Counted from the first letter of the stretch, positions 1 to 64,000 are shown. The stretch: DNA of 64,000 bases from an uncultured Lachnospiraceae bacterium (GCA_947384285.1 CANDGI010000015.1:1-64000); one strand, 5' to 3'. Made by a program: numbers and translations. Notes: a model not told the origin generated them from the letters alone.

Positions 1-65
1 CATAGAAACTTATTAAACAAGTAGTCTTGATTGACTACACCATTATTATACTAGGGGGTGAAAAA

Positions 66-1886
66 ATGGATGTAAAGGAAATCTTGTTGAATAGCATGGC
101 AGAAGATAAATTTTGGGATATCTGCAATTTTGTAGAAAAACTGTATTTGATGGAAAGCGACCTTCTCATCCTGATGGCAAGAAAGTTTTTTAATCTTTTT
201 TGTGTGTTTCATGAGATAAATTGTGAAAAGTATGAGCGTTTGGAGATTCCTTATGAGAATGGGAAAAAGATTATAACAAACCGGGCATTGCCATTGCTGA
301 AGAATGATTTGAAGAAAGGCAGATTTCAAAAAGTAGTGATAGCTGATGATATCATTATTCATGGCAGAAGCATTCGGGAAGTTTATGATGAAGTAGTAAA
401 GCTGTGTCCAAAAGCAGAAGTTTCTCTTATGTCCTATATAAGGAATGATGAAGAAAAGTTTGTGTATGAAGAAATCATAGACGAGATTCATTCACGCTAT
501 CAGGCAGAGTCTTATGATGAGTGGAGAGAGTTATCAGATGAAATTGTAAATGTATTTTATATGTCAGGCAGGCCATACATTTCCTATCTTCCATATTTTT
601 CCCTGAAAATTAGCTGGCAGGATTTGCAGGAGAAACTTCAGCAGGGAGAGTGTCTGCCTATCCAGGATGAGGATATGGAGAGATGCGGGGTGGAAGCGTG
701 TATGTATACTGGAAAGGAATTAGATGTTTTTCAACAGTTAAAATATTGCAAAATTTCTGTGTTACGTTTTTATCATTATTCAATGTTGGATAAAGTGATT
801 GCAGTTCCATATTTTTGTATGGATGTGATGAAAAAAGATTCAGTGAGGATGATTTCTGACATTGTGCGGAAACAGTATTTGACACAGGAATATCAGGAAT
901 TGGTAAGTCAAAATGACGGTGCTGGTGAAATGCGGATGATGGAATTGGAATATACGTTAAGTGCTTGGCTTTGCATGCATGTTTTTGGTGTATTGGATAT
1001 ACAGGTGGATACGTGGCATAAGCAGATAGAACATTATAATTTTTGTGAAAAGCTGCTTCCAGACGCAATACTGTCTGTTCGAGAAATACAAGGCAGGCTG
1101 GATGCGATAGAAGCAATTGGGAAACAAATTTGCCCACAAGAAACGGAAATAAACACTGACATTGAGATTCTTTTGGAAAAATACTATAATCTAAAGGAGG
1201 TATATAACAACAAATTTGCAGAATGGTGTAAAATGCATTCATGGACAGAAAAACGTATGGATTACAAACAGCGCTTCATGGATAATTATTTAGTTCTAAA
1301 TGGAACGCTTGATGAGGAACGGTGTAAAAAGCGTAATATAGAGCAAAAGCGTTTGTTTGGCATACCTATATCATTTCTTTTGGATGATATGGGTGACTTC
1401 CTGTATAAGCTGTATGGACACGGAAAAAGTAAAAATAGCTATGTTAAGCAGGTTTTTGCTGTAATTCTCAGAGCTATTGATTCCGGAAGAGGAACTGTTG
1501 TTACTAAGGTTGTAGGTGGAGAATCTGAGACTGGGTATACGGAGTCGGTAATTTACGCTGGGGAACAGAATTATAAATTTTATGAAAGTACAAATTTTCC
1601 AGTGATGTATGGGCTGTATTTGATAGAACAGGAATCTGCGCAGCAAAACGTTCCTGAGGAAATCAATGATGCTCGTAAGAAAAAATTGATTGATAAATTT
1701 TCTCAATATTTACTAGAACAGAATATATTTTATATTAAGGAGGAAATGCAGCAAATAGCCGAATGTAACATTAGTGAAAATTATAAAAAGTTTTTACAGA
1801 ATTCTTATGAAAAATATTATGGGAATCCTGTTTTAAACGAGGCGGTCACAATGGCACTGGGTATTTGTAGTAATGCAGGCAGATAG
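66..1886 (+). CDS. Unknown protein with phosphoribosyltransferase-like loop
   Basis: Protein of 606 residues. Residues about 90-102 (VVIADDIIIHGRS) resemble the PRPP-binding loop of type I phosphoribosyltransferases, so the N-terminal quarter is probably a PRTase-like fold. The rest matches nothing I recognise and has no membrane segment or signal peptide. The ATG at 66 is preferred to one at 27 because an AGGGGGTG ribosome site (53-60) lies 5 bases upstream. It overlaps or abuts the following gene, so the two are probably one operon. Both are clearly AT-richer than the genes from 3.2 kb on, which suggests transfer. A PRTase domain fused to a long unknown region is seen in some defence and regulatory proteins, but nothing here proves such a role. 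Confidence 0.7.
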   Translation: MDVKEILLNSMAEDKFWDICNFVEKLYLMESDLLILMARKFFNLFCVFHEINCEKYERLEIPYENGKKIITNRALPLLKNDLKKGRFQKVVIADDIIIHGRSIREVYDEVVKLCPKAEVSLMSYIRNDEEKFVYEEIIDEIHSRYQAESYDEWRELSDEIVNVFYMSGRPYISYLPYFSLKISWQDLQEKLQQGECLPIQDEDMERCGVEACMYTGKELDVFQQLKYCKISVLRFYHYSMLDKVIAVPYFCMDVMKKDSVRMISDIVRKQYLTQEYQELVSQNDGAGEMRMMELEYTLSAWLCMHVFGVLDIQVDTWHKQIEHYNFCEKLLPDAILSVREIQGRLDAIEAIGKQICPQETEINTDIEILLEKYYNLKEVYNNKFAEWCKMHSWTEKRMDYKQRFMDNYLVLNGTLDEERCKKRNIEQKRLFGIPISFLLDDMGDFLYKLYGHGKSKNSYVKQVFAVILRAIDSGRGTVVTKVVGGESETGYTESVIYAGEQNYKFYESTNFPVMYGLYLIEQESAQQNVPEEINDARKKKLIDKFSQYLLEQNIFYIKEEMQQIAECNISENYKKFLQNSYEKYYGNPVLNEAVTMALGICSNAGR

Positions 1887-2928
1887 AATGAGAGAGGAAC
1901 AAAAGATTATTTTATCATTATATTATGCTGATCCAACAGCCAAACCTTCCAATATACAGGAAACAAAACTTAGCATAGGTATGGATGTTGTACAGATGCT
2001 CTTTTTGATGGAGGGGGTATTTGATGAAATAGAGTATAAATATTATATTGCAGATGGAAAGATACAAAGTCAGCCAATAGGGGATAAAATTAAAGAATAT
2101 CAGGATCTGATAGAACAATCGGATCCTGAACTGAAAGTGGCGCAAGTTCTTGCCGCTGTGAATAATGGAGAAAATGCTTTTCAAGATTTGGATTATAGGA
2201 AGATTGATTCTTATCGTAGAAATAGGACTGCAAAGATGGCCGTCCCTAAAGATAATCTGTATTTTTTAAACATACTGGTGCGAAATGTCAATGGCAAACA
2301 TGTGTTAGGAGAAAGAAATACTCATATTTTTTATCATCTGTTCAGTAACCGTAAGGGAAAAGAATTTATCGGTTGTTTGGTATCCATGATGGTCAAGTTC
2401 ATATCTACCCTTCTTAAGGGGGACGTGGAAGAAGCGGAGAAAGTGATTGCAGTTTTGAATGGGGATTATGATTTGATGAAGGTGGCTTATCAGAATAGAA
2501 AAAAATTTTTGGAGAATATGATGAGACATGAGCAACGAATGAGGTATGATTATCCTGAGAATTTTTTTCTAAACCAATCTGAAAAGTTTAGGACCTGGGT
2601 TAAGGATCATAGGGATATCAAAGATGAGGGTGATATCCTGAAGTTTATTTTTTATAAGAATGAAGCTTTAAAGAATTTTACTCTCCATCTGATGTTACAT
2701 ATTGTGAAAATCAGCAGGATTTTTCTGAAGGACAAGCATAAGATCACTTTGTTGGAAAAGAATTTTAAGTTGAGTGAGGTTCTGCAAATGTCAGAATTTT
2801 ATCATTTGGATCGTTTGATAGAAAAGTTAGAGGAAAGGGGGAAAGATTCATCTTTTGATATGATAAAGTGGGCTAATGAATATAATGGTAAATTATACGA
2901 TCTTGCTAAAGAATTGAGGTTGTTATAG
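1873..2928 (+). CDS. Unknown protein, partner of the PRTase-like gene
   Basis: Predicted 351-residue soluble protein with no motif I recognise. It is rich in Lys, Glu, Phe and Tyr and looks mostly helical in its second half (about 170-351). The first ATG (1873) overlaps the end of the upstream gene by 14 bases. A second ATG at 1888 lies one base after that gene's stop and may be the true start through translational coupling. Neither has a clear ribosome site of its own, which supports co-translation with the PRTase-like protein. The two proteins therefore probably act together. Function is unknown. Confidence 0.6.
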   Translation: MQADRMREEQKIILSLYYADPTAKPSNIQETKLSIGMDVVQMLFLMEGVFDEIEYKYYIADGKIQSQPIGDKIKEYQDLIEQSDPELKVAQVLAAVNNGENAFQDLDYRKIDSYRRNRTAKMAVPKDNLYFLNILVRNVNGKHVLGERNTHIFYHLFSNRKGKEFIGCLVSMMVKFISTLLKGDVEEAEKVIAVLNGDYDLMKVAYQNRKKFLENMMRHEQRMRYDYPENFFLNQSEKFRTWVKDHRDIKDEGDILKFIFYKNEALKNFTLHLMLHIVKISRIFLKDKHKITLLEKNFKLSEVLQMSEFYHLDRLIEKLEERGKDSSFDMIKWANEYNGKLYDLAKELRLL

Positions 2929-3158
2929 GGGAATTTATTAAGAGGGGAAAAGGTACGGATTTGCTATAATCCGTCCTAAGACTCACTCTTTTTTATTTTT
3001 TACGACTTTCAATGCTCTATGTATTTCTATAGTAATTTTTCTTGTACTCGCAATTTTCTGCACTATTACCGCAAATGTATAACTCTGCTCCGCATACTTC
3101 TTTAATATCTCCTATTACAATGAAGTCAATCCTATCCGTAAAATCAAAATGCATGGAA

Positions 3159-3184
3159 CCCTCCGGTTTCCAGGAACCGGAGGG
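3159..3184. terminator. Hairpin terminator after the galactosidase gene
   Basis: A 10-bp GC-rich stem (3159-3168 with 3175-3184) and a 6-base loop lie just past the minus-strand galactosidase stop (3194). The flanking T-run is on the plus strand, so it may end transcription from both sides. A weaker 7-bp stem (2955-2961 with 2968-2974) follows the plus-strand gene at 2928. Confidence 0.5.
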
Positions 3185-3193
3185 GTTTTCCAT

Positions 3194-5386
3194 TTATCCG
3201 TCTTTTCTTACTAGATGAAACTGGAACGCCGTATATTCTGGAACTTCCCGTTCAATAGGAAGCCCGGCATTCATCAGCGCAGAACCGGAGTATGCTTCTT
3301 TACTGCCATTGATGGTATACATGGCGTCTGGCAGAAGCCCCTTCGCGCGGATGTATTCTTGAGGGCCGTTGCAGGTCAGATTGGTCACCACTACGCTTAG
3401 AAGGGATTCGCTCTTATCCTTCGCCACATGCTGCCATGCAGTCATATTTCCCATTTCAAATGGATTCGACAGCCGGTAGTAGTCCCCCTGGAAAATCAAA
3501 GGATAGTATTTTCGGAACAGGTCGCTTTGCTCTTTGCATAATTGCTGTTCTTCCTCTGTCAGATGGGTGGCATCCAGCTCGTATCCAAAGGTTCCGCACA
3601 TAGCTACCACTGCCTTGGTGCGCAAAGGCACCAGACGTCCGCTGTCGGAGATATGGGCGCCCATGCTGGAAACCGGGTAGACAAAGGAGGTGCCGTAATG
3701 GAGCTTCAGCCGGTCGATGGGGTGGTTATTGTCGCTGACCCAGTACTGGGGATAATAGTGCAGCATAGCAGGGTCATAGCGTCCGCCGCCGCCGCTGCAG
3801 CCCTCAAACAGGATATCCGGGTGGGTTTTGATGATTGCATCCATGACCCGGTACAAGCCTAAAATATACCGATGATAGACTTCTCCCTGTTTGTCAGTGG
3901 GAAGGGCATTGGACCAGATATCTGCAAGGGAACGGTTGATATCCCATTTCACATAGTAGATGTTGGCATTGTCCAGGATCTGGTTGATGCTCTTGATTAA
4001 ATAGTCCTGTACTTCCGTCCGGCTCATATCCAGCGCCAGCTGGTTCCTGCTGCGGACGCCAGGACGGCCAGGGATTTCCATGGCCCAGTCTTTATGGGCG
4101 CGGTACAAATCGCTGTCCTCGGATACCATCTCCGGCTCAAACCAAATGCCGAATTTCATGCCCAGCGCATTGATCTGCTCTACCAGCTGATCCAGCCCGC
4201 ACCGTATTTTCTCCTGGTTTACCACCCAGTCTCCCAGGCTGCTGTTGTCGTCGTCCCTCTTGCCGAACCATCCATCGTCCATGACCAGAAGGTCTACCCC
4301 CATTTTTTTGGCTGCCTTTGCAATTTCCAGAAGCTTTGTGTCGTCAAAGTCCATAAACGCTGCTTCCCAGCTGTTGATGAGAACCGGACGCTGCACTTCC
4401 TGGACAAACTTGCTGGCGCACAGGTTGGAGCGGTAGAAATCATGGTACAGATGGGACAATCCAGTAAAACCTTTTGCGGAAAATGCCATAACTGCTTCCG
4501 GCCCTTCAAATATCTCCTGAGGTTTCAGCTGGTATACAAACTGTTTGGGGTGGATTCCCATGACCAGACGGAGCTGGTCGTACTGGTCAAGCTCTGCCTC
4601 TGCCAAAAAGTTTCCACTGTACATCAGGGAGCATCCGTAGCAGTTTCCGTAGTCTTCGGCAGCTTCCCGGTCGCAGAGGATGACAAATGGATTCTGCTGA
4701 TGGCTGGAAGAACCTCGCACGCTCCCTATGGTATGGATGTGATGGGTCATATGCTGGCGTTCTACCTGCCGCTCCTGCCCGTAACGTCCTGGAAGGCTCA
4801 CAAGATCCATGTGGGCGCCATTTAAGAAATCAAGGCAGACCGACATGATTTTCTTAAGATGGATCGGCCTGTCCCCGCCATTTACCACCTTTACGGCGCG
4901 GGTGATGATATCAGCTTCCTCAAAGACACTGTATAAAAGATGTACCTGTACTTTGCTGACAGGATCCGACAAGGTAATCTGTAGAGAATCCACCGTGTCA
5001 TTTTCCCGTGCAAATACCGTTGGCAGCGTATCCAGCTTATATTTCCCCTTCCAGATTTTGTGGTCTGTCACCGTCCCGTTGAAGGAATAGCTTCCGTCGC
5101 CGTTTACTACCTCGATGCTGGAGGTTCGGAAATCCCCTTGCTGCTGGGTGCTGAACTCCTGGGGCTGCGCATCCAAGGAAAAAGTCCTGGCGTTTCTCGA
5201 TGCGTACGGATTGCCGGAAAATCCCCGGTCGTACTGGCGGATCTGGTATCCCATATCTGCATCGCCGATGGATGGGCCATAATAGAGATGCAGAAGGTAA
5301 TTCAGGTTTCCGTCTTTCATCTGATAAGATGAGTTCTTTGTGTTCAGTGTCCATGTTTTAAATTTTTCATTGTAGATAATTCCCAT
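3194..5386 (-). CDS. Alpha-galactosidase, GH36
   Basis: Cytoplasmic alpha-galactosidase of 730 residues, the normal length for bacterial GH36. It removes terminal alpha-1,6-galactose from raffinose-family sugars and melibiose. The N-terminal beta-sandwich (about 1-320) is followed by the TIM barrel. The nucleophile is Asp482 in KWDINR and the acid/base is Asp552 in YWVSDNN; the substrate-binding DDGWFG (370-375) and the glycine-rich CSGGGGRYD loop are intact. No signal peptide. A good ribosome site (AGGGAGGAA) precedes the ATG. It stands alone, with no transporter beside it, so sugar uptake must come from elsewhere. An imperfect operator-like palindrome lies in its leader. Confidence 0.95.
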   Translation of the reverse strand: MGIIYNEKFKTWTLNTKNSSYQMKDGNLNYLLHLYYGPSIGDADMGYQIRQYDRGFSGNPYASRNARTFSLDAQPQEFSTQQQGDFRTSSIEVVNGDGSYSFNGTVTDHKIWKGKYKLDTLPTVFARENDTVDSLQITLSDPVSKVQVHLLYSVFEEADIITRAVKVVNGGDRPIHLKKIMSVCLDFLNGAHMDLVSLPGRYGQERQVERQHMTHHIHTIGSVRGSSSHQQNPFVILCDREAAEDYGNCYGCSLMYSGNFLAEAELDQYDQLRLVMGIHPKQFVYQLKPQEIFEGPEAVMAFSAKGFTGLSHLYHDFYRSNLCASKFVQEVQRPVLINSWEAAFMDFDDTKLLEIAKAAKKMGVDLLVMDDGWFGKRDDDNSSLGDWVVNQEKIRCGLDQLVEQINALGMKFGIWFEPEMVSEDSDLYRAHKDWAMEIPGRPGVRSRNQLALDMSRTEVQDYLIKSINQILDNANIYYVKWDINRSLADIWSNALPTDKQGEVYHRYILGLYRVMDAIIKTHPDILFEGCSGGGGRYDPAMLHYYPQYWVSDNNHPIDRLKLHYGTSFVYPVSSMGAHISDSGRLVPLRTKAVVAMCGTFGYELDATHLTEEEQQLCKEQSDLFRKYYPLIFQGDYYRLSNPFEMGNMTAWQHVAKDKSESLLSVVVTNLTCNGPQEYIRAKGLLPDAMYTINGSKEAYSGSALMNAGLPIEREVPEYTAFQFHLVRKDG

Positions 5387-5417
5387 GCGTTTCCTCCCTT
5401 TGATAAAGTGTGGTTAC

Positions 5418-5439
5418 ACATACCTCATGGGTGGTATGT
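5418..5439 (-). promoter_or_regulatory. Operator-like palindrome before the galactosidase
   Basis: Inverted repeat ACATACC-N8-GGTATGT, perfect in both 7-base arms. It lies between a TATAAT -10 box on the minus strand (5461-5466) and the start at 5386, so it would sit just downstream of the transcription start, where a repressor could block elongation. The regulator is unknown; no clear -35 box is seen. Confidence 0.4.
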
Positions 5440-5513
5440 ATTTTTGTTACGTTACTTAGCATTATAACATTTTCCCAGAAGTTTTCCATAATTAATTCAA
5501 ATTTCAAATAATC

Positions 5514-5542
5514 TTGTATATTTTTACCCAAACGTGTAAAAT
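5514..5542 (+). promoter_or_regulatory. Promoter of the tcdA-like gene
   Basis: TTGTAT (5514-5519) and TAAAAT (5537-5542) separated by 17 bases, about 95 bases before the start at 5637. Confidence 0.4.
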
Positions 5543-5636
5543 AAAAAGGAAATGTTTTCGAAATAAGATAAATATAAATAAGAAACGCCAGGACAGGAGA
5601 GAGAGTTTCGTTCTTGTGTTCTGGCCAGGGGAAGTT

Positions 5637-6347
5637 ATGGACGAAAAATTTATCCGGACAGGGCTGCTTTTGGGCGAGGAAGGGCTTTTGCGGCTTGCCC
5701 AGGCAAGGGTGGCGGTATTTGGAATCGGCGGCGTAGGCGGCCATGCTGCAGAAGCCCTGGCAAGAAGCGGCGTAGGAAAATTGGATTTGATCGACAAGGA
5801 CGTGGTCAGCGTTTCAAATATTAACCGGCAGGTGATTGCCACCACAAAAACGCTGGGGCGGTATAAGACACAAGTGATGAAGGAGCGGATTCTGGAAATC
5901 AACCCTAAGGCAGAGGTGGTTGTGCATAATTGCTTTTTTCTGCCGGAGACGGCAGAAGAATTCCAATTTCCGGTTTACGATTATGTGATAGATGCAGTGG
6001 ATACAGTGACAGCAAAGATTGAGCTGGCATTGAAGGCGCAAAAAGCCCATGTTCCCATTATTTCCAGCATGGGCGCCGGGAATAAGCTGGATCCTGCAAG
6101 GTTTGAGGTGGCGGATATTTATGACACATCTGTCTGTCCTCTGGCGCGGGTTATGCGCCGGGAATTGAAAAAACGGGGAGTAAAAAAGCTGAAAACAGTA
6201 TATTCCAAAGAAGAACCCAGGCAGCCGCAGACACGGATATTTGAGGAATCTGGCAGGATTACGCCGGGAAGCGTTGCCTTTGTGCCTTCGGTGGCAGGGC
6301 TTATCCTTGCCGGAGAGGTGGTAAAGGATCTGGCTGCTCTTGATTAG
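5637..6347 (+). CDS. tcdA: tRNA threonylcarbamoyladenosine dehydratase (ThiF/E1-like)
   Basis: E1-like ATP-dependent enzyme of 236 residues. TcdA proteins convert t6A37 of tRNA to the cyclic form (ct6A). The Rossmann nucleotide loop GIGGVG is at 29-34, followed by the DLIDKD and NINRQ motifs of the ThiF family. The DTSVCPLARVMRRELKKRG segment is typical of TcdA/CsdL and separates it from MoeB and ThiF. The ATG at 5637 is chosen because AGGGGAAG lies just upstream; a longer reading from 5514 would add a lysine-rich stretch over the promoter. It is followed at 129 bases by the phosphoesterase gene, an arrangement without an obvious functional link. Confidence 0.88.
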   Translation: MDEKFIRTGLLLGEEGLLRLAQARVAVFGIGGVGGHAAEALARSGVGKLDLIDKDVVSVSNINRQVIATTKTLGRYKTQVMKERILEINPKAEVVVHNCFFLPETAEEFQFPVYDYVIDAVDTVTAKIELALKAQKAHVPIISSMGAGNKLDPARFEVADIYDTSVCPLARVMRRELKKRGVKKLKTVYSKEEPRQPQTRIFEESGRITPGSVAFVPSVAGLILAGEVVKDLAALD

Positions 6348-6476
6348 CTTCCCTCTTGCCGCCCGCCGTTTCCGGGGCATGGCGGCTGGCGCTGTGGAAG
6401 CAAACGGCTTTCATGAGATGCCACATCCTGCGCAGCGGGCAGCAGCCTGGGAATCCCACAAAAAGGAGAAAATCTA

Positions 6477-7523
6477 ATGAAGTTTATTCATATCGCAGAT
6501 GTACATTTAGGAGTAAAGCCCGACAAGGACAAGGCTTGGGCAAAGGAACGGGAGGAGCATAGCTGGCAGGCATTCCGGGACGTGATTACGAAAGCAAAAG
6601 AGGAACAGGTACAGCTTCTTTTGATTGCGGGAAATTTGTTTCACAGGCAGCCGCTGATCCGGGAACTGAAGGAAGTGAGCCGTGAGTTTTCAAGGATTCC
6701 TAATACCCAGGTGGCGCTTATTGCGGGAGACTGTGATTATCTGGGGCCTAGCTCCTGTTATCAGGTGTTTACCTGGGGAGAGAATGTACATTTCCTGAAA
6801 GAGAAAAAGATAAGCTATATAGAATTTGAGGAACTGAGGACCAGGGTTTATGGGTTAAGCTATTGGCGCAGGGAGATGGTAAGGAACCAGTATGATAACC
6901 TCCAGGTAAAAAAGGACGGTTATTACAATATTCTTTTAGCCCGCGGCGCAGACAGGGATAGTACGTCTTTCCGGCCGGGAATATGGAAAAACTCTGTTTT
7001 TGATTATATGGCATTGGGATATACCCATAAACCCAAGCAGATGGACGAGCCTAAGCTGGCGGTATCAGGAGCCTTGCAGCCCATAAACTGTAAGGAAACC
7101 GGGGAACATGGGTATTTTATGGGAGAATTGGGAAAGGATGGCTGCAAAGCTGATTTTTATCCGATTCAGTATTGCCAGTATGTTCCCATGGAGCTGAACG
7201 TCAATCAGGATACAACGGAGGATGAGCTGAAAAGGGCTGTGTCAGAGCAGATAGAAAAGGCGCCGGCTTTCCATTTCTTTAAAATTATTTTGACCGGCGT
7301 GTGCCCTTCTGGTTTGTCCATAGATACAGAAGATTTGGCTGGGATGGAACGGGTGGCGCAGGTGGTAAACCAATGCCAGCCGGACTATGATTTTGAAAAA
7401 TTAAAGCTGCGGTATCAGCAGCAGATTTTAGGGCGGTACATAGAGGCTCTGGAAAAAATGCCCCAGAATGAGATTACAAAAAAAGCGTTGTGTTATGGTG
7501 TGGAGGCATTGTTGGCAGAATGA
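6477..7523 (+). CDS. YhaO/SbcD-like metallophosphoesterase, altered active site
   Basis: Protein of 348 residues related to the SbcD/Mre11 nuclease family and to Bacillus YhaO, which pairs with the SMC-like YhaN in DNA repair. Motif I (HIADVHLG, Asp8/His10) is intact. Motif II reads GNLFH instead of GDLFH, motif III reads GDCD instead of GNHD, the later LLHG region reads LLARG, and the GHxH motif reads GYTH. Several metal ligands are therefore missing, and the nuclease may be inactive or changed. Start supported by AAGGAG upstream. The stop overlaps the next ATG (ATGA), so it is translationally coupled to the YhaN-like ATPase. Confidence 0.8.
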   Translation: MKFIHIADVHLGVKPDKDKAWAKEREEHSWQAFRDVITKAKEEQVQLLLIAGNLFHRQPLIRELKEVSREFSRIPNTQVALIAGDCDYLGPSSCYQVFTWGENVHFLKEKKISYIEFEELRTRVYGLSYWRREMVRNQYDNLQVKKDGYYNILLARGADRDSTSFRPGIWKNSVFDYMALGYTHKPKQMDEPKLAVSGALQPINCKETGEHGYFMGELGKDGCKADFYPIQYCQYVPMELNVNQDTTEDELKRAVSEQIEKAPAFHFFKIILTGVCPSGLSIDTEDLAGMERVAQVVNQCQPDYDFEKLKLRYQQQILGRYIEALEKMPQNEITKKALCYGVEALLAE

Positions 7524-9172
7524 AGATAACAGAGATTCAGATTAAAAATTTTGGAAAGCTCCATAATATTAATATTCGCCCCCTTTCGGGAATCAATGTG
7601 ATTTACGGGGAGAATGAAACAGGAAAATCCACATTGCAGCAGTTTATCAGCGCAATGTTGTTTGGCATGGAAAAGCCGCAGGAGCGGCCTGGCAAAATTG
7701 ACAATTACCATCAATATGAGCCGTGGACTGGCGGCACCTACTATGCCGGAGGGCTTAAGTTCAATGTGGCGGGGAAGGATTTCCTGCTGGAACGGGATTT
7801 CTATTACAAAGAGAAGTCCACAAGGCTGGTAAACCAGGGAGATTTGGAGGAATTATCGGTAGCTCAGGGGGATTTGGAAATGCTGCTGGGCGGTATGAAG
7901 AAAGAAACCTATGAAAATACTTTTTTTATCGGCCAGGAGGCAGTGGAAACAGAGAAAGAATTTGCAGATATCCTGCAGAATTATTTTGTAAATGCTTCCC
8001 TGGGCGGTGAGGGGGATATCGACCTGGCAGGAGCCAGAAGGCAGCTGCAGAACAAACGGCAGGAGGCGGAGCAAAAATATAAAGAAAAACAGGCGGAGCG
8101 AAAAGAAATAGAAGAAAAACTTCTGCTGGAGGAAAAGCTGCTGAAAAAAGATGTGGAGCGGCTGAAAAAGCAGAAAAAGGATGGCTACCAGGCCTTGATA
8201 CAAAAAGATCAGAATAACATGTTCCTTTTTGAGCATGACAGCAACCAGATGGCGGAGTACTTAAGGGATATCCGGCAGCAGAGGCAGCAGAAGGAATACC
8301 ATATCAAGTTTGCCATATCCTTGTTTTTGCTGGCTGTGGGCCTGGCGGCAGGTATCTGGAACGGAATGGAGCATTTATTCCCTTCCCCTGTAGCTGGGTG
8401 GATTATGCTGGAGGTTGCCTTGGGCTGCCTTGTCCTGACAGGAGTTGCCGGGGCGGTTCTCTGGTTTGGGAAAGCAAGGCAGTTGAAGCTTCTGCGCAAG
8501 CAGCAGGAGGAAGAAGCAGAGGAAATGAGACAGAATACTTCCATGGAATTGGAGCAGCAAAAGAATACAAAGCAGCAGAAGGAGCAGGCGGGCAAGGAAG
8601 CTGTGGAGGAGCTTTTGCAAATCCAGCTTTCCGAGAAGCAGGCGGAGCTTATGAACCTGCAGGAGGAGCTGGAGGAGTGCCTGCAGCCAACAGAGCAGGA
8701 ACAGGAATATGAGAGCCAGGTGAAAGCCTGCGAACTGGCGCTTGGCACGCTGGAACAGTTGTCCCAGGAAGCTTATCAGGATACCAGGGAGCAGTTGGAG
8801 CAGGAAATGTCACGGATTCTGGCAGAGCTGACCAATGGAAAATATAATAAAATGAGCCTGGATGCCCAGATGAATCTGGTGGTGACAACGGAAAAGAGAC
8901 GGATTTACCCCTGGCAGCTAAGCAAAGGCACCATGGAGCAGATGTATCTGGCATTGCGGATGGGAGCCGGAGGTTTTTTTACGAAAGAGGAATCTATGCC
9001 GATTGTATTGGACGAGGTGTTTTCATCTTTTGATGAGAAACGTTTGGAAGGGGCTTTGCAATGGCTTGGGAAACAGAACGTCCAGATTTTCCTGTTCACC
9101 TGCCAGAAACGGGAAATGGACATCTTGGAGCGGAAGGGAATTCCCTTTGGCAAGATTATGTTGAGCAGATGA
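7520..9172 (+). CDS. YhaN-like SMC-type ATPase with membrane segments
   Basis: ATPase of 550 residues of the YhaN/Rad50-like kind. Walker A is GENETGKST (30-38). A charged coiled coil (about 170-260) is followed by two hydrophobic segments (about 263-281 and 293-317), a second coiled coil, and the Walker B LDEVFSSFDEKR near the C-terminus. At 550 residues it is much shorter than Bacillus YhaN, so the coiled-coil arms are short. The hydrophobic hairpin suggests membrane attachment. The start overlaps the phosphoesterase stop by four bases and is preferred to an ATG at 7490. Its last five codons form the first unit of a tandem repeat that continues past the stop. Confidence 0.8.
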   Translation: MKITEIQIKNFGKLHNINIRPLSGINVIYGENETGKSTLQQFISAMLFGMEKPQERPGKIDNYHQYEPWTGGTYYAGGLKFNVAGKDFLLERDFYYKEKSTRLVNQGDLEELSVAQGDLEMLLGGMKKETYENTFFIGQEAVETEKEFADILQNYFVNASLGGEGDIDLAGARRQLQNKRQEAEQKYKEKQAERKEIEEKLLLEEKLLKKDVERLKKQKKDGYQALIQKDQNNMFLFEHDSNQMAEYLRDIRQQRQQKEYHIKFAISLFLLAVGLAAGIWNGMEHLFPSPVAGWIMLEVALGCLVLTGVAGAVLWFGKARQLKLLRKQQEEEAEEMRQNTSMELEQQKNTKQQKEQAGKEAVEELLQIQLSEKQAELMNLQEELEECLQPTEQEQEYESQVKACELALGTLEQLSQEAYQDTREQLEQEMSRILAELTNGKYNKMSLDAQMNLVVTTEKRRIYPWQLSKGTMEQMYLALRMGAGGFFTKEESMPIVLDEVFSSFDEKRLEGALQWLGKQNVQIFLFTCQKREMDILERKGIPFGKIMLSR

Positions 9173-9326
9173 GAGAAAAACCTGAAATGAAAATCATGTT
9201 GGGCAGATGAAATAGAATCAAGAAATGGAAAAACCATGTTGGCAGATGAGATAAAACCAGGAATGGAAAAACCATGTTGGCAGATGAGATAAGACTAGGA
9301 ATGGAAAAATCATGTTGGGCAGATGA
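9158..9326. repeat. Tandem repeat of about 38 bp, 4.4 units
   Basis: Units begin with ATGTTG(A/G)GCAGATGA or close forms at 9158, 9196, 9236, 9274 and 9312 (spacing 38, 40, 38, 38). Unit 1 carries the stop codon of the YhaN-like gene and the last unit ends four bases before the penicillin-binding protein start. It fills the whole intergenic space. Confidence 0.85.
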
Positions 9327-9329
9327 AAG

Positions 9330-11459
9330 ATGAGTAAGAAAAAGAAGAAAAAGAAGAAATACCGTGTGTTTTGGTTTTTTGCAAAACTTCAAATTTTACT
9401 GCTTGTATTGGTGGCCGGGGCATTGGGGTGGTACTATTACGGAGGCTACGCCCAGAAGGTGGGGGCTTTGCAGCGGGAGGCTAAGATGCTGGTGCAAAGC
9501 TCCAGCGAGACAACCTTCCGTTCTGTCCAGACCAGCCTTGTGTATGATGCCAATGGCAAGCTGATTTCTACGCTGAAAGGCGAGAAGGATGTGTATTATC
9601 TGGAATATGAGGATATTCCAGCCTATGCTGTGGCGGCTATGATCAGCATTGAGGACAAAAAATTTTACCGCCACAATGGAATTGACGTAAAGGCTATTAT
9701 GCGTGCGGCAAAGGCAATGATAGAAAACGGGGAGGTAACCCAGGGAGGAAGCACCATTACCCAGCAGCTTTCCAAGCTGATTTTCCTTACCCAGGAGCGT
9801 ACCTGGGAACGCAAGATTGAAGAAATGTTTATTGCGGTGGGGCTGGAAAAGGTGTACAGCAAGGATAAAATCATGGAATTTTATCTGAATAATGTTTATT
9901 TTGGGAATGGATATTATGGCATCCAGGCGGCAAGCAAAGGATATTTCAGCGCAGACGCCAAGGATCTTTCCCTTTCCCAGATTGCTTTTTTATGCGCAAT
10001 TCCCAATAATCCCAGCCTGTATGATCCGGTGGCAAAGATGGAAAATACCATCAAGAGGCGGGATAGGATTCTTCATCAGATGCTGGAGGATGGGAAAATC
10101 AGCCAGACCACCTGTGAGCAGGCAAAGGCAGAGGTGATTACCTTGAACCGCCCCGAAAAAACAAAAAATGATTATGTGGAGACCTACACCTATTACTGTG
10201 CGATCCGGGCATTGATGAAACAGCAGGGGTTCCAGTTTAAGGCAGAATTTTCCTCCGAGGAGGAAAAAGCCAGGTATCAGGAAGAGTATGATGCGCTGTA
10301 TGAGGAATGCCAGAAAAACCTTTATACCCAGGGGTATCGGATTTATACGTCCATTGATTTGGATATGCAGCAGATGCTGCAGGAATCCGTGGATAACAAC
10401 CTGGCGGAATTCACGGAACAGAAAGAAGACGGAATTTTTACGCTGCAAAGCTCTGCAGTATGTATTGACAATCATACCGGGCATGTGAAAGCCATTGTAG
10501 GAGGAAGAAACCAGAACCTTCCCGGTTACACCTTAAACCGGGCGTACCAGAGCTTCCGCCAGCCTGGCAGCGCCATTAAGCCGCTGATTGTGTATACGCC
10601 TGCATTGGAGGGGAAATATACGCCGGATACCATTGTCCAGGATGTGAAGACAGAGGAGGGTCCGTCGAATTCAAGCGGATATTATGAAGGGGATATTACC
10701 TTGCGGCAGGCAGTGGCAGCCTCAAAAAATACGGTTGCCTGGAACTTGCTAGAGGAGATGACGCCCCAGGCAGGCCTTGCTTATTTAAAAGAAATGAAAT
10801 TTTCCAGGCTGGACCGGAAGGATGAACGTCCTACCAGTGCATTGGGCGGATTTACCAATGGTGTTTCCGCTGTGGAAATGGCTTCTGGCTATGCCGCAAT
10901 CGCCAATGACGGGAAATTCCGTGAGCCCACCTGCATTGTGAAAATCACTGATGCAAAGGATGAGGTGATTCTGGAAACAGAGACCGAGGAAGTTGAGGTG
11001 TATAAAGAGAATGCTGCCCGCATGATGACAGATATGCTGGTATCGGCGGTGCAGGAGGGAACCGGACGGGGTCTTGCATTGAGCAGCATGCCCTCAGCAG
11101 GGAAAACCGGAACCACCAATGACAATAAAGATGGATGGTTTGCGGGGTATACAAGCTATTATACCACCAGTGTCTGGGTAGGGTACGATATGCCAAGAGA
11201 GCTGCCCGGACTTTCCGGTTCCAGTTATCCAGGAAGTATCTGGAGGACTTTTATGGAACAGGTGCACCAGGGATTAGAACCTGTGGATTTTTTGCCTTAT
11301 ATTGATGAAAACCAGGAACCCATGGACGGGCAGCAAAATGAAACAGAATATCCAGAAGAAGAAATCCCCCTGGAAAACATCGATGAACCCCAAGAGGAAG
11401 TTCCCCCGGAGGATACAGGGGAACCCTGGGAAGATGTCTCTCCAGGGCAGGTGGGATAG
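9330..11459 (+). CDS. Class A penicillin-binding protein (GT51 + transpeptidase)
   Basis: Bifunctional peptidoglycan synthase of 709 residues, PBP1A type. It has a cytoplasmic run of lysines (3-10), one membrane anchor (about 15-38), a glycosyltransferase 51 domain (about 75-250) with catalytic Glu108 in EDKKFYRH and the GGSTITQQL motif, then the transpeptidase domain with Ser414-x-x-Lys417, Ser465-Lys-Asn467 and Lys592-Thr-Gly594. The C-terminal tail (about 660-709) is acidic and proline-rich, as often in Firmicutes. It polymerises and cross-links cell wall outside the membrane. The ribosome site is weak because the upstream DNA is a tandem repeat; the start is fixed by the membrane anchor. 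Confidence 0.93.
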   Translation: MSKKKKKKKKYRVFWFFAKLQILLLVLVAGALGWYYYGGYAQKVGALQREAKMLVQSSSETTFRSVQTSLVYDANGKLISTLKGEKDVYYLEYEDIPAYAVAAMISIEDKKFYRHNGIDVKAIMRAAKAMIENGEVTQGGSTITQQLSKLIFLTQERTWERKIEEMFIAVGLEKVYSKDKIMEFYLNNVYFGNGYYGIQAASKGYFSADAKDLSLSQIAFLCAIPNNPSLYDPVAKMENTIKRRDRILHQMLEDGKISQTTCEQAKAEVITLNRPEKTKNDYVETYTYYCAIRALMKQQGFQFKAEFSSEEEKARYQEEYDALYEECQKNLYTQGYRIYTSIDLDMQQMLQESVDNNLAEFTEQKEDGIFTLQSSAVCIDNHTGHVKAIVGGRNQNLPGYTLNRAYQSFRQPGSAIKPLIVYTPALEGKYTPDTIVQDVKTEEGPSNSSGYYEGDITLRQAVAASKNTVAWNLLEEMTPQAGLAYLKEMKFSRLDRKDERPTSALGGFTNGVSAVEMASGYAAIANDGKFREPTCIVKITDAKDEVILETETEEVEVYKENAARMMTDMLVSAVQEGTGRGLALSSMPSAGKTGTTNDNKDGWFAGYTSYYTTSVWVGYDMPRELPGLSGSSYPGSIWRTFMEQVHQGLEPVDFLPYIDENQEPMDGQQNETEYPEEEIPLENIDEPQEEVPPEDTGEPWEDVSPGQVG

Positions 11460-11525
11460 CCTTTCCGTCCGTCTTCCAATATAAAAAATCTGCCGTAGTA
11501 TTAGGAAAGCAGCTAGTCCGCCAAA

Positions 11526-11708
11526 TTAAGCTTCGGTTCCATCAATCCTGCAAATATAGACACGGTATTCCCGGAGGATTGGCATGCCTCCAAACTGCAG
11601 GTATTCTTGGGATTTTTCTTCCATTGTAACATCAGCTTCAAATTCATAGAAAGTCAAAAAGTCTCCGACTTCGAAATCCGAAAGTTTTTTACTGCTTGAA
11701 ATGCCTGC
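11526..11708 (-). pseudogene. Remnant of a DUF4143/AAA_14-type ATPase
   Basis: Minus-strand reading contains KKLSDFEVGDFLTF and, about 25 residues on, EYLQFGGMPILREY. The FxxYLxFGGMP pattern is a hallmark of the DUF4143 region of archaeal-type AAA_14 ATPases. Only about 60 codons remain, with no Walker motifs, so it is a decayed fragment. The rest of 11460-11758 shows nothing else. Confidence 0.35.
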
Positions 11709-11758
11709 CTGTTTTTTATATAATTTAGACAAAGAAATCTTAGGAAAGGAATATTGCC

Positions 11759-12319
11759 ATGCCACCAGCTTATGCACAGGAAGAATGCTATACGATTCAT
11801 GATATTTTTGCCCTGCCAGATGGAACACGAGCCGAGTTGATTAATGGACAAATCTATTACATGGCGCCGCCTAGCCGGAAACACCAGGACATTGCAGGAG
11901 AACTTTTTGGAATAATCCGAGAATATATCAAATCAAAAAATGGCTCATGCAGGCCTTACGTGGCGCCTTTTGCTGTATTTTTGAACAAGGACGATAAAAA
12001 TTATGTGGAACCGGATATCAGTGTTATATGTGATCCCCAAAAATTACATGATAAGGGATGCGTGGGAGCACCTGATTGGATGATTGAGATTGTATCACCA
12101 GGCAGCAGGCAGATGGATTATTATACAAAGCTGTTTAAATACCGCACTGCTGGCATTAGGGAATACTGGATTGTTGATCCAGAGAAAAACCGAATTCTTG
12201 TATATAACTTCGAATCAGAAGAGACTGGGGACTACACCTTTTCCGATTCGGTAAAAGCTGGCATCTATGATGATTTATACATTAACTTTTCAGATATTGC
12301 AAAATTGTTGAAAAGTTAA
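11759..12319 (+). CDS. Uma2 family (DUF820) nuclease-like protein
   Basis: Protein of 186 residues with the typical Uma2 pattern: RAELINGQIYYMAPPS near residue 24, VEPDISVIC, then PDWMIEIVSPGSRQMDYYTKLFKYRTAGIREYWIVDP. This is a PD-(D/E)XK nuclease fold with the acidic residues in place. The family is expanded in cyanobacteria and scattered in Firmicutes; its role is not settled. A good ribosome site (AGGAAAGGA) precedes the ATG. A short decayed copy of the C-terminus of this family appears near 18.65 kb, which suggests mobile behaviour. Confidence 0.88.
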   Translation: MPPAYAQEECYTIHDIFALPDGTRAELINGQIYYMAPPSRKHQDIAGELFGIIREYIKSKNGSCRPYVAPFAVFLNKDDKNYVEPDISVICDPQKLHDKGCVGAPDWMIEIVSPGSRQMDYYTKLFKYRTAGIREYWIVDPEKNRILVYNFESEETGDYTFSDSVKAGIYDDLYINFSDIAKLLKS

Positions 12320-12468
12320 TGTACAAAAGCGGGAGGTCAAATTCGATTTTCAAACACGTTCTAGGGCACGGCTTTATTCCCGCTTGCAATGAGCCAAGCA
12401 GCCGCGCCCTGGCGGAATTCGTCAAATATCCATGCAAGCATGCCCGTTTTCCTCATTGCTCGCGAAAA

Positions 12469-12499
12469 TAAAGAGAGGCACAAAGTAAACCTCTCTTTA
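12469..12499 (-). terminator. Terminator of the ABC transporter operon
   Basis: Stem TAAAGAGAGG/CCTCTCTTTA with an 11-base loop, just past the permease stop at 12523 and followed on the minus strand by a T-rich tail. The rest of 12320-12468 holds a weak 8-bp stem (12327-12334 with 12378-12385) and no gene. Confidence 0.7.
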
Positions 12500-12522
12500 A
12501 AAACATTGCCATCTGGCTCTTC

Positions 12523-15363
12523 TCATACATTCTCATTCTTCAGCACATCAATGGTATTCTCCTTCTTTATCTTGCTCATGGAATAAAGCATCGTAACAAA
12601 CACCACAAGGAACACGCTTCCCACTGCAATGGCAATGCTGTACCAGGGAATGAAGAAATTAGTATCCAGCCCATTGGAGATAGTATGGTAAATATACCAG
12701 GTTACCAGGAAAGACACCGGAAGCCCATAGAGCAGCCCTTTAAATCCATAGAGCAAACATTCAAAATTCATCATCCGGGTAAATCCTTTCGGAGTCATCC
12801 CCACAGATTTCAACATGGCAAACTCCCTGCGCCTTAGGTTGATATTGGTGGAAATGGTGTTAAATACATTTGCCGCCGCAATCAGTGAGATCAGCGTGAT
12901 AAACCCGAAGGCAAACACATTGACAACTGTCATCATGGCTCGGTCGCTTTCCACGCTGGCCGCATAGTCATAGAGGCTGTCGGCGGGCAGGCCCTTTGCA
13001 GCCAGCAGTTTGTGCATGGCCTCGTAAGTCTGCGTATGGTTCTCGCATTGGAATAATAACCGTGCGCTAAGCTGTTCCCCAGGCGGGTTGCTGGGAATGT
13101 CCCAGTATTCTGTGTCAGGATCCAGAGCGGAAAATACATTGTCCACAAAGCTGTAAGGGAAAAACAGCCGGAGGTAATCTGCATCATCGGAAAACAGCGC
13201 CGGAGCCTTTTTTGCAACCGTGCCCAGGGAGAGGGGGATGGTCAGGCAGCTTTCTTCCAGCGAAGCAGTTTTTTGTGTATCATCATCACTGTCATATGCC
13301 CAATATCTGCACTGGATTTCCCCTGTCTGCATATTCGTTTCAAGATAAGCGGAATCATAATTGCCATTCTGGCGTATCAGGTGCAGATCTATACTCAGAT
13401 TGTCATGTTTCGCGTTGGAAAACAGAGCATGGCTGTAGTACCTGCCGTCTGTTCCGTTGTATTGCCTTAGGGTATCCACGGCCACTGCGGCAGGATGCTC
13501 TTTATCGTAAAAGATGGATTCGGGCAGGCTCTGTTCTTCCAGGTAGCTTAGGAACGCATTGTCTTCTAAAAAAATTATCTCAAAATCTATCAGGGTGGAT
13601 TCATGTTCCTGGTAATCGCTGCCCTGCTCCATTGCAAGCTGTTTCTGGTAGTCCAGGAATTCCTGGCTGGCCGTATCGTTTTTGAGTGTTCCAGTTAAAT
13701 ACAGTTCAGCGCTGTAGGCAGCGGCTGTAACATTTTTAACTTCCTTCATTTCAGACAGCAGAGTATCAATCGAGGGTCCGCCGTCTGGATGGAAGGTATA
13801 AAAAATGTCATAGCCGGAATCTGAAATGACAGTCCTAACGGATTTGGTCAGGTAGCTGCACCAGCTGCTGGTGGAAATAAACAGCACGATGCTAAGGAAC
13901 AGGGAAATTACGGTAGCACGGTATTTCTTCCGGTTGCGTTTATAATTTTTTGCTGCAATCATCCCCTCAAAGCCAAAAAGCTTTTCTGTAAGCCGGGAAG
14001 TTTTTACCTTGCCGGGGCGGATGGAAATATCAGTTGTCTGCCGGATGGCATCAATGGCAGATATTTTCACTGCACGCCTTACCGGAATATAGGCAGAAAT
14101 CAGAATAGTCAGCAGTGAAACGCAAATGGCCACAGCCAGAGCCGGGAAGGAAGGATACAGGTTCAGTGACACTTCTTTGGCTGGCCCCAGGGAAAGGATA
14201 AACCGGGCTGCTGCATAATTGCTGACTGAGCCGGGAATGCCAAGGACGCTGGCAATCATGTCTTTGGTGAAAAAGAAAGTAACGCCAATGCCCAAAAGCC
14301 CTGATAAAATCCCAAGAGGAATGCCGATGCAGCTTAGGAAGAAAGCTTCAAATAATACGCTTCTGGTTAGCTGTCTTTTGGTGGCTCCAATGGAGGATAA
14401 TAGTCCAAACTGTTTGGTCCGTTCACTGACGGAAATGGAAAATGCATTGTAAATCAGTGAGATGGAACCGAACATAATAATGGCAATTAAGATAGCGGCA
14501 AGGCCGAATAAAACACTGTTGTACCGGCTTTCCCCAGAGTACCCGTAAAGGCGCAGCAGGCTGTAATTTATCTCCAGGGAGCAGTTTACAGAAGTCTGCT
14601 CCAGCTCATTACAAATAGCCTGCATGATGGGGACGGCATTTCTCCCGGAAGTTGTGCAAACATACATATTGTAAAGATGTTCGTTGTTATTGTCCCCAGC
14701 CGTCAATGCAGTGTAAGAGGGAGAAGAATAATCCTCAAAGGATGGACGCTGGTAGAATCCCACAATCTTATAAGTCCTGGATTCCACAGGCACAAGCTTT
14801 TCAGTATCAGATGTTTCCTGGTCTTCATCAAGGTGGTTCAGATAAGGCGTATGGTTGGTTAATGCCGCACCGCTGCTATCTGTCCGGGTTCCCAGGGTGA
14901 GCTCCAGGGTTTCATCCAGGTCATACTTAACACCGCCATTTGTGGAAAGATGGTCGGGAAGTAAAAGCTCGCTGTTATTTTCCGGCATCCGTCCGCGGGT
15001 CAGGTGCAGGGGCATCATATCCGTAAAATCCTGCTGGATGCCATATACGCCCAGGTACGGTTTGTCTTCATTGGTGCAGTTTTCCAGAAAAGCAAAACCT
15101 AAAAGCTCCAAAGAGGCGGTTTGCTGTACCTGGCTGTTAGAGCGGAGGTCTTTGGCGTCTTCCCCAGTAATGTCATGGAGAGCACCATACCAGCTTCCGT
15201 CCTGGTAAATGGCAGATTCAATCAGCCAGTGCCGCAGTGAGGAGATGCTGATGGTGGTAGCAGAGAACATGGCTGCGGAAAGGATGATGCCTACAATGGT
15301 AACCAGTGTACGGGTGCGGTTTTTCTGGAGATTTTTCAAAGTGGCTTTCTGGAAAATGTTCAT
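12523..15363 (-). CDS. ABC transporter permease, FtsX/MacB type
   Basis: Membrane protein of 946 residues. One N-terminal membrane segment is followed by a large extracellular region, a block of three or four segments with the ERTKQFGLLSSIGATKRQL motif of FtsX permeases (about 315-430), a second large extracellular region, and a final block with RRREFAMLKSVGMTPKGF. This duplicated FtsX arrangement is typical of lantibiotic or peptide-responsive ABC exporters in Firmicutes. It overlaps the ATPase gene by four bases. The linked two-component system suggests induction by an envelope-active compound. Confidence 0.9.
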   Translation of the reverse strand: MNIFQKATLKNLQKNRTRTLVTIVGIILSAAMFSATTISISSLRHWLIESAIYQDGSWYGALHDITGEDAKDLRSNSQVQQTASLELLGFAFLENCTNEDKPYLGVYGIQQDFTDMMPLHLTRGRMPENNSELLLPDHLSTNGGVKYDLDETLELTLGTRTDSSGAALTNHTPYLNHLDEDQETSDTEKLVPVESRTYKIVGFYQRPSFEDYSSPSYTALTAGDNNNEHLYNMYVCTTSGRNAVPIMQAICNELEQTSVNCSLEINYSLLRLYGYSGESRYNSVLFGLAAILIAIIMFGSISLIYNAFSISVSERTKQFGLLSSIGATKRQLTRSVLFEAFFLSCIGIPLGILSGLLGIGVTFFFTKDMIASVLGIPGSVSNYAAARFILSLGPAKEVSLNLYPSFPALAVAICVSLLTILISAYIPVRRAVKISAIDAIRQTTDISIRPGKVKTSRLTEKLFGFEGMIAAKNYKRNRKKYRATVISLFLSIVLFISTSSWCSYLTKSVRTVISDSGYDIFYTFHPDGGPSIDTLLSEMKEVKNVTAAAYSAELYLTGTLKNDTASQEFLDYQKQLAMEQGSDYQEHESTLIDFEIIFLEDNAFLSYLEEQSLPESIFYDKEHPAAVAVDTLRQYNGTDGRYYSHALFSNAKHDNLSIDLHLIRQNGNYDSAYLETNMQTGEIQCRYWAYDSDDDTQKTASLEESCLTIPLSLGTVAKKAPALFSDDADYLRLFFPYSFVDNVFSALDPDTEYWDIPSNPPGEQLSARLLFQCENHTQTYEAMHKLLAAKGLPADSLYDYAASVESDRAMMTVVNVFAFGFITLISLIAAANVFNTISTNINLRRREFAMLKSVGMTPKGFTRMMNFECLLYGFKGLLYGLPVSFLVTWYIYHTISNGLDTNFFIPWYSIAIAVGSVFLVVFVTMLYSMSKIKKENTIDVLKNENV

Positions 15364-16043
15364 GCCCGAATCACCTCATCCCTTATAATTTTCCCATCTT
15401 CCAGGGCAATGATACGGTTGGCCTGGAGGGCAATATTTTCATCATGGGTGATGACGATCAATGTCTGTTTGTAGGTTTCGTTGGAGTACTTTAACAGTTC
15501 CACAATTTCCTGGCTGTTTTTGGAGTCCAGGTTTCCGGTGGGCTCGTCGGCAAGCACCACTGCCGGGGCATTCATCAAAGCACGGCCGATGGAGGCCCGC
15601 TGCTGCTGCCCGCCGGAGAGCTGGTTGGGCAGGTGGTTTTCCCGGCCTTTCAAAGACAAGATGGTAAGAAGCTCATCTAACCGCTGTTTGTTGACTTCAC
15701 GGCTGTCCATCAATACCGGCAGCGTCATGTTTTCAACTACGTTCAGTACAGGGATTAAGTTGTAAAACTGATAAATCAACCCTACCTGCCGTCTGCGGAA
15801 GACTGCAAGCTGGCTTTCGTTCTGGGCATAGACGTCTGTCCCTTCCATGTATACCTTGCCCAAGGTAGGGATGTCTACGCCGCCCAAAACGTGGAGCAAT
15901 GTGGATTTCCCAGAGCCGGAAGGCCCGATGATAGCAAGGAATTCACCCTTGCAGACGGAGAAGGATACGTCGTCCAATGCCTTGACCTGGTTTTCCCCAG
16001 AGCCGTAGATTTTTGTTAAATGCTCTGCTTTTAAGATTTCCAT
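15360..16043 (-). CDS. ABC transporter ATPase, LolD/MacB type
   Basis: ATPase of 227 residues. Walker [10 protein letters not shown] (40-48), Q-loop, signature LSGGQQQR, Walker [13 protein letters not shown] and the switch histidine in VITHDE are all intact. It drives the FtsX-type permease encoded by the overlapping next gene. Its upstream region (16044-16157) carries three GTGAC direct repeats and a minus-strand TAGAAT -10 box (16091-16096), so the ABC pair has its own regulated promoter. Confidence 0.95.
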
Positions 16044-16106
16044 ATGTTTTAACCTCTTTTCCTGTGCACATTTTTTATTTTCTGAATCTTATTCTAACCA
16101 GGCAGG

Positions 16107-16133
16107 GTGACAGGGCAGTGACTTCTTTGTGAC
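16107..16133 (-). promoter_or_regulatory. Three GTGAC direct repeats, response-regulator site
   Basis: GTGAC (plus-strand reading) occurs at 16107, 16118 and 16129, exactly 11 bases apart, i.e. one helical turn. This is the usual design of OmpR-family binding sites. The repeats lie just upstream of a -10 box TAGAAT (16091-16096, minus strand) that has no good -35, which fits activation by the linked regulator. Confidence 0.55.
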
Positions 16134-16157
16134 AAAACTGTCATAATGAATGATTTC

Positions 16158-17162
16158 TTAATGGGTATAGAATTTCAGGATAAACCTTGCGCCCCCCTCC
16201 GGTCGGTTCTCGGCTTTCAACGTGCCGTTTTGCTGGGAAACAATCATGCGTGCCAGAGCCAGTCCAATGCCTACGCTTTGCTGGGAAGCGGTTTTCCCTT
16301 TGTAAAACCGCTCGAACAGATGGGGAAGGTCTTCCTTGTCAAAGCCAGGGCCATTGTCTTCAATGATAATTTCTGTAAAAATAGTATTTTCTGAAAATGC
16401 AGCCTGGATGCAGCCGCCCCAGGGGGTATGTTCCATGCAGTTTTTGAGGATATTTAAGATGGCTTCCTCTGACCAGGAAAAGTCACCGGTAAATTGTACC
16501 TGGCTTGTGCCTTTGAGGGATAAGGCCTGTCCCCGAAGTTCCATTGGGATGGCCAAAGGCTCCGCAGCCTTTGCAATTAAATTTTTTACGTTTACAGATT
16601 CCTGTTGGAAATGGACAGTCCCAGCGTCCATTTTTGACATTTTTAAAAGGGCTCCTACCAGCCAGTCTATGCGGGAAAGAAGCTGCGTCAATTCCTGCAG
16701 CAGTTCTTTTTGGCGGGCAGAGGATAAATCCGGTTCCATCAAAAGGGATAAAATCAGGTTGGAAGAAGTCAAAGGTGAACGGATCTGATGGGAAATATCA
16801 GCCATGGAGTCCGCAAGGAACTGTTTGTCTTCCGCAAGAGCTGCGGCCTGCTCGCTAAGGCGCAGCGTCATTTTTGACAGTTCATTTTCCAGGATGGACA
16901 GCTCTCCTTCCCGGTATTTTTCAAAATGGATGGGAATCTGGTGATGGAGCATATCATCGATTTCCTGGCCAAGCTGCTCCAGCCTCCGGTATCTGCGCCA
17001 GGTAATCCAGTAATGGGAAGCGATATACAAAAGAGAAAACATAAACCATAGTGTGCTGATATGAGATGGAAAGAAATAGCTTAGGCACAGGGAAAAGAGA
17101 AACAAAAATAGATGCCAGAGCAGGCTTTGCCTGATTTCAGGGTTACGGAAAAATTTCAGCAT
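16158..17162 (-). CDS. Sensor histidine kinase
   Basis: Kinase of 334 residues with two short membrane segments near the N-terminus (about 13-30 and 37-53) and almost no extracellular loop, as in intramembrane-sensing kinases linked to ABC exporters. His125 is in DISHQIRSPLTS; N-box NILKNCMEH, G1 EDNGPGFD, F-box LFERFY and G2 GIGLALA follow. The start at 17162 is chosen because GGAGGT lies upstream; a start at 17213 has no ribosome site. It has its own promoter and is unusually separated from its regulator gene by about 450 bases. Confidence 0.9.
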   Translation of the reverse strand: MLKFFRNPEIRQSLLWHLFLFLFSLCLSYFFPSHISTLWFMFSLLYIASHYWITWRRYRRLEQLGQEIDDMLHHQIPIHFEKYREGELSILENELSKMTLRLSEQAAALAEDKQFLADSMADISHQIRSPLTSSNLILSLLMEPDLSSARQKELLQELTQLLSRIDWLVGALLKMSKMDAGTVHFQQESVNVKNLIAKAAEPLAIPMELRGQALSLKGTSQVQFTGDFSWSEEAILNILKNCMEHTPWGGCIQAAFSENTIFTEIIIEDNGPGFDKEDLPHLFERFYKGKTASQQSVGIGLALARMIVSQQNGTLKAENRPEGGARFILKFYTH

Positions 17163-17196
17163 AAGATACCTCCAGTGGTGTTTGGCAGTCTGTGAT

Positions 17197-17214
17197 ATTG
17201 CACAATTGTGCAAT
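17197..17214. promoter_or_regulatory. Perfect 18-bp palindrome in the kinase leader
   Basis: ATTGCACAATTGTGCAAT, perfectly symmetrical, lies between the kinase promoter (17229-17257) and its start. It has the size and symmetry of an operator for a dimeric regulator. Confidence 0.45.
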
Positions 17215-17228
17215 AAAGCATTAAACGT

Positions 17229-17257
17229 ATTTTACCATATGGAGAGAATGATTCCAA
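17229..17257 (-). promoter_or_regulatory. Promoter of the sensor kinase
   Basis: Minus strand: TTGGAA (17252-17257), 17-base spacer, TAAAAT (17229-17234). Nearly the same sequence, including most of the spacer, precedes the response-regulator gene. Confidence 0.6.
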
Positions 17258-17394
17258 GACCTTTTAAAAGAGTGTTTTCATAACCCTTGAAATCTGATAT
17301 TTATAAGCAATAACAGCACATGGAAAGCCTCAATAAGAACCAAATAATGGAGAATACGGTATAAAGTTTAAAAAATTTCATATCCTATAATATG

Positions 17395-17435
17395 GTTATG
17401 GCAGATTTGGAATTGGATTCCAAATCTGCCATAAC
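17395..17435. repeat. Long perfect hairpin, 18-bp stem
   Basis: GTTATGGCAGATTTGGAA (17395-17412) and its exact complement (17418-17435) flank a 5-base loop. No T-run follows directly. The rest of the 17258-17611 gap shows no convincing gene. Confidence 0.7.
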
Positions 17436-17611
17436 TATTCAGCAGAAAGGGAAAATAGGATATGGATTCTATTAGAAGAGCATCCGCATCCTTGAACTTT
17501 CCGGCCTGTCTATGCGTAAAAGTATGGGAACAGGATGAAGAGAAAGGGCGGAGCGGGTTCTATGCAGACTATGTAAAGACTTATATAGAGCGGGCTGCAT
17601 ATCATTTCCAG

Positions 17612-18289
17612 TTAATCCCCCATTTTATAGCCCATGCCCCGGATAGTCTTAATCAGCAGGGGGTTTTGTGGGTCTTCTTCAATTTTTTCCCGCAGCCGTT
17701 TGATATATACGGTCAATGTATTGTCATTGACAAATTCCCCGGCCATATCCCAGAGGGCGTCCAGAAGCTGCAAACGGGACAGGACGATATCCTTATTATT
17801 CATAAAATATAAAAGAAGCCGGTATTCCAGGGCAGAGAGAAGGATTTCCCGGCCGTCTTTGGATACAGTGCCCCGGTTCACATCCACGGTCAGATTCCGG
17901 TATTCCAGCAGGGCATTGGCTTTGCCGTAGCGGCGCAGGATGTTGTGGATGCGGGAAACCAGTTCCCTTGGACGGAATGGTTTGGCGATGTAATCATCCG
18001 CACCCAGATCCAGGCCTGTGACCACGCTGTATTCATCCCCTGACGCCGTTAGGAAAATCACAGGAAGGCTGGTGGTTGATTTCACCGCCCGGCAGATGGC
18101 GAATCCATTGCCCTCTGCCAGGGAAACATCCAGCAGCAGCAGATCAAAATCAGCGGCGGATGCCTCAATTAGCGCCAGAGCCTTTGCCTGCCCATCTACC
18201 GCGGTGATGGCAAAACCTTCTTTTTGTAAAAATTCTGTTAAGTTGGTAACAATGCTTTTGTCGTCTTCTACCAATAAAATATGTGTCAT
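17612..18289 (-). CDS. Response regulator, OmpR family
   Basis: Regulator of 225 residues. The receiver domain has the acidic pair Asp9-Asp10 and phospho-acceptor Asp54 (LLLLDVS), and the switch Thr and Lys in FLTAS and YIAKPFRPRE. The C-terminal winged helix (about 125-225) matches the OmpR/PhoB class. The ATG at 18289 has GGAGATGG upstream; the longer reading to 18367 would run through the promoter. It probably acts with the adjacent kinase and binds the GTGAC repeats before the ABC genes. Confidence 0.92.
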   Translation of the reverse strand: MTHILLVEDDKSIVTNLTEFLQKEGFAITAVDGQAKALALIEASAADFDLLLLDVSLAEGNGFAICRAVKSTTSLPVIFLTASGDEYSVVTGLDLGADDYIAKPFRPRELVSRIHNILRRYGKANALLEYRNLTVDVNRGTVSKDGREILLSALEYRLLLYFMNNKDIVLSRLQLLDALWDMAGEFVNDNTLTVYIKRLREKIEEDPQNPLLIKTIRGMGYKMGD

Positions 18290-18338
18290 AAAACTGCCAT
18301 CTCCATTCAGGTTTAGAATGTCAAAAATAGTTAGCAAT

Positions 18339-18367
18339 ATTTTATCATATGAAGAGAAGGATTCCAA
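18339..18367 (-). promoter_or_regulatory. Promoter of the response regulator
   Basis: Minus strand: TTGGAA (18362-18367), 17-base spacer, TAAAAT (18339-18344); a near copy of the kinase promoter at 17229-17257. Confidence 0.6.
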
Positions 18368-18379
18368 GGCTTTTGTACT

Positions 18380-18720
18380 TTGATGCTGTTTGGGATAAGA
18401 TGTGCATATATATCAATACGGTATTTTTGTGGTTTACAGCTAAGTCCACCTAAATATGGTAAGGATGTTAAGATAGATGGCTATACAGGTGAGAAGTACC
18501 AGATGACGAACGGGCAGAGCTTATTGACGACCAGAGATTTCTGTTATTTGTGGCAAAATAAACTGTATGACCGGGATGCAGCGGAGCGCCCGATCGGATA
18601 ATTAAAATCGTGTTCCTTAGCAACGTGTCTATGGACTAATATACAAAATGATCTTTACATCTGCGAAGATCTGTATATCAACTTTTTAATCTATTGGATA
18701 TTTGGCCAAAAGAAAAACGT
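18380..18720 (+). pseudogene. Decayed coding DNA, includes Uma2 C-terminal remnant
   Basis: One open stretch (18380-18601) reads DVKIDGYTGEKYQMTNG and further residues that I cannot assign. After its stop, about 18650-18680 reads NDLYICEDLYINF, close to the DDLYINFSDIAKLL end of the Uma2 protein at 11759-12319. No start, ribosome site or full domain remains. Confidence 0.35.
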
Positions 18721-18740
18721 TTTCAGGAGTTTATATAAAG

Positions 18741-18774
18741 AAAGGCCGATGCATTTTAATCTGCATCGGCCTTT
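18741..18774 (+). terminator. Strong terminator
   Basis: 13-bp stem (18741-18753 with 18762-18774), 8-base loop, followed by TGGATTTTT. It ends the decayed region after the response-regulator promoter. Confidence 0.7.
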
Positions 18775-18935
18775 TGGATTTTTCCAACCTACTCAGGAAA
18801 AATCAGTATTTGAATTATACTCCAACTACTATAATAACAAGTGGGATATCGGAAACATGACATAATTTTGGAAAAAGTTTCAGAAAAAGGAAGATTATTA
18901 CCGTCAGGCGATAGATTTTTATTTCACACATACAT

Positions 18936-19049
18936 CTAAATAATAAATTCACTTTTACCAATATAAAAAAGATAGGATATCGTTTGACGCATGGAGGCGC
19001 TATACCATAAAAGCAAGGGAAATAGATTAGCTTCTGTTTCTCTTTTTTT
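18936..19049 (+). ncRNA. Candidate small RNA, copy A
   Basis: CTAAA (18936-18940), 17 bases, CCAATAT (18958-18964) resembles a sigma-28-type promoter with relaxed spacing. It is followed by GATAGGAT (18971-18978), GACGCATGGAGG (18986-18997), and a terminator of 9 bp with wobble pairs (19017-19025 with 19034-19042) and seven T (19043-19049). A related locus with the same order and spacing is at 37865-37978. The predicted transcript is under 90 bases with several GGA motifs. I know no described family that fits. Confidence 0.4.
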
Positions 19050-19140
19050 GTTTTTCACAATTATTTTACATAAATTACACCGCTTTACGGTTTTGTACCA
19101 TAACTGCATAGCGGTCAGACGGGTTTCTGCTCATAATAGC

Positions 19141-19395
19141 TTACCTCAATGTCCCGCCAGAACGAATAAAAGAATATCCATGGCCTGCTTTGTTCCGAAA
19201 ATATTTGCCAGGCCTTGCATTGCCGGTAAGGTCAAGGTTCTGGCATTCATCCATAGCACATACGAGATCCTGTTTTGCATACCAGCTGTCGCAGAGGATG
19301 ATAACATTTCTAGGAGTTTGGCTGGCACTCAGTGCATGGCAGATGGGACGAAGGGAGTTGGGACACGGTTTTCTTAGACACGGAAGGTTCATCAT
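19141..19395 (-). pseudogene. Transposase remnant
   Basis: Minus-strand reading of about 85 codons contains VIILCDSWYAKQDLV and CQNLDLTGNARPGKY. The DSWY and NLxLxGNAR pattern is that of DDE transposases near the second catalytic acid. No full domain or inverted repeats remain. Confidence 0.4.
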
Positions 19396-19768
19396 CAGAA
19401 AAAAGAGATTGCAAGGGAGGCAAATGAAAATTTTGAAGATGGCAAGGAATTGATCTTATATTCATTGGAGCGGATAGAAGAGCTGCCAGGAAAGATAAAG
19501 TGGATTTTAGGACATTCGAAATTAGCAGAACAGATTGCTTTACATAGAAATAGAGGATTTGAAATATCTGTATACAAAGTTTTTGTATTTGTATAGAAAG
19601 ATTCATGCATTTTATCCTGGTATACAGGTGGAAGCATATCTGGAGAAATGCGTCAATCATGTTGATGGGAATGCTTTGCAGGATACAATAAAAATGTCTG
19701 CCAGGGAATGCATAAATATCCAGGACAAGATTTGAAAAATATTTTAAAAGAAAAATTTACATTACCTA
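19396..19768. other. Gap with no intact gene
   Basis: The stretch before the flagellin promoter holds only short open frames. One (about 19430-19595, plus) reads ILYSLERIEELPGKIKW and stops after about 55 codons; I cannot assign it. The DNA is AT-rich and looks decayed. Confidence 0.4.
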
Positions 19769-19795
19769 TAAAGTCTAAAAGAAAACTACCGATAA
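19769..19795 (+). promoter_or_regulatory. Sigma-28 (SigD/FliA) promoter of flagellin
   Basis: TAAA (19769-19772), 15 bases, ACCGATAA (19788-19795). This matches the flagellar sigma consensus TAAA-N15-GCCGATAT closely. It would give a leader of about 185 bases before the flagellin start. Confidence 0.65.
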
Positions 19796-19943
19796 AAATA
19801 GTGTAAGTCAAGATGCAGCACATACATATGGCTGTATCACAGTTTCGGATAGTTAACCTAGGGATTATCTGGAACATGGCAAGACTGTTTTTACAGAATA
19901 TAAATACCGAATGCATTCAGCAGAGGTTGCTATATTAATAATC

Positions 19944-19978
19944 TTGCAGCATGGAGGCTGCAGTATATTCAAGGAGGA
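19944..19978 (+). promoter_or_regulatory. CsrA-type site: hairpin plus Shine-Dalgarno
   Basis: TGCAGC-ATGGAG-GCTGCA (19945-19962) folds into a 6-bp hairpin that puts ATGGA in the loop, followed 8 bases later by AAGGAGGA, the ribosome site. Two ANGGA motifs, one in a hairpin loop and one in the ribosome site, are how CsrA binds the flagellin (hag) message in Bacillus. Confidence 0.45.
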
Positions 19979-19985
19979 AAATCTT

Positions 19986-21245
19986 ATGGCAATGATCGTA
20001 CAACACAATCTTACAGCAATGAATTCCAACCGTCAGTTGGGCGTTACCACAGGCGCACAGGCAAAATCTTCTGAAAAGTTATCATCTGGTTACAGAATCA
20101 ACCGTGCAGGCGACGATGCAGCAGGTTTGAAGATTTCTGAGAAAATGAGAAGCCAGGTTCGTGGCTTGACACGTGCTTCCACAAATGCACAGGATGGTGT
20201 ATCCTTAATTCAGACAGCTGAGGGTGCTTTGAATGAAGCGCATTCTATTCTTCAAAGAATGAATGAATTAGCAGTTCAGGGAGCAAATGATACCAATGAG
20301 ACAATTGACCGTGACGCTATCAATGAAGAATTAGATCAGTTGACGAAGGAATTGGATAGAATTTCTGAGACAACACAGTTCAACAAACAGAATCTGTTAG
20401 ATGGATCGTTTAAGGGTAAGAATCTTCATGTGGGCGCTAATGCAAGCCAGAAGATTGAGATTAGCATTGAAAATATGAATTCCAATACATTAGGTCTTAG
20501 GAAGATTCATGTAAGTGATGCTAAGTCTGCGGTAGTTGCAAGCATTAAACCGGATAAACAGATGGGCACAAGTTATAGCAAGATTGTTTATTCAAATGGT
20601 ATGTCAAAAGCTTATGCGACAACTAGCGCAGTAAGTAAAAATAAGGCATTAGCGATTTCTGCCTTTAAATTAACACTTAAAACAAAAGGAGCATCCGCTT
20701 ATAGGCAGCAGGTTGACGTAAGTAGCGGTTCTACGTATTATCTTGATTCTAAGAACAACAAACATGCTACTGCAAGTAAGGCATGGGCAATAGATAAGAG
20801 CCAGGCAATAGCGGATATGTCTACTGAACTTACTAAAAACTTTGGTAAATATTTGGTTGGAGCAACAACGAGCGCAAAAAGTACAAATGTTATGCAGCCT
20901 ACTGTATCGGTAGCACCGCCACAAGGCGCTATAGATGTTAATGCACCGAGAGTGGATGATTATCAGACTGCGAATGCAACTCTCAAGGCAGTTCAGGAAG
21001 CAATTAACAAAGTATCCAGCCAAAGGTCTGCACTTGGAGCTATCCAGAACAGGTTGGAGCATACCATTGCAAACTTAGACAATGTGGCAGAGAATACTCA
21101 GGCAGCAGAATCCCGTATCCGTGACCTTGATATGGCTTCTGAAATGGTTGAGTACAGCAAGAATAATATTCTTGCCCAAGCTGGTCAATCCATGCTTGCC
21201 CAGGCAAACCAGTCTACACAGGGCGTATTGTCCTTGTTAGGATAA
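19986..21245 (+). CDS. fliC: Flagellin
   Basis: Flagellin of 419 residues. The N-terminal D0/D1 region (MAMIVQHNLTAMNSNRQLG through LLDG) and the C-terminal region ending QSMLAQANQSTQGVLSLLG are fully conserved and mediate filament assembly. The central part (about 165-320) is variable and rich in Ser, Thr and Lys, a likely place for O-glycans. The ATG at 19986 follows AAGGAGG at 19971; earlier in-frame ATGs have no ribosome site. It is driven by a sigma-28-type promoter and its leader carries CsrA-type motifs. The Maf and sugar genes downstream should modify this protein. Confidence 0.97.
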   Translation: MAMIVQHNLTAMNSNRQLGVTTGAQAKSSEKLSSGYRINRAGDDAAGLKISEKMRSQVRGLTRASTNAQDGVSLIQTAEGALNEAHSILQRMNELAVQGANDTNETIDRDAINEELDQLTKELDRISETTQFNKQNLLDGSFKGKNLHVGANASQKIEISIENMNSNTLGLRKIHVSDAKSAVVASIKPDKQMGTSYSKIVYSNGMSKAYATTSAVSKNKALAISAFKLTLKTKGASAYRQQVDVSSGSTYYLDSKNNKHATASKAWAIDKSQAIADMSTELTKNFGKYLVGATTSAKSTNVMQPTVSVAPPQGAIDVNAPRVDDYQTANATLKAVQEAINKVSSQRSALGAIQNRLEHTIANLDNVAENTQAAESRIRDLDMASEMVEYSKNNILAQAGQSMLAQANQSTQGVLSLLG

Positions 21246-21279
21246 TAACAGTACAGTTGAAATTCAGCAAGAAATTCAT

Positions 21280-21306
21280 AAAGGAGTTGGCAACGCCAAC
21301 TCCTTT
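21280..21306 (+). terminator. Flagellin mRNA hairpin
   Basis: 12-bp perfect stem (21280-21291 with 21295-21306) and a 3-base loop, 35 bases after the flagellin stop. The T-run after it is short, so some read-through into the Maf genes is likely. Confidence 0.65.
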
Positions 21307-21362
21307 CATTGATACCTTTGGAAAATAAAAATAGTTGCTATAGAAGAATTGGCAGGATAAAA

Positions 21363-21701
21363 ATGTTTGATAAGATAGAAAATTTGTATCAGTCTATGTA
21401 TCAGATATCTTATGGATATCTGATTGAGCAGAAACGAGATAATATTAAGCTAATCAAGAAAATAATCCCGCAAATACAGGAATTTGTATTATGGTTTTTA
21501 GAAGGAAATAGATTTGAAATAGAAGAAGAATTGTATCAAGAGATGCAGAGTTACCTGCTTCAGGTGTTAGAGGACATTACGAACGCAATTGCACAAGAGG
21601 ATCGGGTATTGCTTCATGATGCGGTCGCTTATGGAATGATGGAATATTTAAAGATGTTTATGGATTCAAAGCGGGAGGGGACGGAAGATGTCAATATTTG
21701 A
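21363..21701 (+). CDS. Small conserved-looking protein before Maf
   Basis: Soluble, mostly helical protein of 112 residues, acidic, with no motif I recognise. The ATG at 21363 is preferred to 21309 because GGCAGGAT lies upstream and the longer N-terminus is unlike the rest. It overlaps the Maf gene by 14 bases, so it is translationally coupled and may be a partner or chaperone of Maf or of flagellin. FliS is a possible comparison by size and context, but the sequence does not clearly match it. Confidence 0.65.
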   Translation: MFDKIENLYQSMYQISYGYLIEQKRDNIKLIKKIIPQIQEFVLWFLEGNRFEIEEELYQEMQSYLLQVLEDITNAIAQEDRVLLHDAVAYGMMEYLKMFMDSKREGTEDVNI

Positions 21702-23565
21702 GGAAAATCTAAAAGCGCTGTCTGCCGTTTATCCGCAGATGGATCAATTGATTAAAGAGGCAAAAGAGAAAATTGAACCGGAAATAGAGATTATAGAAGA
21801 AACCTCTTATAGTGGGGAAAGAATTATAAAGATAAAAAAAGAAGATAGGATCTGCTATTTAAATGGGAAGAGGAACATTGAAGAACCTGCCCAAATATGG
21901 GTGGAGACGGTGGGTCATCTTGCGACGAACTCCCCGGTATTTATCATGGGGCTGGGAAATCCAAATTATTTGAAGAAACTTGTAGAAGGGATGGAAAACA
22001 GGATTGCAATTATAATTTATGAGCCGTCCTTTCAGATTTTTTTGGATTTTCTGGAGCATGTGCCTCTGCAGAGATGGATGGAAAAGCATCTGATGGTATT
22101 CTGGGTAAAAGGCCTGGAAGGCCTGGATGATAAAGCAATGGATGACATAATAAAGCGGATTCTTAGGTATGAGACACTCCGGCATTACCGTAAGCTAATC
22201 CTTCCCAATTATGATGTATTGTTTCCAGAGGAAGCAGTGTCTTTTTTGAGAATGATAAATGAAGTTACAAAAGATGTAACGGTTAATTATCTTACTCAAA
22301 TGCGGTTTGCCAATGTTTCGATAACGAATCTGCTTGATAATGTAAAGTATTTGTGTGATGGATTTAAAACAACCCAGCTTGTGAAAGTCATCCCAAATGA
22401 CATTCCGGGAATCGTTGTGGCAGCGGGGCCATCTTTGAATAAGAATATCCAGGAACTAAAGAAGGCTAAGGGAAAGGCGTTGATTATCGCAGTGGACACA
22501 GCGATAAAGCCCTTGCTTGCGGCTGGGATCATTCCAGATATGTTTACAATTGTGGATGGGAAAAAGCCTTTGGATTTGGTACAGAAGGAAAGTGCGAAGG
22601 AAATTCCCCTTGTGACAGCGATCAATGCAAACAGTGAAATTTTAAAATATCATACGGGTATGAAATTTTTTTATAACGAAGGCTATGCTATAGCAGAGCA
22701 AATTTTAGTGCGTGCAGATTGGCAATACGGCGGGGTTGATACGGGAGGGAGCGTTGCAACCAGCGCATTTTCTCTGCTTTATAAGATTGGACTGACAAGA
22801 ATCATTCTAGTTGGACAGGATTTGGCCTTTACAGGCAATCGTTCCCATGCGGACGGGACTTTTGAGAAAGTGATGAAAGAGGAAAATACCGCAGGTTTTA
22901 TTATGGTAGAGGGAAATGTGGAAAAAGAGGTGCCCACAACTGCGTCATTGAAGATTTATTTGGAGTGGTATGATAAATATATAGAAGATATCTTAGAACG
23001 GGAGAAAGGATGTTTTCGGGTTATCAATGCTACCGAGGGCGGAGCGAAGATAAAGAATACAGAGATTATGACGTTGCATGACGCCATTGAGAAGGAGTGC
23101 ACAAAAGAAGTTGATATACAGGAATGCTTGGGGCGTTTATCGCCTATGTTGGATGAAGAATCCCGAAAATGGGCAGTGGAATATTTGGATGACATTCCTG
23201 ATAAATTCTTTCAGTTGGCTGGGGATGCAAAGAAGGCAAAAAAATTATATGGAAAATTGGATAAAGTATGCAACAAAAGGAATATGGATTCGAAAGAATA
23301 TTTAAGTGTGTTAAAAAAGATTGAAAAAAGCATAAAAAAAATAGAGTCGAACAGTGTTGTGTACCAGTTGGTGAATGAGACGATGGTGGGCCAGCGTTAT
23401 GTGCTTTTGGCAGAACAGTTTGAGCATGAAGATTCTGTGCAGGCAGAAGGAAAGGAAATGGCACGGGAAGGGATGATTTATACAAAATACGTCTCAGAGA
23501 TAGCCGAACTTTTTGGAGAATATATGAAAGAGCTTAGGGAAAAGGAATCTTTGGAAGAAAAGTAA
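21688..23565 (+). CDS. maf: Motility accessory factor, DUF115/MptE-like
   Basis: Protein of 625 residues. The core IPGIVVAAGPSLNKNIQEL...IIAVDTAIKPLLAAGIIPDMFTIVDGKKP (about 232-295) is the DUF115 signature. Maf proteins transfer CMP-activated nonulosonic acids such as pseudaminic or legionaminic acid to Ser/Thr of flagellin in the cytoplasm. The N-terminal (about 1-200) and helical C-terminal (about 480-625) parts also fit the Maf layout. Its place between flagellin and the CMP-sugar genes supports that role here. Start coupled to the upstream small gene. Confidence 0.88.
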   Translation: MSIFEENLKALSAVYPQMDQLIKEAKEKIEPEIEIIEETSYSGERIIKIKKEDRICYLNGKRNIEEPAQIWVETVGHLATNSPVFIMGLGNPNYLKKLVEGMENRIAIIIYEPSFQIFLDFLEHVPLQRWMEKHLMVFWVKGLEGLDDKAMDDIIKRILRYETLRHYRKLILPNYDVLFPEEAVSFLRMINEVTKDVTVNYLTQMRFANVSITNLLDNVKYLCDGFKTTQLVKVIPNDIPGIVVAAGPSLNKNIQELKKAKGKALIIAVDTAIKPLLAAGIIPDMFTIVDGKKPLDLVQKESAKEIPLVTAINANSEILKYHTGMKFFYNEGYAIAEQILVRADWQYGGVDTGGSVATSAFSLLYKIGLTRIILVGQDLAFTGNRSHADGTFEKVMKEENTAGFIMVEGNVEKEVPTTASLKIYLEWYDKYIEDILEREKGCFRVINATEGGAKIKNTEIMTLHDAIEKECTKEVDIQECLGRLSPMLDEESRKWAVEYLDDIPDKFFQLAGDAKKAKKLYGKLDKVCNKRNMDSKEYLSVLKKIEKSIKKIESNSVVYQLVNETMVGQRYVLLAEQFEHEDSVQAEGKEMAREGMIYTKYVSEIAELFGEYMKELREKESLEEK

Positions 23566-23592
23566 GTGCAAACGGTGGAATAAGGGATAGCA

Positions 23593-24249
23593 ATGCAGGA
23601 TTTAATTTTAATAGGCTCCGGCGGCTGCATGCGGGAGCTTTTTTGGCAGATAGAGGAATTGAATAAGGAAATCCCAACATGGAACGTGATTGGCTATGTG
23701 GACAAGTGCAGCTTCCAGGGCGGCGAAGGTTTAGATATTTCTGTTGGCAGCATATATTGCCCCTATCTGGGAGAAGACGAGTATTTATTAAGCAGGCAGA
23801 AGGAAACAAATGTGGCGATTAGTGTAGGCGAGCCTGGCTTGAGGAAAAAGATTGCAGAAAAATTGAGCCAAAACCCAAGATTGAAATTTCCGAATCTAAT
23901 TATGGGTGATACAAGGTTATGTACAGACATAAAGATGGGACAAGGCTGCATCATATCTATGGGATGCCGGGTTTCGACAAATGTAATGTTAGGGGATTTT
24001 GTGTTTCTTAATCTAGGTTCCTTGGTGTGCCATGATGGAATTCTTGGAGACTATGTTACCTTGAGTCCGGATGTGAAGACGGCGGGGCAGGTTGTGATTG
24101 GAAACTGCTGTGACCTTGGGATGGGAACGAGGATTATACAGGGGATTACAGTCGGGGATGGAGTAATTGCCGGTGCAGGAAGCATTATTGTAAAAGATGT
24201 GGAAGCAGGCTGTACGATAGCAGGAGTTCCGGCAAAGCAGATAAAATAA
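23593..24249 (+). CDS. neuD: NeuD/PglD-like sugar O- or N-acyltransferase
   Basis: Protein of 218 residues. The N-terminal PglD-type Rossmann part starts LILIGSGGCMRELFW (usual form GxGGhxxev), and the C-terminal half is a left-handed beta-helix of hexapeptide repeats (about 105-210) ending AGCTIAGVPAKQIK. NeuD proteins acetylate sialic acids or their precursors; the PglD relative LegH acetylates the 4-amino sugar of legionaminic acid. Here it could do either. It lies 27 bases after maf and 60 before neuB. Confidence 0.82.
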   Translation: MQDLILIGSGGCMRELFWQIEELNKEIPTWNVIGYVDKCSFQGGEGLDISVGSIYCPYLGEDEYLLSRQKETNVAISVGEPGLRKKIAEKLSQNPRLKFPNLIMGDTRLCTDIKMGQGCIISMGCRVSTNVMLGDFVFLNLGSLVCHDGILGDYVTLSPDVKTAGQVVIGNCCDLGMGTRIIQGITVGDGVIAGAGSIIVKDVEAGCTIAGVPAKQIK

Positions 24250-24309
24250 AATACGGCTATAGAAGATATCATAATAGAACAATATGATATTAGCAGCAGA
24301 GGAAGAGAT

Positions 24310-25320
24310 ATGGGTATAATAATTATTGCAGAGGCAGGAGTAAATCATAATGGCAGCCTTGCAGCAGCAAAGCAGATGGTAGCGGCGGCGAAAGAGGCAG
24401 GGGCTGATTATGTTAAATTCCAGACTTTTTCGCCCAAAAAGCTTGTATCAAAATTTGCTCAGAAAGCGGAATACCAAAAACAGGCCACGAGGCAGGAGGA
24501 AAGCCAGTTGGAAATGTTACAGAAGTTAGCTTTGGCGGAGGAAGATTTTCTGGAGTTAAAGGAATATTGTCAAAGCCATGAGATTGGATTTCTGTCTACG
24601 CCTTTTGATTTGGAAAGTATTCATTTTTTGGATAAACTGGATATGGATTTTTGGAAACTGCCGTCCGGTGAGGTTACAAATCTTCCCTATTTGCTTGAAA
24701 TAGCAAAGACAAGGAGGCCTGTGGTAATGTCTACCGGGATGTGTGAATTGGAAGAAGTGGCGATGGCGGTAGAGTGTTTGCGTAGAGCGGGTACAAAGGA
24801 GATTTCTTTGCTGCACTGCAATACGGAATATCCTACTCCTATGATGGATGTGAATTTAAGGGCAATGCAGACAATGGCTCGTAATTTTTGCCTTCCGGTA
24901 GGGTATTCAGACCACACGATGGGAATTGAGGTTCCCATTGCAGCAGCAGCTATGGGAGCTTGTATCCTGGAAAAACATTTTACTTTAGACCGGAGTATGG
25001 AAGGGCCGGATCACCTTGCTAGTTTGGAGCCTAGAGAGCTAAAAGCAATGGTAGAGGCTGTCCGTAATGTGGAACAGGCAATGGGAAATGGCAGAAAAAT
25101 GCCTTCTGAATCAGAAAAGAAGAACAAGGAAGCAGCCAGGAAGAGCATTGTGGCAAAAAGGAGAATTCGAAAAGGAGAAGCATTCACAGAGGAGAATTTG
25201 ACGGTTAAGAGACCTGGGAATGGGATATCTCCGATGAGGTGGTTTGAGGTAATAGGTCAAAGGGCAGAAAGAGATTTTGAGGAAGATGAGTTAATTTTTT
25301 TTCATGGTAAACTGGTTTAA
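24310..25320 (+). CDS. neuB: N-acetylneuraminate/legionaminate synthase
   Basis: Protein of 336 residues that condenses an N-acetylated hexosamine with phosphoenolpyruvate to make a nine-carbon acid. The TIM barrel (about 1-270) has AEAGVNHNG, VKFQTF, FLSTPFD, STGMCELEE, LLHCNTEYPTP, GYSDHT and EKHFTLDR, all typical and complete; the C-terminal SAF (antifreeze-like) domain covers about 275-336. With neuC and neuA downstream it forms the central CMP-nonulosonic acid route. LegI and NeuB cannot be told apart safely by eye. Confidence 0.9.
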   Translation: MGIIIIAEAGVNHNGSLAAAKQMVAAAKEAGADYVKFQTFSPKKLVSKFAQKAEYQKQATRQEESQLEMLQKLALAEEDFLELKEYCQSHEIGFLSTPFDLESIHFLDKLDMDFWKLPSGEVTNLPYLLEIAKTRRPVVMSTGMCELEEVAMAVECLRRAGTKEISLLHCNTEYPTPMMDVNLRAMQTMARNFCLPVGYSDHTMGIEVPIAAAAMGACILEKHFTLDRSMEGPDHLASLEPRELKAMVEAVRNVEQAMGNGRKMPSESEKKNKEAARKSIVAKRRIRKGEAFTEENLTVKRPGNGISPMRWFEVIGQRAERDFEEDELIFFHGKLV

Positions 25321-25340
25321 GCTGGAAGGGAGAAACAACT

Positions 25341-26918
25341 ATGCAATTTGGTAATGACGTAGCGAAAGCATTAGAAGTTATGCGCAAAGAGAAGGAGATA
25401 TGCAGAGACCTTGTGTCAAATGACGCTGTCGAAGCAGGATGCAGGCTGGCTGGTGTTGCTGAAAACTTGTGGGATGGTTTAGAGGGCAGTATTATTGAAT
25501 TATTAGAGAGTGAGATTCCTTACGAGTATCCATCCATAGCGGTTTGGTGGTATTCCATACTAATGGGAATCAAAAAAGATCCTGAAATTTTCCAAAAATT
25601 TTTTTATTATGTTAAAAAGAATAGGAGGGAATTTTCACTTAACACACAATATTTTCTGTACTATCAATTTGTTTCCTTAATGTTTCAATTTCAGGAATTG
25701 AATATTCAGAAAATAAAAATAGAAATGTGGGAATATCGTAGAGAAATAGTCGAGGAATTTGCAGAAAAAGTGACAGTGCCTTTGGAAATGATACCGCAGG
25801 AAGAGCGAAATGATCATTTAACGGTAGTAATTACAGAACAATTTTTATTAGAGCAGCATGGGCCAACGAAAACAGCTTTAGATAGATGTAAAGTATTGAT
25901 GCAAAAAATGGACCAGCAGGTTTTACTGATTAATACTGGCGAGGTGCTTACACGGGTAGGGGCAATTCCATTTTATGATAATGCAATAGGAAGCTATAAT
26001 AATAGCCAAGAAGAGGAACAGAAGTGGAAAGGGGTTGTAGTTCCATATTATCAATGTGACAATAATATGCCCAATATAGAGGAATTAGATCATTTGCTGT
26101 CCAGAATTCGAAGTATGGCTCCAGGACATATCGTACTTATTGGAAGAGGCGGAATTCTTGGAGACCTGGCAAATAAAATGGTTCCTGCGTTAGTGGTTGG
26201 ATTAGGCCCATCAGAATTATGCGATACCTGTGCAGAATATCAGACATTGGGAAGAAAAATGAATGAAGCGGATATTGAGATACTAAAAGCAGTGGGGCAT
26301 ACAAAAAATCATGTGATTGAGAGCATATTTACATCGAGTTTAAAACCACAAACGGAACATATTACAAAACAAATGGTAGAAATTCCTGAAGATAAGTTTC
26401 TAATAATTATTGTAGGAGCTAGATTAGATGTTGAGGTAGATGATAAATTCTTAAGAATGCTGGAAGAAATAATGGAAACGAATATGGTTTTTGGATTTTT
26501 GGGAAGCTTTTATAAATATGAAGATTATATAAGCCGTTTTCCACGTTTGAGAAGACAGTCAGCTTTTTTTGGGTTTTGTAAGGATATTTTATCATGGATG
26601 GAAATTTGCGACCTTTATGTCAATCCGGTAAGGTCAGGCGGGGGGACTTCTTGCGTGGAAGCTATGTTTAAAGGTGTACCGGTTGTTACGACAGGTTATG
26701 GGGACGTTGCAGTAAACGCAGGCGGGGAATTTTGTGTGAAAGATTATAAGGAAATGCAGAATAAGATTTTACAGTATTATAATGATAAAGAATATTATGA
26801 GCTTATGTCGGAAAAAGCGAAAGAGAGAGCAGAACTGCTGCTTGATACAGAAACAGAGTTTGTGAGGATTATGAGGGAAATGGACAGGCGGGAATCTGAA
26901 AGAATGCAAGGAGTGTAG
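25341..26918 (+). CDS. GT-B glycosyltransferase
   Basis: Protein of 525 residues. The C-terminal half has the nucleotide-sugar site of GT-B enzymes: DLYVNPVRSGGGTSCVEAMFKGVPVVTTGYGD (about 435-465). The N-terminal half (about 1-150) is helical and not typical of GT4, which recalls large transferases that glycosylate proteins directly, such as HMW1C-like enzymes. No membrane segment. It is encoded between neuB and an FkbM methyltransferase, so it probably extends or starts the flagellin glycan. Substrate unknown. Confidence 0.75.
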   Translation: MQFGNDVAKALEVMRKEKEICRDLVSNDAVEAGCRLAGVAENLWDGLEGSIIELLESEIPYEYPSIAVWWYSILMGIKKDPEIFQKFFYYVKKNRREFSLNTQYFLYYQFVSLMFQFQELNIQKIKIEMWEYRREIVEEFAEKVTVPLEMIPQEERNDHLTVVITEQFLLEQHGPTKTALDRCKVLMQKMDQQVLLINTGEVLTRVGAIPFYDNAIGSYNNSQEEEQKWKGVVVPYYQCDNNMPNIEELDHLLSRIRSMAPGHIVLIGRGGILGDLANKMVPALVVGLGPSELCDTCAEYQTLGRKMNEADIEILKAVGHTKNHVIESIFTSSLKPQTEHITKQMVEIPEDKFLIIIVGARLDVEVDDKFLRMLEEIMETNMVFGFLGSFYKYEDYISRFPRLRRQSAFFGFCKDILSWMEICDLYVNPVRSGGGTSCVEAMFKGVPVVTTGYGDVAVNAGGEFCVKDYKEMQNKILQYYNDKEYYELMSEKAKERAELLLDTETEFVRIMREMDRRESERMQGV

Positions 26919-26922
26919 AGAA

Positions 26923-28137
26923 ATGCAGGAATTTACTTCAATTAAATCAATTATCAAAGATATGAGAGTTATTATTGATACAATGAAACGCAAAAGGATA
27001 GGAACGGAAGATATTTGCAATATGCAATTAGCAGTTGTGGAAATAAATAACATTTTATATCATTCTGATAAACTGAGATGTAAAAAAGACATTGATATCA
27101 CAAATGAGGAGGGATATCTACAGTATATAGAGGAACTTGAATTGTTGATTGCTATGTGGGAACAGTCGTTAGAAAGGCGCCAAGGAAAGGCAGTTGACAG
27201 AGAGTTTTGGGATATTTATGAGTTTTTTAAATATGTTGATATAGATATCATATATCAAATGGTTGTACAGCATTTTATGAGGCTGCCGGAAGGACAGAGA
27301 ATTGAGTATTTATCGTTGCCGTACAGATATACATATATGCAAAGAAAGTTAGATTTTACAAAAGGTGACTTTTCTTTAATTGAGCAGTATGTGGAATTGA
27401 TGGCAAATGAGGTTGAGAGTTACAAGTGGTTATATGATCGTCTTGCTGATCATAGGTCAAAGATGATATTAAACGGAATTATCCGTTATTGGTTTGATTT
27501 TGATATAAGCAGGTTACATTCTTTTACGGAGACAGTTTTTCCAGACTACTATGATTTGGATATTTTAGAATGTGGTGAGGATGATGTTTTTGTAGATTTA
27601 GGCGCTTTTACAGGTGATTCAGTGTATGATTACATAAAAATGTATGATGTTTATAAAAAAATATATGCGTATGAGATTACTCCAGGAACTTATCAGACAT
27701 TGGTTCAGAATTTATCCCAGTATCCGAATATTGTTACAAGACAAAAAGGCGTTGGGAGAAAAAATGGAAAGATGTATCTGGAAGGCAGCATAGGGGGAGC
27801 GGGTAACCGCGTGATGGAACACGAGGATATAGAAGTGGAAGTTGTCACTTTAGATGAGGATATAGAAGTGGAAGTTGTCACTTTAGATGAGGATATTAAA
27901 GAGCCAGTTACAGTTATTAAAATGGATATAGAGGGAGCTGAAAAAGATGCTATAATGGGTGCCAAAAACCATATTCTATCCGACAAACCCAGATTATTGA
28001 TATCTTCTTATCATTTGCCAGAAGATGTTTTTGAGGTTCCCCAATTGATATCAAGTATTCGTGATGATTATAAATTTTATATGCGATTTAATGGGATGGG
28101 GCTGTGGCCTTGTGATTACGTGTTGTTTGCTGTTTAA
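26923..28137 (+). CDS. FkbM family methyltransferase
   Basis: Protein of 404 residues. The C-terminal half is an FkbM-type SAM-dependent O-methyltransferase: VFVDLGAFTGDSV (motif I), YEITPGTYQTL, and VIKMDIEGAEKDAI. The N-terminal 200 residues are helical and of unknown role. FkbM enzymes often methylate sugar hydroxyls in glycan clusters. Between motif I and the MDIEGAE motif there is an exact two-copy repeat of 11 residues (EDIEVEVVTLD), caused by a 33-bp tandem duplication; it lies where relatives have a single strand and loop, so activity could be affected. It starts 4 bases after the previous stop. Confidence 0.82.
   Translation: MQEFTSIKSIIKDMRVIIDTMKRKRIGTEDICNMQLAVVEINNILYHSDKLRCKKDIDITNEEGYLQYIEELELLIAMWEQSLERRQGKAVDREFWDIYEFFKYVDIDIIYQMVVQHFMRLPEGQRIEYLSLPYRYTYMQRKLDFTKGDFSLIEQYVELMANEVESYKWLYDRLADHRSKMILNGIIRYWFDFDISRLHSFTETVFPDYYDLDILECGEDDVFVDLGAFTGDSVYDYIKMYDVYKKIYAYEITPGTYQTLVQNLSQYPNIVTRQKGVGRKNGKMYLEGSIGGAGNRVMEHEDIEVEVVTLDEDIEVEVVTLDEDIKEPVTVIKMDIEGAEKDAIMGAKNHILSDKPRLLISSYHLPEDVFEVPQLISSIRDDYKFYMRFNGMGLWPCDYVLFAV
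27823..27888 (+). repeat. Exact 33-bp tandem duplication inside the FkbM gene
   Basis: Two identical 33-base units (27823-27855 and 27856-27888), in frame, followed by eight bases of a third. The identity suggests a recent slippage or a live expansion site. Confidence 0.95.
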
Positions 28138-28188
28138 TGCCAGACTGAAATTTTGCTGATTAGATAACGATAAGCTGAAGGAAATAAA

Positions 28189-29355
28189 ATGTCCAAAAAG
28201 AAAATTACTATAGTTTCTGCTACTAGAGCAGAATACGGAATATTAAAACCGTTAATTATTAAACTTAAAAACATCGTCAATTGGGAAACCCAGTTAATAC
28301 TCACTGGTTCACATTTGGTTCCAGAACTGGGGAGCACTTATCTAGAAGCGGAAGAAGACGAGATTGGTATTGATAGGAAAATTCCAATCAATACCAAAGG
28401 AAATACAGATTATGATGCTTCTCTCATCATGGCGAATGCTTTAATAGAATTTGGCAGATATTTTCAGGAAGAAAAGCCCGATTTTCTATTTGTATTAGGT
28501 GACAGGACAGAAATTCTGGCTATTTGTGCAGCCGCAGCAAACGCCCATATACCCATTGCGCATATTCATGGCGGTGAATTGACCCAGGGGGCGATTGATG
28601 ACAGCATACGCCATGCAGTGACCAAGATGAGTTATCTCCATTTTGCCTCCACAGAAGAGTATCGCAGACGGATTATCCAGATGGGAGAGGAGCCGGAGCG
28701 GGTATTTAATGTTGGCGCGTTGGGAGTGGAAAATATTTTAAAAGAAAGATTATTGAGTCGGGAGGAATTGGGAAAAAGCATAGGTTTTCCGACAGAAAAA
28801 GATTATGTAATTGTGACCTTTCATCCGGTAACCATGGAGCCGGGAACTGCAGAAAAGCAGATACAGGAGGTTTTTCTTGCAATGAGAGAAAGAAAGGATT
28901 TGTTTTATTTGATTACAAAAGCGAATGCTGATGCAGGCGGACAGGTGATTAATAATTTTATGGAATGGGAGACAGCAAAATATCCAAATATGAAGCTGAT
29001 TTCTTCTCTAGGAATGAAACGCTACTTGAGTGGAGTAAAATATGCCAGATTTGTAATGGGAAACTCTTCCAGTGGAATTATTGAGGCGCCATCGTTGGGG
29101 ATTCCTACTGTCAATATAGGGGACAGACAGAAGGGGAGAATTATGGCAGACAGTATAATACCTTGTGAACCGGAACACCAGTCCATTCTGAATGCAATGG
29201 AGCAGGCAATGCATATGGAACCTGGAGAATATCACAGCCCGTATGGAAATGGCAATACGTCAGAGCAAATTGTTAAAATTCTCAAAAAATTTTTGAAAAA
29301 AAGGAAAATAGATTTAAAAAAGCAATTTTATGATATCTCATATAAGGCGGAATGA
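28189..29355 (+). CDS. neuC: UDP-GlcNAc 2-epimerase (hydrolysing), NeuC/LegG
   Basis: Protein of 388 residues, full length for the family. It releases the nucleotide while inverting C2 of the sugar, giving ManNAc or its 2,4-diamino analogue for NeuB. Typical motifs are TRAEYGILKPLI, FVLGDRTEILA, HIHGGELTQGAIDDSIRHAVTKMS and MGNSSSGIIEAPSLGIPTVNIGDRQKGR. The TRAEYG and HIHGGE motifs favour the NeuC/LegG group over WecB. Overlap-tight spacing (3 bases) to neuA shows co-transcription. Confidence 0.92.
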   Translation: MSKKKITIVSATRAEYGILKPLIIKLKNIVNWETQLILTGSHLVPELGSTYLEAEEDEIGIDRKIPINTKGNTDYDASLIMANALIEFGRYFQEEKPDFLFVLGDRTEILAICAAAANAHIPIAHIHGGELTQGAIDDSIRHAVTKMSYLHFASTEEYRRRIIQMGEEPERVFNVGALGVENILKERLLSREELGKSIGFPTEKDYVIVTFHPVTMEPGTAEKQIQEVFLAMRERKDLFYLITKANADAGGQVINNFMEWETAKYPNMKLISSLGMKRYLSGVKYARFVMGNSSSGIIEAPSLGIPTVNIGDRQKGRIMADSIIPCEPEHQSILNAMEQAMHMEPGEYHSPYGNGNTSEQIVKILKKFLKKRKIDLKKQFYDISYKAE

Positions 29356-29358
29356 ACA

Positions 29359-30036
29359 ATGAAAAATATAGCGGTTATCCCTGCAAGAAGCGGCTCAAAG
29401 GGATTAAAGGATAAAAATATAAAGGAATTAAAGGGGAAACCTTTGATGGCATATTCCGTTGAAGCAGCGATAAAGTCTGGCATTTATGATTGCATCCACG
29501 TGTCTACAGACAGTGAGAATTACGCACAAATAGCAAGGGGATATGGAGCTGAGGTTCCTTTTTTGAGGAGCAGTGAATTATCTTCTGACACTGCTGGAAC
29601 TTGGGATGCAATGAGGTTTGTCCTGCATGAATATGAGAAGCTGGGGAAAAATTTTGATATGCTTACTGTGCTGCAGCCTACCTCCCCTTTGAGGAGTGCA
29701 AAGGATATTCAAAAAGCCTATGAATTGTTTGTAGAGAAACAGGCTGAAACAGTAATCGCAGTATGTGAGATGGAACATTCGCCTTTGTGGAGCAATACGT
29801 TGCCGGAGGATGGATGTTTGGAAGGATTTATCAGGGAAAAGGGAGATGTGCCGAGACAGGGGCTTCCCCAGTATTATCGTGTGAACGGAGCGATTTACAT
29901 GGCAAACGTTAAACTTATCCTTGAGAAAGGCAATCTTTATGGGAAAAATGGTTATGCATATATTATGGATAAAAAACATTCGATGGATATTGATGACGAG
30001 CTGGATTTTGTGATGGCAGAGTTTTTGATGGGATAA
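29359..30036 (+). CDS. neuA: CMP-nonulosonic acid synthetase (NeuA/LegF)
   Basis: Protein of 225 residues that activates the nine-carbon acid with CTP. The N-terminal IPARSGSKGLKDKNIKEL is the CTP-binding loop, followed by STDSENYAQIA, LQPTSPLRSAKDI and the C-terminal MDIDDELDF metal-binding motif. Length and motifs are complete. Together with neuB and neuC this gives the donor that Maf uses on flagellin. Confidence 0.93.
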   Translation: MKNIAVIPARSGSKGLKDKNIKELKGKPLMAYSVEAAIKSGIYDCIHVSTDSENYAQIARGYGAEVPFLRSSELSSDTAGTWDAMRFVLHEYEKLGKNFDMLTVLQPTSPLRSAKDIQKAYELFVEKQAETVIAVCEMEHSPLWSNTLPEDGCLEGFIREKGDVPRQGLPQYYRVNGAIYMANVKLILEKGNLYGKNGYAYIMDKKHSMDIDDELDFVMAEFLMG

Positions 30037-30060
30037 TGGAGAAGATAGGGGGTAAATAAT

Positions 30061-30248
30061 TTGCTGCGTAAGGTCGGGTGTCTGATACTGTAGATTGCAG
30101 ATGCGCTTAAGAAAGCTATTCGAGAGGGAGATGACAGCCAGGGTATTTTTATGGCAGGGCAGTGCGCAGGCATGATAGAGAAGAACTTTCTGTTGAAGCA
30201 ATCTTGAAGCAAACTTGGGAACAGGCAAAGGAATATTTGACATTATAA
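30061..30248 (+). pseudogene. FabK/nitronate monooxygenase C-terminal remnant
   Basis: The stretch from 30094 reads IADALKKAIREGDDSQGIF then MAGQCAGMIEK; after a one-base shift it continues ELSVEAILKQTWEQAKEYL to a stop at 30246. This is the C-terminal end of the FabK/nitronate monooxygenase family of flavin oxidoreductases. A stop at 30091 and the shift make it non-functional. A lost enoyl-ACP reductase next to a FabZ-like gene is in keeping with the acyl module. Confidence 0.55.
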
Positions 30249-30276
30249 AGATTATTTTTGAAAGGTTAGGTAGGTC

Positions 30277-30741
30277 ATGGAAGAAAAGTTAAGTTTTGAT
30301 CTTATGGGTATCCAGTCATGCCAGAGGAACCGGTACCCTCTTTTATTTGTTGATAGAATAACAGAGGCTATTCCAGGAAAAAGTGCGAAAGGGATTAAAA
30401 ATTTTACGTATAATGAGTGGTATTTCCCAGCTCATTTTGATGATGATCCCAATGTCCCTGGGTTCGTTTTGGTGGAGTGCTTGGTTCAGACATTTTTAAT
30501 GTCGTTTTTATGTATAGAGGAATATCGGGGCATGGAAACCAGCTTTGTAAGCATCGATAATGTGAAATTTAAGAGAAAAATAGTGCCAGGGGATCGTCTT
30601 TTCATGGATGCCACATTGGATTCTTTCCGGCGAGGTGTGGCAAAAGGTCATGTGGATGGCTTTGTGGATGGTGAATTTACGTGTTGCGCAGATTTTGTAG
30701 TAGCCATTACAGAAGTGTTGGATCGATATAGGCCCAAGTAA
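30277..30741 (+). CDS. FabZ-like hydroxyacyl-ACP dehydratase
   Basis: Hot-dog fold protein of 154 residues. The motif FPAHFDDDPNVPGFVLVECLVQ corresponds to FxGHFPxxPxxPGVLxxEAxAQ of FabZ, with catalytic His53 and Glu67 kept. The RYPLLFVDRI segment is also typical. The usual Gly before His is Ala and the region after it is acidic, so it is a diverged, probably specialised copy and not the housekeeping FabZ. It begins the acyl module of the island and is followed at 43 bases by an acyl ligase. Confidence 0.82.
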   Translation: MEEKLSFDLMGIQSCQRNRYPLLFVDRITEAIPGKSAKGIKNFTYNEWYFPAHFDDDPNVPGFVLVECLVQTFLMSFLCIEEYRGMETSFVSIDNVKFKRKIVPGDRLFMDATLDSFRRGVAKGHVDGFVDGEFTCCADFVVAITEVLDRYRPK

Positions 30742-30784
30742 ATAAAGTAAAAGGAATTGGAATGGAATTTTAAGGAGCAGTATC

Positions 30785-32194
30785 ATGTGGAATTTTGAAA
30801 AATTCGGGAGCAGAAATGCTGTAATTGATGAATATGGGACAGTTCTTACTTATGAGCAGTTAGAGCAGGAAGGAAATCGGATTGCAAATGCCGTTGCAGG
30901 AAGGTGTCTGGTATTTTCACTTTGTGAAAATACCGTTGGTTCCGTATTAGGCTATGCAGCTTTTATTAATCATAAGATTGTGCCTGTTTTGTTGAACAGT
31001 CATTTGGAGCGGGAACTTCTTGAGAATTTGCTGTCCGCCTACTGCCCGTCTTATTTGTGGGTGCCAAAGGCACAGGAAAATGATTTTGAAGACACCAAAA
31101 TTATATATGAGTCTTATGGATATGTCCTGTTAAAGACAAATTATGACAAAACTTATCCTCTTTATGAAGAATTGTGTCTGCTGCTGACTACGTCGGGTTC
31201 TACCGGAAGTCCCAAGTTTGTAAGGCAGAGTTATACAAATGTAAAGGTAAATGCGGAGTCTATTGTGGAATATCTTAAGCTGGATGAGACAGAGAGACCC
31301 ATTACCACCCTTCCTATGAACTATACGTATGGGCTTTCGATTATCAATAGCCATTTTCTGGTGGGCGCAGCATTGCTTGTGACAGACAAGGGGCTGATGC
31401 AGAAGGATTTCTGGAGCTTTTTTAAGGAGCAAAAGGCCACATCCTTCGGCGGGGTGCCTTATACCTATGAGATGCTTGACAGGCTGCGTTTTTGGCGCAT
31501 GGATTTGCCGTCTTTGAGGACTATGACACAGGCGGGTGGGAAAATTATCCCAGAGCTCCATAAAAAATTTGCAGAGTATGCGGCGGAAAACGGAAAAAAT
31601 TTTGTTGTGATGTATGGGCAATGTGAAGCGACAGCACGTATGGGATACCTGCCAGCAGAGAAGGCCATAGAAAAGTGCGGTTCCATGGGGATTGCAATTC
31701 CAGGTGGCAAGTTCCAATTAGCTGATGTAAATGGTGAAGATATTACAGAGCCATTTGTTACAGGGGAACTTGTCTATCAGGGGGAGAATGTTACCCTTGG
31801 GTATGCGGAATGCGGGGAAGATTTGAGCAAGGCAGATGAGCGTAAAGGAATCCTTCAGACTGGCGATATGGCACAGTTTGATAAAGATGGTTATTATTAT
31901 ATCGTAGGCCGCAAAAAGAGGTTTTTAAAAATTTATGGAAACAGAGTCAACCTTGATGAAATTGACAGGATGATAAAAGGAAAGTTCGGTGACATGGAAT
32001 GTGCCAGCGCTGGTGTGGATGACCACATGTATCTTTTTGTGACAGATGGCGCCAAGGCAGATGAAGTGAAGGAATTCGTTGTATTTAAAACAAAGTTAAA
32101 TCCAGCTGCATTTCAAACCGTGGTGGTTGATGAGATTCCAAAGAATGATGCCGGAAAAACATTATATAAGGAATTAGCGAAATATTATGAATGA
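30785..32194 (+). CDS. AMP-forming acyl ligase
   Basis: ANL-superfamily ligase of 469 residues that activates a carboxylic acid as the adenylate and moves it to CoA or an acyl carrier protein. The A3 loop LLLTTSGSTGSPK, A5 MYGQCEATARMGYLP, A7 LQTGDMAQFDKDGYYYIVGRKKRFLKIYGNRVNLDEID (A8) and the catalytic Lys in NDAGKTLYKEL are present. Overlaps luxE-like gene by 8 bases. A truncated relative of this gene lies at 42447-42749, near a second acyl-related gene set. Confidence 0.88.
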   Translation: MWNFEKFGSRNAVIDEYGTVLTYEQLEQEGNRIANAVAGRCLVFSLCENTVGSVLGYAAFINHKIVPVLLNSHLERELLENLLSAYCPSYLWVPKAQENDFEDTKIIYESYGYVLLKTNYDKTYPLYEELCLLLTTSGSTGSPKFVRQSYTNVKVNAESIVEYLKLDETERPITTLPMNYTYGLSIINSHFLVGAALLVTDKGLMQKDFWSFFKEQKATSFGGVPYTYEMLDRLRFWRMDLPSLRTMTQAGGKIIPELHKKFAEYAAENGKNFVVMYGQCEATARMGYLPAEKAIEKCGSMGIAIPGGKFQLADVNGEDITEPFVTGELVYQGENVTLGYAECGEDLSKADERKGILQTGDMAQFDKDGYYYIVGRKKRFLKIYGNRVNLDEIDRMIKGKFGDMECASAGVDDHMYLFVTDGAKADEVKEFVVFKTKLNPAAFQTVVVDEIPKNDAGKTLYKELAKYYE

Positions 32195-33290
32195 AAGAAT
32201 GAATTTTGAAGAAATTTTGCAGATATCCCCTTATTCTTTGGATAAGGAAAAAAAGGGAGAAATGCTTACAAGACGTCTGCTGGAACTGACTGAGCACCAC
32301 AGGGAAAACTGTCCAGAATATGCACGTATTCTGGACAGTATTTCGTATGACAGGAAAAATGTAAGAAGCTATCAAGACTTGCCATTTCTGCCAGTTCGTC
32401 TTTTTAAAGAGTTGTCTTTAAGAAGCATTCCTCAGGATGAAATAGTAAAAACTATGACTTCCTCAGGAACATCTGGGCAGGCGGTTTCTAAAATATATTT
32501 GGATAAGGCAACATCTTCCAATCAGCAGAAAACCATGGTGAAGATTGTATCTGATTTTACAGGTTCCGGCCGTATGCCGATGATTATCGTAGACTGCCCT
32601 TCTGTTGTGAAAAACAGAACCATGTTTTCTGCAAGAGGAGCAGGTATTCTTGGTTTTTCCATTTTTGGAGCAAAAAAAATTTATGCATTGGATGATAATA
32701 TGAAGCTTGATGTGGAGGGGCTGAAAGAATTCCTGGAAAAATATAGAGGGCAGAGGATTCTTCTGTTTGGATTCACATTTATGGTATGGCAGCATTTTTA
32801 CAAAGAATTGTGCAAGTTAGAAAGAGAAGGTGTAAAACTTGACCTTTCCTCTGGCATACTCATCCATGGCGGAGGTTGGAAAAAGCTTGTAAGCGAGGCA
32901 GTAAGCCCTGAAGAGTTTCACACAAAGTTAAAGGCGGTATGTGGATTGAACAGTATCCATGACTATTATGGAATGGTAGAGCAGACGGGATGTATCTATA
33001 TGCAGTGTGAGTGCGGACACCTTCATGCAAGTATATTTTCAGATGTTATTATGAGAAGGCCAGAGGATTTTTCGGAATGCGAAATTGGAGAAAAAGGAAT
33101 TATCCAGGTCGTGTCAACGATTCCAGAGTCTTATCCTGGCCACTCCCTTATCACAGAAGATGAAGGTGTTTTACTAGGGGAAGATGACTGTCCCTGTGGA
33201 AGGAAAGGAAAATATTTCAAAATAATCGGCCGGTTGAAACATGCGGAGATCAGGGGGTGCAGCGATACTTATGCAGCAAGATTCAAATAA
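32187..33290 (+). CDS. luxE: LuxE-like acyl-protein synthetase
   Basis: Protein of 367 residues of the LuxE acyl-protein synthetase family, a relative of the ANL ligases. In luminous bacteria LuxE adenylates a fatty acid and passes it to LuxC for reduction to aldehyde. Seen here: MTSSGTSGQAVSKIYLD (nucleotide loop), FGFTFMVWQHF, ILIHGGGWKK, and the DYYGMVEQTG motif. A cysteine cluster (CECGHLH and CPCGRKGKYF) in the C-terminal part may bind metal and is also common in LuxE of anaerobes. There is no luxAB here, so the product is not for light emission. Confidence 0.88.
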   Translation: MNERMNFEEILQISPYSLDKEKKGEMLTRRLLELTEHHRENCPEYARILDSISYDRKNVRSYQDLPFLPVRLFKELSLRSIPQDEIVKTMTSSGTSGQAVSKIYLDKATSSNQQKTMVKIVSDFTGSGRMPMIIVDCPSVVKNRTMFSARGAGILGFSIFGAKKIYALDDNMKLDVEGLKEFLEKYRGQRILLFGFTFMVWQHFYKELCKLEREGVKLDLSSGILIHGGGWKKLVSEAVSPEEFHTKLKAVCGLNSIHDYYGMVEQTGCIYMQCECGHLHASIFSDVIMRRPEDFSECEIGEKGIIQVVSTIPESYPGHSLITEDEGVLLGEDDCPCGRKGKYFKIIGRLKHAEIRGCSDTYAARFK

Positions 33291-34500
33291 TAAAAAGGAA
33301 TGGATTGTTTTGGATAACGTTACTTATTTGATAGGGAGCGCAGAAATTGCCAGAAATATGGCATCTGTTCCAGCCAAAGAGCCTTTTGACGAAGAGACCA
33401 TAGATTTTTTGAATGATGTGTCCAGGAGGATTATGGGCATGAAAGAGGCAAAAGCATATCCAGATATTATTACGTTAGGATTTTGGATGCGGAAATCCTC
33501 TGTACTGAGCCTGAAAAAACGTTTTGAGAAAAATGATGGGAATTTGCATATGGGAAGAGGCCTGGCATTCCATGTTGCGCCGTCCAATGTGCCGGTTAAT
33601 TATGCCTATTCCCTTGTCACGGGGCTTTTGACGGGAAATGCCAATATTGTAAGGGTGCCGTCGAAGGATTTCCCGCAGGTTGGAATCATTAATAAAGCAA
33701 TCCTGGAATCCCTGCTAAAATTTAACCATGTAAAAGATTATATTTGCCTGGTTCGTTATGAAAGGAATCGGGAGATTAATGATTGCTTGTCTGCTATGGC
33801 GGACATGAGAATTATCTGGGGCGGGGATCAAACGATTGCAGAACTGCGGGAATCCCCATTGGCGCCGAGGGCGGGGGAGATTACCTTTGCGGACAGGTAT
33901 TCCCTGGCTGTGATAGACAGTGAGGTGTACTTAAAGCTGGAGGATAAAAAAAAGGCGGCAGAAGATTTTTATAATGACACATACCTTACTGACCAAAATG
34001 CCTGTACCAGCCCCAGGATTGTCGTCTGGCTTGGAAATCAGAAGGAAGAGGCGAAAAGGGAATTTTGGAGCATCCTTCATGGAGTTGTGAAGGAAAAATA
34101 CGAATTTCAGCCGATTATGGGGATTAACAAGTTAACCAGCAGTTATTTACTGGCAGCCGCGCAGCCTGGCGTAAAAATAGAAGGCCAGGAGGATAATTAT
34201 ATTGTGAGGGTAAAAATCCCCCAAATTACAGACAGTCTTATGGAGTGGAAAGATAATTCAGGATATTTTTTTGAATATGACTGTAATGATATTTTGGAAT
34301 TGAAAAAGCTGTGTGATGATACACATTGCCAGACTATTGGATTTATGGGGGAACGGGAGAGGATCTTTCCTTTATTAAAGTCTGGGATTAAGGGAGTTGA
34401 CCGGATTGTCCCAATCGGAAAGACCATGGACTTTGACCTGATTTGGGATGGATATGATCTGTCAGAACGATTGACAAGGACAATCGCAATCAATGTGTAA
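33271..34500 (+). CDS. luxC: LuxC-like acyl reductase
   Basis: NAD(P)H-dependent acyl-protein reductase of about 409 residues, aldehyde-dehydrogenase-like. Motifs: FHVAPSNVPVNYAYSLVTGLLTGNANIVRVPSKDFP (cofactor site), WGGDQTI, and catalytic Cys245 in LTDQNACTSPR. It should reduce an acyl group received from LuxE to an aldehyde. The start at 33271 overlaps luxE by 20 bases and follows a G-rich site at some distance; an ATG at 33241 is possible but lacks a ribosome site. Together with LuxE and the ligase it makes a complete acid-to-aldehyde route inside a flagellin glycan island. Confidence 0.88.
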   Translation: MQQDSNNKKEWIVLDNVTYLIGSAEIARNMASVPAKEPFDEETIDFLNDVSRRIMGMKEAKAYPDIITLGFWMRKSSVLSLKKRFEKNDGNLHMGRGLAFHVAPSNVPVNYAYSLVTGLLTGNANIVRVPSKDFPQVGIINKAILESLLKFNHVKDYICLVRYERNREINDCLSAMADMRIIWGGDQTIAELRESPLAPRAGEITFADRYSLAVIDSEVYLKLEDKKKAAEDFYNDTYLTDQNACTSPRIVVWLGNQKEEAKREFWSILHGVVKEKYEFQPIMGINKLTSSYLLAAAQPGVKIEGQEDNYIVRVKIPQITDSLMEWKDNSGYFFEYDCNDILELKKLCDDTHCQTIGFMGERERIFPLLKSGIKGVDRIVPIGKTMDFDLIWDGYDLSERLTRTIAINV

Positions 34501-34555
34501 AATTTTGGGTTCAGCTTATCTGGGTGAAAGATTGGAGCAGAACAGGAGAGGTATT

Positions 34556-35515
34556 ATGCGGACGGGATATGTGGTAGGAAATAGAAAAGTTGCGATTGTC
34601 GGGGCTGGATTTGTGGGTTCCTCCATCGCTTATGCCTTGGCTTTAAGGGACATTGCAAGAGAAATTGTTTTAATTGATATAGCGAAAGAAAAAACAGAGG
34701 GGGAAGCCTGGGATATCCGGCATGGGCTGCCAAGCATGGGCACAGCAGATTTATACGCAGGGGATTACCCTGATTGTGCGGATTGTGATTTGATTATTAT
34801 TACTGCTGGGAGGAATCGTAGAAATGGAGAAACCCGTTTAGATATGACTGGGGAAAATGTGAAAATTTTAAAATCTGTCATAAAGTCTATCCAAAAGTAT
34901 TATACCCGTGGAGTTCTTCTGATTATTTCAAATCCGGTTGATATACTTACCTATAAAGCAGATGAGTGGATGGGATTGCCAAATGGGATGGTGTTTGGTT
35001 CTGGCTGTCTGCTGGATTCGTCTCGTTTTGTTCGGACAGTGGCCGACTATATTGGATTAAGCACTGGGGTTGTCAATGGGTATTTAGTGGGGGAGCATGG
35101 GGACAGCCAGGTTCCTGTCTGGAGCCGGGTGACCATAGGGGGAATCCCCATTCATGAGTACTGCAATGAGGTATCGCTGCCCTGGGATGAGCAGGTTCGG
35201 GAGGAAATAGCCTTAAAAACCCGGAAAATGGGAGCAGAAATTATCCGTTCCAAAGGGAAGACCCATTATGGGATTGCTACATGCGTATGCCATCTGGCAG
35301 ACGCTGTTTTGAACCAGCGCCCAACCATTGTGTCGGTTAGTTCACAGCTTTTAGGGGAACATGGCGTGCGTGGGGTTGCATTGTCTGTTCCGTCTGTGGT
35401 TGGGCCATCAGGGGTGCAGCAGAGGATACGGGAACGGTGGGCGCCGGAGGAGTACAGGGGATTCTTTGATGCAGTGGAAAAGGTTAGGAATATATTAGAG
35501 TGTTTGGACGAATAA
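34556..35515 (+). CDS. Lactate/malate dehydrogenase family, Arg at the specificity site
   Basis: 2-hydroxyacid dehydrogenase of 319 residues. NAD loop AIVGAGFVGSSIAYA near the N-terminus, SNPVDILTY, active His in GEHGDSQVPVW, and GETRLD with the catalytic Arg. Overall it aligns with L-lactate dehydrogenase, but the residue equal to Gln102 of Bacillus LDH is Arg (AGRNRRNGETR against AGANQKPGETR). That exchange is the classic switch to malate/oxaloacetate specificity, so the substrate may be a dicarboxylate or another unusual keto acid. AGGAGAGG precedes the ATG at 34556. The context suggests a role in the island, not in fermentation. Confidence 0.85.
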   Translation: MRTGYVVGNRKVAIVGAGFVGSSIAYALALRDIAREIVLIDIAKEKTEGEAWDIRHGLPSMGTADLYAGDYPDCADCDLIIITAGRNRRNGETRLDMTGENVKILKSVIKSIQKYYTRGVLLIISNPVDILTYKADEWMGLPNGMVFGSGCLLDSSRFVRTVADYIGLSTGVVNGYLVGEHGDSQVPVWSRVTIGGIPIHEYCNEVSLPWDEQVREEIALKTRKMGAEIIRSKGKTHYGIATCVCHLADAVLNQRPTIVSVSSQLLGEHGVRGVALSVPSVVGPSGVQQRIRERWAPEEYRGFFDAVEKVRNILECLDE

Positions 35516-35529
35516 AGGAGATTAATCGT

Positions 35530-36504
35530 ATGGGAAAATTGAGAATTGCCATGTACCATTATGTGAGAGACTTAAAATACAGCAGATATCCAGAGATAAA
35601 AGGTTTGGATTATAAGTTGTTTAAAGAGCAAATTGATTTTTTTTTAAATCATTTTAAAATTGTCACTATGGAGGAAGTGATAGAGGCATGTAATTCAGAG
35701 AACAGCAAGCTTCCAGAAAATGCACTGTTATTGACGTTTGATGACGGATATATAGATCATTTTACAACGGTTTTTCCAGTGTTAAAAGAAAACAAAATAC
35801 AAGGTTCTTTTTTTATATCGGGAAAAACATTTTCAGAAAATGTGCTGTTGGATGTAAATAAAATACATTTTATTCTGGCGAGTGCAGATATCCGGGAAAT
35901 AGTAAAATCTATGCTTGATAGGTTGGATTTTTACAGAAAAGAATTTTCGGAAAGTGGCATTTTGTCCAATGAAGAATTATTTGCAAAGTATGCCATTGCA
36001 AGTAGATTTGACAGGAAGGAAACAGTATTTGTAAAAAATATTTTACAGAATGTTTTGCCGGAAAATTTGAGAAGGATTATTGCAAGTGAATTATTTGAAA
36101 AATATGTACAACTGCCGGAAAACGTATTTTCTAAAGAACTGTATATGAGCAGGGATCAGATTAAATGTATGAAGGATGCAGGAATGTTTATCGGAATTCA
36201 TGGGTATGACCATTATTGGTTAGGAAAATTACAGGAAGATGAGATGAAAGCAGATATTGATAAAGCATTGGATATCATGTCTGATTTTATTGAAAAAGAC
36301 AGTTGGGTAATGAATTACCCATATGGTTCTTATAATGAGGATGTTGTAAAATATGTAAAGGAACGAGGGTGTGTATGTGGTTTGACCACAGAGGTTAGAA
36401 TTGCAGAGATTGGTAAAGACAACCGGTATTTGCTTCCAAGATTAGACTGTAATGATTTTCCGCCCAAAAGTAATAACTATTTAAATTTTGAATGTTATTC
36501 ATAA
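35530..36504 (+). CDS. Polysaccharide deacetylase family protein (NodB-like)
   Basis: Protein of 324 residues with the NodB homology pattern: MYHYVRD at the start, LLTFDDGYIDHFTTVFPVL with the metal-binding Asp pair, GSFFISGK, and GIHGYDHYWLG with the second metal motif (usually HTxxH, here HGYDH). No signal peptide or anchor is seen, so it acts in the cytoplasm, consistent with removing an N-acetyl group from a sugar precursor during glycan assembly. AAAGGAG lies before the ATG at 35530. From here the DNA becomes more AT-rich. Confidence 0.82.
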   Translation: MGKLRIAMYHYVRDLKYSRYPEIKGLDYKLFKEQIDFFLNHFKIVTMEEVIEACNSENSKLPENALLLTFDDGYIDHFTTVFPVLKENKIQGSFFISGKTFSENVLLDVNKIHFILASADIREIVKSMLDRLDFYRKEFSESGILSNEELFAKYAIASRFDRKETVFVKNILQNVLPENLRRIIASELFEKYVQLPENVFSKELYMSRDQIKCMKDAGMFIGIHGYDHYWLGKLQEDEMKADIDKALDIMSDFIEKDSWVMNYPYGSYNEDVVKYVKERGCVCGLTTEVRIAEIGKDNRYLLPRLDCNDFPPKSNNYLNFECYS

Positions 36505-36545
36505 ATCTATCATTATTAAAATTTCAAAAAATAGGAGAAATATAT

Positions 36546-37589
36546 ATGAATATATATGATAAATATTTTGATTTCAGAATGGCAACTATAGATGATATAG
36601 ATGAGATTATGTTATTTCTTAAAAAAGTATGGTCAGAAAATCACATATTGGCCAATGACCGGAAACTTTTCCAATGGCAGTATGGAAATGAGCAATTTGG
36701 AGATAAAAATGCAATAAATGTAGTGCTTATGTTGGATAAGAACAAAAAAATAGCTGGCATGAATGGTTTTATACCTTATGCGGCATTACCAGAAGAACGT
36801 TATGTATCTAGTGCTATTACGGTGGTGAGACCGGATTTAGAAATACCACAATGCGGAATAGAGTTGATAAAAAGATTTAAAGAGATAGTACCCGCGAAGG
36901 CATATTATAGTTCTGGCACAAACCCACGTACTATGATTCCTATTGGAAAACGGATATTTCATTATGAGACAGGTATTATGCAGCAGTATTATATGATAAA
37001 TAATAAGTTTACTGATTTTAAGGTGGCACGTATAAACCACCATGTTTCATCAGAATACTGTCATACCGAAATTTTATTAAGGCCGTTACAAAATATGTCA
37101 GAAGCAGAGAAATGTTTTAAATTTGAGAGGAAAGAAGAAGGACAGGGTTATAAGTCAAAAGAATTTCTTGATAAAAGATATTTTAAACATCCAGTTTATC
37201 AATATAAAATATATGGAGTTCAAGGTGCAAAGGAACAGGCATATTTAGGTATATTAGTTGGGCGGGAGATAGAAATTCATAAACATAAAATACTGAGACT
37301 TGTAGATTATATTGGCAATCTAACATATATTGGAAGCCTTGGAACAGCATTACATCAGCTTATGGATAAAAATGATTATGAATATATCGACATGATGGTG
37401 GGGACACTGCCACGGGAATTAATGAGCCAGGCAGGATTTTCCTTGCGTGAACTGGAAGACACTAATGTGATACCGACTTATTTTGAACCTTTTGTGCAGG
37501 AAAATGTGAATATCTGGTATCAGAAGAGTGATCCAGATATTGTGATCTTTAAAGCAGACGGTGATCAGGATAGACCCAATAGACGGTAA
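36546..37589 (+). CDS. GNAT-like acyltransferase
   Basis: Protein of 347 residues. The start (FDFRMATIDDIDEIMLFLKKVW) and the segment NVVLMLDKNKKIAGMNGFIPY are typical of the GNAT fold; the C-terminal half looks like a second, weaker GNAT-type domain. Such enzymes in nonulosonic acid clusters add acetyl or longer acyl groups to amino sugars. Start chosen at 36546 because TAGGAGAAA lies upstream. Acceptor unknown; given the acyl module nearby, an acyl-ACP or acyl-CoA donor is possible. Confidence 0.65.
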   Translation: MNIYDKYFDFRMATIDDIDEIMLFLKKVWSENHILANDRKLFQWQYGNEQFGDKNAINVVLMLDKNKKIAGMNGFIPYAALPEERYVSSAITVVRPDLEIPQCGIELIKRFKEIVPAKAYYSSGTNPRTMIPIGKRIFHYETGIMQQYYMINNKFTDFKVARINHHVSSEYCHTEILLRPLQNMSEAEKCFKFERKEEGQGYKSKEFLDKRYFKHPVYQYKIYGVQGAKEQAYLGILVGREIEIHKHKILRLVDYIGNLTYIGSLGTALHQLMDKNDYEYIDMMVGTLPRELMSQAGFSLRELEDTNVIPTYFEPFVQENVNIWYQKSDPDIVIFKADGDQDRPNRR

Positions 37590-37864
37590 TAGAAATCTTT
37601 TGAGGTTATGGGAGATATTAGTAAGCAGAGAACTTGACTTGGAGGAGATAAAAAAGTACATCAAAATCAGATATCCGGCACGACAAACGCATGAGTAAAT
37701 AAAATGTGAACAAAGTCTTCCATAATCCGTTGTAATTAGGAAAAGAGTCGAAAAATTGACAAAGTAACTTCTGCCTAGAAATTTGCCGAAATTAATTCAG
37801 CTTTGCTCATGGAGAGGCCTGAATTGAGTTTGGTAATTGAGAAAAATGGATTTGGGATAAAAAA

Positions 37865-37978
37865 CTAAAGATATTCTCTCAGAATACCGATATAATAAAA
37901 AGATGATAGGATGCCATTTTAAGACGCATGGAGGTGCTGTGAAGAAAAACAGGGATAGCATGCAAGCTATCCTTTTTT
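37865..37978 (+). ncRNA. Candidate small RNA, copy B
   Basis: CTAAA (37865-37869), 17 bases, CCGATAT (37887-37893) resembles a sigma-28 promoter. GATAGGAT (37905-37912) and GACGCATGGAGG (37923-37934) follow, then a clean terminator: 7-bp stem (37953-37959 with 37966-37972), 6-base loop and six T. Same order and spacing as the locus at 18936-19049. It may be a short regulatory RNA of the flagellar regulon or the leftover leader of a lost flagellin gene. Confidence 0.45.
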
Positions 37979-37987
37979 GTTTTATAG

Positions 37988-38032
37988 GATGATGTTTGGG
38001 TCAAACAGCCTCGGCCGGCACTTTGAAAACTT
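37988..38032 (+). repeat. 45-bp dispersed repeat, copy 1
   Basis: About 38 of 45 bases match 42745-42789. Shared core GGGTCAAA-AGCC...CGGCACTTT. Probably the end of a lost mobile element; in this copy a transposase remnant follows 70 bases later. Confidence 0.7.
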
Positions 38033-38101
38033 CACACAAATATAGTTAAAATGTTTGCTTTCTGAATATAATGGAATTATCAGAAAGGCGGTGCAGCAAT
38101 A

Positions 38102-38296
38102 GTATTTCGTACAAACAGTTCACAGCAATTGTCCCTTACAGATATTACAAATTCATTAACTTCCCGGGAACAGAAAGCACTGGAAGATTCCTGGGCTAAA
38201 ATTTTTGCGGAAGATATTTCTCTTCTATTAAGAGGAAGAAAGATTCCGCGTCATTTATTTTGGCCGGGTTCAATCAAGAAATCCCGTTACTGTTAG
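38102..38296 (+). pseudogene. Transposase remnant, IS1182-like N-terminus
   Basis: 64 codons read VFRTNSSQQLSLTDITN and EDSWAKIFAEDI before a stop. The NSxQLSLxD and SWAxxFxxxI spacing is like the N-terminus of IS1182-family transposases. The rest is frameshifted and broken. Confidence 0.45.
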
Positions 38297-38654
38297 GCCA
38301 ATGTCTCGAAATGTAATGGGACAAAACTGGTTCGTCAGCTGAAACATTATTATCGTTAAATGATTCCTTTTCAAAATATCAGATGGCAGGAATAGAACAT
38401 TACACGAATCAAAAAAGATATTGAGCGGGAAGCCATTAAGATTATAGTTATCGATAAATGAAATGAAGAACTATTTTGATATGTTTGACAATACGGCTAT
38501 TGCAGAATATTATATAGACCGGAAAAATTTGTACATCAAATTCATATAGGCGTTGATGATATATTCCCATTGCCTGCAAATAGTAAATATGTACAAGGCC
38601 AGAAAGGATTATCAGCAGAGATTATCGCAGAGAAAATAGGAAAGGAATATTGTA

Positions 38655-40460
38655 ATGATTAGGGTAGCTGATTATATTGTAGATAAAATATACAACGAAG
38701 GTGCAAAAGATATATTTATGGTAACGGGGCGAGGGATATTGTTTCTCTCCGATGCAGTTGCTAAACATGTTAAAATGCAGGCTGTTTCTGTTCATCATGA
38801 GCAGGCAGGCGCATATGCGGCAATGGCATATGCGCAATCTAATAATAATATAGGAGCCTGCTTGGTATCTACGGGCTGTGCTGCATGTAATGCAATTACT
38901 GGTGTATTATGTGCCTATCAGGATTCTGTTCCATGTATTTTTATTTCTGGGCAGAATATGCTTTCAGAAACTACTTATTATACTCAAAAATCTATTAGAA
39001 CATATGGTTCCCAAGAAGCAAACATAGTGGCTCTTGTTAAACCGATTACAAAGTATGCTGTAATGCTGACCGATCCTAGCAGGGTTGTATATGAACTGGA
39101 GAAGGCTCTATATATCATGAGAGCCGGCAGGCCGGGACCGGTATGGATTGATGTCCCATTAGATATTCAGAATGCCCGAATAGAAGTTGATAAGTTACAA
39201 CATTATTCTAGACAGGGCGCAATAAAGTTACCTAGCGATATACATTATAGAGAGGCTGTGCCCAGAGATGAAGATATAAGATATATTTTTCATGAATTAT
39301 ATCAAGCGGAGCGTCCGGTATTTTTATTAGGTAATGGAGTAAAAGCATCAGGAGCGACAGAAAATGTCAGGAGATTAATTCAGAAAATTAAAATACCGGT
39401 AGTCTATTCTCCAGCGGCCGCTGATGTATATGGTTCGGCTAATCAATATTCAATTGGATCGGTAGGAAGTATAGGAGGAACAAGGGAAGGAAATTTTGCG
39501 GTGCAGAATGCAGATTTAATAATATCTATTGGATGTGGGTTATCATCGGTTATAACAGGAAACCTGTTTGAAAAATTTGGAAGAGAAGCAAAATTGATTG
39601 TAATTGATATTGATAAGGAGCAGCATACAAAAAACGAACTAAAAATAGATAGGTTGATTTTAGCTGATGCATTAAAAGTAATTGAGGCATTGAATCAAAC
39701 GGATTTTTATAAAAAATATAATGAATGGGTTGAAAAATGTCTGCATTGGAAACAAATTTTCCCGCTTGGGTTAAAAAGGGATGGTGATGTTCCGGATTTG
39801 TATTATTTAGCAGAAATATTGAATCGGCATATGCCTGAGAATGCAGCGGTTGTTTGTGATGCCGGATATGAGGAATTAATAATTCCATCGTCTGTACATT
39901 ACAATCTAACACAAAAATGTATTCATCCTTGTGCACAGGGAGCTATGGGATATGCCCTTCCGGCTGCAATGGGCATCTGGATGGATACAAAAGCCCCTGT
40001 TATAGCTATAATAGGAGACGGCTCCATAATGATGAACTTACAAGAATTACAGACTATAGTGAGTTATCATATGCCAATAAAAATATTAGTTATAAATAAT
40101 AATGCTTATGCTGTCATTAGAAAACGGCAGCAAGACTTATTCAGGACAAGAACGATAGGGACGGACTGCACGAATGGGGTAACGGTTCCTGATTTTGAGC
40201 GGGTTGCAAATTGTTTTAATGTGAGGTATGAACATATTTCAACAATTGATGAGTTGAATAGTAAACTTACAGACATATTATTTAGCGATGAATCAATTTT
40301 GTGTGAGATAAATTGTGTTACAGATCAACGGTATTTGCATATGTCAGTTGCCAGGGGAATAAATAATAAAATTGTCCATCGACCGTTAGAAGATTTATCA
40401 CCTTTTTTAGATAGGGAAACATTTTTAAATGAAATGATAGTAAAACCTATAGATCAATAG
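38655..40460 (+). CDS. ThDP-dependent enzyme, acetolactate synthase-like
   Basis: Protein of 601 residues with the three domains of the acetolactate synthase/pyruvate oxidase family. Catalytic Glu49 (HHEQAGAYAA), central Rossmann-like domain (about 200-340), and the ThDP/metal motif GDGS (454-457) to NN (481-482) are complete. Such enzymes join a two-carbon unit from pyruvate to an aldehyde or keto acid. In glycan clusters, relatives such as YerE attach an acetyl branch to a sugar. Here it sits before an acyl carrier protein and a second NeuB, so a glycan role is more likely than branched-chain amino acid synthesis. AGGAAAGGA precedes the ATG. Confidence 0.85.
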   Translation: MIRVADYIVDKIYNEGAKDIFMVTGRGILFLSDAVAKHVKMQAVSVHHEQAGAYAAMAYAQSNNNIGACLVSTGCAACNAITGVLCAYQDSVPCIFISGQNMLSETTYYTQKSIRTYGSQEANIVALVKPITKYAVMLTDPSRVVYELEKALYIMRAGRPGPVWIDVPLDIQNARIEVDKLQHYSRQGAIKLPSDIHYREAVPRDEDIRYIFHELYQAERPVFLLGNGVKASGATENVRRLIQKIKIPVVYSPAAADVYGSANQYSIGSVGSIGGTREGNFAVQNADLIISIGCGLSSVITGNLFEKFGREAKLIVIDIDKEQHTKNELKIDRLILADALKVIEALNQTDFYKKYNEWVEKCLHWKQIFPLGLKRDGDVPDLYYLAEILNRHMPENAAVVCDAGYEELIIPSSVHYNLTQKCIHPCAQGAMGYALPAAMGIWMDTKAPVIAIIGDGSIMMNLQELQTIVSYHMPIKILVINNNAYAVIRKRQQDLFRTRTIGTDCTNGVTVPDFERVANCFNVRYEHISTIDELNSKLTDILFSDESILCEINCVTDQRYLHMSVARGINNKIVHRPLEDLSPFLDRETFLNEMIVKPIDQ

Positions 40461-40468
40461 TTAGAGTA

Positions 40469-41117
40469 GTCTCGGAAACTTGATGAAAATATTGAAAAAA
40501 TTCAAGTTATACAAGAGTGTACGAGATGCAATTAGGAGATAGATATTATAGGAATTGAGGTCGCTGTCCCAGCCCCAAGAGGCATCTGGGTCCGGATAAT
40601 GCCTCGGAAGCGAAGCATATTTCTGGTGTGAAAGAGGATGGTCAGGGCGAGGCGGGATATGTCCATTGGGGTTGAAATGTGTATGGACAGATGAGAAGAA
40701 AAAAGAGGATAAAAGAGCGCAGGATCAGAGGCTGGTTTGAAGCAGGTCTTCCGGTATTGGAATAAAAAGGCGCAAGAAAGCGAATGACAGCATCCGTGTC
40801 GAAAAGCCGAAGTTTTCCCGAGGGGAAGCAAGTTTCGATTGGAGCCGGATTCTTTCAGAAGAGTCAAAAGTAGTTTTTGCGTTAGCGGGAAAGCAGTGGT
40901 ATTTCCGATTGATTTGCCAGTACTTAATCATCGTGCGATACCTCCTTGTAAGCAAGTTGAGGTGGAATACTTCTTAATCATCAAATATGCCGCACAATTC
41001 AAAAGAAATGTCAATAGTTTTTTGAAAATAAATTCAAATTGTCACTCCCGATAGGGAGGATAAGAAAATAAAAGAAATGAAAAAATGGTAATTTGGGCTT
41101 TGTCGAGTTTCCGAGAC
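40469..41117. mobile_element. Non-coding element of about 650 bp with terminal inverted repeats
   Basis: The ends GTCTCGGAAACTTGA (40469-40483) and its reverse complement (41103-41117) match at 14 of 15 bases. They bound DNA with no gene, and the element lies between the ThDP enzyme and the acyl carrier protein. No clear target duplication is visible. It fits a MITE or an internally deleted insertion sequence, and it separates two genes that otherwise would be one operon. Confidence 0.5.
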
Positions 41118-41146
41118 CGCCTAATTAAAGAAAGTGAGGAGAAAGA

Positions 41147-41386
41147 ATGACAAATTTACAAAAGTACAATCAGGCATTTTGTGAATCATTTGAACTAAAA
41201 GAGGAGCAGCTGGAGGAATTGACCTATCAATCAATAGCAGAATGGGATTCCGTTGGGCATATGAGTTTGATAGCGGCGATCGAAGACGCATTTGATATTA
41301 TGATGGATACGGATGATATCATAGAGTTGAATTCCTATGAAAAAGGAAAGGAGATACTCACAGAAAATTACGATATTGTTTTTTAG
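41147..41386 (+). CDS. Acyl carrier protein
   Basis: Small acidic protein of 79 residues. Ser35 in WDSVGHMSLIAAIED corresponds to the phosphopantetheine serine of the DSxxxxxL motif. It is not the housekeeping AcpP (which has LGADSLD), so it is a dedicated carrier. It precedes the second NeuB by 23 bases. It is the natural partner for the FabZ-like dehydratase, the acyl ligase and LuxE/LuxC encoded 7-10 kb upstream. AGTGAGGAGA precedes the ATG. Confidence 0.88.
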   Translation: MTNLQKYNQAFCESFELKEEQLEELTYQSIAEWDSVGHMSLIAAIEDAFDIMMDTDDIIELNSYEKGKEILTENYDIVF

Positions 41387-41409
41387 TTTATTTGAGGGGT
41401 TGAGACATT

Positions 41410-42441
41410 ATGGCAAAATGTGTTTTAAAAGATGGTACTATCGTTCAAGATTATGGACAACCATATTTTGTGGCAGAAGTGAATACAAGTCATTATGGAA
41501 AGATAGAAATTGCAAAGCAATTAATAGATGCTGCTGTTGAAAGTGGCTGTGATTGTGTAAAATTCCAATCATGGTCGGCATCGACCTTATATTCACAAAC
41601 ATATTATGACCAGAATCCATTTGCAAAGCGGATGGTATCAAGGTTTGCATTTGATGCGGCGGTCTTAAAAGAACTTTCACAGTATTGTTTGAAAGGAGGA
41701 ATTGCTTTTTCATCTACCCCTTATTCCAGACAGGAGGTAGACTTTCTTGTTGATGAATGTAATGCACCGTTTATAAAAATTGCATCAATGGATCTGGATA
41801 ATGATAAATTTCTTGAATACATTGCAAATAAGCATATACCGATTGTATTATCAACTGGAATGAGTACGATAGAGGAAATTGATCATGCTATTAATTTATT
41901 GGCTGACCTACACGTGGATAATTTATGTATCCTGCACTGTATTTCTGTATATCCGCCAAAGGGAAAGGATATTAGATTGAAAAATATAGAAGGCTTACGA
42001 AAAAAATATCCAGAGTATCCGATTGGGTTTTCAGATCATTCATTGGGCGATGAGATGTCTATAGCGGCTACGGCTTTGGGGGCATGCCTGATTGAAAAAC
42101 ATTTGACGATGGATAGAAGTAAGATAGGTATGGATAATCAAATGGCAATTGAACCGATGGAAATGAGGGAATTAATCAGGCGTTGTAAATTAGTCAACGA
42201 AGCTTTAGGAAGTGGAAGCCGTGTTTTGTCTGATGATGAAATTGTTCAAAAGAAAAAGATGCGGCGTAGTATAGTTGCGTTGTGTGATATAAAAAAAGGA
42301 ATGGTTATACAAGAGGATATGTTATGTGCAAAGCGTCCAGCGAGTGGTCTCCCATTATGTATGTGGAACAATGTAGTTGGTAAAAAGGCGCGGAGGGACA
42401 TTATTGCGGATACTGTTATTTATCAAGAAGACATTGAATAG
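41410..42441 (+). CDS. Second NeuB-family synthase, diverged
   Basis: Protein of 343 residues with the NeuB barrel and SAF domain: FVAEVNTSHYGKIEIAKQLIDAA, VKFQSWSAS, FSSTPYSRQEV, LSTGMSTIEEI, LHCISVYPPKGKDI, GFSDHSLGDE, EKHLTMDRS. The usual GVNHNG loop reads NTSHYG and the YPTP motif reads YPPKG, so the acceptor is probably different from that of the NeuB at 24310. It should condense a PEP unit with an aldose or modified sugar. A second NulO is plausible, since strains that carry two NeuB genes often make two acids. Confidence 0.85.
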   Translation: MAKCVLKDGTIVQDYGQPYFVAEVNTSHYGKIEIAKQLIDAAVESGCDCVKFQSWSASTLYSQTYYDQNPFAKRMVSRFAFDAAVLKELSQYCLKGGIAFSSTPYSRQEVDFLVDECNAPFIKIASMDLDNDKFLEYIANKHIPIVLSTGMSTIEEIDHAINLLADLHVDNLCILHCISVYPPKGKDIRLKNIEGLRKKYPEYPIGFSDHSLGDEMSIAATALGACLIEKHLTMDRSKIGMDNQMAIEPMEMRELIRRCKLVNEALGSGSRVLSDDEIVQKKKMRRSIVALCDIKKGMVIQEDMLCAKRPASGLPLCMWNNVVGKKARRDIIADTVIYQEDIE

Positions 42442-42446
42442 CAACG

Positions 42447-42749
42447 TTGATTGTATCGTCGTTGGAGTCTTCGCAGCTGGAACGTATATGTACAGATGCT
42501 GGATACGTGCTGTTGAAAAATATTTATGCGGGGAAAATGGAAATGTATCTGGAACTAAGTGACACGGAGCGCCCGGTGACGACATTGCCGATGAACAATA
42601 TGTATGGCTGGTCTATCATAAACAGTCATTTTGTGGTCGGTGTGTCGATCCTCCTGACAGATCATGGACTGATGCAGAAGGAATTCTGGAGATTTATGAA
42701 AGGGCAGTCTGCGACCCCATTTGGCGCCGGGATAAACTTATTAAGATGA
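42447..42749 (+). pseudogene. Truncated copy of the acyl ligase
   Basis: Reads DAGYVLLKNIYAGK then LSDTERPVTTLPMNNMYGW and SIINSHFVVGVSILLTDHGL, matching GYVLLKTNYDK, LDETERPITTLPMNYTYGL and SIINSHFLVGAALLVTDKGL of the ligase at 30785-32194. The nucleotide loop between the first two blocks is deleted, and the match ends at about 42735. It shows that the acyl set was once duplicated. Confidence 0.8.
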
Positions 42750-42789
42750 TGTTAGGGTCAAATAGCCGTGGTCGGCACTTTAAAAACGT
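42745..42789 (+). repeat. 45-bp dispersed repeat, copy 2
   Basis: Matches 37988-38032 at about 38 of 45 bases and begins right where the ligase remnant ends. Confidence 0.7.
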
Positions 42790-42835
42790 TTACTATGATA
42801 CAGGAGGAAATGGTATTGAAGTCCTGCAGCTTTCA

Positions 42836-42882
42836 AGGAAATGGGCAGAGCGATTTCACAAAAATCGCTCTGCCCATTTCCT
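42836..42882. repeat. Long perfect hairpin, 21-bp stem
   Basis: Arms 42836-42856 and 42862-42882 are exact complements with a CACAA loop; pairing extends a further five bases after one mismatch. No T-run follows. The remaining gap DNA (42790-43089) shows only a 48-codon frame from 42810 that the hairpin crosses, which I do not consider a gene. Confidence 0.75.
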
Positions 42883-43089
42883 CGAAGGTTATCAGAATTT
42901 CCATGCAAACTATTGGGAACGTTGCAGCTTTCTTTGGTCCTGAATTACTTTTTTGATTTTCAAATCGCTTTCATCCAGGCATAGTGCCTGGATTTTCCAA
43001 TCGGGTCATTGCGCGATTCGCTCCAGTAACGTAGATTTGTGAGTTTCTTGTTTGCGGCATAAAGTTGGTTTTTCCAATGTTTGCATTTT

Positions 43090-44667
43090 TTAACCCCTTC
43101 CTTTGAATTTTTGTTCTTGTACCCATTTTAATGCTTCCATGGCCGCTTTGCCAATATATGATGTTGAAATCATTTGACAACGTACCCGCGCATTTTTTTC
43201 ATCCCATTCAATGCAATAACCATCTTGTTTTTTCCGCTTAATCCGTGTTCCGGTGCTGAGACGCAAAGAAAAGAGATCGAAAAAACGTCTTGGGCCGATA
43301 CCAACAAATTCAACAAACTCCAACTTATTGTTTTCCCTGGCCAAAGTAATCGAATCATCATATAATTCCAATGTATGGCTTTTGGGATAGGGTTCAATAT
43401 ATACAACCCTTTTTATCCCGGCAGAGATGATATGCTTTGCGCAATTATGGCATGGGAATGTGCTGCAATATAAGGTGGCTCCATCTACAGAAATTCCATT
43501 TTTAGCGCAGGACATAAGAGCGGACATTTCTGCGTGGACGGGTCTGCCGTATTCTGTTAATTCTTTTAGGGATGAACGGAGTATGGCATCCCGCGACTGG
43601 ATTTTAAGACTTTCTTCCTCCTCTGATTTTCCGTTAAATTTAAAAATATTCACTATTTCATCTACAATTTTCTGCAGATTTATTTTATTAGAGTCATAAC
43701 CGCGGGTATAGTCTCGCCCATCTGGAAAATCGTTGTAGTTAGAATCAGGCCAGTATTGTCCGCCGCCAAAGCAAGGGACATCATTTGCACCAGTAGCTAT
43801 AATATCATGATTTTTTGCAATGACAGCACCAACCTGGCGGGAGAGGTCTGTCGATCTCAATCCTGAGGAATAAGCCATAAACATCGCATATTCATCAAAA
43901 GTTGGTGTAATAAATGGATGTCCAAAAATAAGGTTTAATATCCTGTCTATTTGGAGCTTTAATATATCTTTTCTTTTAATTTTGTTATTTTTTGAATCAT
44001 GGTCATTATATACATTTGCGGAGAGATGAAAATCTGCAAGTTCAAAAACTGCCCGTGTATGCTGGCCAAAAGGCGTCGTTTCCTCCATATCACGTTGGAT
44101 CAGTTTCCTTGCATCAGCTTTTCCCATATTTTTTTCATCTGACAGATATTTAATGCGGCATTCTTCGGATTCATTGATGACAAACATGTAAAATCCGATG
44201 GGGTAAATTTCCCTCAATTTATCTACTTCATCAGGATGCTTTAACGAGTCTACAATAAAAGCCATTTTGGGAATTTGGATTTGCGCTGCATCTTCCTGGT
44301 TCATAGTTTTTGATTTTTCCTGGCGGATTCGGTTGATGCAATGAGCCACTCCAGAGGCGAGAGTATTATAAGGGCCAGACGGTGATTGTTTTCTAAGTTC
44401 ATTTCCCTGATCCATTAATTTATTTGTTCATGCATGAGAATTAGAAGATATTTGTTCAGATATTCCACCTGGAATAGAAGGTTCAATGAGCTGCTTTGAA
44501 ATTTTTATAACTGTAGAATCATATCCAAAGTTCTTCAATTGGTTTGTGATTAAGTCAATTACTGTTGAAATATTGGTGCCAACTGCGCAGGCTAATCCAA
44601 TAACCAGTTCGCTGTTGGCTAATTGGCCACTCATTTCATACTTGGTTATCGTATCATTTTCTCCCAT
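43090..44667 (-). pseudogene. Anti-phage dCTP deaminase (AvcD-like), in-frame TGA
   Basis: If the TGA at 44428-44430 is read through, this is one 525-residue protein. The N-terminal part (44431-44667) has the P-loop-like segment ELVIGLACAVGTNISTVIDLI; the C-terminal part is a zinc deaminase with HAEMSALMSCA and CSTFPCHNCAKHI (His, Cys, Cys ligands). This layout is that of the AvcD/DCD anti-phage deaminases that drain dCTP. The second half begins only 15 bases after the TGA in the same frame and its ATG (44415) has no ribosome site, so a single nonsense change is the simplest reading. GAGGAG precedes the ATG at 44667. Not a pseudogene if TGA is suppressed. Confidence 0.75.
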
Positions 44668-44691
44668 AAAACTCTCCTCATTTTCGGCATA

Positions 44692-44719
44692 ATTATAACG
44701 GTTTTTTAGTAATTTGCAA
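44692..44719 (-). promoter_or_regulatory. Promoter of the deaminase gene
   Basis: Minus strand: TTGCAA (44714-44719), 16-base spacer, TATAAT (44692-44697). Confidence 0.5.
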
Positions 44720-44737
44720 ATTGTTTTCTGCCCAAAA

Positions 44738-44767
44738 TTGACATAATACGAGTTTCCTTGATATAAT
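44738..44767 (+). promoter_or_regulatory. Consensus sigma-A promoter of the ATPase remnant
   Basis: TTGACA (44738-44743), 18-base spacer, TATAAT (44762-44767). Both boxes are perfect consensus, although the gene it serves is broken. Confidence 0.7.
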
Positions 44768-44805
44768 GGTGAAAGTAAATAATTGTATCAAAAAGGGGGA
44801 TTATC

Positions 44806-45391
44806 ATGTTTTCACAGGGCAGCCGGATTACTGATTATAGTATTTTTCAAGCAGGGGGGCTAAAAAATGCAGACCAGGTTGTTTTTGCCAGGAAGAATTT
44901 AATCATTGGCAAGAATGGATCTGGAAAGACCCGTTTTTTAAAAGCTTTAGAACAAGAAAAAAAGACACAGAATAAAAAGGAGATTGCCGTTGGCGGAGGG
45001 TTTATCAGAATTTTCCCCTGGGGAATTGATGCTGTTTTATTTATGTGTCTTCCTGATGGCTATTAAACGGAAATCTAAGAATAGCGTGGCCTTAATAATT
45101 GATGAGCCTGAATTGCACCTTCATCCTCGTGCATTGGTGAAGATGATAAAGACATTGACGGAATTTGAATCTGTTTCTGAGTTTTGGATTGCCTCCCATT
45201 CTTTGTTTTTAGTACCGTTATTTTCATTTGAAGAAATTGTTTTCATGCATCACAACAAGGTTATCAGCCGAAATAGCCATATATATAAGGAGCTATATGA
45301 TTCATTGGTAGGATTGGAAAATATAGATGTTGGATTATGGTGCAGGAAAATGCAGGATTTGGGAGTGCATGCAGCTGTTGCCAGATTCTGA
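44806..45391 (+). pseudogene. Broken AAA_21/ABC-type ATPase
   Basis: Frame 1 (44806-45066) has Walker A IIGKNGSGKT. Near 45000 the reading shifts to another frame with the signature LSEFSPGELMLFYLCVFL, Walker B ALIIDEPELHLHP and IASHSL. Normally more than 150 residues separate Walker A from the signature; here only about 35 do, so an internal deletion and a frameshift have destroyed the gene. Such overcoming-lysogeny-like ATPases are frequent in defence loci, and the dCTP deaminase is next door. The ribosome site AAGGGGG and promoter are intact. Confidence 0.65.
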
Positions 45392-45719
45392 GCCAGGGAA
45401 AAATAATGTGGTTTATACCGCATATGAGCCATATCCGGGAGAAGGTGAAAATAAGCCCTTCAAATTGTATACAGATTTTAAGGATATTAATGCAGGCAAA
45501 CGGCGTTTTCATGTTGTTGTTTTAATGAATGTTTTGCATGAAATTGAGGCAGGGCAATGGGAACAAACATTTCAGGATATTATCAATGCATTGTTAACGC
45601 TTCAGCCAGATACGGATGAAGCAAATAAAAGAGAGTATAAAGTTAGGCGAACCAATCCAGATGATAATAAGAGGCAAATAAAAATACGGGTGGACGGCAT
45701 AAGGGCTGGCTGTGCATGA
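45327..45719 (+). pseudogene. SAM-dependent methyltransferase fragment
   Basis: A third frame overlapping the ATPase end reads MLDYGAGKCRIWECMQLLPD, VYTAYEPYP and HVVVLMNVLHEI, the glycine-rich motif I and later motifs of a class I methyltransferase. It has no start signal and ends in a dispersed hairpin-repeat copy at 45704-45733. It was probably part of, or next to, the gene whose ATPase half is also broken. Confidence 0.5.
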
Positions 45720-45733
45720 TGAGGGTTTACTAT
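45704..45733 (-). repeat. Single inverted copy of the 77-bp hairpin repeat
   Basis: The reverse complement matches the start of the array unit at 51077-51106 at 29 of 30 bases. This shows that the repeat in the array is also dispersed. Confidence 0.8.
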
Positions 45734-45915
45734 ACTATAGGGAAAGAAAGTATGATTTCTTGCAAAAAGGCAATTTGTTTTCCAGGGAAAAACCATTCTG
45801 ATTGGGACAGATTCAGGCGGTTTATAAAGATGTTTTGAAAAGAAGCCGATATACCTATATAGGCAAAATTACAGCTATCAAGGACGGTAGCGCACGAAAC
45901 AGGAGGTTCCCCAGG

Positions 45916-46992
45916 ATGAAGCGTGAAGAACTGGGCAGGTTTCTCATCACACAGAAGGCTGTTGTTGTGGAAGCTATGCAAAAGATTGATTTGAATGCAA
46001 AAGGAATTTTATTTGTCATAGATGAAAATGAAAGACTAGAGGGCGTGGTAACAGACGGCGATATCCGCAGATGGCTGATTAGGACCGGGGATTTGCAGGG
46101 GGAGGTAAGGAATATCATGAATAAAAATCCCTTGGTCATTTCCTGCAAGGAGCGCAAAAAAGCCAGGCAGTATATGGAAAAGTACAGTATTACGGCCTTG
46201 CCGGTAGTCACCGCGGAAAAGCGCATCAAAGATATTATTTTCAAAGAGGAGAACCATTTAGAGGAAGATAAGGAAGGAAAAAATACATTACAGAATGTTC
46301 TGGTTGTGATTATGGCAGGAGGAAAAGGAACCCGCTTGTACCCCTATACGAAAATTCTTCCAAAGCCCCTAATCCCAATCGGGGATATTCCCATTATGGA
46401 GCGGATTATCAATGAATTCCGCAAGTTCGGGGTAAAGAATTTTTATGCTACGGTAAATTACAGAAAAAGCATGATTAAGTCGTATTTCTCTGATAATATT
46501 GCGGATTACCATCTGAATTACGTGGAGGAAGAGAAGCCCTTGGGAACCGCAGGAAGCCTTACTCTGCTAACCGAAGAATTACATACGCCGTTTATTGTAA
46601 CAAACTGTGATATTTTAATCCATGCAGATTATGGGGATATTTATCAGTACCATTTGGAAACTGGCAATGAGCTGACCATTGTAACAGCATTGAAAAATAT
46701 TGTTGTGCCGTACGGGGTCATTCACTCCAGTGAAAACGGAAGAATCCATTCCATGGAGGAGAAGCCCAAGCTTTCTTATTTTGTCAATACCGGAATGTAT
46801 ATCTTAAGTCCAGGGCTTTTACAGGAGATTCCCGGAGGTACTTTTTTCCACATGACGGATTTGGCAGAAAAGCTTTTACAGGAAGGCCGGAAGGTGGGCA
46901 TGTACCCAATCAGTGAAGATTCTTTCCTGGACATGGGAGAATTTGAAGAAATGCACCGTATGGAGGAGAAGCTAAACCTGAAAGCGGAGTAG
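45916..46992 (+). CDS. CBS-domain nucleotidyltransferase, PtmE/LegX-like
   Basis: Protein of 358 residues. A CBS pair (about 1-115; GILFVIDENERLEGVVTDGDIRRWL and ALPVVTAEKRIKDII) precedes a sugar nucleotidyltransferase domain (VVIMAGGKGTRLYPYTKILPKPLIPIGD, then NCDILIHADY). The same fusion in Campylobacter (PtmE) makes GDP-glucosamine at the start of legionaminic acid synthesis. AGGAGG at 45901-45906 fixes the start at 45916; the frame is open further upstream without a start signal. Next gene is LegB-like, which supports this assignment. Confidence 0.85.
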   Translation: MKREELGRFLITQKAVVVEAMQKIDLNAKGILFVIDENERLEGVVTDGDIRRWLIRTGDLQGEVRNIMNKNPLVISCKERKKARQYMEKYSITALPVVTAEKRIKDIIFKEENHLEEDKEGKNTLQNVLVVIMAGGKGTRLYPYTKILPKPLIPIGDIPIMERIINEFRKFGVKNFYATVNYRKSMIKSYFSDNIADYHLNYVEEEKPLGTAGSLTLLTEELHTPFIVTNCDILIHADYGDIYQYHLETGNELTIVTALKNIVVPYGVIHSSENGRIHSMEEKPKLSYFVNTGMYILSPGLLQEIPGGTFFHMTDLAEKLLQEGRKVGMYPISEDSFLDMGEFEEMHRMEEKLNLKAE

Positions 46993-47077
46993 AGGAGCAG
47001 CCATGTTATAGTGGAAGTGATGTCTGCATATGTGTATCATAAAAACAAGAAAATAACTAAGAGGGAAGGAAGCATAT

Positions 47078-48058
47078 ATGAAAAAAGTATTAGTAACTGG
47101 AGCAGATGGTTTTATTGGCAGTCATTTAACAGAAAGCTTGTTGGAGAAGGGCTATGAGGTAAAAGCATTTGCTTATTACAATTCCTTTAACACCTGGGGC
47201 TGGCTGGACAGCCTTCCTGCTGACAAATTAAAAGAAATTGAGGTGTTTACCGGAGACATCCGCGACCCAAATGGCGTACGGGAAGCCATGAAGGGAGTGG
47301 ACGGCGTTTTTCATCTTGCAGCGCTGATTGCAATTCCATTCAGCTATCATTCCCCGGATTCTTACGTAGATACCAATATCAAAGGAACCTTAAACGTGCT
47401 GCAGGCCGCCCGGCAGTTAGAGACACAGAGGGTTTTGGTAACCTCCACTTCCGAGGTCTACGGGACAGCCCAGTATGTGCCAATTGATGAAAAGCATCCT
47501 TACCAGGGGCAGTCCCCCTATTCAGCCACAAAAATAGGCGCAGACCGCTTAGCGGAAAGCTTTTACCGCAGCTTTAGCCTCCCTGTGTCTATCGTGCGCC
47601 CTTTTAATACCTTTGGCCCCCGGCAGTCGGCAAGGGCGGTGATTCCCACAATTATCTCCCAGCTTTTGGCAGGAAAAGAGGAAATTAAATTAGGCTCTTT
47701 GACGCCCACCAGGGACTTTAATTACGTGAAGGATACGGCAGCGGGATTTATCGCTATTGCAGAATCCGAGAAAACCATTGGGGAGGAAATCAATATTGCC
47801 ACCCAGCAGGAAATTTCTATCGGGGAACTTGCCCAGGAAATTATTGGCCAGATTAATCCCAATGCAAGGGTTGTCTGCGATGAACAGCGGCTGCGCCCGG
47901 AAAAGAGCGAGGTCAGCCGTCTTCTAGGCGCTAATGCCAAAATTAAATCTTTGACAGAATGGAAGCAGCAGTATACCTTTGGGGAAGGAATTGCCAAGAC
48001 CATTGAGTGGATGCGGCACAATATGGGTGCGTATAAGGCGGATATTTATAATGTGTAG
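47078..48058 (+). CDS. legB: NAD-dependent 4,6-dehydratase, LegB
   Basis: Extended short-chain dehydrogenase of 326 residues. NAD loop GADGFIGSHL, the LegB-type stretch AYYNSFNTWGWLD, catalytic Ser/Thr region TSTSEVYGTAQ and YSATK (Tyr and Lys). LegB converts GDP-GlcNAc to the 4-keto-6-deoxy sugar that is then aminated by LegC. No LegC aminotransferase is encoded in this window. GGAAGGAAG precedes the ATG. Confidence 0.88.
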   Translation: MKKVLVTGADGFIGSHLTESLLEKGYEVKAFAYYNSFNTWGWLDSLPADKLKEIEVFTGDIRDPNGVREAMKGVDGVFHLAALIAIPFSYHSPDSYVDTNIKGTLNVLQAARQLETQRVLVTSTSEVYGTAQYVPIDEKHPYQGQSPYSATKIGADRLAESFYRSFSLPVSIVRPFNTFGPRQSARAVIPTIISQLLAGKEEIKLGSLTPTRDFNYVKDTAAGFIAIAESEKTIGEEINIATQQEISIGELAQEIIGQINPNARVVCDEQRLRPEKSEVSRLLGANAKIKSLTEWKQQYTFGEGIAKTIEWMRHNMGAYKADIYNV

Positions 48059-48077
48059 GGGTTCGTAAAGAGTTTGC

Positions 48078-48106
48078 TTGATATGCTGACAGGCAGGGCA
48101 TATAAT
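48078..48106 (+). promoter_or_regulatory. Promoter of the glycosyltransferase pair
   Basis: TTGATA (48078-48083), 17-base spacer, TATAAT (48101-48106), about 135 bases before the GT-D gene. Confidence 0.6.
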
Positions 48107-48246
48107 AACCATTTTGTAAAATTTATAAAAATTTCAAGGAAAAGAGAACTCCATGGCAAGGAAAAAGTTGAAAGATACAGCAGCAGATGGCATTTCAAGG
48201 CAGGAAGCATTGACAAGAACAACATAACTAGGAGGGACGGTAAGTT

Positions 48247-49278
48247 ATGGAATTAGAGCAGCAGTTTTTAAGCCTTCTTGGGATTGTAGAAGGCTTGCAA
48301 AAAAGAGTGTATCAGTTAGAGGAAGAGAATAAACTTTTAATCCGCGGGCAGAAGCAGATTTTAGAATGGGTGGAGCAGAACCAGAAGGACAATATGCATT
48401 ACCAGGAAAATGCGCCATATGAGCTGCAAGACAGCATAGGGCGTCCAATGGAAGGCTTTTTTCCAAAGGTTATGGACGGGAATTTGGCGTTGGAGGAGAT
48501 TGTAACTAATGGAAAATCCTTGGCAAGGTTTGGGGACGGAGAATTTGCAGCGATTGCAGGGCGGATCCGCCACAGGTTCCAGACAGAAGTAGAAGAAGGG
48601 CTCCAGCAAAGGCTGAAAGAAACGCTCCAATCAGAGGAAGAGAATCTTTTAATTGGGATTGCGAACAATTATGGAAGCCTGGAAAAATACACGGAACAGG
48701 CAAAGCGGGAAATCCGCTGTTATTTGAACCCACAGGTGCGGAAAGAACATCTTTTGCTGCTGAATCCTGAAAAAACATATTATGACGCATATCTGACCAG
48801 GCCCTATGTGATGTACCGGGACAATCAGACAGATGCACCGAGAATGCGCTTTGAGAATCTGAGAAGAATCTGGGATGGACGTGACTGCATTTTTGTGGAA
48901 GGGTGCTGTACGGGACTTGGCGTTGGGAATGATTTATTTGACAATGCAGGAAGTATCCGAAGAATTTTGGGGCCGGCAGAAAATGCGTTTTCCAGGTATG
49001 AGGAAATTCTGGATTGCTGTATGAAGCAGGAAAAGAATAAATTGTTTTTGCTGGCTTTGGGGCCGACGGCCACTGTGCTTGCGTATGATTTGTGCCGGAG
49101 TGGGTATCAGGCAGTGGATGTGGGGCATGTGGATTTGGAATATGAGTGGTTTTTAAGAGGAGAAGCATGCAGGATGCCTATAGACGGCAAGTATAACAAT
49201 GAACTTGGTGAGGAGCAGGTGTTATTGCCTATCAGGGATAAGACTTATATCAGCCAGGTGATTGCTGATTTTTCATAA
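48247..49278 (+). CDS. GT-D fold glycosyltransferase (DUF1792-like)
   Basis: Protein of 343 residues. A coiled coil (about 5-45) precedes a domain beginning SLARFGDGEFAAIAG, where Asp97 and Glu99 form the DxE motif of GT-D (SP_1767-type) enzymes. Motifs LIGIANNYG, RPYVMYRD and LALGPTATVLAYDL are also family-like. GT-D enzymes extend O-glycans on serine-rich proteins; here the likely acceptor is the flagellin glycan. AGGAGG precedes the ATG. Confidence 0.8.
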   Translation: MELEQQFLSLLGIVEGLQKRVYQLEEENKLLIRGQKQILEWVEQNQKDNMHYQENAPYELQDSIGRPMEGFFPKVMDGNLALEEIVTNGKSLARFGDGEFAAIAGRIRHRFQTEVEEGLQQRLKETLQSEEENLLIGIANNYGSLEKYTEQAKREIRCYLNPQVRKEHLLLLNPEKTYYDAYLTRPYVMYRDNQTDAPRMRFENLRRIWDGRDCIFVEGCCTGLGVGNDLFDNAGSIRRILGPAENAFSRYEEILDCCMKQEKNKLFLLALGPTATVLAYDLCRSGYQAVDVGHVDLEYEWFLRGEACRMPIDGKYNNELGEEQVLLPIRDKTYISQVIADFS

Positions 49279-49325
49279 CAAGGAAGATGGACGGACTGTT
49301 ATGGTTTTTCATGAGGAAGAGACAG

Positions 49326-50492
49326 ATGAATATATTATTTTACCGATACAATAGTATTTGCGAACCAGATATCATAGCAATTATGAAAAGACTGGGGCAT
49401 ACAGTTACCGAGATTACAGAGGAAATGCGAAATAAAGAGCTGGGGGCAAGAGGCCAGATGAACCTGGTCAGTGCGGCTTTGAAAAAGCAGGAAAGCCAGA
49501 TAGTGTTTAGCATTAATTTCTTTCCAGTGGTTTCAGAGGTATGCAATATTTTTCATATACCGTATGTGTGCTGGATTGTGGACAGCCCTGTAATGGAATT
49601 GTATTCCCACTCTATCCGGAATGGATGGAACCGCATTTTTATGTTTGACTATGCATTGTATGAAGAATTCCATTCAGAGAATCCTAAGGGAATTTTCTAC
49701 CTGCCTTTAGGGGCAGATTATACCCGGCTGGATGCACTGATTGAGACAATTACCAAGGAAGATGAGGAAAAATATTCCGCAGAAGTTTCCTTTATTGGTT
49801 CTTTGTACACAGAAAAATGTCCCTATAACCGCCTGAAGGATGAATCCTCCTGGCTCAAAGGTTATCTGGATGGGGTGATTGAGGCTCAGCTAAAGGTATA
49901 CGGCTATAATTTTCTTGAAGAATGCATTACCGGCCAGGTTTTGCAGGAATTCAAAGAGAAAGTGCCTTTTTACCGTTTTCCAGAGAAGGCAAACCATAAC
50001 GATAAAGCAGTTATGGCGCATCTTTATCTGGGCAATAAAGTAACGGAACAGGAAAGGCTGCGGCTGCTTGGGCGCGTTTCCCAGGAGTTTAAACTGGATT
50101 TGTATACGGCAAGCGATTTTAGCCCCCTTCCCAAAGCAAACTATCGGGGGCTTGCCCGGACAACTACGGAGATGCCTAAGATTTTCCATCTTTCTAAGGT
50201 TAACTTGAACTTTACCTCTAAGCCTATACGGACAGGGATTCCCCTGCGGCTTTGGGATATTCTTGGGGCAGGAGGTTTTGCGTTAACCAATTACCAGAGT
50301 GAGATCCCGGAGTATTTTGAGGTTGGGAAAGACCTGGATGTTTATGCCAGCGAAGAAGAATTAATTGATAAAATCAAGTATTATCTGGAACATGAAGAGG
50401 AACGGAGAGAAATTGCCAGGAATGGATACCAGAAAGCGAAGGGACAGTATTCGCTGGAACTTAGGGTGAAACAGATTTTGCAGACTGTTTGA
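49326..50492 (+). CDS. Glycosyltransferase with DUF3880 (CgeB-like)
   Basis: GT-B-type protein of 388 residues. N-terminal DUF3880 region (MNILFYRYNSICEPDII, then IPYVCWIVDSPVMELY) and C-terminal Glyco_trans_1_2 region (VNLNFTSKPIRTGIPLRLWDILGAGGFALTNYQSEIPEYFEVGKDL). These pairs occur in flagellar and spore-coat glycan clusters. Start chosen at 49326 because AGGAAGAG lies before it; the longer reading from 49287 is less likely. It follows the GT-D gene closely and shares its promoter. Confidence 0.82.
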   Translation: MNILFYRYNSICEPDIIAIMKRLGHTVTEITEEMRNKELGARGQMNLVSAALKKQESQIVFSINFFPVVSEVCNIFHIPYVCWIVDSPVMELYSHSIRNGWNRIFMFDYALYEEFHSENPKGIFYLPLGADYTRLDALIETITKEDEEKYSAEVSFIGSLYTEKCPYNRLKDESSWLKGYLDGVIEAQLKVYGYNFLEECITGQVLQEFKEKVPFYRFPEKANHNDKAVMAHLYLGNKVTEQERLRLLGRVSQEFKLDLYTASDFSPLPKANYRGLARTTTEMPKIFHLSKVNLNFTSKPIRTGIPLRLWDILGAGGFALTNYQSEIPEYFEVGKDLDVYASEEELIDKIKYYLEHEEERREIARNGYQKAKGQYSLELRVKQILQTV

Positions 50493-50535
50493 AATGAAAT
50501 TGCTGGGGCGGAATAGGAGAATATATCGCAAAAAG

Positions 50536-50616
50536 ATGATAAGCGTAATCATTCTGGTATATAATGCACAGGAGTATATCAGGGAATGCCTTGAATTTAT
50601 AGATAGCCTGATATAG
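50536..50616 (+). pseudogene. GT2 glycosyltransferase N-terminal remnant
   Basis: 26 codons read MISVIILVYNAQEYIRECLE before a stop, the typical start of a GT2 enzyme (ISVIIPVYNAEEYI). Nothing of the catalytic domain remains. Confidence 0.65.
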
Positions 50617-50645
50617 GACAAAGGAAATAGAGGAGGAAAATAAAA

Positions 50646-51017
50646 ATGGAAGATATGCGTGCACAGCAGATAGAAGCGTTGGAGGTTTTCAAAGATTACA
50701 ATGAACGCTTGGTTCGGAGCATGGGAAACATTATCCCCGAATTAGAGGGCGACAGGAAGGAAGATACAGACAAATTCCTGGATGAGATTATCAAGGGAAT
50801 CAACTGGGAAATCGGCATCCTGAATGGAATCATGGAACTGATCAATGAGGATGAGGAGCGTTTAAAGAAAGAAGAAATTAACAGCAGCATCCTAAAGCTC
50901 AGCAAAGCCCTGGAAGGGAAGAAGGATGAGGAGATTGCCACGTCCCTGAAAGAAACATTGCCGGTATTTGAGAATTTTGGGAAGGTTGCCCAGGCGGTTC
51001 TTAAGATGGTAAAATAA
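50646..51017 (+). CDS. Small helical protein of unknown function
   Basis: Acidic protein of 123 residues, predicted all-helical, without Cys and with no motif I recognise. AGAGGAGG precedes the ATG. It lies between the glycosyltransferases and the second flagellin and may be a flagellar chaperone or regulator; this is guesswork from position. Confidence 0.6.
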   Translation: MEDMRAQQIEALEVFKDYNERLVRSMGNIIPELEGDRKEDTDKFLDEIIKGINWEIGILNGIMELINEDEERLKKEEINSSILKLSKALEGKKDEEIATSLKETLPVFENFGKVAQAVLKMVK

Positions 51018-51075
51018 TAATGACGGACATTATTTGTTACCGTTAAAGTATTCCTGAAAGGCAGCGTTCTTAAGA

Positions 51076-51390
51076 CATAGTAAACCCTCATCATGCGCAG
51101 CCAGCCGTCCGGCGGGCCGCATGGCCATCCTTACTATGGAAACCGAAGGTTTTCATAGTAAACCCCCATCATGCACAGCCAGCCGTCTGGCGGGCCGCAT
51201 GGCCATCCTTACTATGGAAAGCGAAGGTTTTCATAGTAACCCCCATCATGCCCAGCCAGCCGTCTGGCGGGCCGCATGGCCATCCTTACTATGGAAAGCG
51301 AAGGTTTTCATAGTAACCCCCATCATGCACAGCCAGCCGTCTGGCGGGCCGCATGGCCATCCTTACTGTGGAAACCGAAGGTTTTCATAG
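51076..51390. repeat. Four tandem 77-78 bp hairpin repeats
   Basis: Units start at CATAGTAA at 51076, 51154, 51232 and 51309, with a partial fifth at 51386; they differ at only a few bases. The junction of neighbouring units forms a hairpin (for example 51131-51161: TTACTATG-g-AAACC, GAA loop, GGTTT-t-CATAGTAA). GC-rich part CCGTCTGGCGGGCCGCATGG is internal. The array fills the space before the second flagellin promoter. One inverted partial copy is at 45704-45733. Confidence 0.9.
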
Positions 51391-51428
51391 TAAAATAGTA
51401 ATAAAACACAAATTTTCCCAAATAGCCG

Positions 51429-51456
51429 TTGCAAAAGTTTTTCCTTTTGCTATAAT
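51429..51456 (+). promoter_or_regulatory. Promoter of the second flagellin
   Basis: TTGCAA (51429-51434), 16-base spacer, TATAAT (51451-51456). The spacer with the -35 can form a 7-bp hairpin (51431-51437 with 51444-51450). No good sigma-28 motif is seen here, unlike the first flagellin. Confidence 0.5.
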
Positions 51457-51526
51457 AAAATTAATGACAGCAATGTTACACACATAAAAGAATACATAAA
51501 ATGATGAAAAGGAAGGAGGTTATGAT

Positions 51527-52339
51527 ATGAGTATTTCATCCATTGGCAGAACCCAGGGTATGTACCAGAACAGAAGCTTATACACGAAGCAGAATCAGAA
51601 CCTGCACCGTAATTTCCAGCAGCTTTCCAGCGGGAAACGGATTAACAAGGCAGCAGATGATGCAGCAGGCCTTGCAATTGCAGCAAAGATGCTGTCCCAG
51701 AGCAATGGCTATGATGTGGGATGGCGTAACGCCGCAACTTCCCAGGATATGGTGAATGTGGCAGAAGGCGGATTGTCTAAGATTACGGATTCTTTGCAGC
51801 GTATGCGGGAACTGAGTGTCCAGGCATCTAACACAGCAATTTACGGAGATGATGACAGAGAGGCTATCCAGCAGGAAATTGACCAGCTGAAAGATTATAT
51901 TTCTGATGCGGCCAAGAATACCCAGTTCAATAACATGAATGTCCTAGACGGTTCCATGAAGAATTCTCATGTGGCATCTAGCCCCAATGGGGATGGAATG
52001 GATATCAATATGCCCAATGCAGTATTGGATTCCTTAGGGCTTTCCGATTATGATGTAACGGGTGACTTTGATATTTCCAAGATTGACAGTGCTATGGAAA
52101 AGGTCTCTTCGGCGAGAACCAGCCTTGGAGCAACTTACAATCGTCTAGATCATACCATGAATTATAATTCTTATGCGTCTTATAATGTTACTGCATCCCG
52201 CAGCCGCCTGGAGGATCTGGATTATGGAAAAGCTGTATCTGACATGAAGAAGAACAGCTTGCTGCAGGAGTATCGGATTATGATGCAGAGAAAGCAGCAG
52301 GAGCAGTATGGAGCCGTGAACCGGCTGCTTAATTTCTAA
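51527..52339 (+). CDS. Short flagellin-like protein
   Basis: Flagellin of 270 residues with the N-terminal D0/D1 region (LHRNFQQLSSGKRINKAADDAAGLAIAAKM, then the AEGGLSKITDSLQRMRELSVQASN motif) and no large central domain. The C-terminus has SARTSLGATYNRLDHTMNYN and SRLEDLDYGKAVSDMKKNS, but ends in YRIMMQRKQQEQYGAVNRLLNF in place of the usual AQANQxPxxVLxLL. It may be a minor filament subunit or a capping or junction protein. GGAAGGAGG precedes the ATG. Confidence 0.88.
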   Translation: MSISSIGRTQGMYQNRSLYTKQNQNLHRNFQQLSSGKRINKAADDAAGLAIAAKMLSQSNGYDVGWRNAATSQDMVNVAEGGLSKITDSLQRMRELSVQASNTAIYGDDDREAIQQEIDQLKDYISDAAKNTQFNNMNVLDGSMKNSHVASSPNGDGMDINMPNAVLDSLGLSDYDVTGDFDISKIDSAMEKVSSARTSLGATYNRLDHTMNYNSYASYNVTASRSRLEDLDYGKAVSDMKKNSLLQEYRIMMQRKQQEQYGAVNRLLNF

Positions 52340-52386
52340 AGGCGTTGTCATTCCAGATTACTTATAGTATATCATGGGTGAATAGG

Positions 52387-52421
52387 AAAAGAGCAGAAAT
52401 AAGATTTATTTCTGCTCTTTT
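52387..52421. terminator. Bidirectional terminator between flagellin 2 and FliD-like gene
   Basis: 16-bp perfect stem (52387-52402 with 52406-52421), 3-base loop and T-runs on both strands, between two converging genes. Confidence 0.85.
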
Positions 52422-52441
52422 TTGAAATTTGAAAAGGATAC

Positions 52442-53740
52442 TTAACAGTAACGGTCCATCATCATTCCAGAATAAATTGAAGTAATATACGGTGTTACCA
52501 GGTTCTTCCCAGGATTCTTATATGTGACGATAATCTTATCCACATATTTCATCGGATCCAAGGATGCGGTGGTTGCTTTTGTATTTAACAAATTCTTAAA
52601 TTCATTTAACACCGACAAATGCTCCTCGGCATGATCATCAGATACAGACTCTGTAAGTAAAGCCTTATCAATGGAAATCTCACCAGAATCATTTACCAAA
52701 AGCCCCATGCTCTCTAAGCTGTTTTGGAAAGTGAAAGCAGTACTGCTCATGTCACGGTAAAGTTTTACGCTTTGCTGTTGTGAATCGGAATATTTGCTGG
52801 CAGTCTGTAATATAGAATTATAAGAATCCACTAACGTTTGGATATTGTCTGCCATAGCATCCGCGTTGGTTTTAAAACCAATGACTGCAGGACGCCCCTC
52901 TTCGCTTAGGCCCTTGAGGGTTAGTTCAAAAGCATGATTAATGGTAAATGTATTTGAATGGGAAGAACGTTCTGTCCCATCCAACAGGAAAACAGCGTTC
53001 CCCGCTTCTTGGGAAACGTGGTTGATGCCGAGTGTTTCCACAGCAGAAATAGAATCCTGTGATGCCTGCGGAAAAATAGAAAATAAAAAGGGATCGCTGG
53101 AGGTAATCCCGGTGGAAACGGATTCAATCTGCAAAGCGCTTAAATCATTTTCATCTTCGATCACAGAAGCCTTTAACCCGATATCCGCATTTGTAATCAG
53201 GTTTGCCAGCTTGTTTTGGGCGGTATAATTCGTATCCTCTGAATTAATATTAAACTGGAACTCAAACGTAGAGGAACTATTCTCTAAATCAAAAGAATAA
53301 GAACCAGGCCTTAACGCCGAACGGTTTTTATCCAAAAAATTCCCCAGATTAATTTGCGAAGAGGCAAGCTGTTTTACCTCAATGAGAAATTGTTCTGTTT
53401 CGTCTGGTTTCTTAGAGTCCCCGATGTAATCTGCGGAGACAATATCTTCTTGGGAAGAAACAGCGATTTTTTTCTGAAATGCGTTGCCGATGCCCTCTTC
53501 TGCATCTGAAAGGGAAGCAACAACATTTTTGATAATGCGGGTGCTCTCCTTAATGTCTATGGCAAATTTCTTGACATCCCCTGAGTGTTTAATCTTATAG
53601 AGGGGGGAGTCTTTGTTGATTTTTACAATCGTATTATATATATTGCGCAGTTCGCTCTTTTTGTGCGAATCATAACGGGAAGCCGAACGTTTTCCATATG
53701 TGCTTAAATAATAGTTGTAAGCAGTATCAATAGCGGCCAT
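52442..53740 (-). CDS. FliD-like flagellar cap protein, short
   Basis: Protein of 432 residues. The segment NTFTINHAFELTLKGLSEEGRPAVIGFKTNADAMADNIQTLVDSYNSIL matches the C-terminal FliD domain, followed by a helical end. The usual FliD N-terminus (GLGSGLDTxxI) is absent; instead it starts AIDTAYNYYLSTYGKRSAS, so it is an atypical member, shorter than most FliD. Role is probably capping the filament and guiding flagellin assembly. AAAGGAGGGG precedes the ATG and a sigma-28-like promoter lies upstream. Confidence 0.75.
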   Translation of the reverse strand: MAAIDTAYNYYLSTYGKRSASRYDSHKKSELRNIYNTIVKINKDSPLYKIKHSGDVKKFAIDIKESTRIIKNVVASLSDAEEGIGNAFQKKIAVSSQEDIVSADYIGDSKKPDETEQFLIEVKQLASSQINLGNFLDKNRSALRPGSYSFDLENSSSTFEFQFNINSEDTNYTAQNKLANLITNADIGLKASVIEDENDLSALQIESVSTGITSSDPFLFSIFPQASQDSISAVETLGINHVSQEAGNAVFLLDGTERSSHSNTFTINHAFELTLKGLSEEGRPAVIGFKTNADAMADNIQTLVDSYNSILQTASKYSDSQQQSVKLYRDMSSTAFTFQNSLESMGLLVNDSGEISIDKALLTESVSDDHAEEHLSVLNEFKNLLNTKATTASLDPMKYVDKIIVTYKNPGKNLVTPYITSIYSGMMMDRYC

Positions 53741-53838
53741 GCAATTCCCCTCCTTTCATCCTTGAAATCATGCAAAAGCATGGGGGCACAGAATAACTCC
53801 TTGTATAATTGTGTTTTTTCATATATAATTTATATTGT

Positions 53839-53865
53839 ATATCGGATGTTTGCATAAGAATATTA
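53839..53865 (-). promoter_or_regulatory. Sigma-28-like promoter of the FliD-like gene
   Basis: Minus strand: TAAT (53862-53865), 15 bases, TCCGATAT (53839-53846). The -10 is perfect and the -35 has three of four bases. Confidence 0.55.
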
Positions 53866-53902
53866 ATATTTTCTATTGTTTTTTTGAAATTCTGAAAAAG
53901 TA

Positions 53903-53932
53903 TTGACGAAAACGCCCGGAATGTGCTATAGT
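53903..53932 (+). promoter_or_regulatory. Promoter of rpmG-secE-nusG
   Basis: TTGACG (53903-53908), 18-base spacer, TATAGT (53927-53932), about 60 bases before rpmG. Confidence 0.6.
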
Positions 53933-53998
53933 AGACTAGCGATGGAAGTAGGTCTTTTTTTTATGCCTAAAATTAGAAATTAAGTGGAGGTGGAAGTT

Positions 53999-54148
53999 GT
54001 GCGCACAAGAATCACACTGGCATGTACAGAATGTAAACAACGGAATTACAACATGACCAAAGATAAGAAAACTCATCCAGACAGAATGGAGACCAAAAAA
54101 TACTGCAGGTTCTGCAGGAAACACACGTTACACAAGGAAACCAAGTAA
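53999..54148 (+). CDS. rpmG: 50S ribosomal protein L33
   Basis: 49 residues, begins with GTG ([19 protein letters not shown]). The two CxxC pairs (ACTEC and YCRFC) bind zinc. GGAGGT lies 7 bases upstream. First gene of the conserved rpmG-secE-nusG unit. Confidence 0.95.
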
Positions 54149-54229
54149 TCATATGGAGCAGAGTGAAGGTTAAAATATTTTTGACCGTTCCTGAATAGAT
54201 GGTGCAGTCTGCACCGCTGGAGGTAAAAA

Positions 54230-54436
54230 ATGGGAGAAACCAATACAGAAAAAGCTTCAAAAACGAGCTGGTTCACCGGTCTTAAGGCTGAGTTTAACAA
54301 AATTATCTGGCCGGACAAAAAGTCACTGAGCAGGCAGACAGCTGCTGTGGTAGCTGTTTCTGTTGTATTAGGCTTGATCATTGCTGTATTAGATGTAATC
54401 ATCCGATTTGGCGTGGATAACCTGGTGAAATTATAG
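54230..54436 (+). CDS. secE: Preprotein translocase subunit SecE
   Basis: 68 residues with a single membrane helix (about 38-58) and the amphipathic helix with EFNKIIWPDKKSL before it. Small single-span SecE is typical of Gram-positive bacteria. It stabilises SecY in the membrane. Standard position before nusG; GGAGG precedes the ATG. Confidence 0.95.
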   Translation: MGETNTEKASKTSWFTGLKAEFNKIIWPDKKSLSRQTAAVVAVSVVLGLIIAVLDVIIRFGVDNLVKL

Positions 54437-54452
54437 GAGGCATAGGTAATTT

Positions 54453-54971
54453 ATGGCAGAGGCAAACTGGTACGTAGTTCATACCTATTCAGGTTATGAA
54501 AATAAGGTGAAGGAGAACATTGAAAAAACAATCGAAAATCGGCATCTGGAGGATCAGATCCTGGAAGTAAGGGTTCCGATGCAGAGTGTTGTGGAGATGA
54601 AAAACGGTGTAAAAAAGACCGTAGAGAAAAAAATGTTTCCGGGATATGTTCTGATTAATATGGTTATGAATGATGACATATGGTATGTGGTTAGAAATAC
54701 CAGAGGTGTTACCGGATTTGTTGGTCCGGGTTCCAAGCCTGTACCCCTTACTGAAGCTGAGATGAGGCCATTAGGTATCCAGGTTGACCATAGTGTGGTT
54801 GTGGACTTTGAGGAGGGCGATACCATCAGAGTTATCGGCGGTGTCTGGAAAGATACTGTTGGAGTCATCCAGTCCATGAACCATGGGAAGCAGATGATTA
54901 CAATCAATGTTGACCTGTTCGGCCGTGAAACGCCGGTTGAAATAAGTTTCACAGATATCAGAAAATTATAA
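54453..54971 (+). CDS. nusG: Transcription termination/antitermination factor NusG
   Basis: 172 residues. NGN domain (NWYVVHTYSGYENKV; MFPGYVLINM) and C-terminal KOW domain (FEEGDTIRVIGGVWKDTVGVIQS). It binds RNA polymerase and affects pausing and Rho or ribosome coupling. It is 16 bases after secE. Confidence 0.97.
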   Translation: MAEANWYVVHTYSGYENKVKENIEKTIENRHLEDQILEVRVPMQSVVEMKNGVKKTVEKKMFPGYVLINMVMNDDIWYVVRNTRGVTGFVGPGSKPVPLTEAEMRPLGIQVDHSVVVDFEEGDTIRVIGGVWKDTVGVIQSMNHGKQMITINVDLFGRETPVEISFTDIRKL

Positions 54972-55028
54972 TATGCATAATTGCAAAAAAAAGATGCAGC
55001 AAGTATTTAGTTAAGGAGGAATTTCCAA

Positions 55029-55454
55029 ATGGCAAAGAAAGTACAAGGATATATCAAATTACAGATCCCTGCTGGAAAAGCTACACCTGCACCACCAGTC
55101 GGACCTGCACTTGGACAGCATGGTGTAAATATTGTTGAATTTACCAAACAGTTTAATGCAAGGACAGCTGACCAGGGAGATTTAATTATTCCGGTAGTAA
55201 TTACCGTATATGCGGACAGAAGTTTCAGCTTTGTAACCAAGACTCCGCCTGCACCAGTATTGATTAAAAAGGCATGCAACATCAAATCAGGTTCTGCAGT
55301 ACCAAACAAAACAAAAGTAGCAACTATTTCCAAAGCAAAAGTTCAGGAAATTGCAGAATTGAAGATGCCGGATTTGAATGCTGGTTCTTTGGAAGCAGCC
55401 ATGAGCATGATTGCAGGAACTGCAAGAAGCATGGGAGTTACCGTAGAAGAGTAG
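55029..55454 (+). CDS. rplK: 50S ribosomal protein L11
   Basis: 141 residues, complete. N-terminal [23 protein letters not shown] and C-terminal RNA-binding domain ending [14 protein letters not shown]. Forms the GTPase-associated centre with 23S rRNA. AAGGAGGAA precedes the ATG. Confidence 0.98.
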
Positions 55455-55529
55455 GACGCCTGGCAGCTGGAGGCTGTTGCACGCGGCCGGCAGCCAGCTT
55501 GGCGCAGCTGCTCTATTAGTATTCGCAAA

Positions 55530-55562
55530 ACAGTGGGAGGGGCTAACTCCCGATATTACCAC
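55530..55562 (+). promoter_or_regulatory. Probable L1 autoregulatory site
   Basis: GTGG and GGGAG arms (55533-55539) pair with CTCCC (55547-55551) and CCAC (55559-55562) just before the rplA ribosome site. The interrupted GTGGGAG/CTCCC/CCAC fold resembles the L1 binding site mimic in other rplKA leaders. The preceding 55455-55529 is a GC-rich spacer without a gene. Confidence 0.45.
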
Positions 55563-55580
55563 AAGGAGGTTATTGTAGGA

Positions 55581-56273
55581 ATGAAACGAGGAAAGAAATA
55601 TACAGAAGCTGCAAAAGCGATTGACAGATCAGTGCAGTATGATACAGCAGAAGCAATCAGCTTGGTAAAAGCAGCAGCTGTTGCTAAATTTGATGAAACA
55701 ATTGAAGCCCATATCAGAACCGGCTGCGACGGGCGCCATGCAGAGCAGATGGTTCGTGGTGCGGTGGTATTGCCTCATGGAACAGGTAAAACGGTTAAGG
55801 TTTTAGTATTTGCCAAAGGGGATAAAGTTGATGAAGCTTTGGCAGCAGGCGCTGACCATGTTGGAGGAGAGGAACTGATTCCCAAAATTCAGAATGATGG
55901 ATGGCTGGATTTTGATGTTGTAGTTGCTACTCCTGATATGATGGGCGTTGTGGGCCGTTTAGGACGTGTATTGGGACCGAAAGGTTTAATGCCGAATCCT
56001 AAAGCTGGAACCGTAACCATGGATGTTACAAAGGCAATCAATGATATTAAAGCCGGTAAGATTGAATATAGATTAGATAGAACAAATATTATCCATGTGC
56101 CAATTGGAAAAGCATCTTTTACAGAAGAACAATTAGCGGACAACTTCCAGACCCTTATGGATGCCATCATTAAAGCAAGGCCTTCCGCTTTGAAAGGGCA
56201 GTATTTAAGAAGCGTCACCCTGGCTCCCACCATGGGACCTGGCGTAAAACTTAATACAGCAAAATTTGTATAA
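55581..56273 (+). CDS. rplA: 50S ribosomal protein L1
   Basis: 230 residues, complete: [18 protein letters not shown], the [12 protein letters not shown] motif and the [15 protein letters not shown] end. The ATG at 55581 follows AAGGAGG; a start at 55533 would cross the regulatory stem. L1 binds 23S rRNA at the tRNA exit stalk and often represses its own message. Confidence 0.98.
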
Positions 56274-56280
56274 TTTAATG

Positions 56281-56309
56281 TTGACATCTGAAATACACAA
56301 TGTTATACT
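56281..56309 (+). promoter_or_regulatory. Promoter of rplJL
   Basis: TTGACA (56281-56286), 17-base spacer, TATACT (56304-56309). It starts the L10 leader. Confidence 0.8.
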
Positions 56310-56315
56310 GAACAA

Positions 56316-56450
56316 GCATATGACCGAAGACAGCAGGTGCTTTTGAGCGTAACGGTATGGCCTGCCGAGGGAATTTACGGGAAAGTTTTTCCAGTAAATG
56401 AACGAAGATTATTTCCAGCCTCTTTGTCTCGGACAAGGAGGCTGTTTTAT
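56316..56450 (+). ncRNA. L10 leader with attenuator
   Basis: The 56310-56548 region between rplA and rplJ holds no gene but structured RNA. A 12-bp stem with one wobble (56417-56428 with 56432-56443) and a TCG loop, followed by GTTTT, acts as attenuator. The position and structure match ribosomal protein L10 leaders, through which L10(L12)4 represses rplJL. Confidence 0.7.
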
Positions 56451-56548
56451 GCACAGGCCCGTGCAGCAGAAATATACCGCGAAAGCGGCGGACAGCGGAG
56501 AAAAACATTTCCCTGCCCGATTAAATAATATAAGGAGGTGCACAATTC

Positions 56549-57079
56549 GTGGCAAAAGTAGAATTAAAGCAGCCTGTGGTACAGGAAATCTCTGAACAGA
56601 TCAAAGATGCCCAGTCCATAGTGCTGGTGGATTACCGTGGATTGACGGTAGACGAGGATACACAGCTGCGTAAGCAGTTGAGAGAAGCTGGCGTTGCATA
56701 CAAGGTATATAAGAATACATTGATGAATTTTGCATTTAAGGGAACTGAATGTGAAGATATGTGTTCATTGTTGGAAGGACCCAATGCGATTGCTGTTTCG
56801 AAGGATGATGCAACCGCACCAGCGAGAATCCTTGCTAAATTTTCAAAAACAGCTCCTGCATTGGAATTAAAGGCAGGCGTTGTGGAAGGAACTTTCTATG
56901 ATGCTGATGGAATCAAGGTAATTGCTTCTATTCCATCCAGAGAAGAGCTGCTTTCCAAGTTCCTTGGAAGCATTCAGTCACCGATTACCAACTTTGCCCG
57001 TGTTCTTAATCAGATTGCAGAGCAGGGCGGGGAACCAGCTGCAGCAGAGGAAGCTGCTCCAGCGGCTGAAAGCAACTAG
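56549..57079 (+). CDS. rplJ: 50S ribosomal protein L10
   Basis: 176 residues, GTG start after AAGGAGGTG. MAKVELKQPVVQEI, VDYRGLTVDEDTQLRKQLREAGVAYKVYKNTL and an Ala/Glu-rich C-terminal tail that holds L7/L12 dimers. Complete. Confidence 0.98.
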   Translation: MAKVELKQPVVQEISEQIKDAQSIVLVDYRGLTVDEDTQLRKQLREAGVAYKVYKNTLMNFAFKGTECEDMCSLLEGPNAIAVSKDDATAPARILAKFSKTAPALELKAGVVEGTFYDADGIKVIASIPSREELLSKFLGSIQSPITNFARVLNQIAEQGGEPAAAEEAAPAAESN

Positions 57080-57178
57080 CAGCTGGCAAGCTGAGATTGG
57101 CGAGCAGAACATCAAGAAAAGCAGCTAGCGATTGGCAGATTTAAAACTAAAACAAATATAAAATGGAGGTAAACTATA

Positions 57179-57556
57179 ATGGCAAAATTAACAACAGAAG
57201 AATTTATCGAAGCTATTAAAGAGTTAAGCGTATTAGAGTTAAATGATTTAGTAAAAGCATGTGAGGAAGAATTCGGCGTATCTGCAGCAGCAGGCGTTGT
57301 AGTTGCAGCAGCAGCTGGAGACGGTGCAGGCGCAGCAGAAGAGAAGACTGATTTCAATGTAGAATTGACAGAAGTCGGCCCCAACAAAGTTAAGGTAATC
57401 AAGGTTGTCCGTGAAGTTACCGGACTTGGCCTGAAGGAAGCAAAAGAAGTAGTTGACAATGCTCCGAAGGTAGTAAAAGAAGGCGCTGAGAAGGCAGAAG
57501 CAGAAGATATCAAAGCAAAATTAGAAGCAGAAGGCGCAAAGGTAACTTTAAAATAA
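57179..57556 (+). CDS. rplL: 50S ribosomal protein L7/L12
   Basis: 125 residues. N-terminal dimerisation part, Ala-rich hinge (about 40-58) and the C-terminal factor-binding domain ([31 protein letters not shown]). ATGGAGGTAAAC precedes the ATG. Confidence 0.98.
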
Positions 57557-57579
57557 TTGCGGCTTGGCAAATTAAGGAT

Positions 57580-57630
57580 AAAAACAGCATTGCATTTTCC
57601 ATGGGAACGTGGGAAGGCATGCTGTTTTTT
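57580..57630 (+). terminator. Terminator after rplL
   Basis: Stem AAAAACAGCA (57580-57589) with TGCTGTTTTT (57620-57629) and T-run. It separates rplJL from the inserted sigma/anti-sigma pair. Confidence 0.65.
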
Positions 57631-57746
57631 GGTTTTCGATAAATTTTCCTTTTTTTAAGTTTTTGATAGATTTCCTTTCTGCCATCCGTAATAATAAGTG
57701 TAACACAAAACAAACCGGCGCGCAGGTTTGGAAAAGAGGATAATTT

Positions 57747-58298
57747 ATGAAGATTGGAGAAAAAAATTATATTCAGCAATTACAATTGCACAATGAAAAG
57801 GCGCTCATGTATGTAATCGATGCATATGGCGGATTGCTGATGGCGGTGATCCGCAAACATCTTTTCAGTCTGCCAGAACGGCAGGAGGAATGCTTTGATG
57901 ATGTGCTCCTGAAAATCTGGCAGAATATTTCCGACTTCGATGAGAAGAAGAATTCATTTAAAAACTGGGCGGCGGCCATCGCAAGATACCGGGCCATTGA
58001 CTACCTGCGCCAGTACCAGCGGGAGCTGTCAACCGTCAGCATTGAAGATGCGGTGATTGTCCGGGAGGACAATATGCTGGCTGGGATGATAGAAAAAGAG
58101 ATATCAGAAGAAGTGGAAAAAATGCTGAGTTTCTTAAAACCTTCGGACCGGGAATTATTTTTGAAAATCTATATAGAAGAGAAGACGGTGGATCAGGTCA
58201 GTGAAGAAACGGGAATGAAAAGAGAAGTAATTTACAACCGCTTGTCCAGAGGGAAGCATAAGATACGAAGGCAGTTTGGAACGGAAAGAGGTGTTTAA
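57747..58298 (+). CDS. ECF-type sigma factor
   Basis: Sigma-70 family protein of 183 residues. Region 2 (about 10-95; CFDDVLLKIWQNISDFDEKKNSFKNWAAAIARYRAIDYLRQYQRE) and region 4 (about 125-180; FLKPSDRELFLKIYIEEKTVDQVSEETGMKREVIYNRLSRGKHKIRRQ) only, as in ECF factors. It is co-encoded with a membrane anti-sigma protein one base downstream. A TGTAAC (57699-57704) with CGCA 16 bases on could be its own promoter, but this is weak. Its place between rplL and rpoB is unusual. Confidence 0.9.
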   Translation: MKIGEKNYIQQLQLHNEKALMYVIDAYGGLLMAVIRKHLFSLPERQEECFDDVLLKIWQNISDFDEKKNSFKNWAAAIARYRAIDYLRQYQRELSTVSIEDAVIVREDNMLAGMIEKEISEEVEKMLSFLKPSDRELFLKIYIEEKTVDQVSEETGMKREVIYNRLSRGKHKIRRQFGTERGV

Positions 58299-58299
58299 T

Positions 58300-59484
58300 A
58301 TGGCAAAAAATATTTACGGATTACTAAATGAGATAGAGACTGATTTTAGCGAATATGAAACAATAGAATTATCCTCCAAAGAAAAAGAAAGACATAAACA
58401 GAGAATTTTGATGGAGGTAAAAAGGATGGAAAAAAGAAAAGAAAATAAAAAGGCCAAAGCATGGAAAATCGCAGTGGGAGCAGCGGCAGCCTGCGTCATT
58501 ACAGTTGGCGCTTTCAGCATTACAAATCCTGTACAGGCACAGGAACTGTTCAGCAATGTGTTTGGAAAACTTATCGAAAACGCTCAAGGGGAAAAATACG
58601 AGAAGGAAGATACCGAAAGGTACAAAAAGATTGGCGAGAATGCAGTGGCTGTCCAGGAAGAAGTAGATAAGCGCCAGGAAGAAGGTTATATATTGACAGC
58701 AGAGAATGATGGTGTTTCCATTTCTGTATCTGATGTATACTGTGATGGATACGTTCTATATTATACCACCACTCTTAAGACTGACCGTGAAGATTTAGCG
58801 AATGCAGATGGAATTATCCTGGAGAAAAAAACAGGGGAGCCTTATAACATCAAAGTGAATGGAATGGATATCGTAGACGTGATTCGGCCTTTTGAAAGGT
58901 CAAAGGATGGAACCTTTGCAGCTGTTCATCAAATGGATTTGATGAGTCCCCATTCCTTGGATTTGTCCAAGGGAACCGAAGAGCCAGTGGATTTGGGAAT
59001 TGGTGAAAATGATACGGTAGTGGTAGACTGGACAGTGCATGAACTAATCGGACAGCTTTGGGATAGCTGGGATGCTCAGGGAGAATATGAGAGCACAGGA
59101 GATATCACAGGCGAATGGCATCTCCGGTTTCCGGTAACTGTTGACACATCCAAAAACCAAGCCTTTGATATCAATCAAGAGGAAAATGGTATCTTGGTGA
59201 AACGTGGCGTAAAGACAAAGGCAGGACTTGTTCTTGAAGTAGAACTGCCGGATTTTAGGAATGAGCCATATAATGATAAATATAATGATCCAAACATAGG
59301 AATTAAGGATAGTGAAGGAAATTATCTCCAGTGGCTGAATCAGCAAACAGATCTTCGTGAAGACGGGACATGTACCACTCAGATTATGGTGCTGTATGAC
59401 GGGCAGAAGGATTTATCTTTCCATGTTTCTACTAGAGATAAATATCAAAATCAAATTGCAGATATTGGTTTTCAGGTGCCCTAA
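58300..59484 (+). CDS. Anti-sigma factor, DUF4179 family
   Basis: Protein of 394 residues. Cytoplasmic N-terminus (about 1-54) for sigma binding, one membrane span (about 55-76), and a large extracellular part with the DUF4179 region (NPVQAQELFSNVFGKLIENAQGE onwards) and a beta-rich domain. DUF4179 proteins hold ECF sigma factors at the membrane until a signal arrives. The start at 58300 with GAGGTG upstream follows the sigma stop at once; the frame is open from 58276. Confidence 0.85.
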   Translation: MAKNIYGLLNEIETDFSEYETIELSSKEKERHKQRILMEVKRMEKRKENKKAKAWKIAVGAAAACVITVGAFSITNPVQAQELFSNVFGKLIENAQGEKYEKEDTERYKKIGENAVAVQEEVDKRQEEGYILTAENDGVSISVSDVYCDGYVLYYTTTLKTDREDLANADGIILEKKTGEPYNIKVNGMDIVDVIRPFERSKDGTFAAVHQMDLMSPHSLDLSKGTEEPVDLGIGENDTVVVDWTVHELIGQLWDSWDAQGEYESTGDITGEWHLRFPVTVDTSKNQAFDINQEENGILVKRGVKTKAGLVLEVELPDFRNEPYNDKYNDPNIGIKDSEGNYLQWLNQQTDLREDGTCTTQIMVLYDGQKDLSFHVSTRDKYQNQIADIGFQVP

Positions 59485-59571
59485 CAAAAGATAGGGTTAT
59501 ATTCCAGATGCTGCAGGAAAAGAAAACGTTGAGTGTTAGTGCTGCGGCGGATGTCTCGTATTGAGATACGG

Positions 59572-59629
59572 ACGGAAAGACAGGATAGCCCTTTGCCACG
59601 CAAAATGGGCAATCCTGTCTTTCCGTTTT
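59572..59629 (+). terminator. Terminator of the sigma operon
   Basis: 15-bp stem (59572-59586 with 59612-59626), inner GCCC/GGGC pairing, followed by TTTT. The rest of 59485-59844 holds the rpoB promoter and leader and a 12-C run (59662-59673). Confidence 0.85.
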
Positions 59630-59661
59630 CATCCAAAAAGAAAAATAATTCCTAGCTTCCC

Positions 59662-59673
59662 TCCCCCCCCCCC
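59662..59673 (+). repeat. Run of 12 C before the rpoB promoter
   Basis: Homopolymer of 12 C residues, 22 bases upstream of the -35 box of rpoB. Long G/C runs slip during replication and are also error-prone in sequencing. Confidence 0.9.
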
Positions 59674-59695
59674 GTAAACTTTTCCAAAAAAATCC

Positions 59696-59725
59696 TTGAC
59701 ACGAAATCTGCAGTTGTGCTATCAT
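59696..59725 (+). promoter_or_regulatory. Promoter of rpoBC
   Basis: TTGACA (59696-59701), 18-base spacer, TATCAT (59720-59725), about 115 bases before rpoB. Confidence 0.65.
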
Positions 59726-59844
59726 ATAGGGTGCACTATTGTGATAAAGTGTGCTTATTATAATTAATCATAGATAAACAGATAGAAAGCGTACTTTATA
59801 AATTATGGATTGTTGTAAATAAGAAAACGAGAGGTGAAACGTCA

Positions 59845-64000
<4,156 letters not shown>

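Follow-up and report, generated by a model that had tools for sequence, protein, structure and literature searches.

The question raised by this locus is why genes of an acid-to-aldehyde pathway should lie within a flagellin glycosylation island, and what they could contribute to the glycan made there. The stretch of DNA analysed (the window) is 64,000 nucleotides long and comes from an uncultured Lachnospiraceae bacterium. Its setting is a flagellin-glycan island, probably of the legionaminic type, in which profile searches find flagellins, a PseD/Maf-like protein, NeuD-, NeuC- and PseF-like genes and LegB, and which carries an FkbM gene besides a second NeuB gene (NeuB2) and a ThDP enzyme gene. 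The genes of the sugar pathway are:

24310..25320, + strand: NeuB1, nonulosonate synthase of the island main pathway (NCBIfam NeuB_NnaB 509 bits, cut-off 399.65)
28189..29355, + strand: NeuC-type 2-epimerase (NCBIfam NeuC_NnaA 431 bits, cut-off 235.9)
29359..30036, + strand: PseF/NeuA-like cytidylyltransferase (NCBIfam PseF 182.9 bits, below the cut-off of 205.7)
45802..46992, + strand: nucleotidyltransferase (NCBIfam nucleotidyltransferase matches, all below cut-offs)
47078..48058, + strand: LegB, the 4,6-dehydratase in the legionaminic acid pathway (NCBIfam LegB 517 bits, cut-off 475)

The legionaminic pathway is represented in the window by LegB, a NeuC-type enzyme, a NeuB-type enzyme and a CMP transferase, the last below its cut-off; the nucleotidyltransferase is presumably of the PtmE kind, and a LegC-like gene is found only outside the window (G000:C1:57693, 373.6 bits, below the cut-off of 420). 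Flanked by the nonulosonate genes and the flagellin genes is the following cassette:

30277..30741, + strand: FabZ-like dehydratase (Pfam FabA 72 bits, cut-off 23)
30785..32194, + strand: AMP-forming acyl ligase, LIG (Pfam AMP-binding 128.8 bits, cut-off 29.9)
32187..33290, + strand: LuxE-type acyl-protein synthetase (Pfam LuxE 179 bits, cut-off 24.9)
33241..34500, + strand: LuxC-type acyl-protein reductase (Pfam LuxC 115.4 bits, cut-off 21)
34493..35515, + strand: LDH/MDH-like 2-hydroxyacid dehydrogenase that recurs with the cassette (L-LDH 314.4 bits, cut-off 303.55)
35500..36504, + strand: NodB-fold polysaccharide deacetylase (Pfam Polysacc_deac_1 86.4 bits)
36492..37589 (probable start 36546), + strand: conserved deacetylase companion protein, with no Pfam or NCBIfam match
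37590..38654, + strand: decayed spacer of 1.07 kb with neither an intact gene nor a long ORF, single copy in the genome
38655..40460, + strand: YerE-like ThDP carboligase, acetolactate-synthase-like (top solved structure for its family profile: 8rph, JanthE)
40461..41146, + strand: decayed spacer of 0.69 kb between the ThDP and ACP genes, single copy in the genome
41147..41386, + strand: dedicated acyl carrier protein, ACP (DSVGHM motif; Pfam PP-binding 17.5 bits, below the cut-off of 20.8)
41410..42441, + strand: NeuB2, from a separate, cassette-linked NeuB subfamily (Pfam NeuB 244.8 bits, SAF 38.1 bits)
42447..42749, + strand: fragment left from a second acyl-ligase gene

The original prediction named FabZ-like, ligase, LuxE, LuxC, LDH-like, ThDP, ACP and second NeuB genes, and profile searches recover all of them, the ACP, which stays below its Pfam cut-off, being recognised through its homologues. 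The FabK-like remnant that it placed here is instead the acyl-ligase fragment at 42447-42749, which matches the ligase at 30785 (67% over 61 aa). A FabK/NMO-family identity was considered and rejected, and the genome's matches to that family map to contigs C9, C16, C22, C24 and C26, with none on the window contig, C15. We also note that broken defence genes adjoin the ligase remnant 3' of NeuB2.

The first part of the cassette includes genes of two acyl-reductase families. The LuxE family profile matches the solved LuxE 7xc6_E (E 4e-28), with C358 invariant in 19 of 19 aligned sequences, and LuxC matches the solved LuxC 7xc6_A (E 9e-5). These are the same families as in the luminous LuxCDE fatty acid reductase, but the cassette adds a dedicated ACP and a ligase, the window has no thioesterase, and neither protein reaches its NCBIfam bioluminescence equivalog cut-off (63.6 versus 550 bits for LuxE, 40.4 versus 750 bits for LuxC). 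The absence of luxAB, as predicted, is borne out in that the luciferase family (PF00296) has no match in the 83% complete genome, with the control matched in 10 of 14 genomes. The DSVGHM motif is kept in 58 of 62 ACP homologues from related loci, and the FabZ-like protein is 89% identical to that of cassette locus L168. None of the ten principal ORFs from 30277 to 42441 matches an SDR family, the kind to which a 3-oxoacyl-ACP reductase would belong.

NeuB2 is set apart from the NeuB of the main pathway, with which it shares 35% identity, compared with 49-57% to 15 homologues from LuxE loci. A NeuB2 model scores the window protein, which is itself in the model, at 577 bits and the next NeuB in 398 genomes at 338 bits, and NeuB2 falls below the NCBIfam equivalog cut-offs for both NnaB (295.3 versus 399.65) and PseI (238.6 versus 340.25). 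Profile alignment with 1xuu shows two conserved histidines, which we take to be metal ligands, and one shorter loop, presumably part of the acceptor site. The ThDP family profile finds 8rph (JanthE) with 513 bits (E 9e-153), followed by 5ahk with 332 bits. The substrates of YerE and ErwE are CDP-keto-deoxy sugars, according to the accessible portions of PMC12247030 and PMC12188165, and although the window enzyme belongs by profile to the YerE/ErwE/JanthE family, no CDP-ketosugar genes are found among the window proteins scanned. Elsewhere, CDP-ketosugar genes are confirmed near two of 12 ThDP cassette loci (L134 and L168, where the cassette ThDP gene accompanies CDP-glucose genes), the other loci being judged by eye. 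A second NeuB and ThDP pair, in which the NeuB is short, lies beside a CDP-glucose 4,6-dehydratase on contig C4 of the same genome.

A LuxE alignment scan confirmed at least 590 relatives, and the counts that follow use the 80 best LuxE loci, which span six named phyla and include 38 from Lachnospiraceae. The core is well conserved, with a ligase in 72, LuxC or a LuxE-LuxC fusion in 76 and an ACP in 62 (ligase and ACP homologues at 45% identity or above); the fusion, with both halves verified, occurs in eight. FabZ, ThDP, NeuB2, ACP, ligase and LuxE are found together in nine loci (L113, L118, L122, L130, L140, L144, L162, L163 and L168), with LuxC a separate gene in seven of these, part of a LuxE fusion in L118 and absent from the calls for L113. 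Accessory genes lie on the strand of LuxE wherever they occur (NeuB2 16/16, ThDP 12/12, FabZ 21/21, LDH 12/12), a core gene lies no further than 1.5 kb from NeuB2 in 15 of 16 loci, and the LDH homologues are 47-80% identical to that of the window. Fourteen control loci with a distant LuxE gave no hits to ACP, transketolase, NeuB2, ThDP, FabZ or LDH. Genes named in the original prediction are found side by side, on the same strand, in unrelated loci. Within the flanks fetched, flagellar genes occur at 3/80 and nonulosonate genes at 8/80.

The window cassette differs from its relatives in several respects. It lacks the thioesterase and SDR genes that many of them have (a thioesterase is present in 23 of the 80), and its gene order departs from the usual FabZ-ThDP-NeuB2-ACP-ligase-LuxE-LuxC. 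This order, the separate NeuB-ThDP locus on contig C4, and signs of turnover in the form of the two decayed spacers, the ligase remnant and the broken defence genes could all reflect recombination that joined two pathways, a LuxE/LuxC fragment and a Shewanella-like NeuB-ThDP fragment, some or all of which is decaying. However, the same gene kinds form compact clusters in other genomes, the window ORFs match those of relatives in length, and the motifs inspected are intact, and we regard such a chance assembly as unlikely.

The partners of the core show a pattern of alternation. Among the 72 of the 80 best loci that are at least 12 kb long, and counting whole genes, NeuB2 is present in 15 and a split transketolase in 35 with zero overlap, so that transketolase occurs in 0/15 NeuB2 loci and 35/57 others (p 1e-5); when a NeuB2 cut by the locus end is included the figures are 1/16 and 34/56 (p 1e-4). 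ThDP follows NeuB2, being found in 9/15 NeuB2 loci and 3/57 others (p 1e-5). At least 13 changes of partner are needed on the LuxE tree, and the exclusion is not significant when tested on independent supported pairs (median p 0.25). In 10 of 36 transketolase loci, over 1.5 kb separates the transketolase from the nearest core gene. We interpret NeuB2 and the split transketolase as carbon-carbon modules that replace one another beside a shared aldehyde-making core. The core requires neither a ThDP enzyme nor a carbon-carbon enzyme in general, since the ThDP gene is missing from six of the 15 NeuB2 loci, and 20 of the 72 loci show none of the recognised carbon-carbon enzymes (NeuB2, ThDP or transketolase).

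From homology, gene neighbourhoods, fusions, recurrence and the alternation with transketolase we infer a pathway whose substrates, catalytic steps, step order, product and final attachment are all predictions. Our tentative proposal, which we hold at somewhat short of even confidence, is that a rearranged acyl-ACP-to-aldehyde cassette and a carbon-carbon-bond-forming pair build an unusual side chain of the flagellin glycan. The ligase would load an acid onto the dedicated ACP, where the acyl group would be open to dehydration by the FabZ-like enzyme, and transfer through LuxE to LuxC would reduce it to an aldehyde. NeuB2 would condense the aldehyde with phosphoenolpyruvate to give a 4-hydroxy-2-oxo acid, which the YerE-like enzyme may decarboxylate and couple to a carbonyl acceptor; alternatively, the LDH-like enzyme may reduce it to a hydroxy acid. 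The final group on the island sugar could be a carbon branch, or else an acyl substituent of an amino sugar, for example a legionaminic-type acid. The NeuB reaction yields 4-hydroxy-2-oxo acids. The available parts of PMC12247030 and PMC12188165 describe ErwE, of the YerE-like group, as favouring 4-hydroxy-2-oxo acid donors, and since the window ThDP family is near JanthE and the ErwE donor preference is for a NeuB-type product, we count this for a route in which NeuB2 precedes the ThDP enzyme. Acid loading, aldehyde formation by LuxE and LuxC, and NeuB and ThDP action, as originally predicted, fit the recurrence, fusions and alternation, with the catalytic steps themselves conjectured from sequence.

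A broader version, which we think improbable, is a chain-building system of modular design, separate from fatty-acid and polyketide synthesis, with a constant core, a swappable carbon-carbon module and possibly iteration. The core of ACP, ligase, LuxE and LuxC would convert an acid to an aldehyde, NeuB2, often with the YerE-like enzyme, would add phosphoenolpyruvate-derived carbons or the split transketolase a ketol, and an acid product could re-enter the cycle, so that surface sugars would receive polyhydroxylated chains, either acyl or branched. The trihydroxyhexanoyl group reportedly carried by Treponema denticola flagellin would fit this logic. So would the C9H16O7 outer group of Shewanella flagellin, as given in the accessible portion of PMC3765264.

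Parts of this cassette are already known from flagellin islands. In the sections of PMC7874193 available, Aeromonas group II islands carry ACP, 3-oxoacyl-ACP reductase, AMP-dependent synthetase, LuxE and LuxC, and thus resemble the window in having ACP, ligase, LuxE and LuxC within a nonulosonate flagellin island, although the likeness is judged by gene kinds, the window has no 3-oxoacyl-ACP reductase, and their sugar is pseudaminic whereas that of the window is probably legionaminic; those sections name no second NeuB, ThDP, FabZ or LDH for these islands. Enterobacterial islands, in a different phylum, share Acp, LuxE, LuxC and a (CaiC-type) ligase with the window and also have FabG, with FabZ in one strain, and a NeuB-ThDP pair is not found for them in the accessible text of PMC4875605. 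The sfmABCDE operon of Shewanella oneidensis includes a NeuB-like and a TPP enzyme, each required for flagellin modification and motility (PMC3765264, in the part available). The window island has these two gene kinds as well, but the operon has no ligase, LuxE or LuxC and its SfmA is short (290 aa); the comparison is by gene kinds, and of the SDR, methyltransferase and ATP-grasp genes that would accompany the pair in an sfm-type locus, no SDR or ATP-grasp protein is found among the island proteins scanned. The nearer counterpart of sfm looks to be the short NeuB near the ThDP gene on contig C4. The claim of an undescribed system therefore holds only in part, in that the LuxE/LuxC core and the NeuB-ThDP pair are separately reported, while neither the combined cassette nor the NeuB2/transketolase swap was found in the literature open to search.

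The authors of both island surveys (PMC7874193 of 2021 and PMC4875605 of 2016), in the parts accessible, remark on LuxE and LuxC only by proposing a liposugar component. Under this simpler model a (hydroxy)acyl-ACP N- or O-acylates an amino sugar, be it the nonulosonic acid or a different one; the role of LuxE and LuxC is to pass the acyl group on or shorten it, and NeuB2 and the ThDP enzyme serve a separate sugar pathway. Such acylation would account for the recurrence of the sugar deacetylase in nonulosonate loci with ACP genes, for the ketoacyl synthase III genes beside ThDP-NeuB2 in L140, L144 and L162, and for the 20 loci with no carbon-carbon enzyme. It does not explain why LuxC, unneeded for plain acylation, is kept or fused in 76/80 or why NeuB2 keeps so close to the core, and no acyltransferase is identified among the window module proteins; we consider it rather unlikely.

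The side-chain proposal also has to accommodate the wider distribution of the cassette, which is not confined to flagellin loci: besides the few flagellar flanks, five loci of a Lachnospiraceae-family sample adjoin CoA-fermentation-type genes. Given the 3/80 and 8/80 counts the cassette lies mostly outside glycan loci, which tells against the original prediction, if Maf/nonulosonate loci are meant; with surface-polysaccharide loci in general as the yardstick, it probably does not. In 71 unassigned same-strand neighbours (out of 138, with one drawn for each locus), the Pfam families seen most often are radical SAM (6), family 2 glycosyltransferase (5) and ketoacyl synthase III (4), then sugar transferase and family 1 glycosyltransferase (3 each), and genes for sugar transferase, EpsG and glycosyltransferase lie in a Deinococcus cassette locus. 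These sugar-related neighbours, and the position of the window cassette, argue against a lipid or soluble metabolite only incidentally encoded in the island, for instance a sphingoid-like amino alcohol made from the LuxC aldehyde by transketolase ketol addition and an aminotransferase. The fermentation-type loci would suit such a product, as would a Rhizobium anhuiense plasmid locus with transketolase halves, ACP, ligase, DegT aminotransferase, LuxE, LuxC, SDR and FabZ and only one annotated glycosyltransferase in 25 kb, but we find it very improbable.

That NeuB2 and transketolase alternate while the core stays constant suggests that the aldehyde is made for extension by a carbon-carbon-bond-forming enzyme. 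The pattern also connects islands containing LuxE and LuxC with the NeuB-ThDP operon of Shewanella and with ThDP enzymes that branch sugars. With at least 590 relatives, and Lachnospiraceae providing 38 of the 80 best, surface-sugar side chains of an undescribed class may be widespread among gut bacteria, Roseburia flagellins included.

If the chain ends as an N-acyl group, the deacetylase could free the amine for it. This ending has little support because the companion protein matches no acyltransferase family (none of nine aligned homologues matches one in Pfam), and an acyltransferase role for it is only a guess. The original prediction omitted the deacetylase and its companion, both of which occur with the module elsewhere, and the two decayed spacers. 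The deacetylase is always accompanied by the companion (7/7 loci, the window counted), and in locus L082 the two lie beside FkbH and ACP genes, another acyl-ACP builder, within a nonulosonate operon.

The module within the flagellin-glycan island is best read as a rearranged and partly scrambled copy of a recurrent cassette, because the same kinds of gene are found together again at related LuxE loci. The island runs from one flagellin to a second flagellin and FliD, these names having been assigned by sequence inspection, and it contains PseD/Maf-like, NeuD-, NeuB-, NeuC- and PseF-like, FkbM and LegB genes together with glycosyltransferases. Its landmarks are as follows.

19911, flagellin at the first island limit
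24310-25320, plus strand, NeuB1, synthase of the island's main pathway
35500-36504, plus strand, polysaccharide deacetylase
36492-37589, plus strand, companion protein of an unnamed family, probably starting at 36546
41410-42441, plus strand, NeuB2, the second NeuB
51527-53740, second flagellin and FliD

The module has the order FabZ-like, acyl ligase, LuxE, LuxC, LDH-like, polysaccharide deacetylase and companion protein, followed downstream by a 1.07 kb decayed spacer, the ThDP enzyme, a 0.69 kb decayed spacer, an acyl carrier protein (ACP), NeuB2 and a ligase remnant. The original prediction was largely right, and what it described is more general than it supposed: the FabZ-like, ligase, LuxE, LuxC, LDH-like, ThDP, ACP and second NeuB genes that it named all lie in the island. 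The FabK-like remnant that it also listed is absent from the window, and this identity is ruled out. The source genome (3.23 Mb, 83% complete), in which the window is bases 1-64000 of contig C15, contains no luciferase family, and light emission is excluded as a role, as the original prediction had also concluded. Both spacers are single copy in the genome, and their interpretation as recent copies of an insertion element is unsupported. Directly after the ligase remnant is an inverted repeat (42832-42886, 25-nt arms, 5 nt spacing) that is possibly a terminator or an element end. A dCTPase-type anti-phage gene (43090-44667, minus strand; PADLOC dCTPase, E 4e-140) is broken into two ORFs and adjoined by AAA ATPase fragments at 44806-45391, and the two look like a broken defence insert within the glycan island.

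An alignment of LuxE was scanned over one genome per species, which gave at least 594 matched stretches, at least 590 of them confirmed, and the best 80 were kept. These best 80 of at least 590 comprise 69 loci from Bacillota (38 Lachnospiraceae), three from Pseudomonadota, two each from Spirochaetota and Synergistota, one each from Melainabacteria and Thermodesulfobacteriota, and two that are unplaced. LuxC or a LuxE-LuxC fusion is present at 76 of the 80 loci, a ligase (at least 45% identity) at 72, ACP at 62, an SDR at 59, both halves of a split transketolase at 36, a thioesterase at 23, FabZ at 20, NeuB2 at 15, ThDP and LDH at 12 each, and a metallo-hydrolase at five, all of these being lower bounds because the simple ORF picker used sometimes favours a longer antisense ORF, an effect that masked LuxE of L121 and LuxC of L113. 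FabZ, ThDP, NeuB2, ACP, ligase and LuxE are all present at nine loci (L113, L118, L122, L130, L140, L144, L162, L163 and L168), with NeuB2 of L113 split into two ORFs; L118 and L163 are compact examples. Every counted NeuB2, ThDP, FabZ and LDH gene is on the same strand as LuxE, and the usual order is FabZ-ThDP-NeuB2-ACP-ligase-LuxE-LuxC, to which a thioesterase or hydrolase ahead of LuxE and an LDH at the rear are sometimes added. The fusions, ORFs of 774-859 residues in several lineages with both halves matched, number eight in the best 80 (L107, L108, L118, L124, L128, L137, L142 and L155), with further examples at L031, L032 and L054. Some loci carry two different LuxE-LuxC pairs (L043, L127, L129, L134, L153 and L156), one pair adjoining the ligase and the other adjoining transketolase or NeuB2, an arrangement that would suit a need for two reductions.

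Within the family, Pfam PF04443 (LuxE) has some match, mostly short, in 120 of 299 genomes and a strong match (E below 1e-30) in 35, and 35 stretches of 3.8-20 kb were taken from the 34 strong-match genomes besides that of the window. Counts from this sample are kept separate from those of the one-per-species scan because the two overlap (L034 and L107 are the same fusion). Twenty genomes, including that of the window, have a LuxE at least 49% identical to the window's (one is only half a LuxE), and ACP, ligase and LuxC again flank most of these near genes. At the 14 loci whose LuxE is distant (25-30% identity, one by Pfam only) there is no match to ACP, transketolase, NeuB2, ThDP, FabZ or LDH, and a ligase match of 25% is seen at one of them; L031 and L032 (33-36%) were placed in neither set. 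The closest architecture to the window in this sample is L043, with LuxC, LuxE, a thioesterase, ligase, ACP, a second LuxC-LuxE, NeuB2 (53%), SDR, FabZ, NeuD-like and FkbM-like genes; not far from these is a flagellin-like gene that matches 0.3 of the window flagellin at 55%, with two more such genes further along that contig. NeuB2 at 45% identity or more occurs in two of the 299 family genomes, those of the window and L043 (G213), both with LuxE, and among 398 genomes of the phylum the window's own gene alone is set apart. In a LuxE tree of 71 rows (the window and 70 loci; nine of 68 inner branches starred), four of the five rows closest to the window are named Lachnospiraceae records, from which we infer that the source genome is akin to that family.

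The gene content of these loci suggests that an aldehyde-making core and a carbon-carbon-bond-forming module most likely make a side chain that decorates a surface sugar. LuxE and LuxC would make the aldehyde, which NeuB2 (often with the ThDP enzyme) or the split transketolase would extend, and the product would be attached to a surface sugar, probably one of the flagellin glycan in the window. Pair tests used the 72 loci that span 12 kb or more, leaving out eight shorter ones; the transketolase pair is present at none of 15 NeuB2 loci versus 35 of 57 others (Fisher p 1.1e-5), and 20 of the 72 have neither module. L153, one of the loci with two LuxE-LuxC pairs, has the transketolase pair as well as a NeuB2 gene truncated by the locus end, and counting it as a NeuB2 locus gives 1/16 versus 34/56 (p 1.1e-4). 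The alternation apparently has many origins, because the two labels require 13 changes on the LuxE tree and are scattered much as shuffled labels are; the starred branches alone force five to six. An independent supported pairs test of exclusion was not significant (six pairs, median p 0.25), and because of this and the weak tree support we consider the exclusion suggestive only.

Among solved structures, the LuxE profile finds LuxE from the LuxC-LuxE complex (7xc6_E, E 4e-28), and the window LuxC finds the reductase in that entry (E 9e-5). In the window and in nine of 12 homologues, the LDH-like specificity loop (TAGRNR or TAGRGR) has an arginine, which we take to be a malate-dehydrogenase-type residue. 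The reaction of NeuB enzymes, which condense PEP with an aldehyde, yields a 2-oxo-4-hydroxy acid, and NeuB2 could therefore supply the donor of the ThDP enzyme. With the profile of the ThDP family, JanthE (8rph) scores 513 bits and the entry ranked second 332. According to PMC12188165 and PMC12247030, JanthE, whose natural substrate is unknown, belongs with the YerE-like enzymes; YerE itself produces yersiniose, and the preferred donors of ErwE are 4-hydroxy-2-oxo acids. The NeuB and ThDP pairing is repeated on another contig of the same genome (G000:C4:59039-65512; L185 9039-15512), where a short NeuB, a KdsC-phosphatase/GmhA-like fusion, a YerE-like ThDP enzyme, CDP-glucose 4,6-dehydratase and two glucose-1-phosphate cytidylyltransferases (one of the two above cut-off) likely form a branched-sugar pathway in which NeuB could make the ThDP donor.

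The window, L032, L039, L047, L082, L132 and L168 each have both the deacetylase and its companion protein; these are all seven deacetylase loci, and the companion is found without deacetylase at L145 and L150. The companion family (about 345 residues, no Pfam match) accompanies a sugar deacetylase at nonulosonate and LuxE loci; its description as a GNAT-like acyltransferase is withdrawn, with none of nine homologues matching such a family, which makes the side-chain reading slightly less likely, and no acyltransferase for an ACP-borne group was identified in the window module. L082, chosen for its NeuB rather than its LuxE, reads NeuD, NeuB, NeuC, deacetylase, companion, FkbH, ACP, dehydratase-like, SDR and PseF, a row in which another kind of acyl-ACP builder takes the place of the cassette. 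The juxtaposition of deacetylase and companion with the FkbH/ACP builder there hints that an acetyl group on the sugar is exchanged for one carried by ACP. The acceptor sugar may differ between loci, since in L163 the deacetylase set is replaced by WecE, a PgfS/ArnC-like transferase and a weak match to PseH. Ketoacyl synthase III genes occur at L140, L144 and L162. Nonulosonate genes are present at eight of the 80 loci and flagellar genes at three (L126, by a match over one third of flagellin, L135 and L155). L155, from Roseburia faecis M72, combines flagellin and Maf with a LuxE-LuxC fusion and a ligase, and no NeuB2 was found at this locus. Among 138 unassigned same-strand neighbours drawn at random, 71 were scanned, one per locus, and include six radical SAM proteins, five family 2 and three family 1 glycosyltransferases, four ketoacyl synthases III and three sugar transferases.

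HpaB-family proteins (L040, L046, L054 and L062) and CoA-transferases (L045, L046 and L062), all matched below cut-off, with L045 also by clustering, adjoin LuxE-ligase cassettes that mostly include LuxC and ACP. Read by eye, this neighbourhood suggests 4-hydroxybutyrate metabolism, and such loci would count against a purely glycan role for the cassette. The label of 4-hydroxybutyryl-CoA dehydratase at the four HpaB loci is only partly borne out, the best NCBIfam match being HpaB-1 below cut-off; we take this dehydratase to be a relative of HpaB. Plasmid searches gave 102 records with NeuB2, all below 60% identity, none with ThDP at E 1e-80, and 14 with LuxE, three of which were examined. On a Deinococcus plasmid, ACP, SDR, ligase, LuxE and LuxC stand amid genes for glycosyltransferase, EpsG and sugar transferase. 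A Rhizobium anhuiense plasmid (L199 5155-18469) has a compact transketolase version with split transketolase, acyltransferase, ACP, ligase, aminotransferase, LuxE, LuxC, SDR, GMC oxidoreductase, FabZ and methyltransferase. LuxE matches are also seen on further rhizobial plasmids.

The LuxE/LuxC core is already evident in the flagellin islands of Aeromonas group II (ACP, 3-oxoacyl-ACP reductase, AMP synthetase, LuxE and LuxC) and of enterobacteria (LuxE in 73 strains, LuxC in 80, FabZ in one), and both reports suggest a liposugar (PMC7874193, PMC4875605). We found no description of the combined cassette or its transketolase swap in open-licence PubMed Central papers, and a term search of a 2026 paper on Clostridium flagellin glycosylation gave neither LuxE nor acyl carrier protein (PMC13317340). 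Shewanella sfmABCDE includes a NeuB and TPP enzyme pair; deletion of sfmA, sfmB or sfmD leaves nearly all cells without a filament, and flagellin of sfmA-D mutants migrates at the size of unmodified protein (PMC3765264). The C9H16O7 group in Shewanella fits arithmetically with either a carboxyl-reduced nonulose or an acyl extended twice by PEP, as it does with other structures. A further flagellin-glycan island (L195 and L083, G261:C25) gives matches to Maf and FliD but to neither LuxE nor LuxC, and contains a short NeuB and a YerE-like ThDP enzyme, a pair that resembles that of Shewanella sfm.
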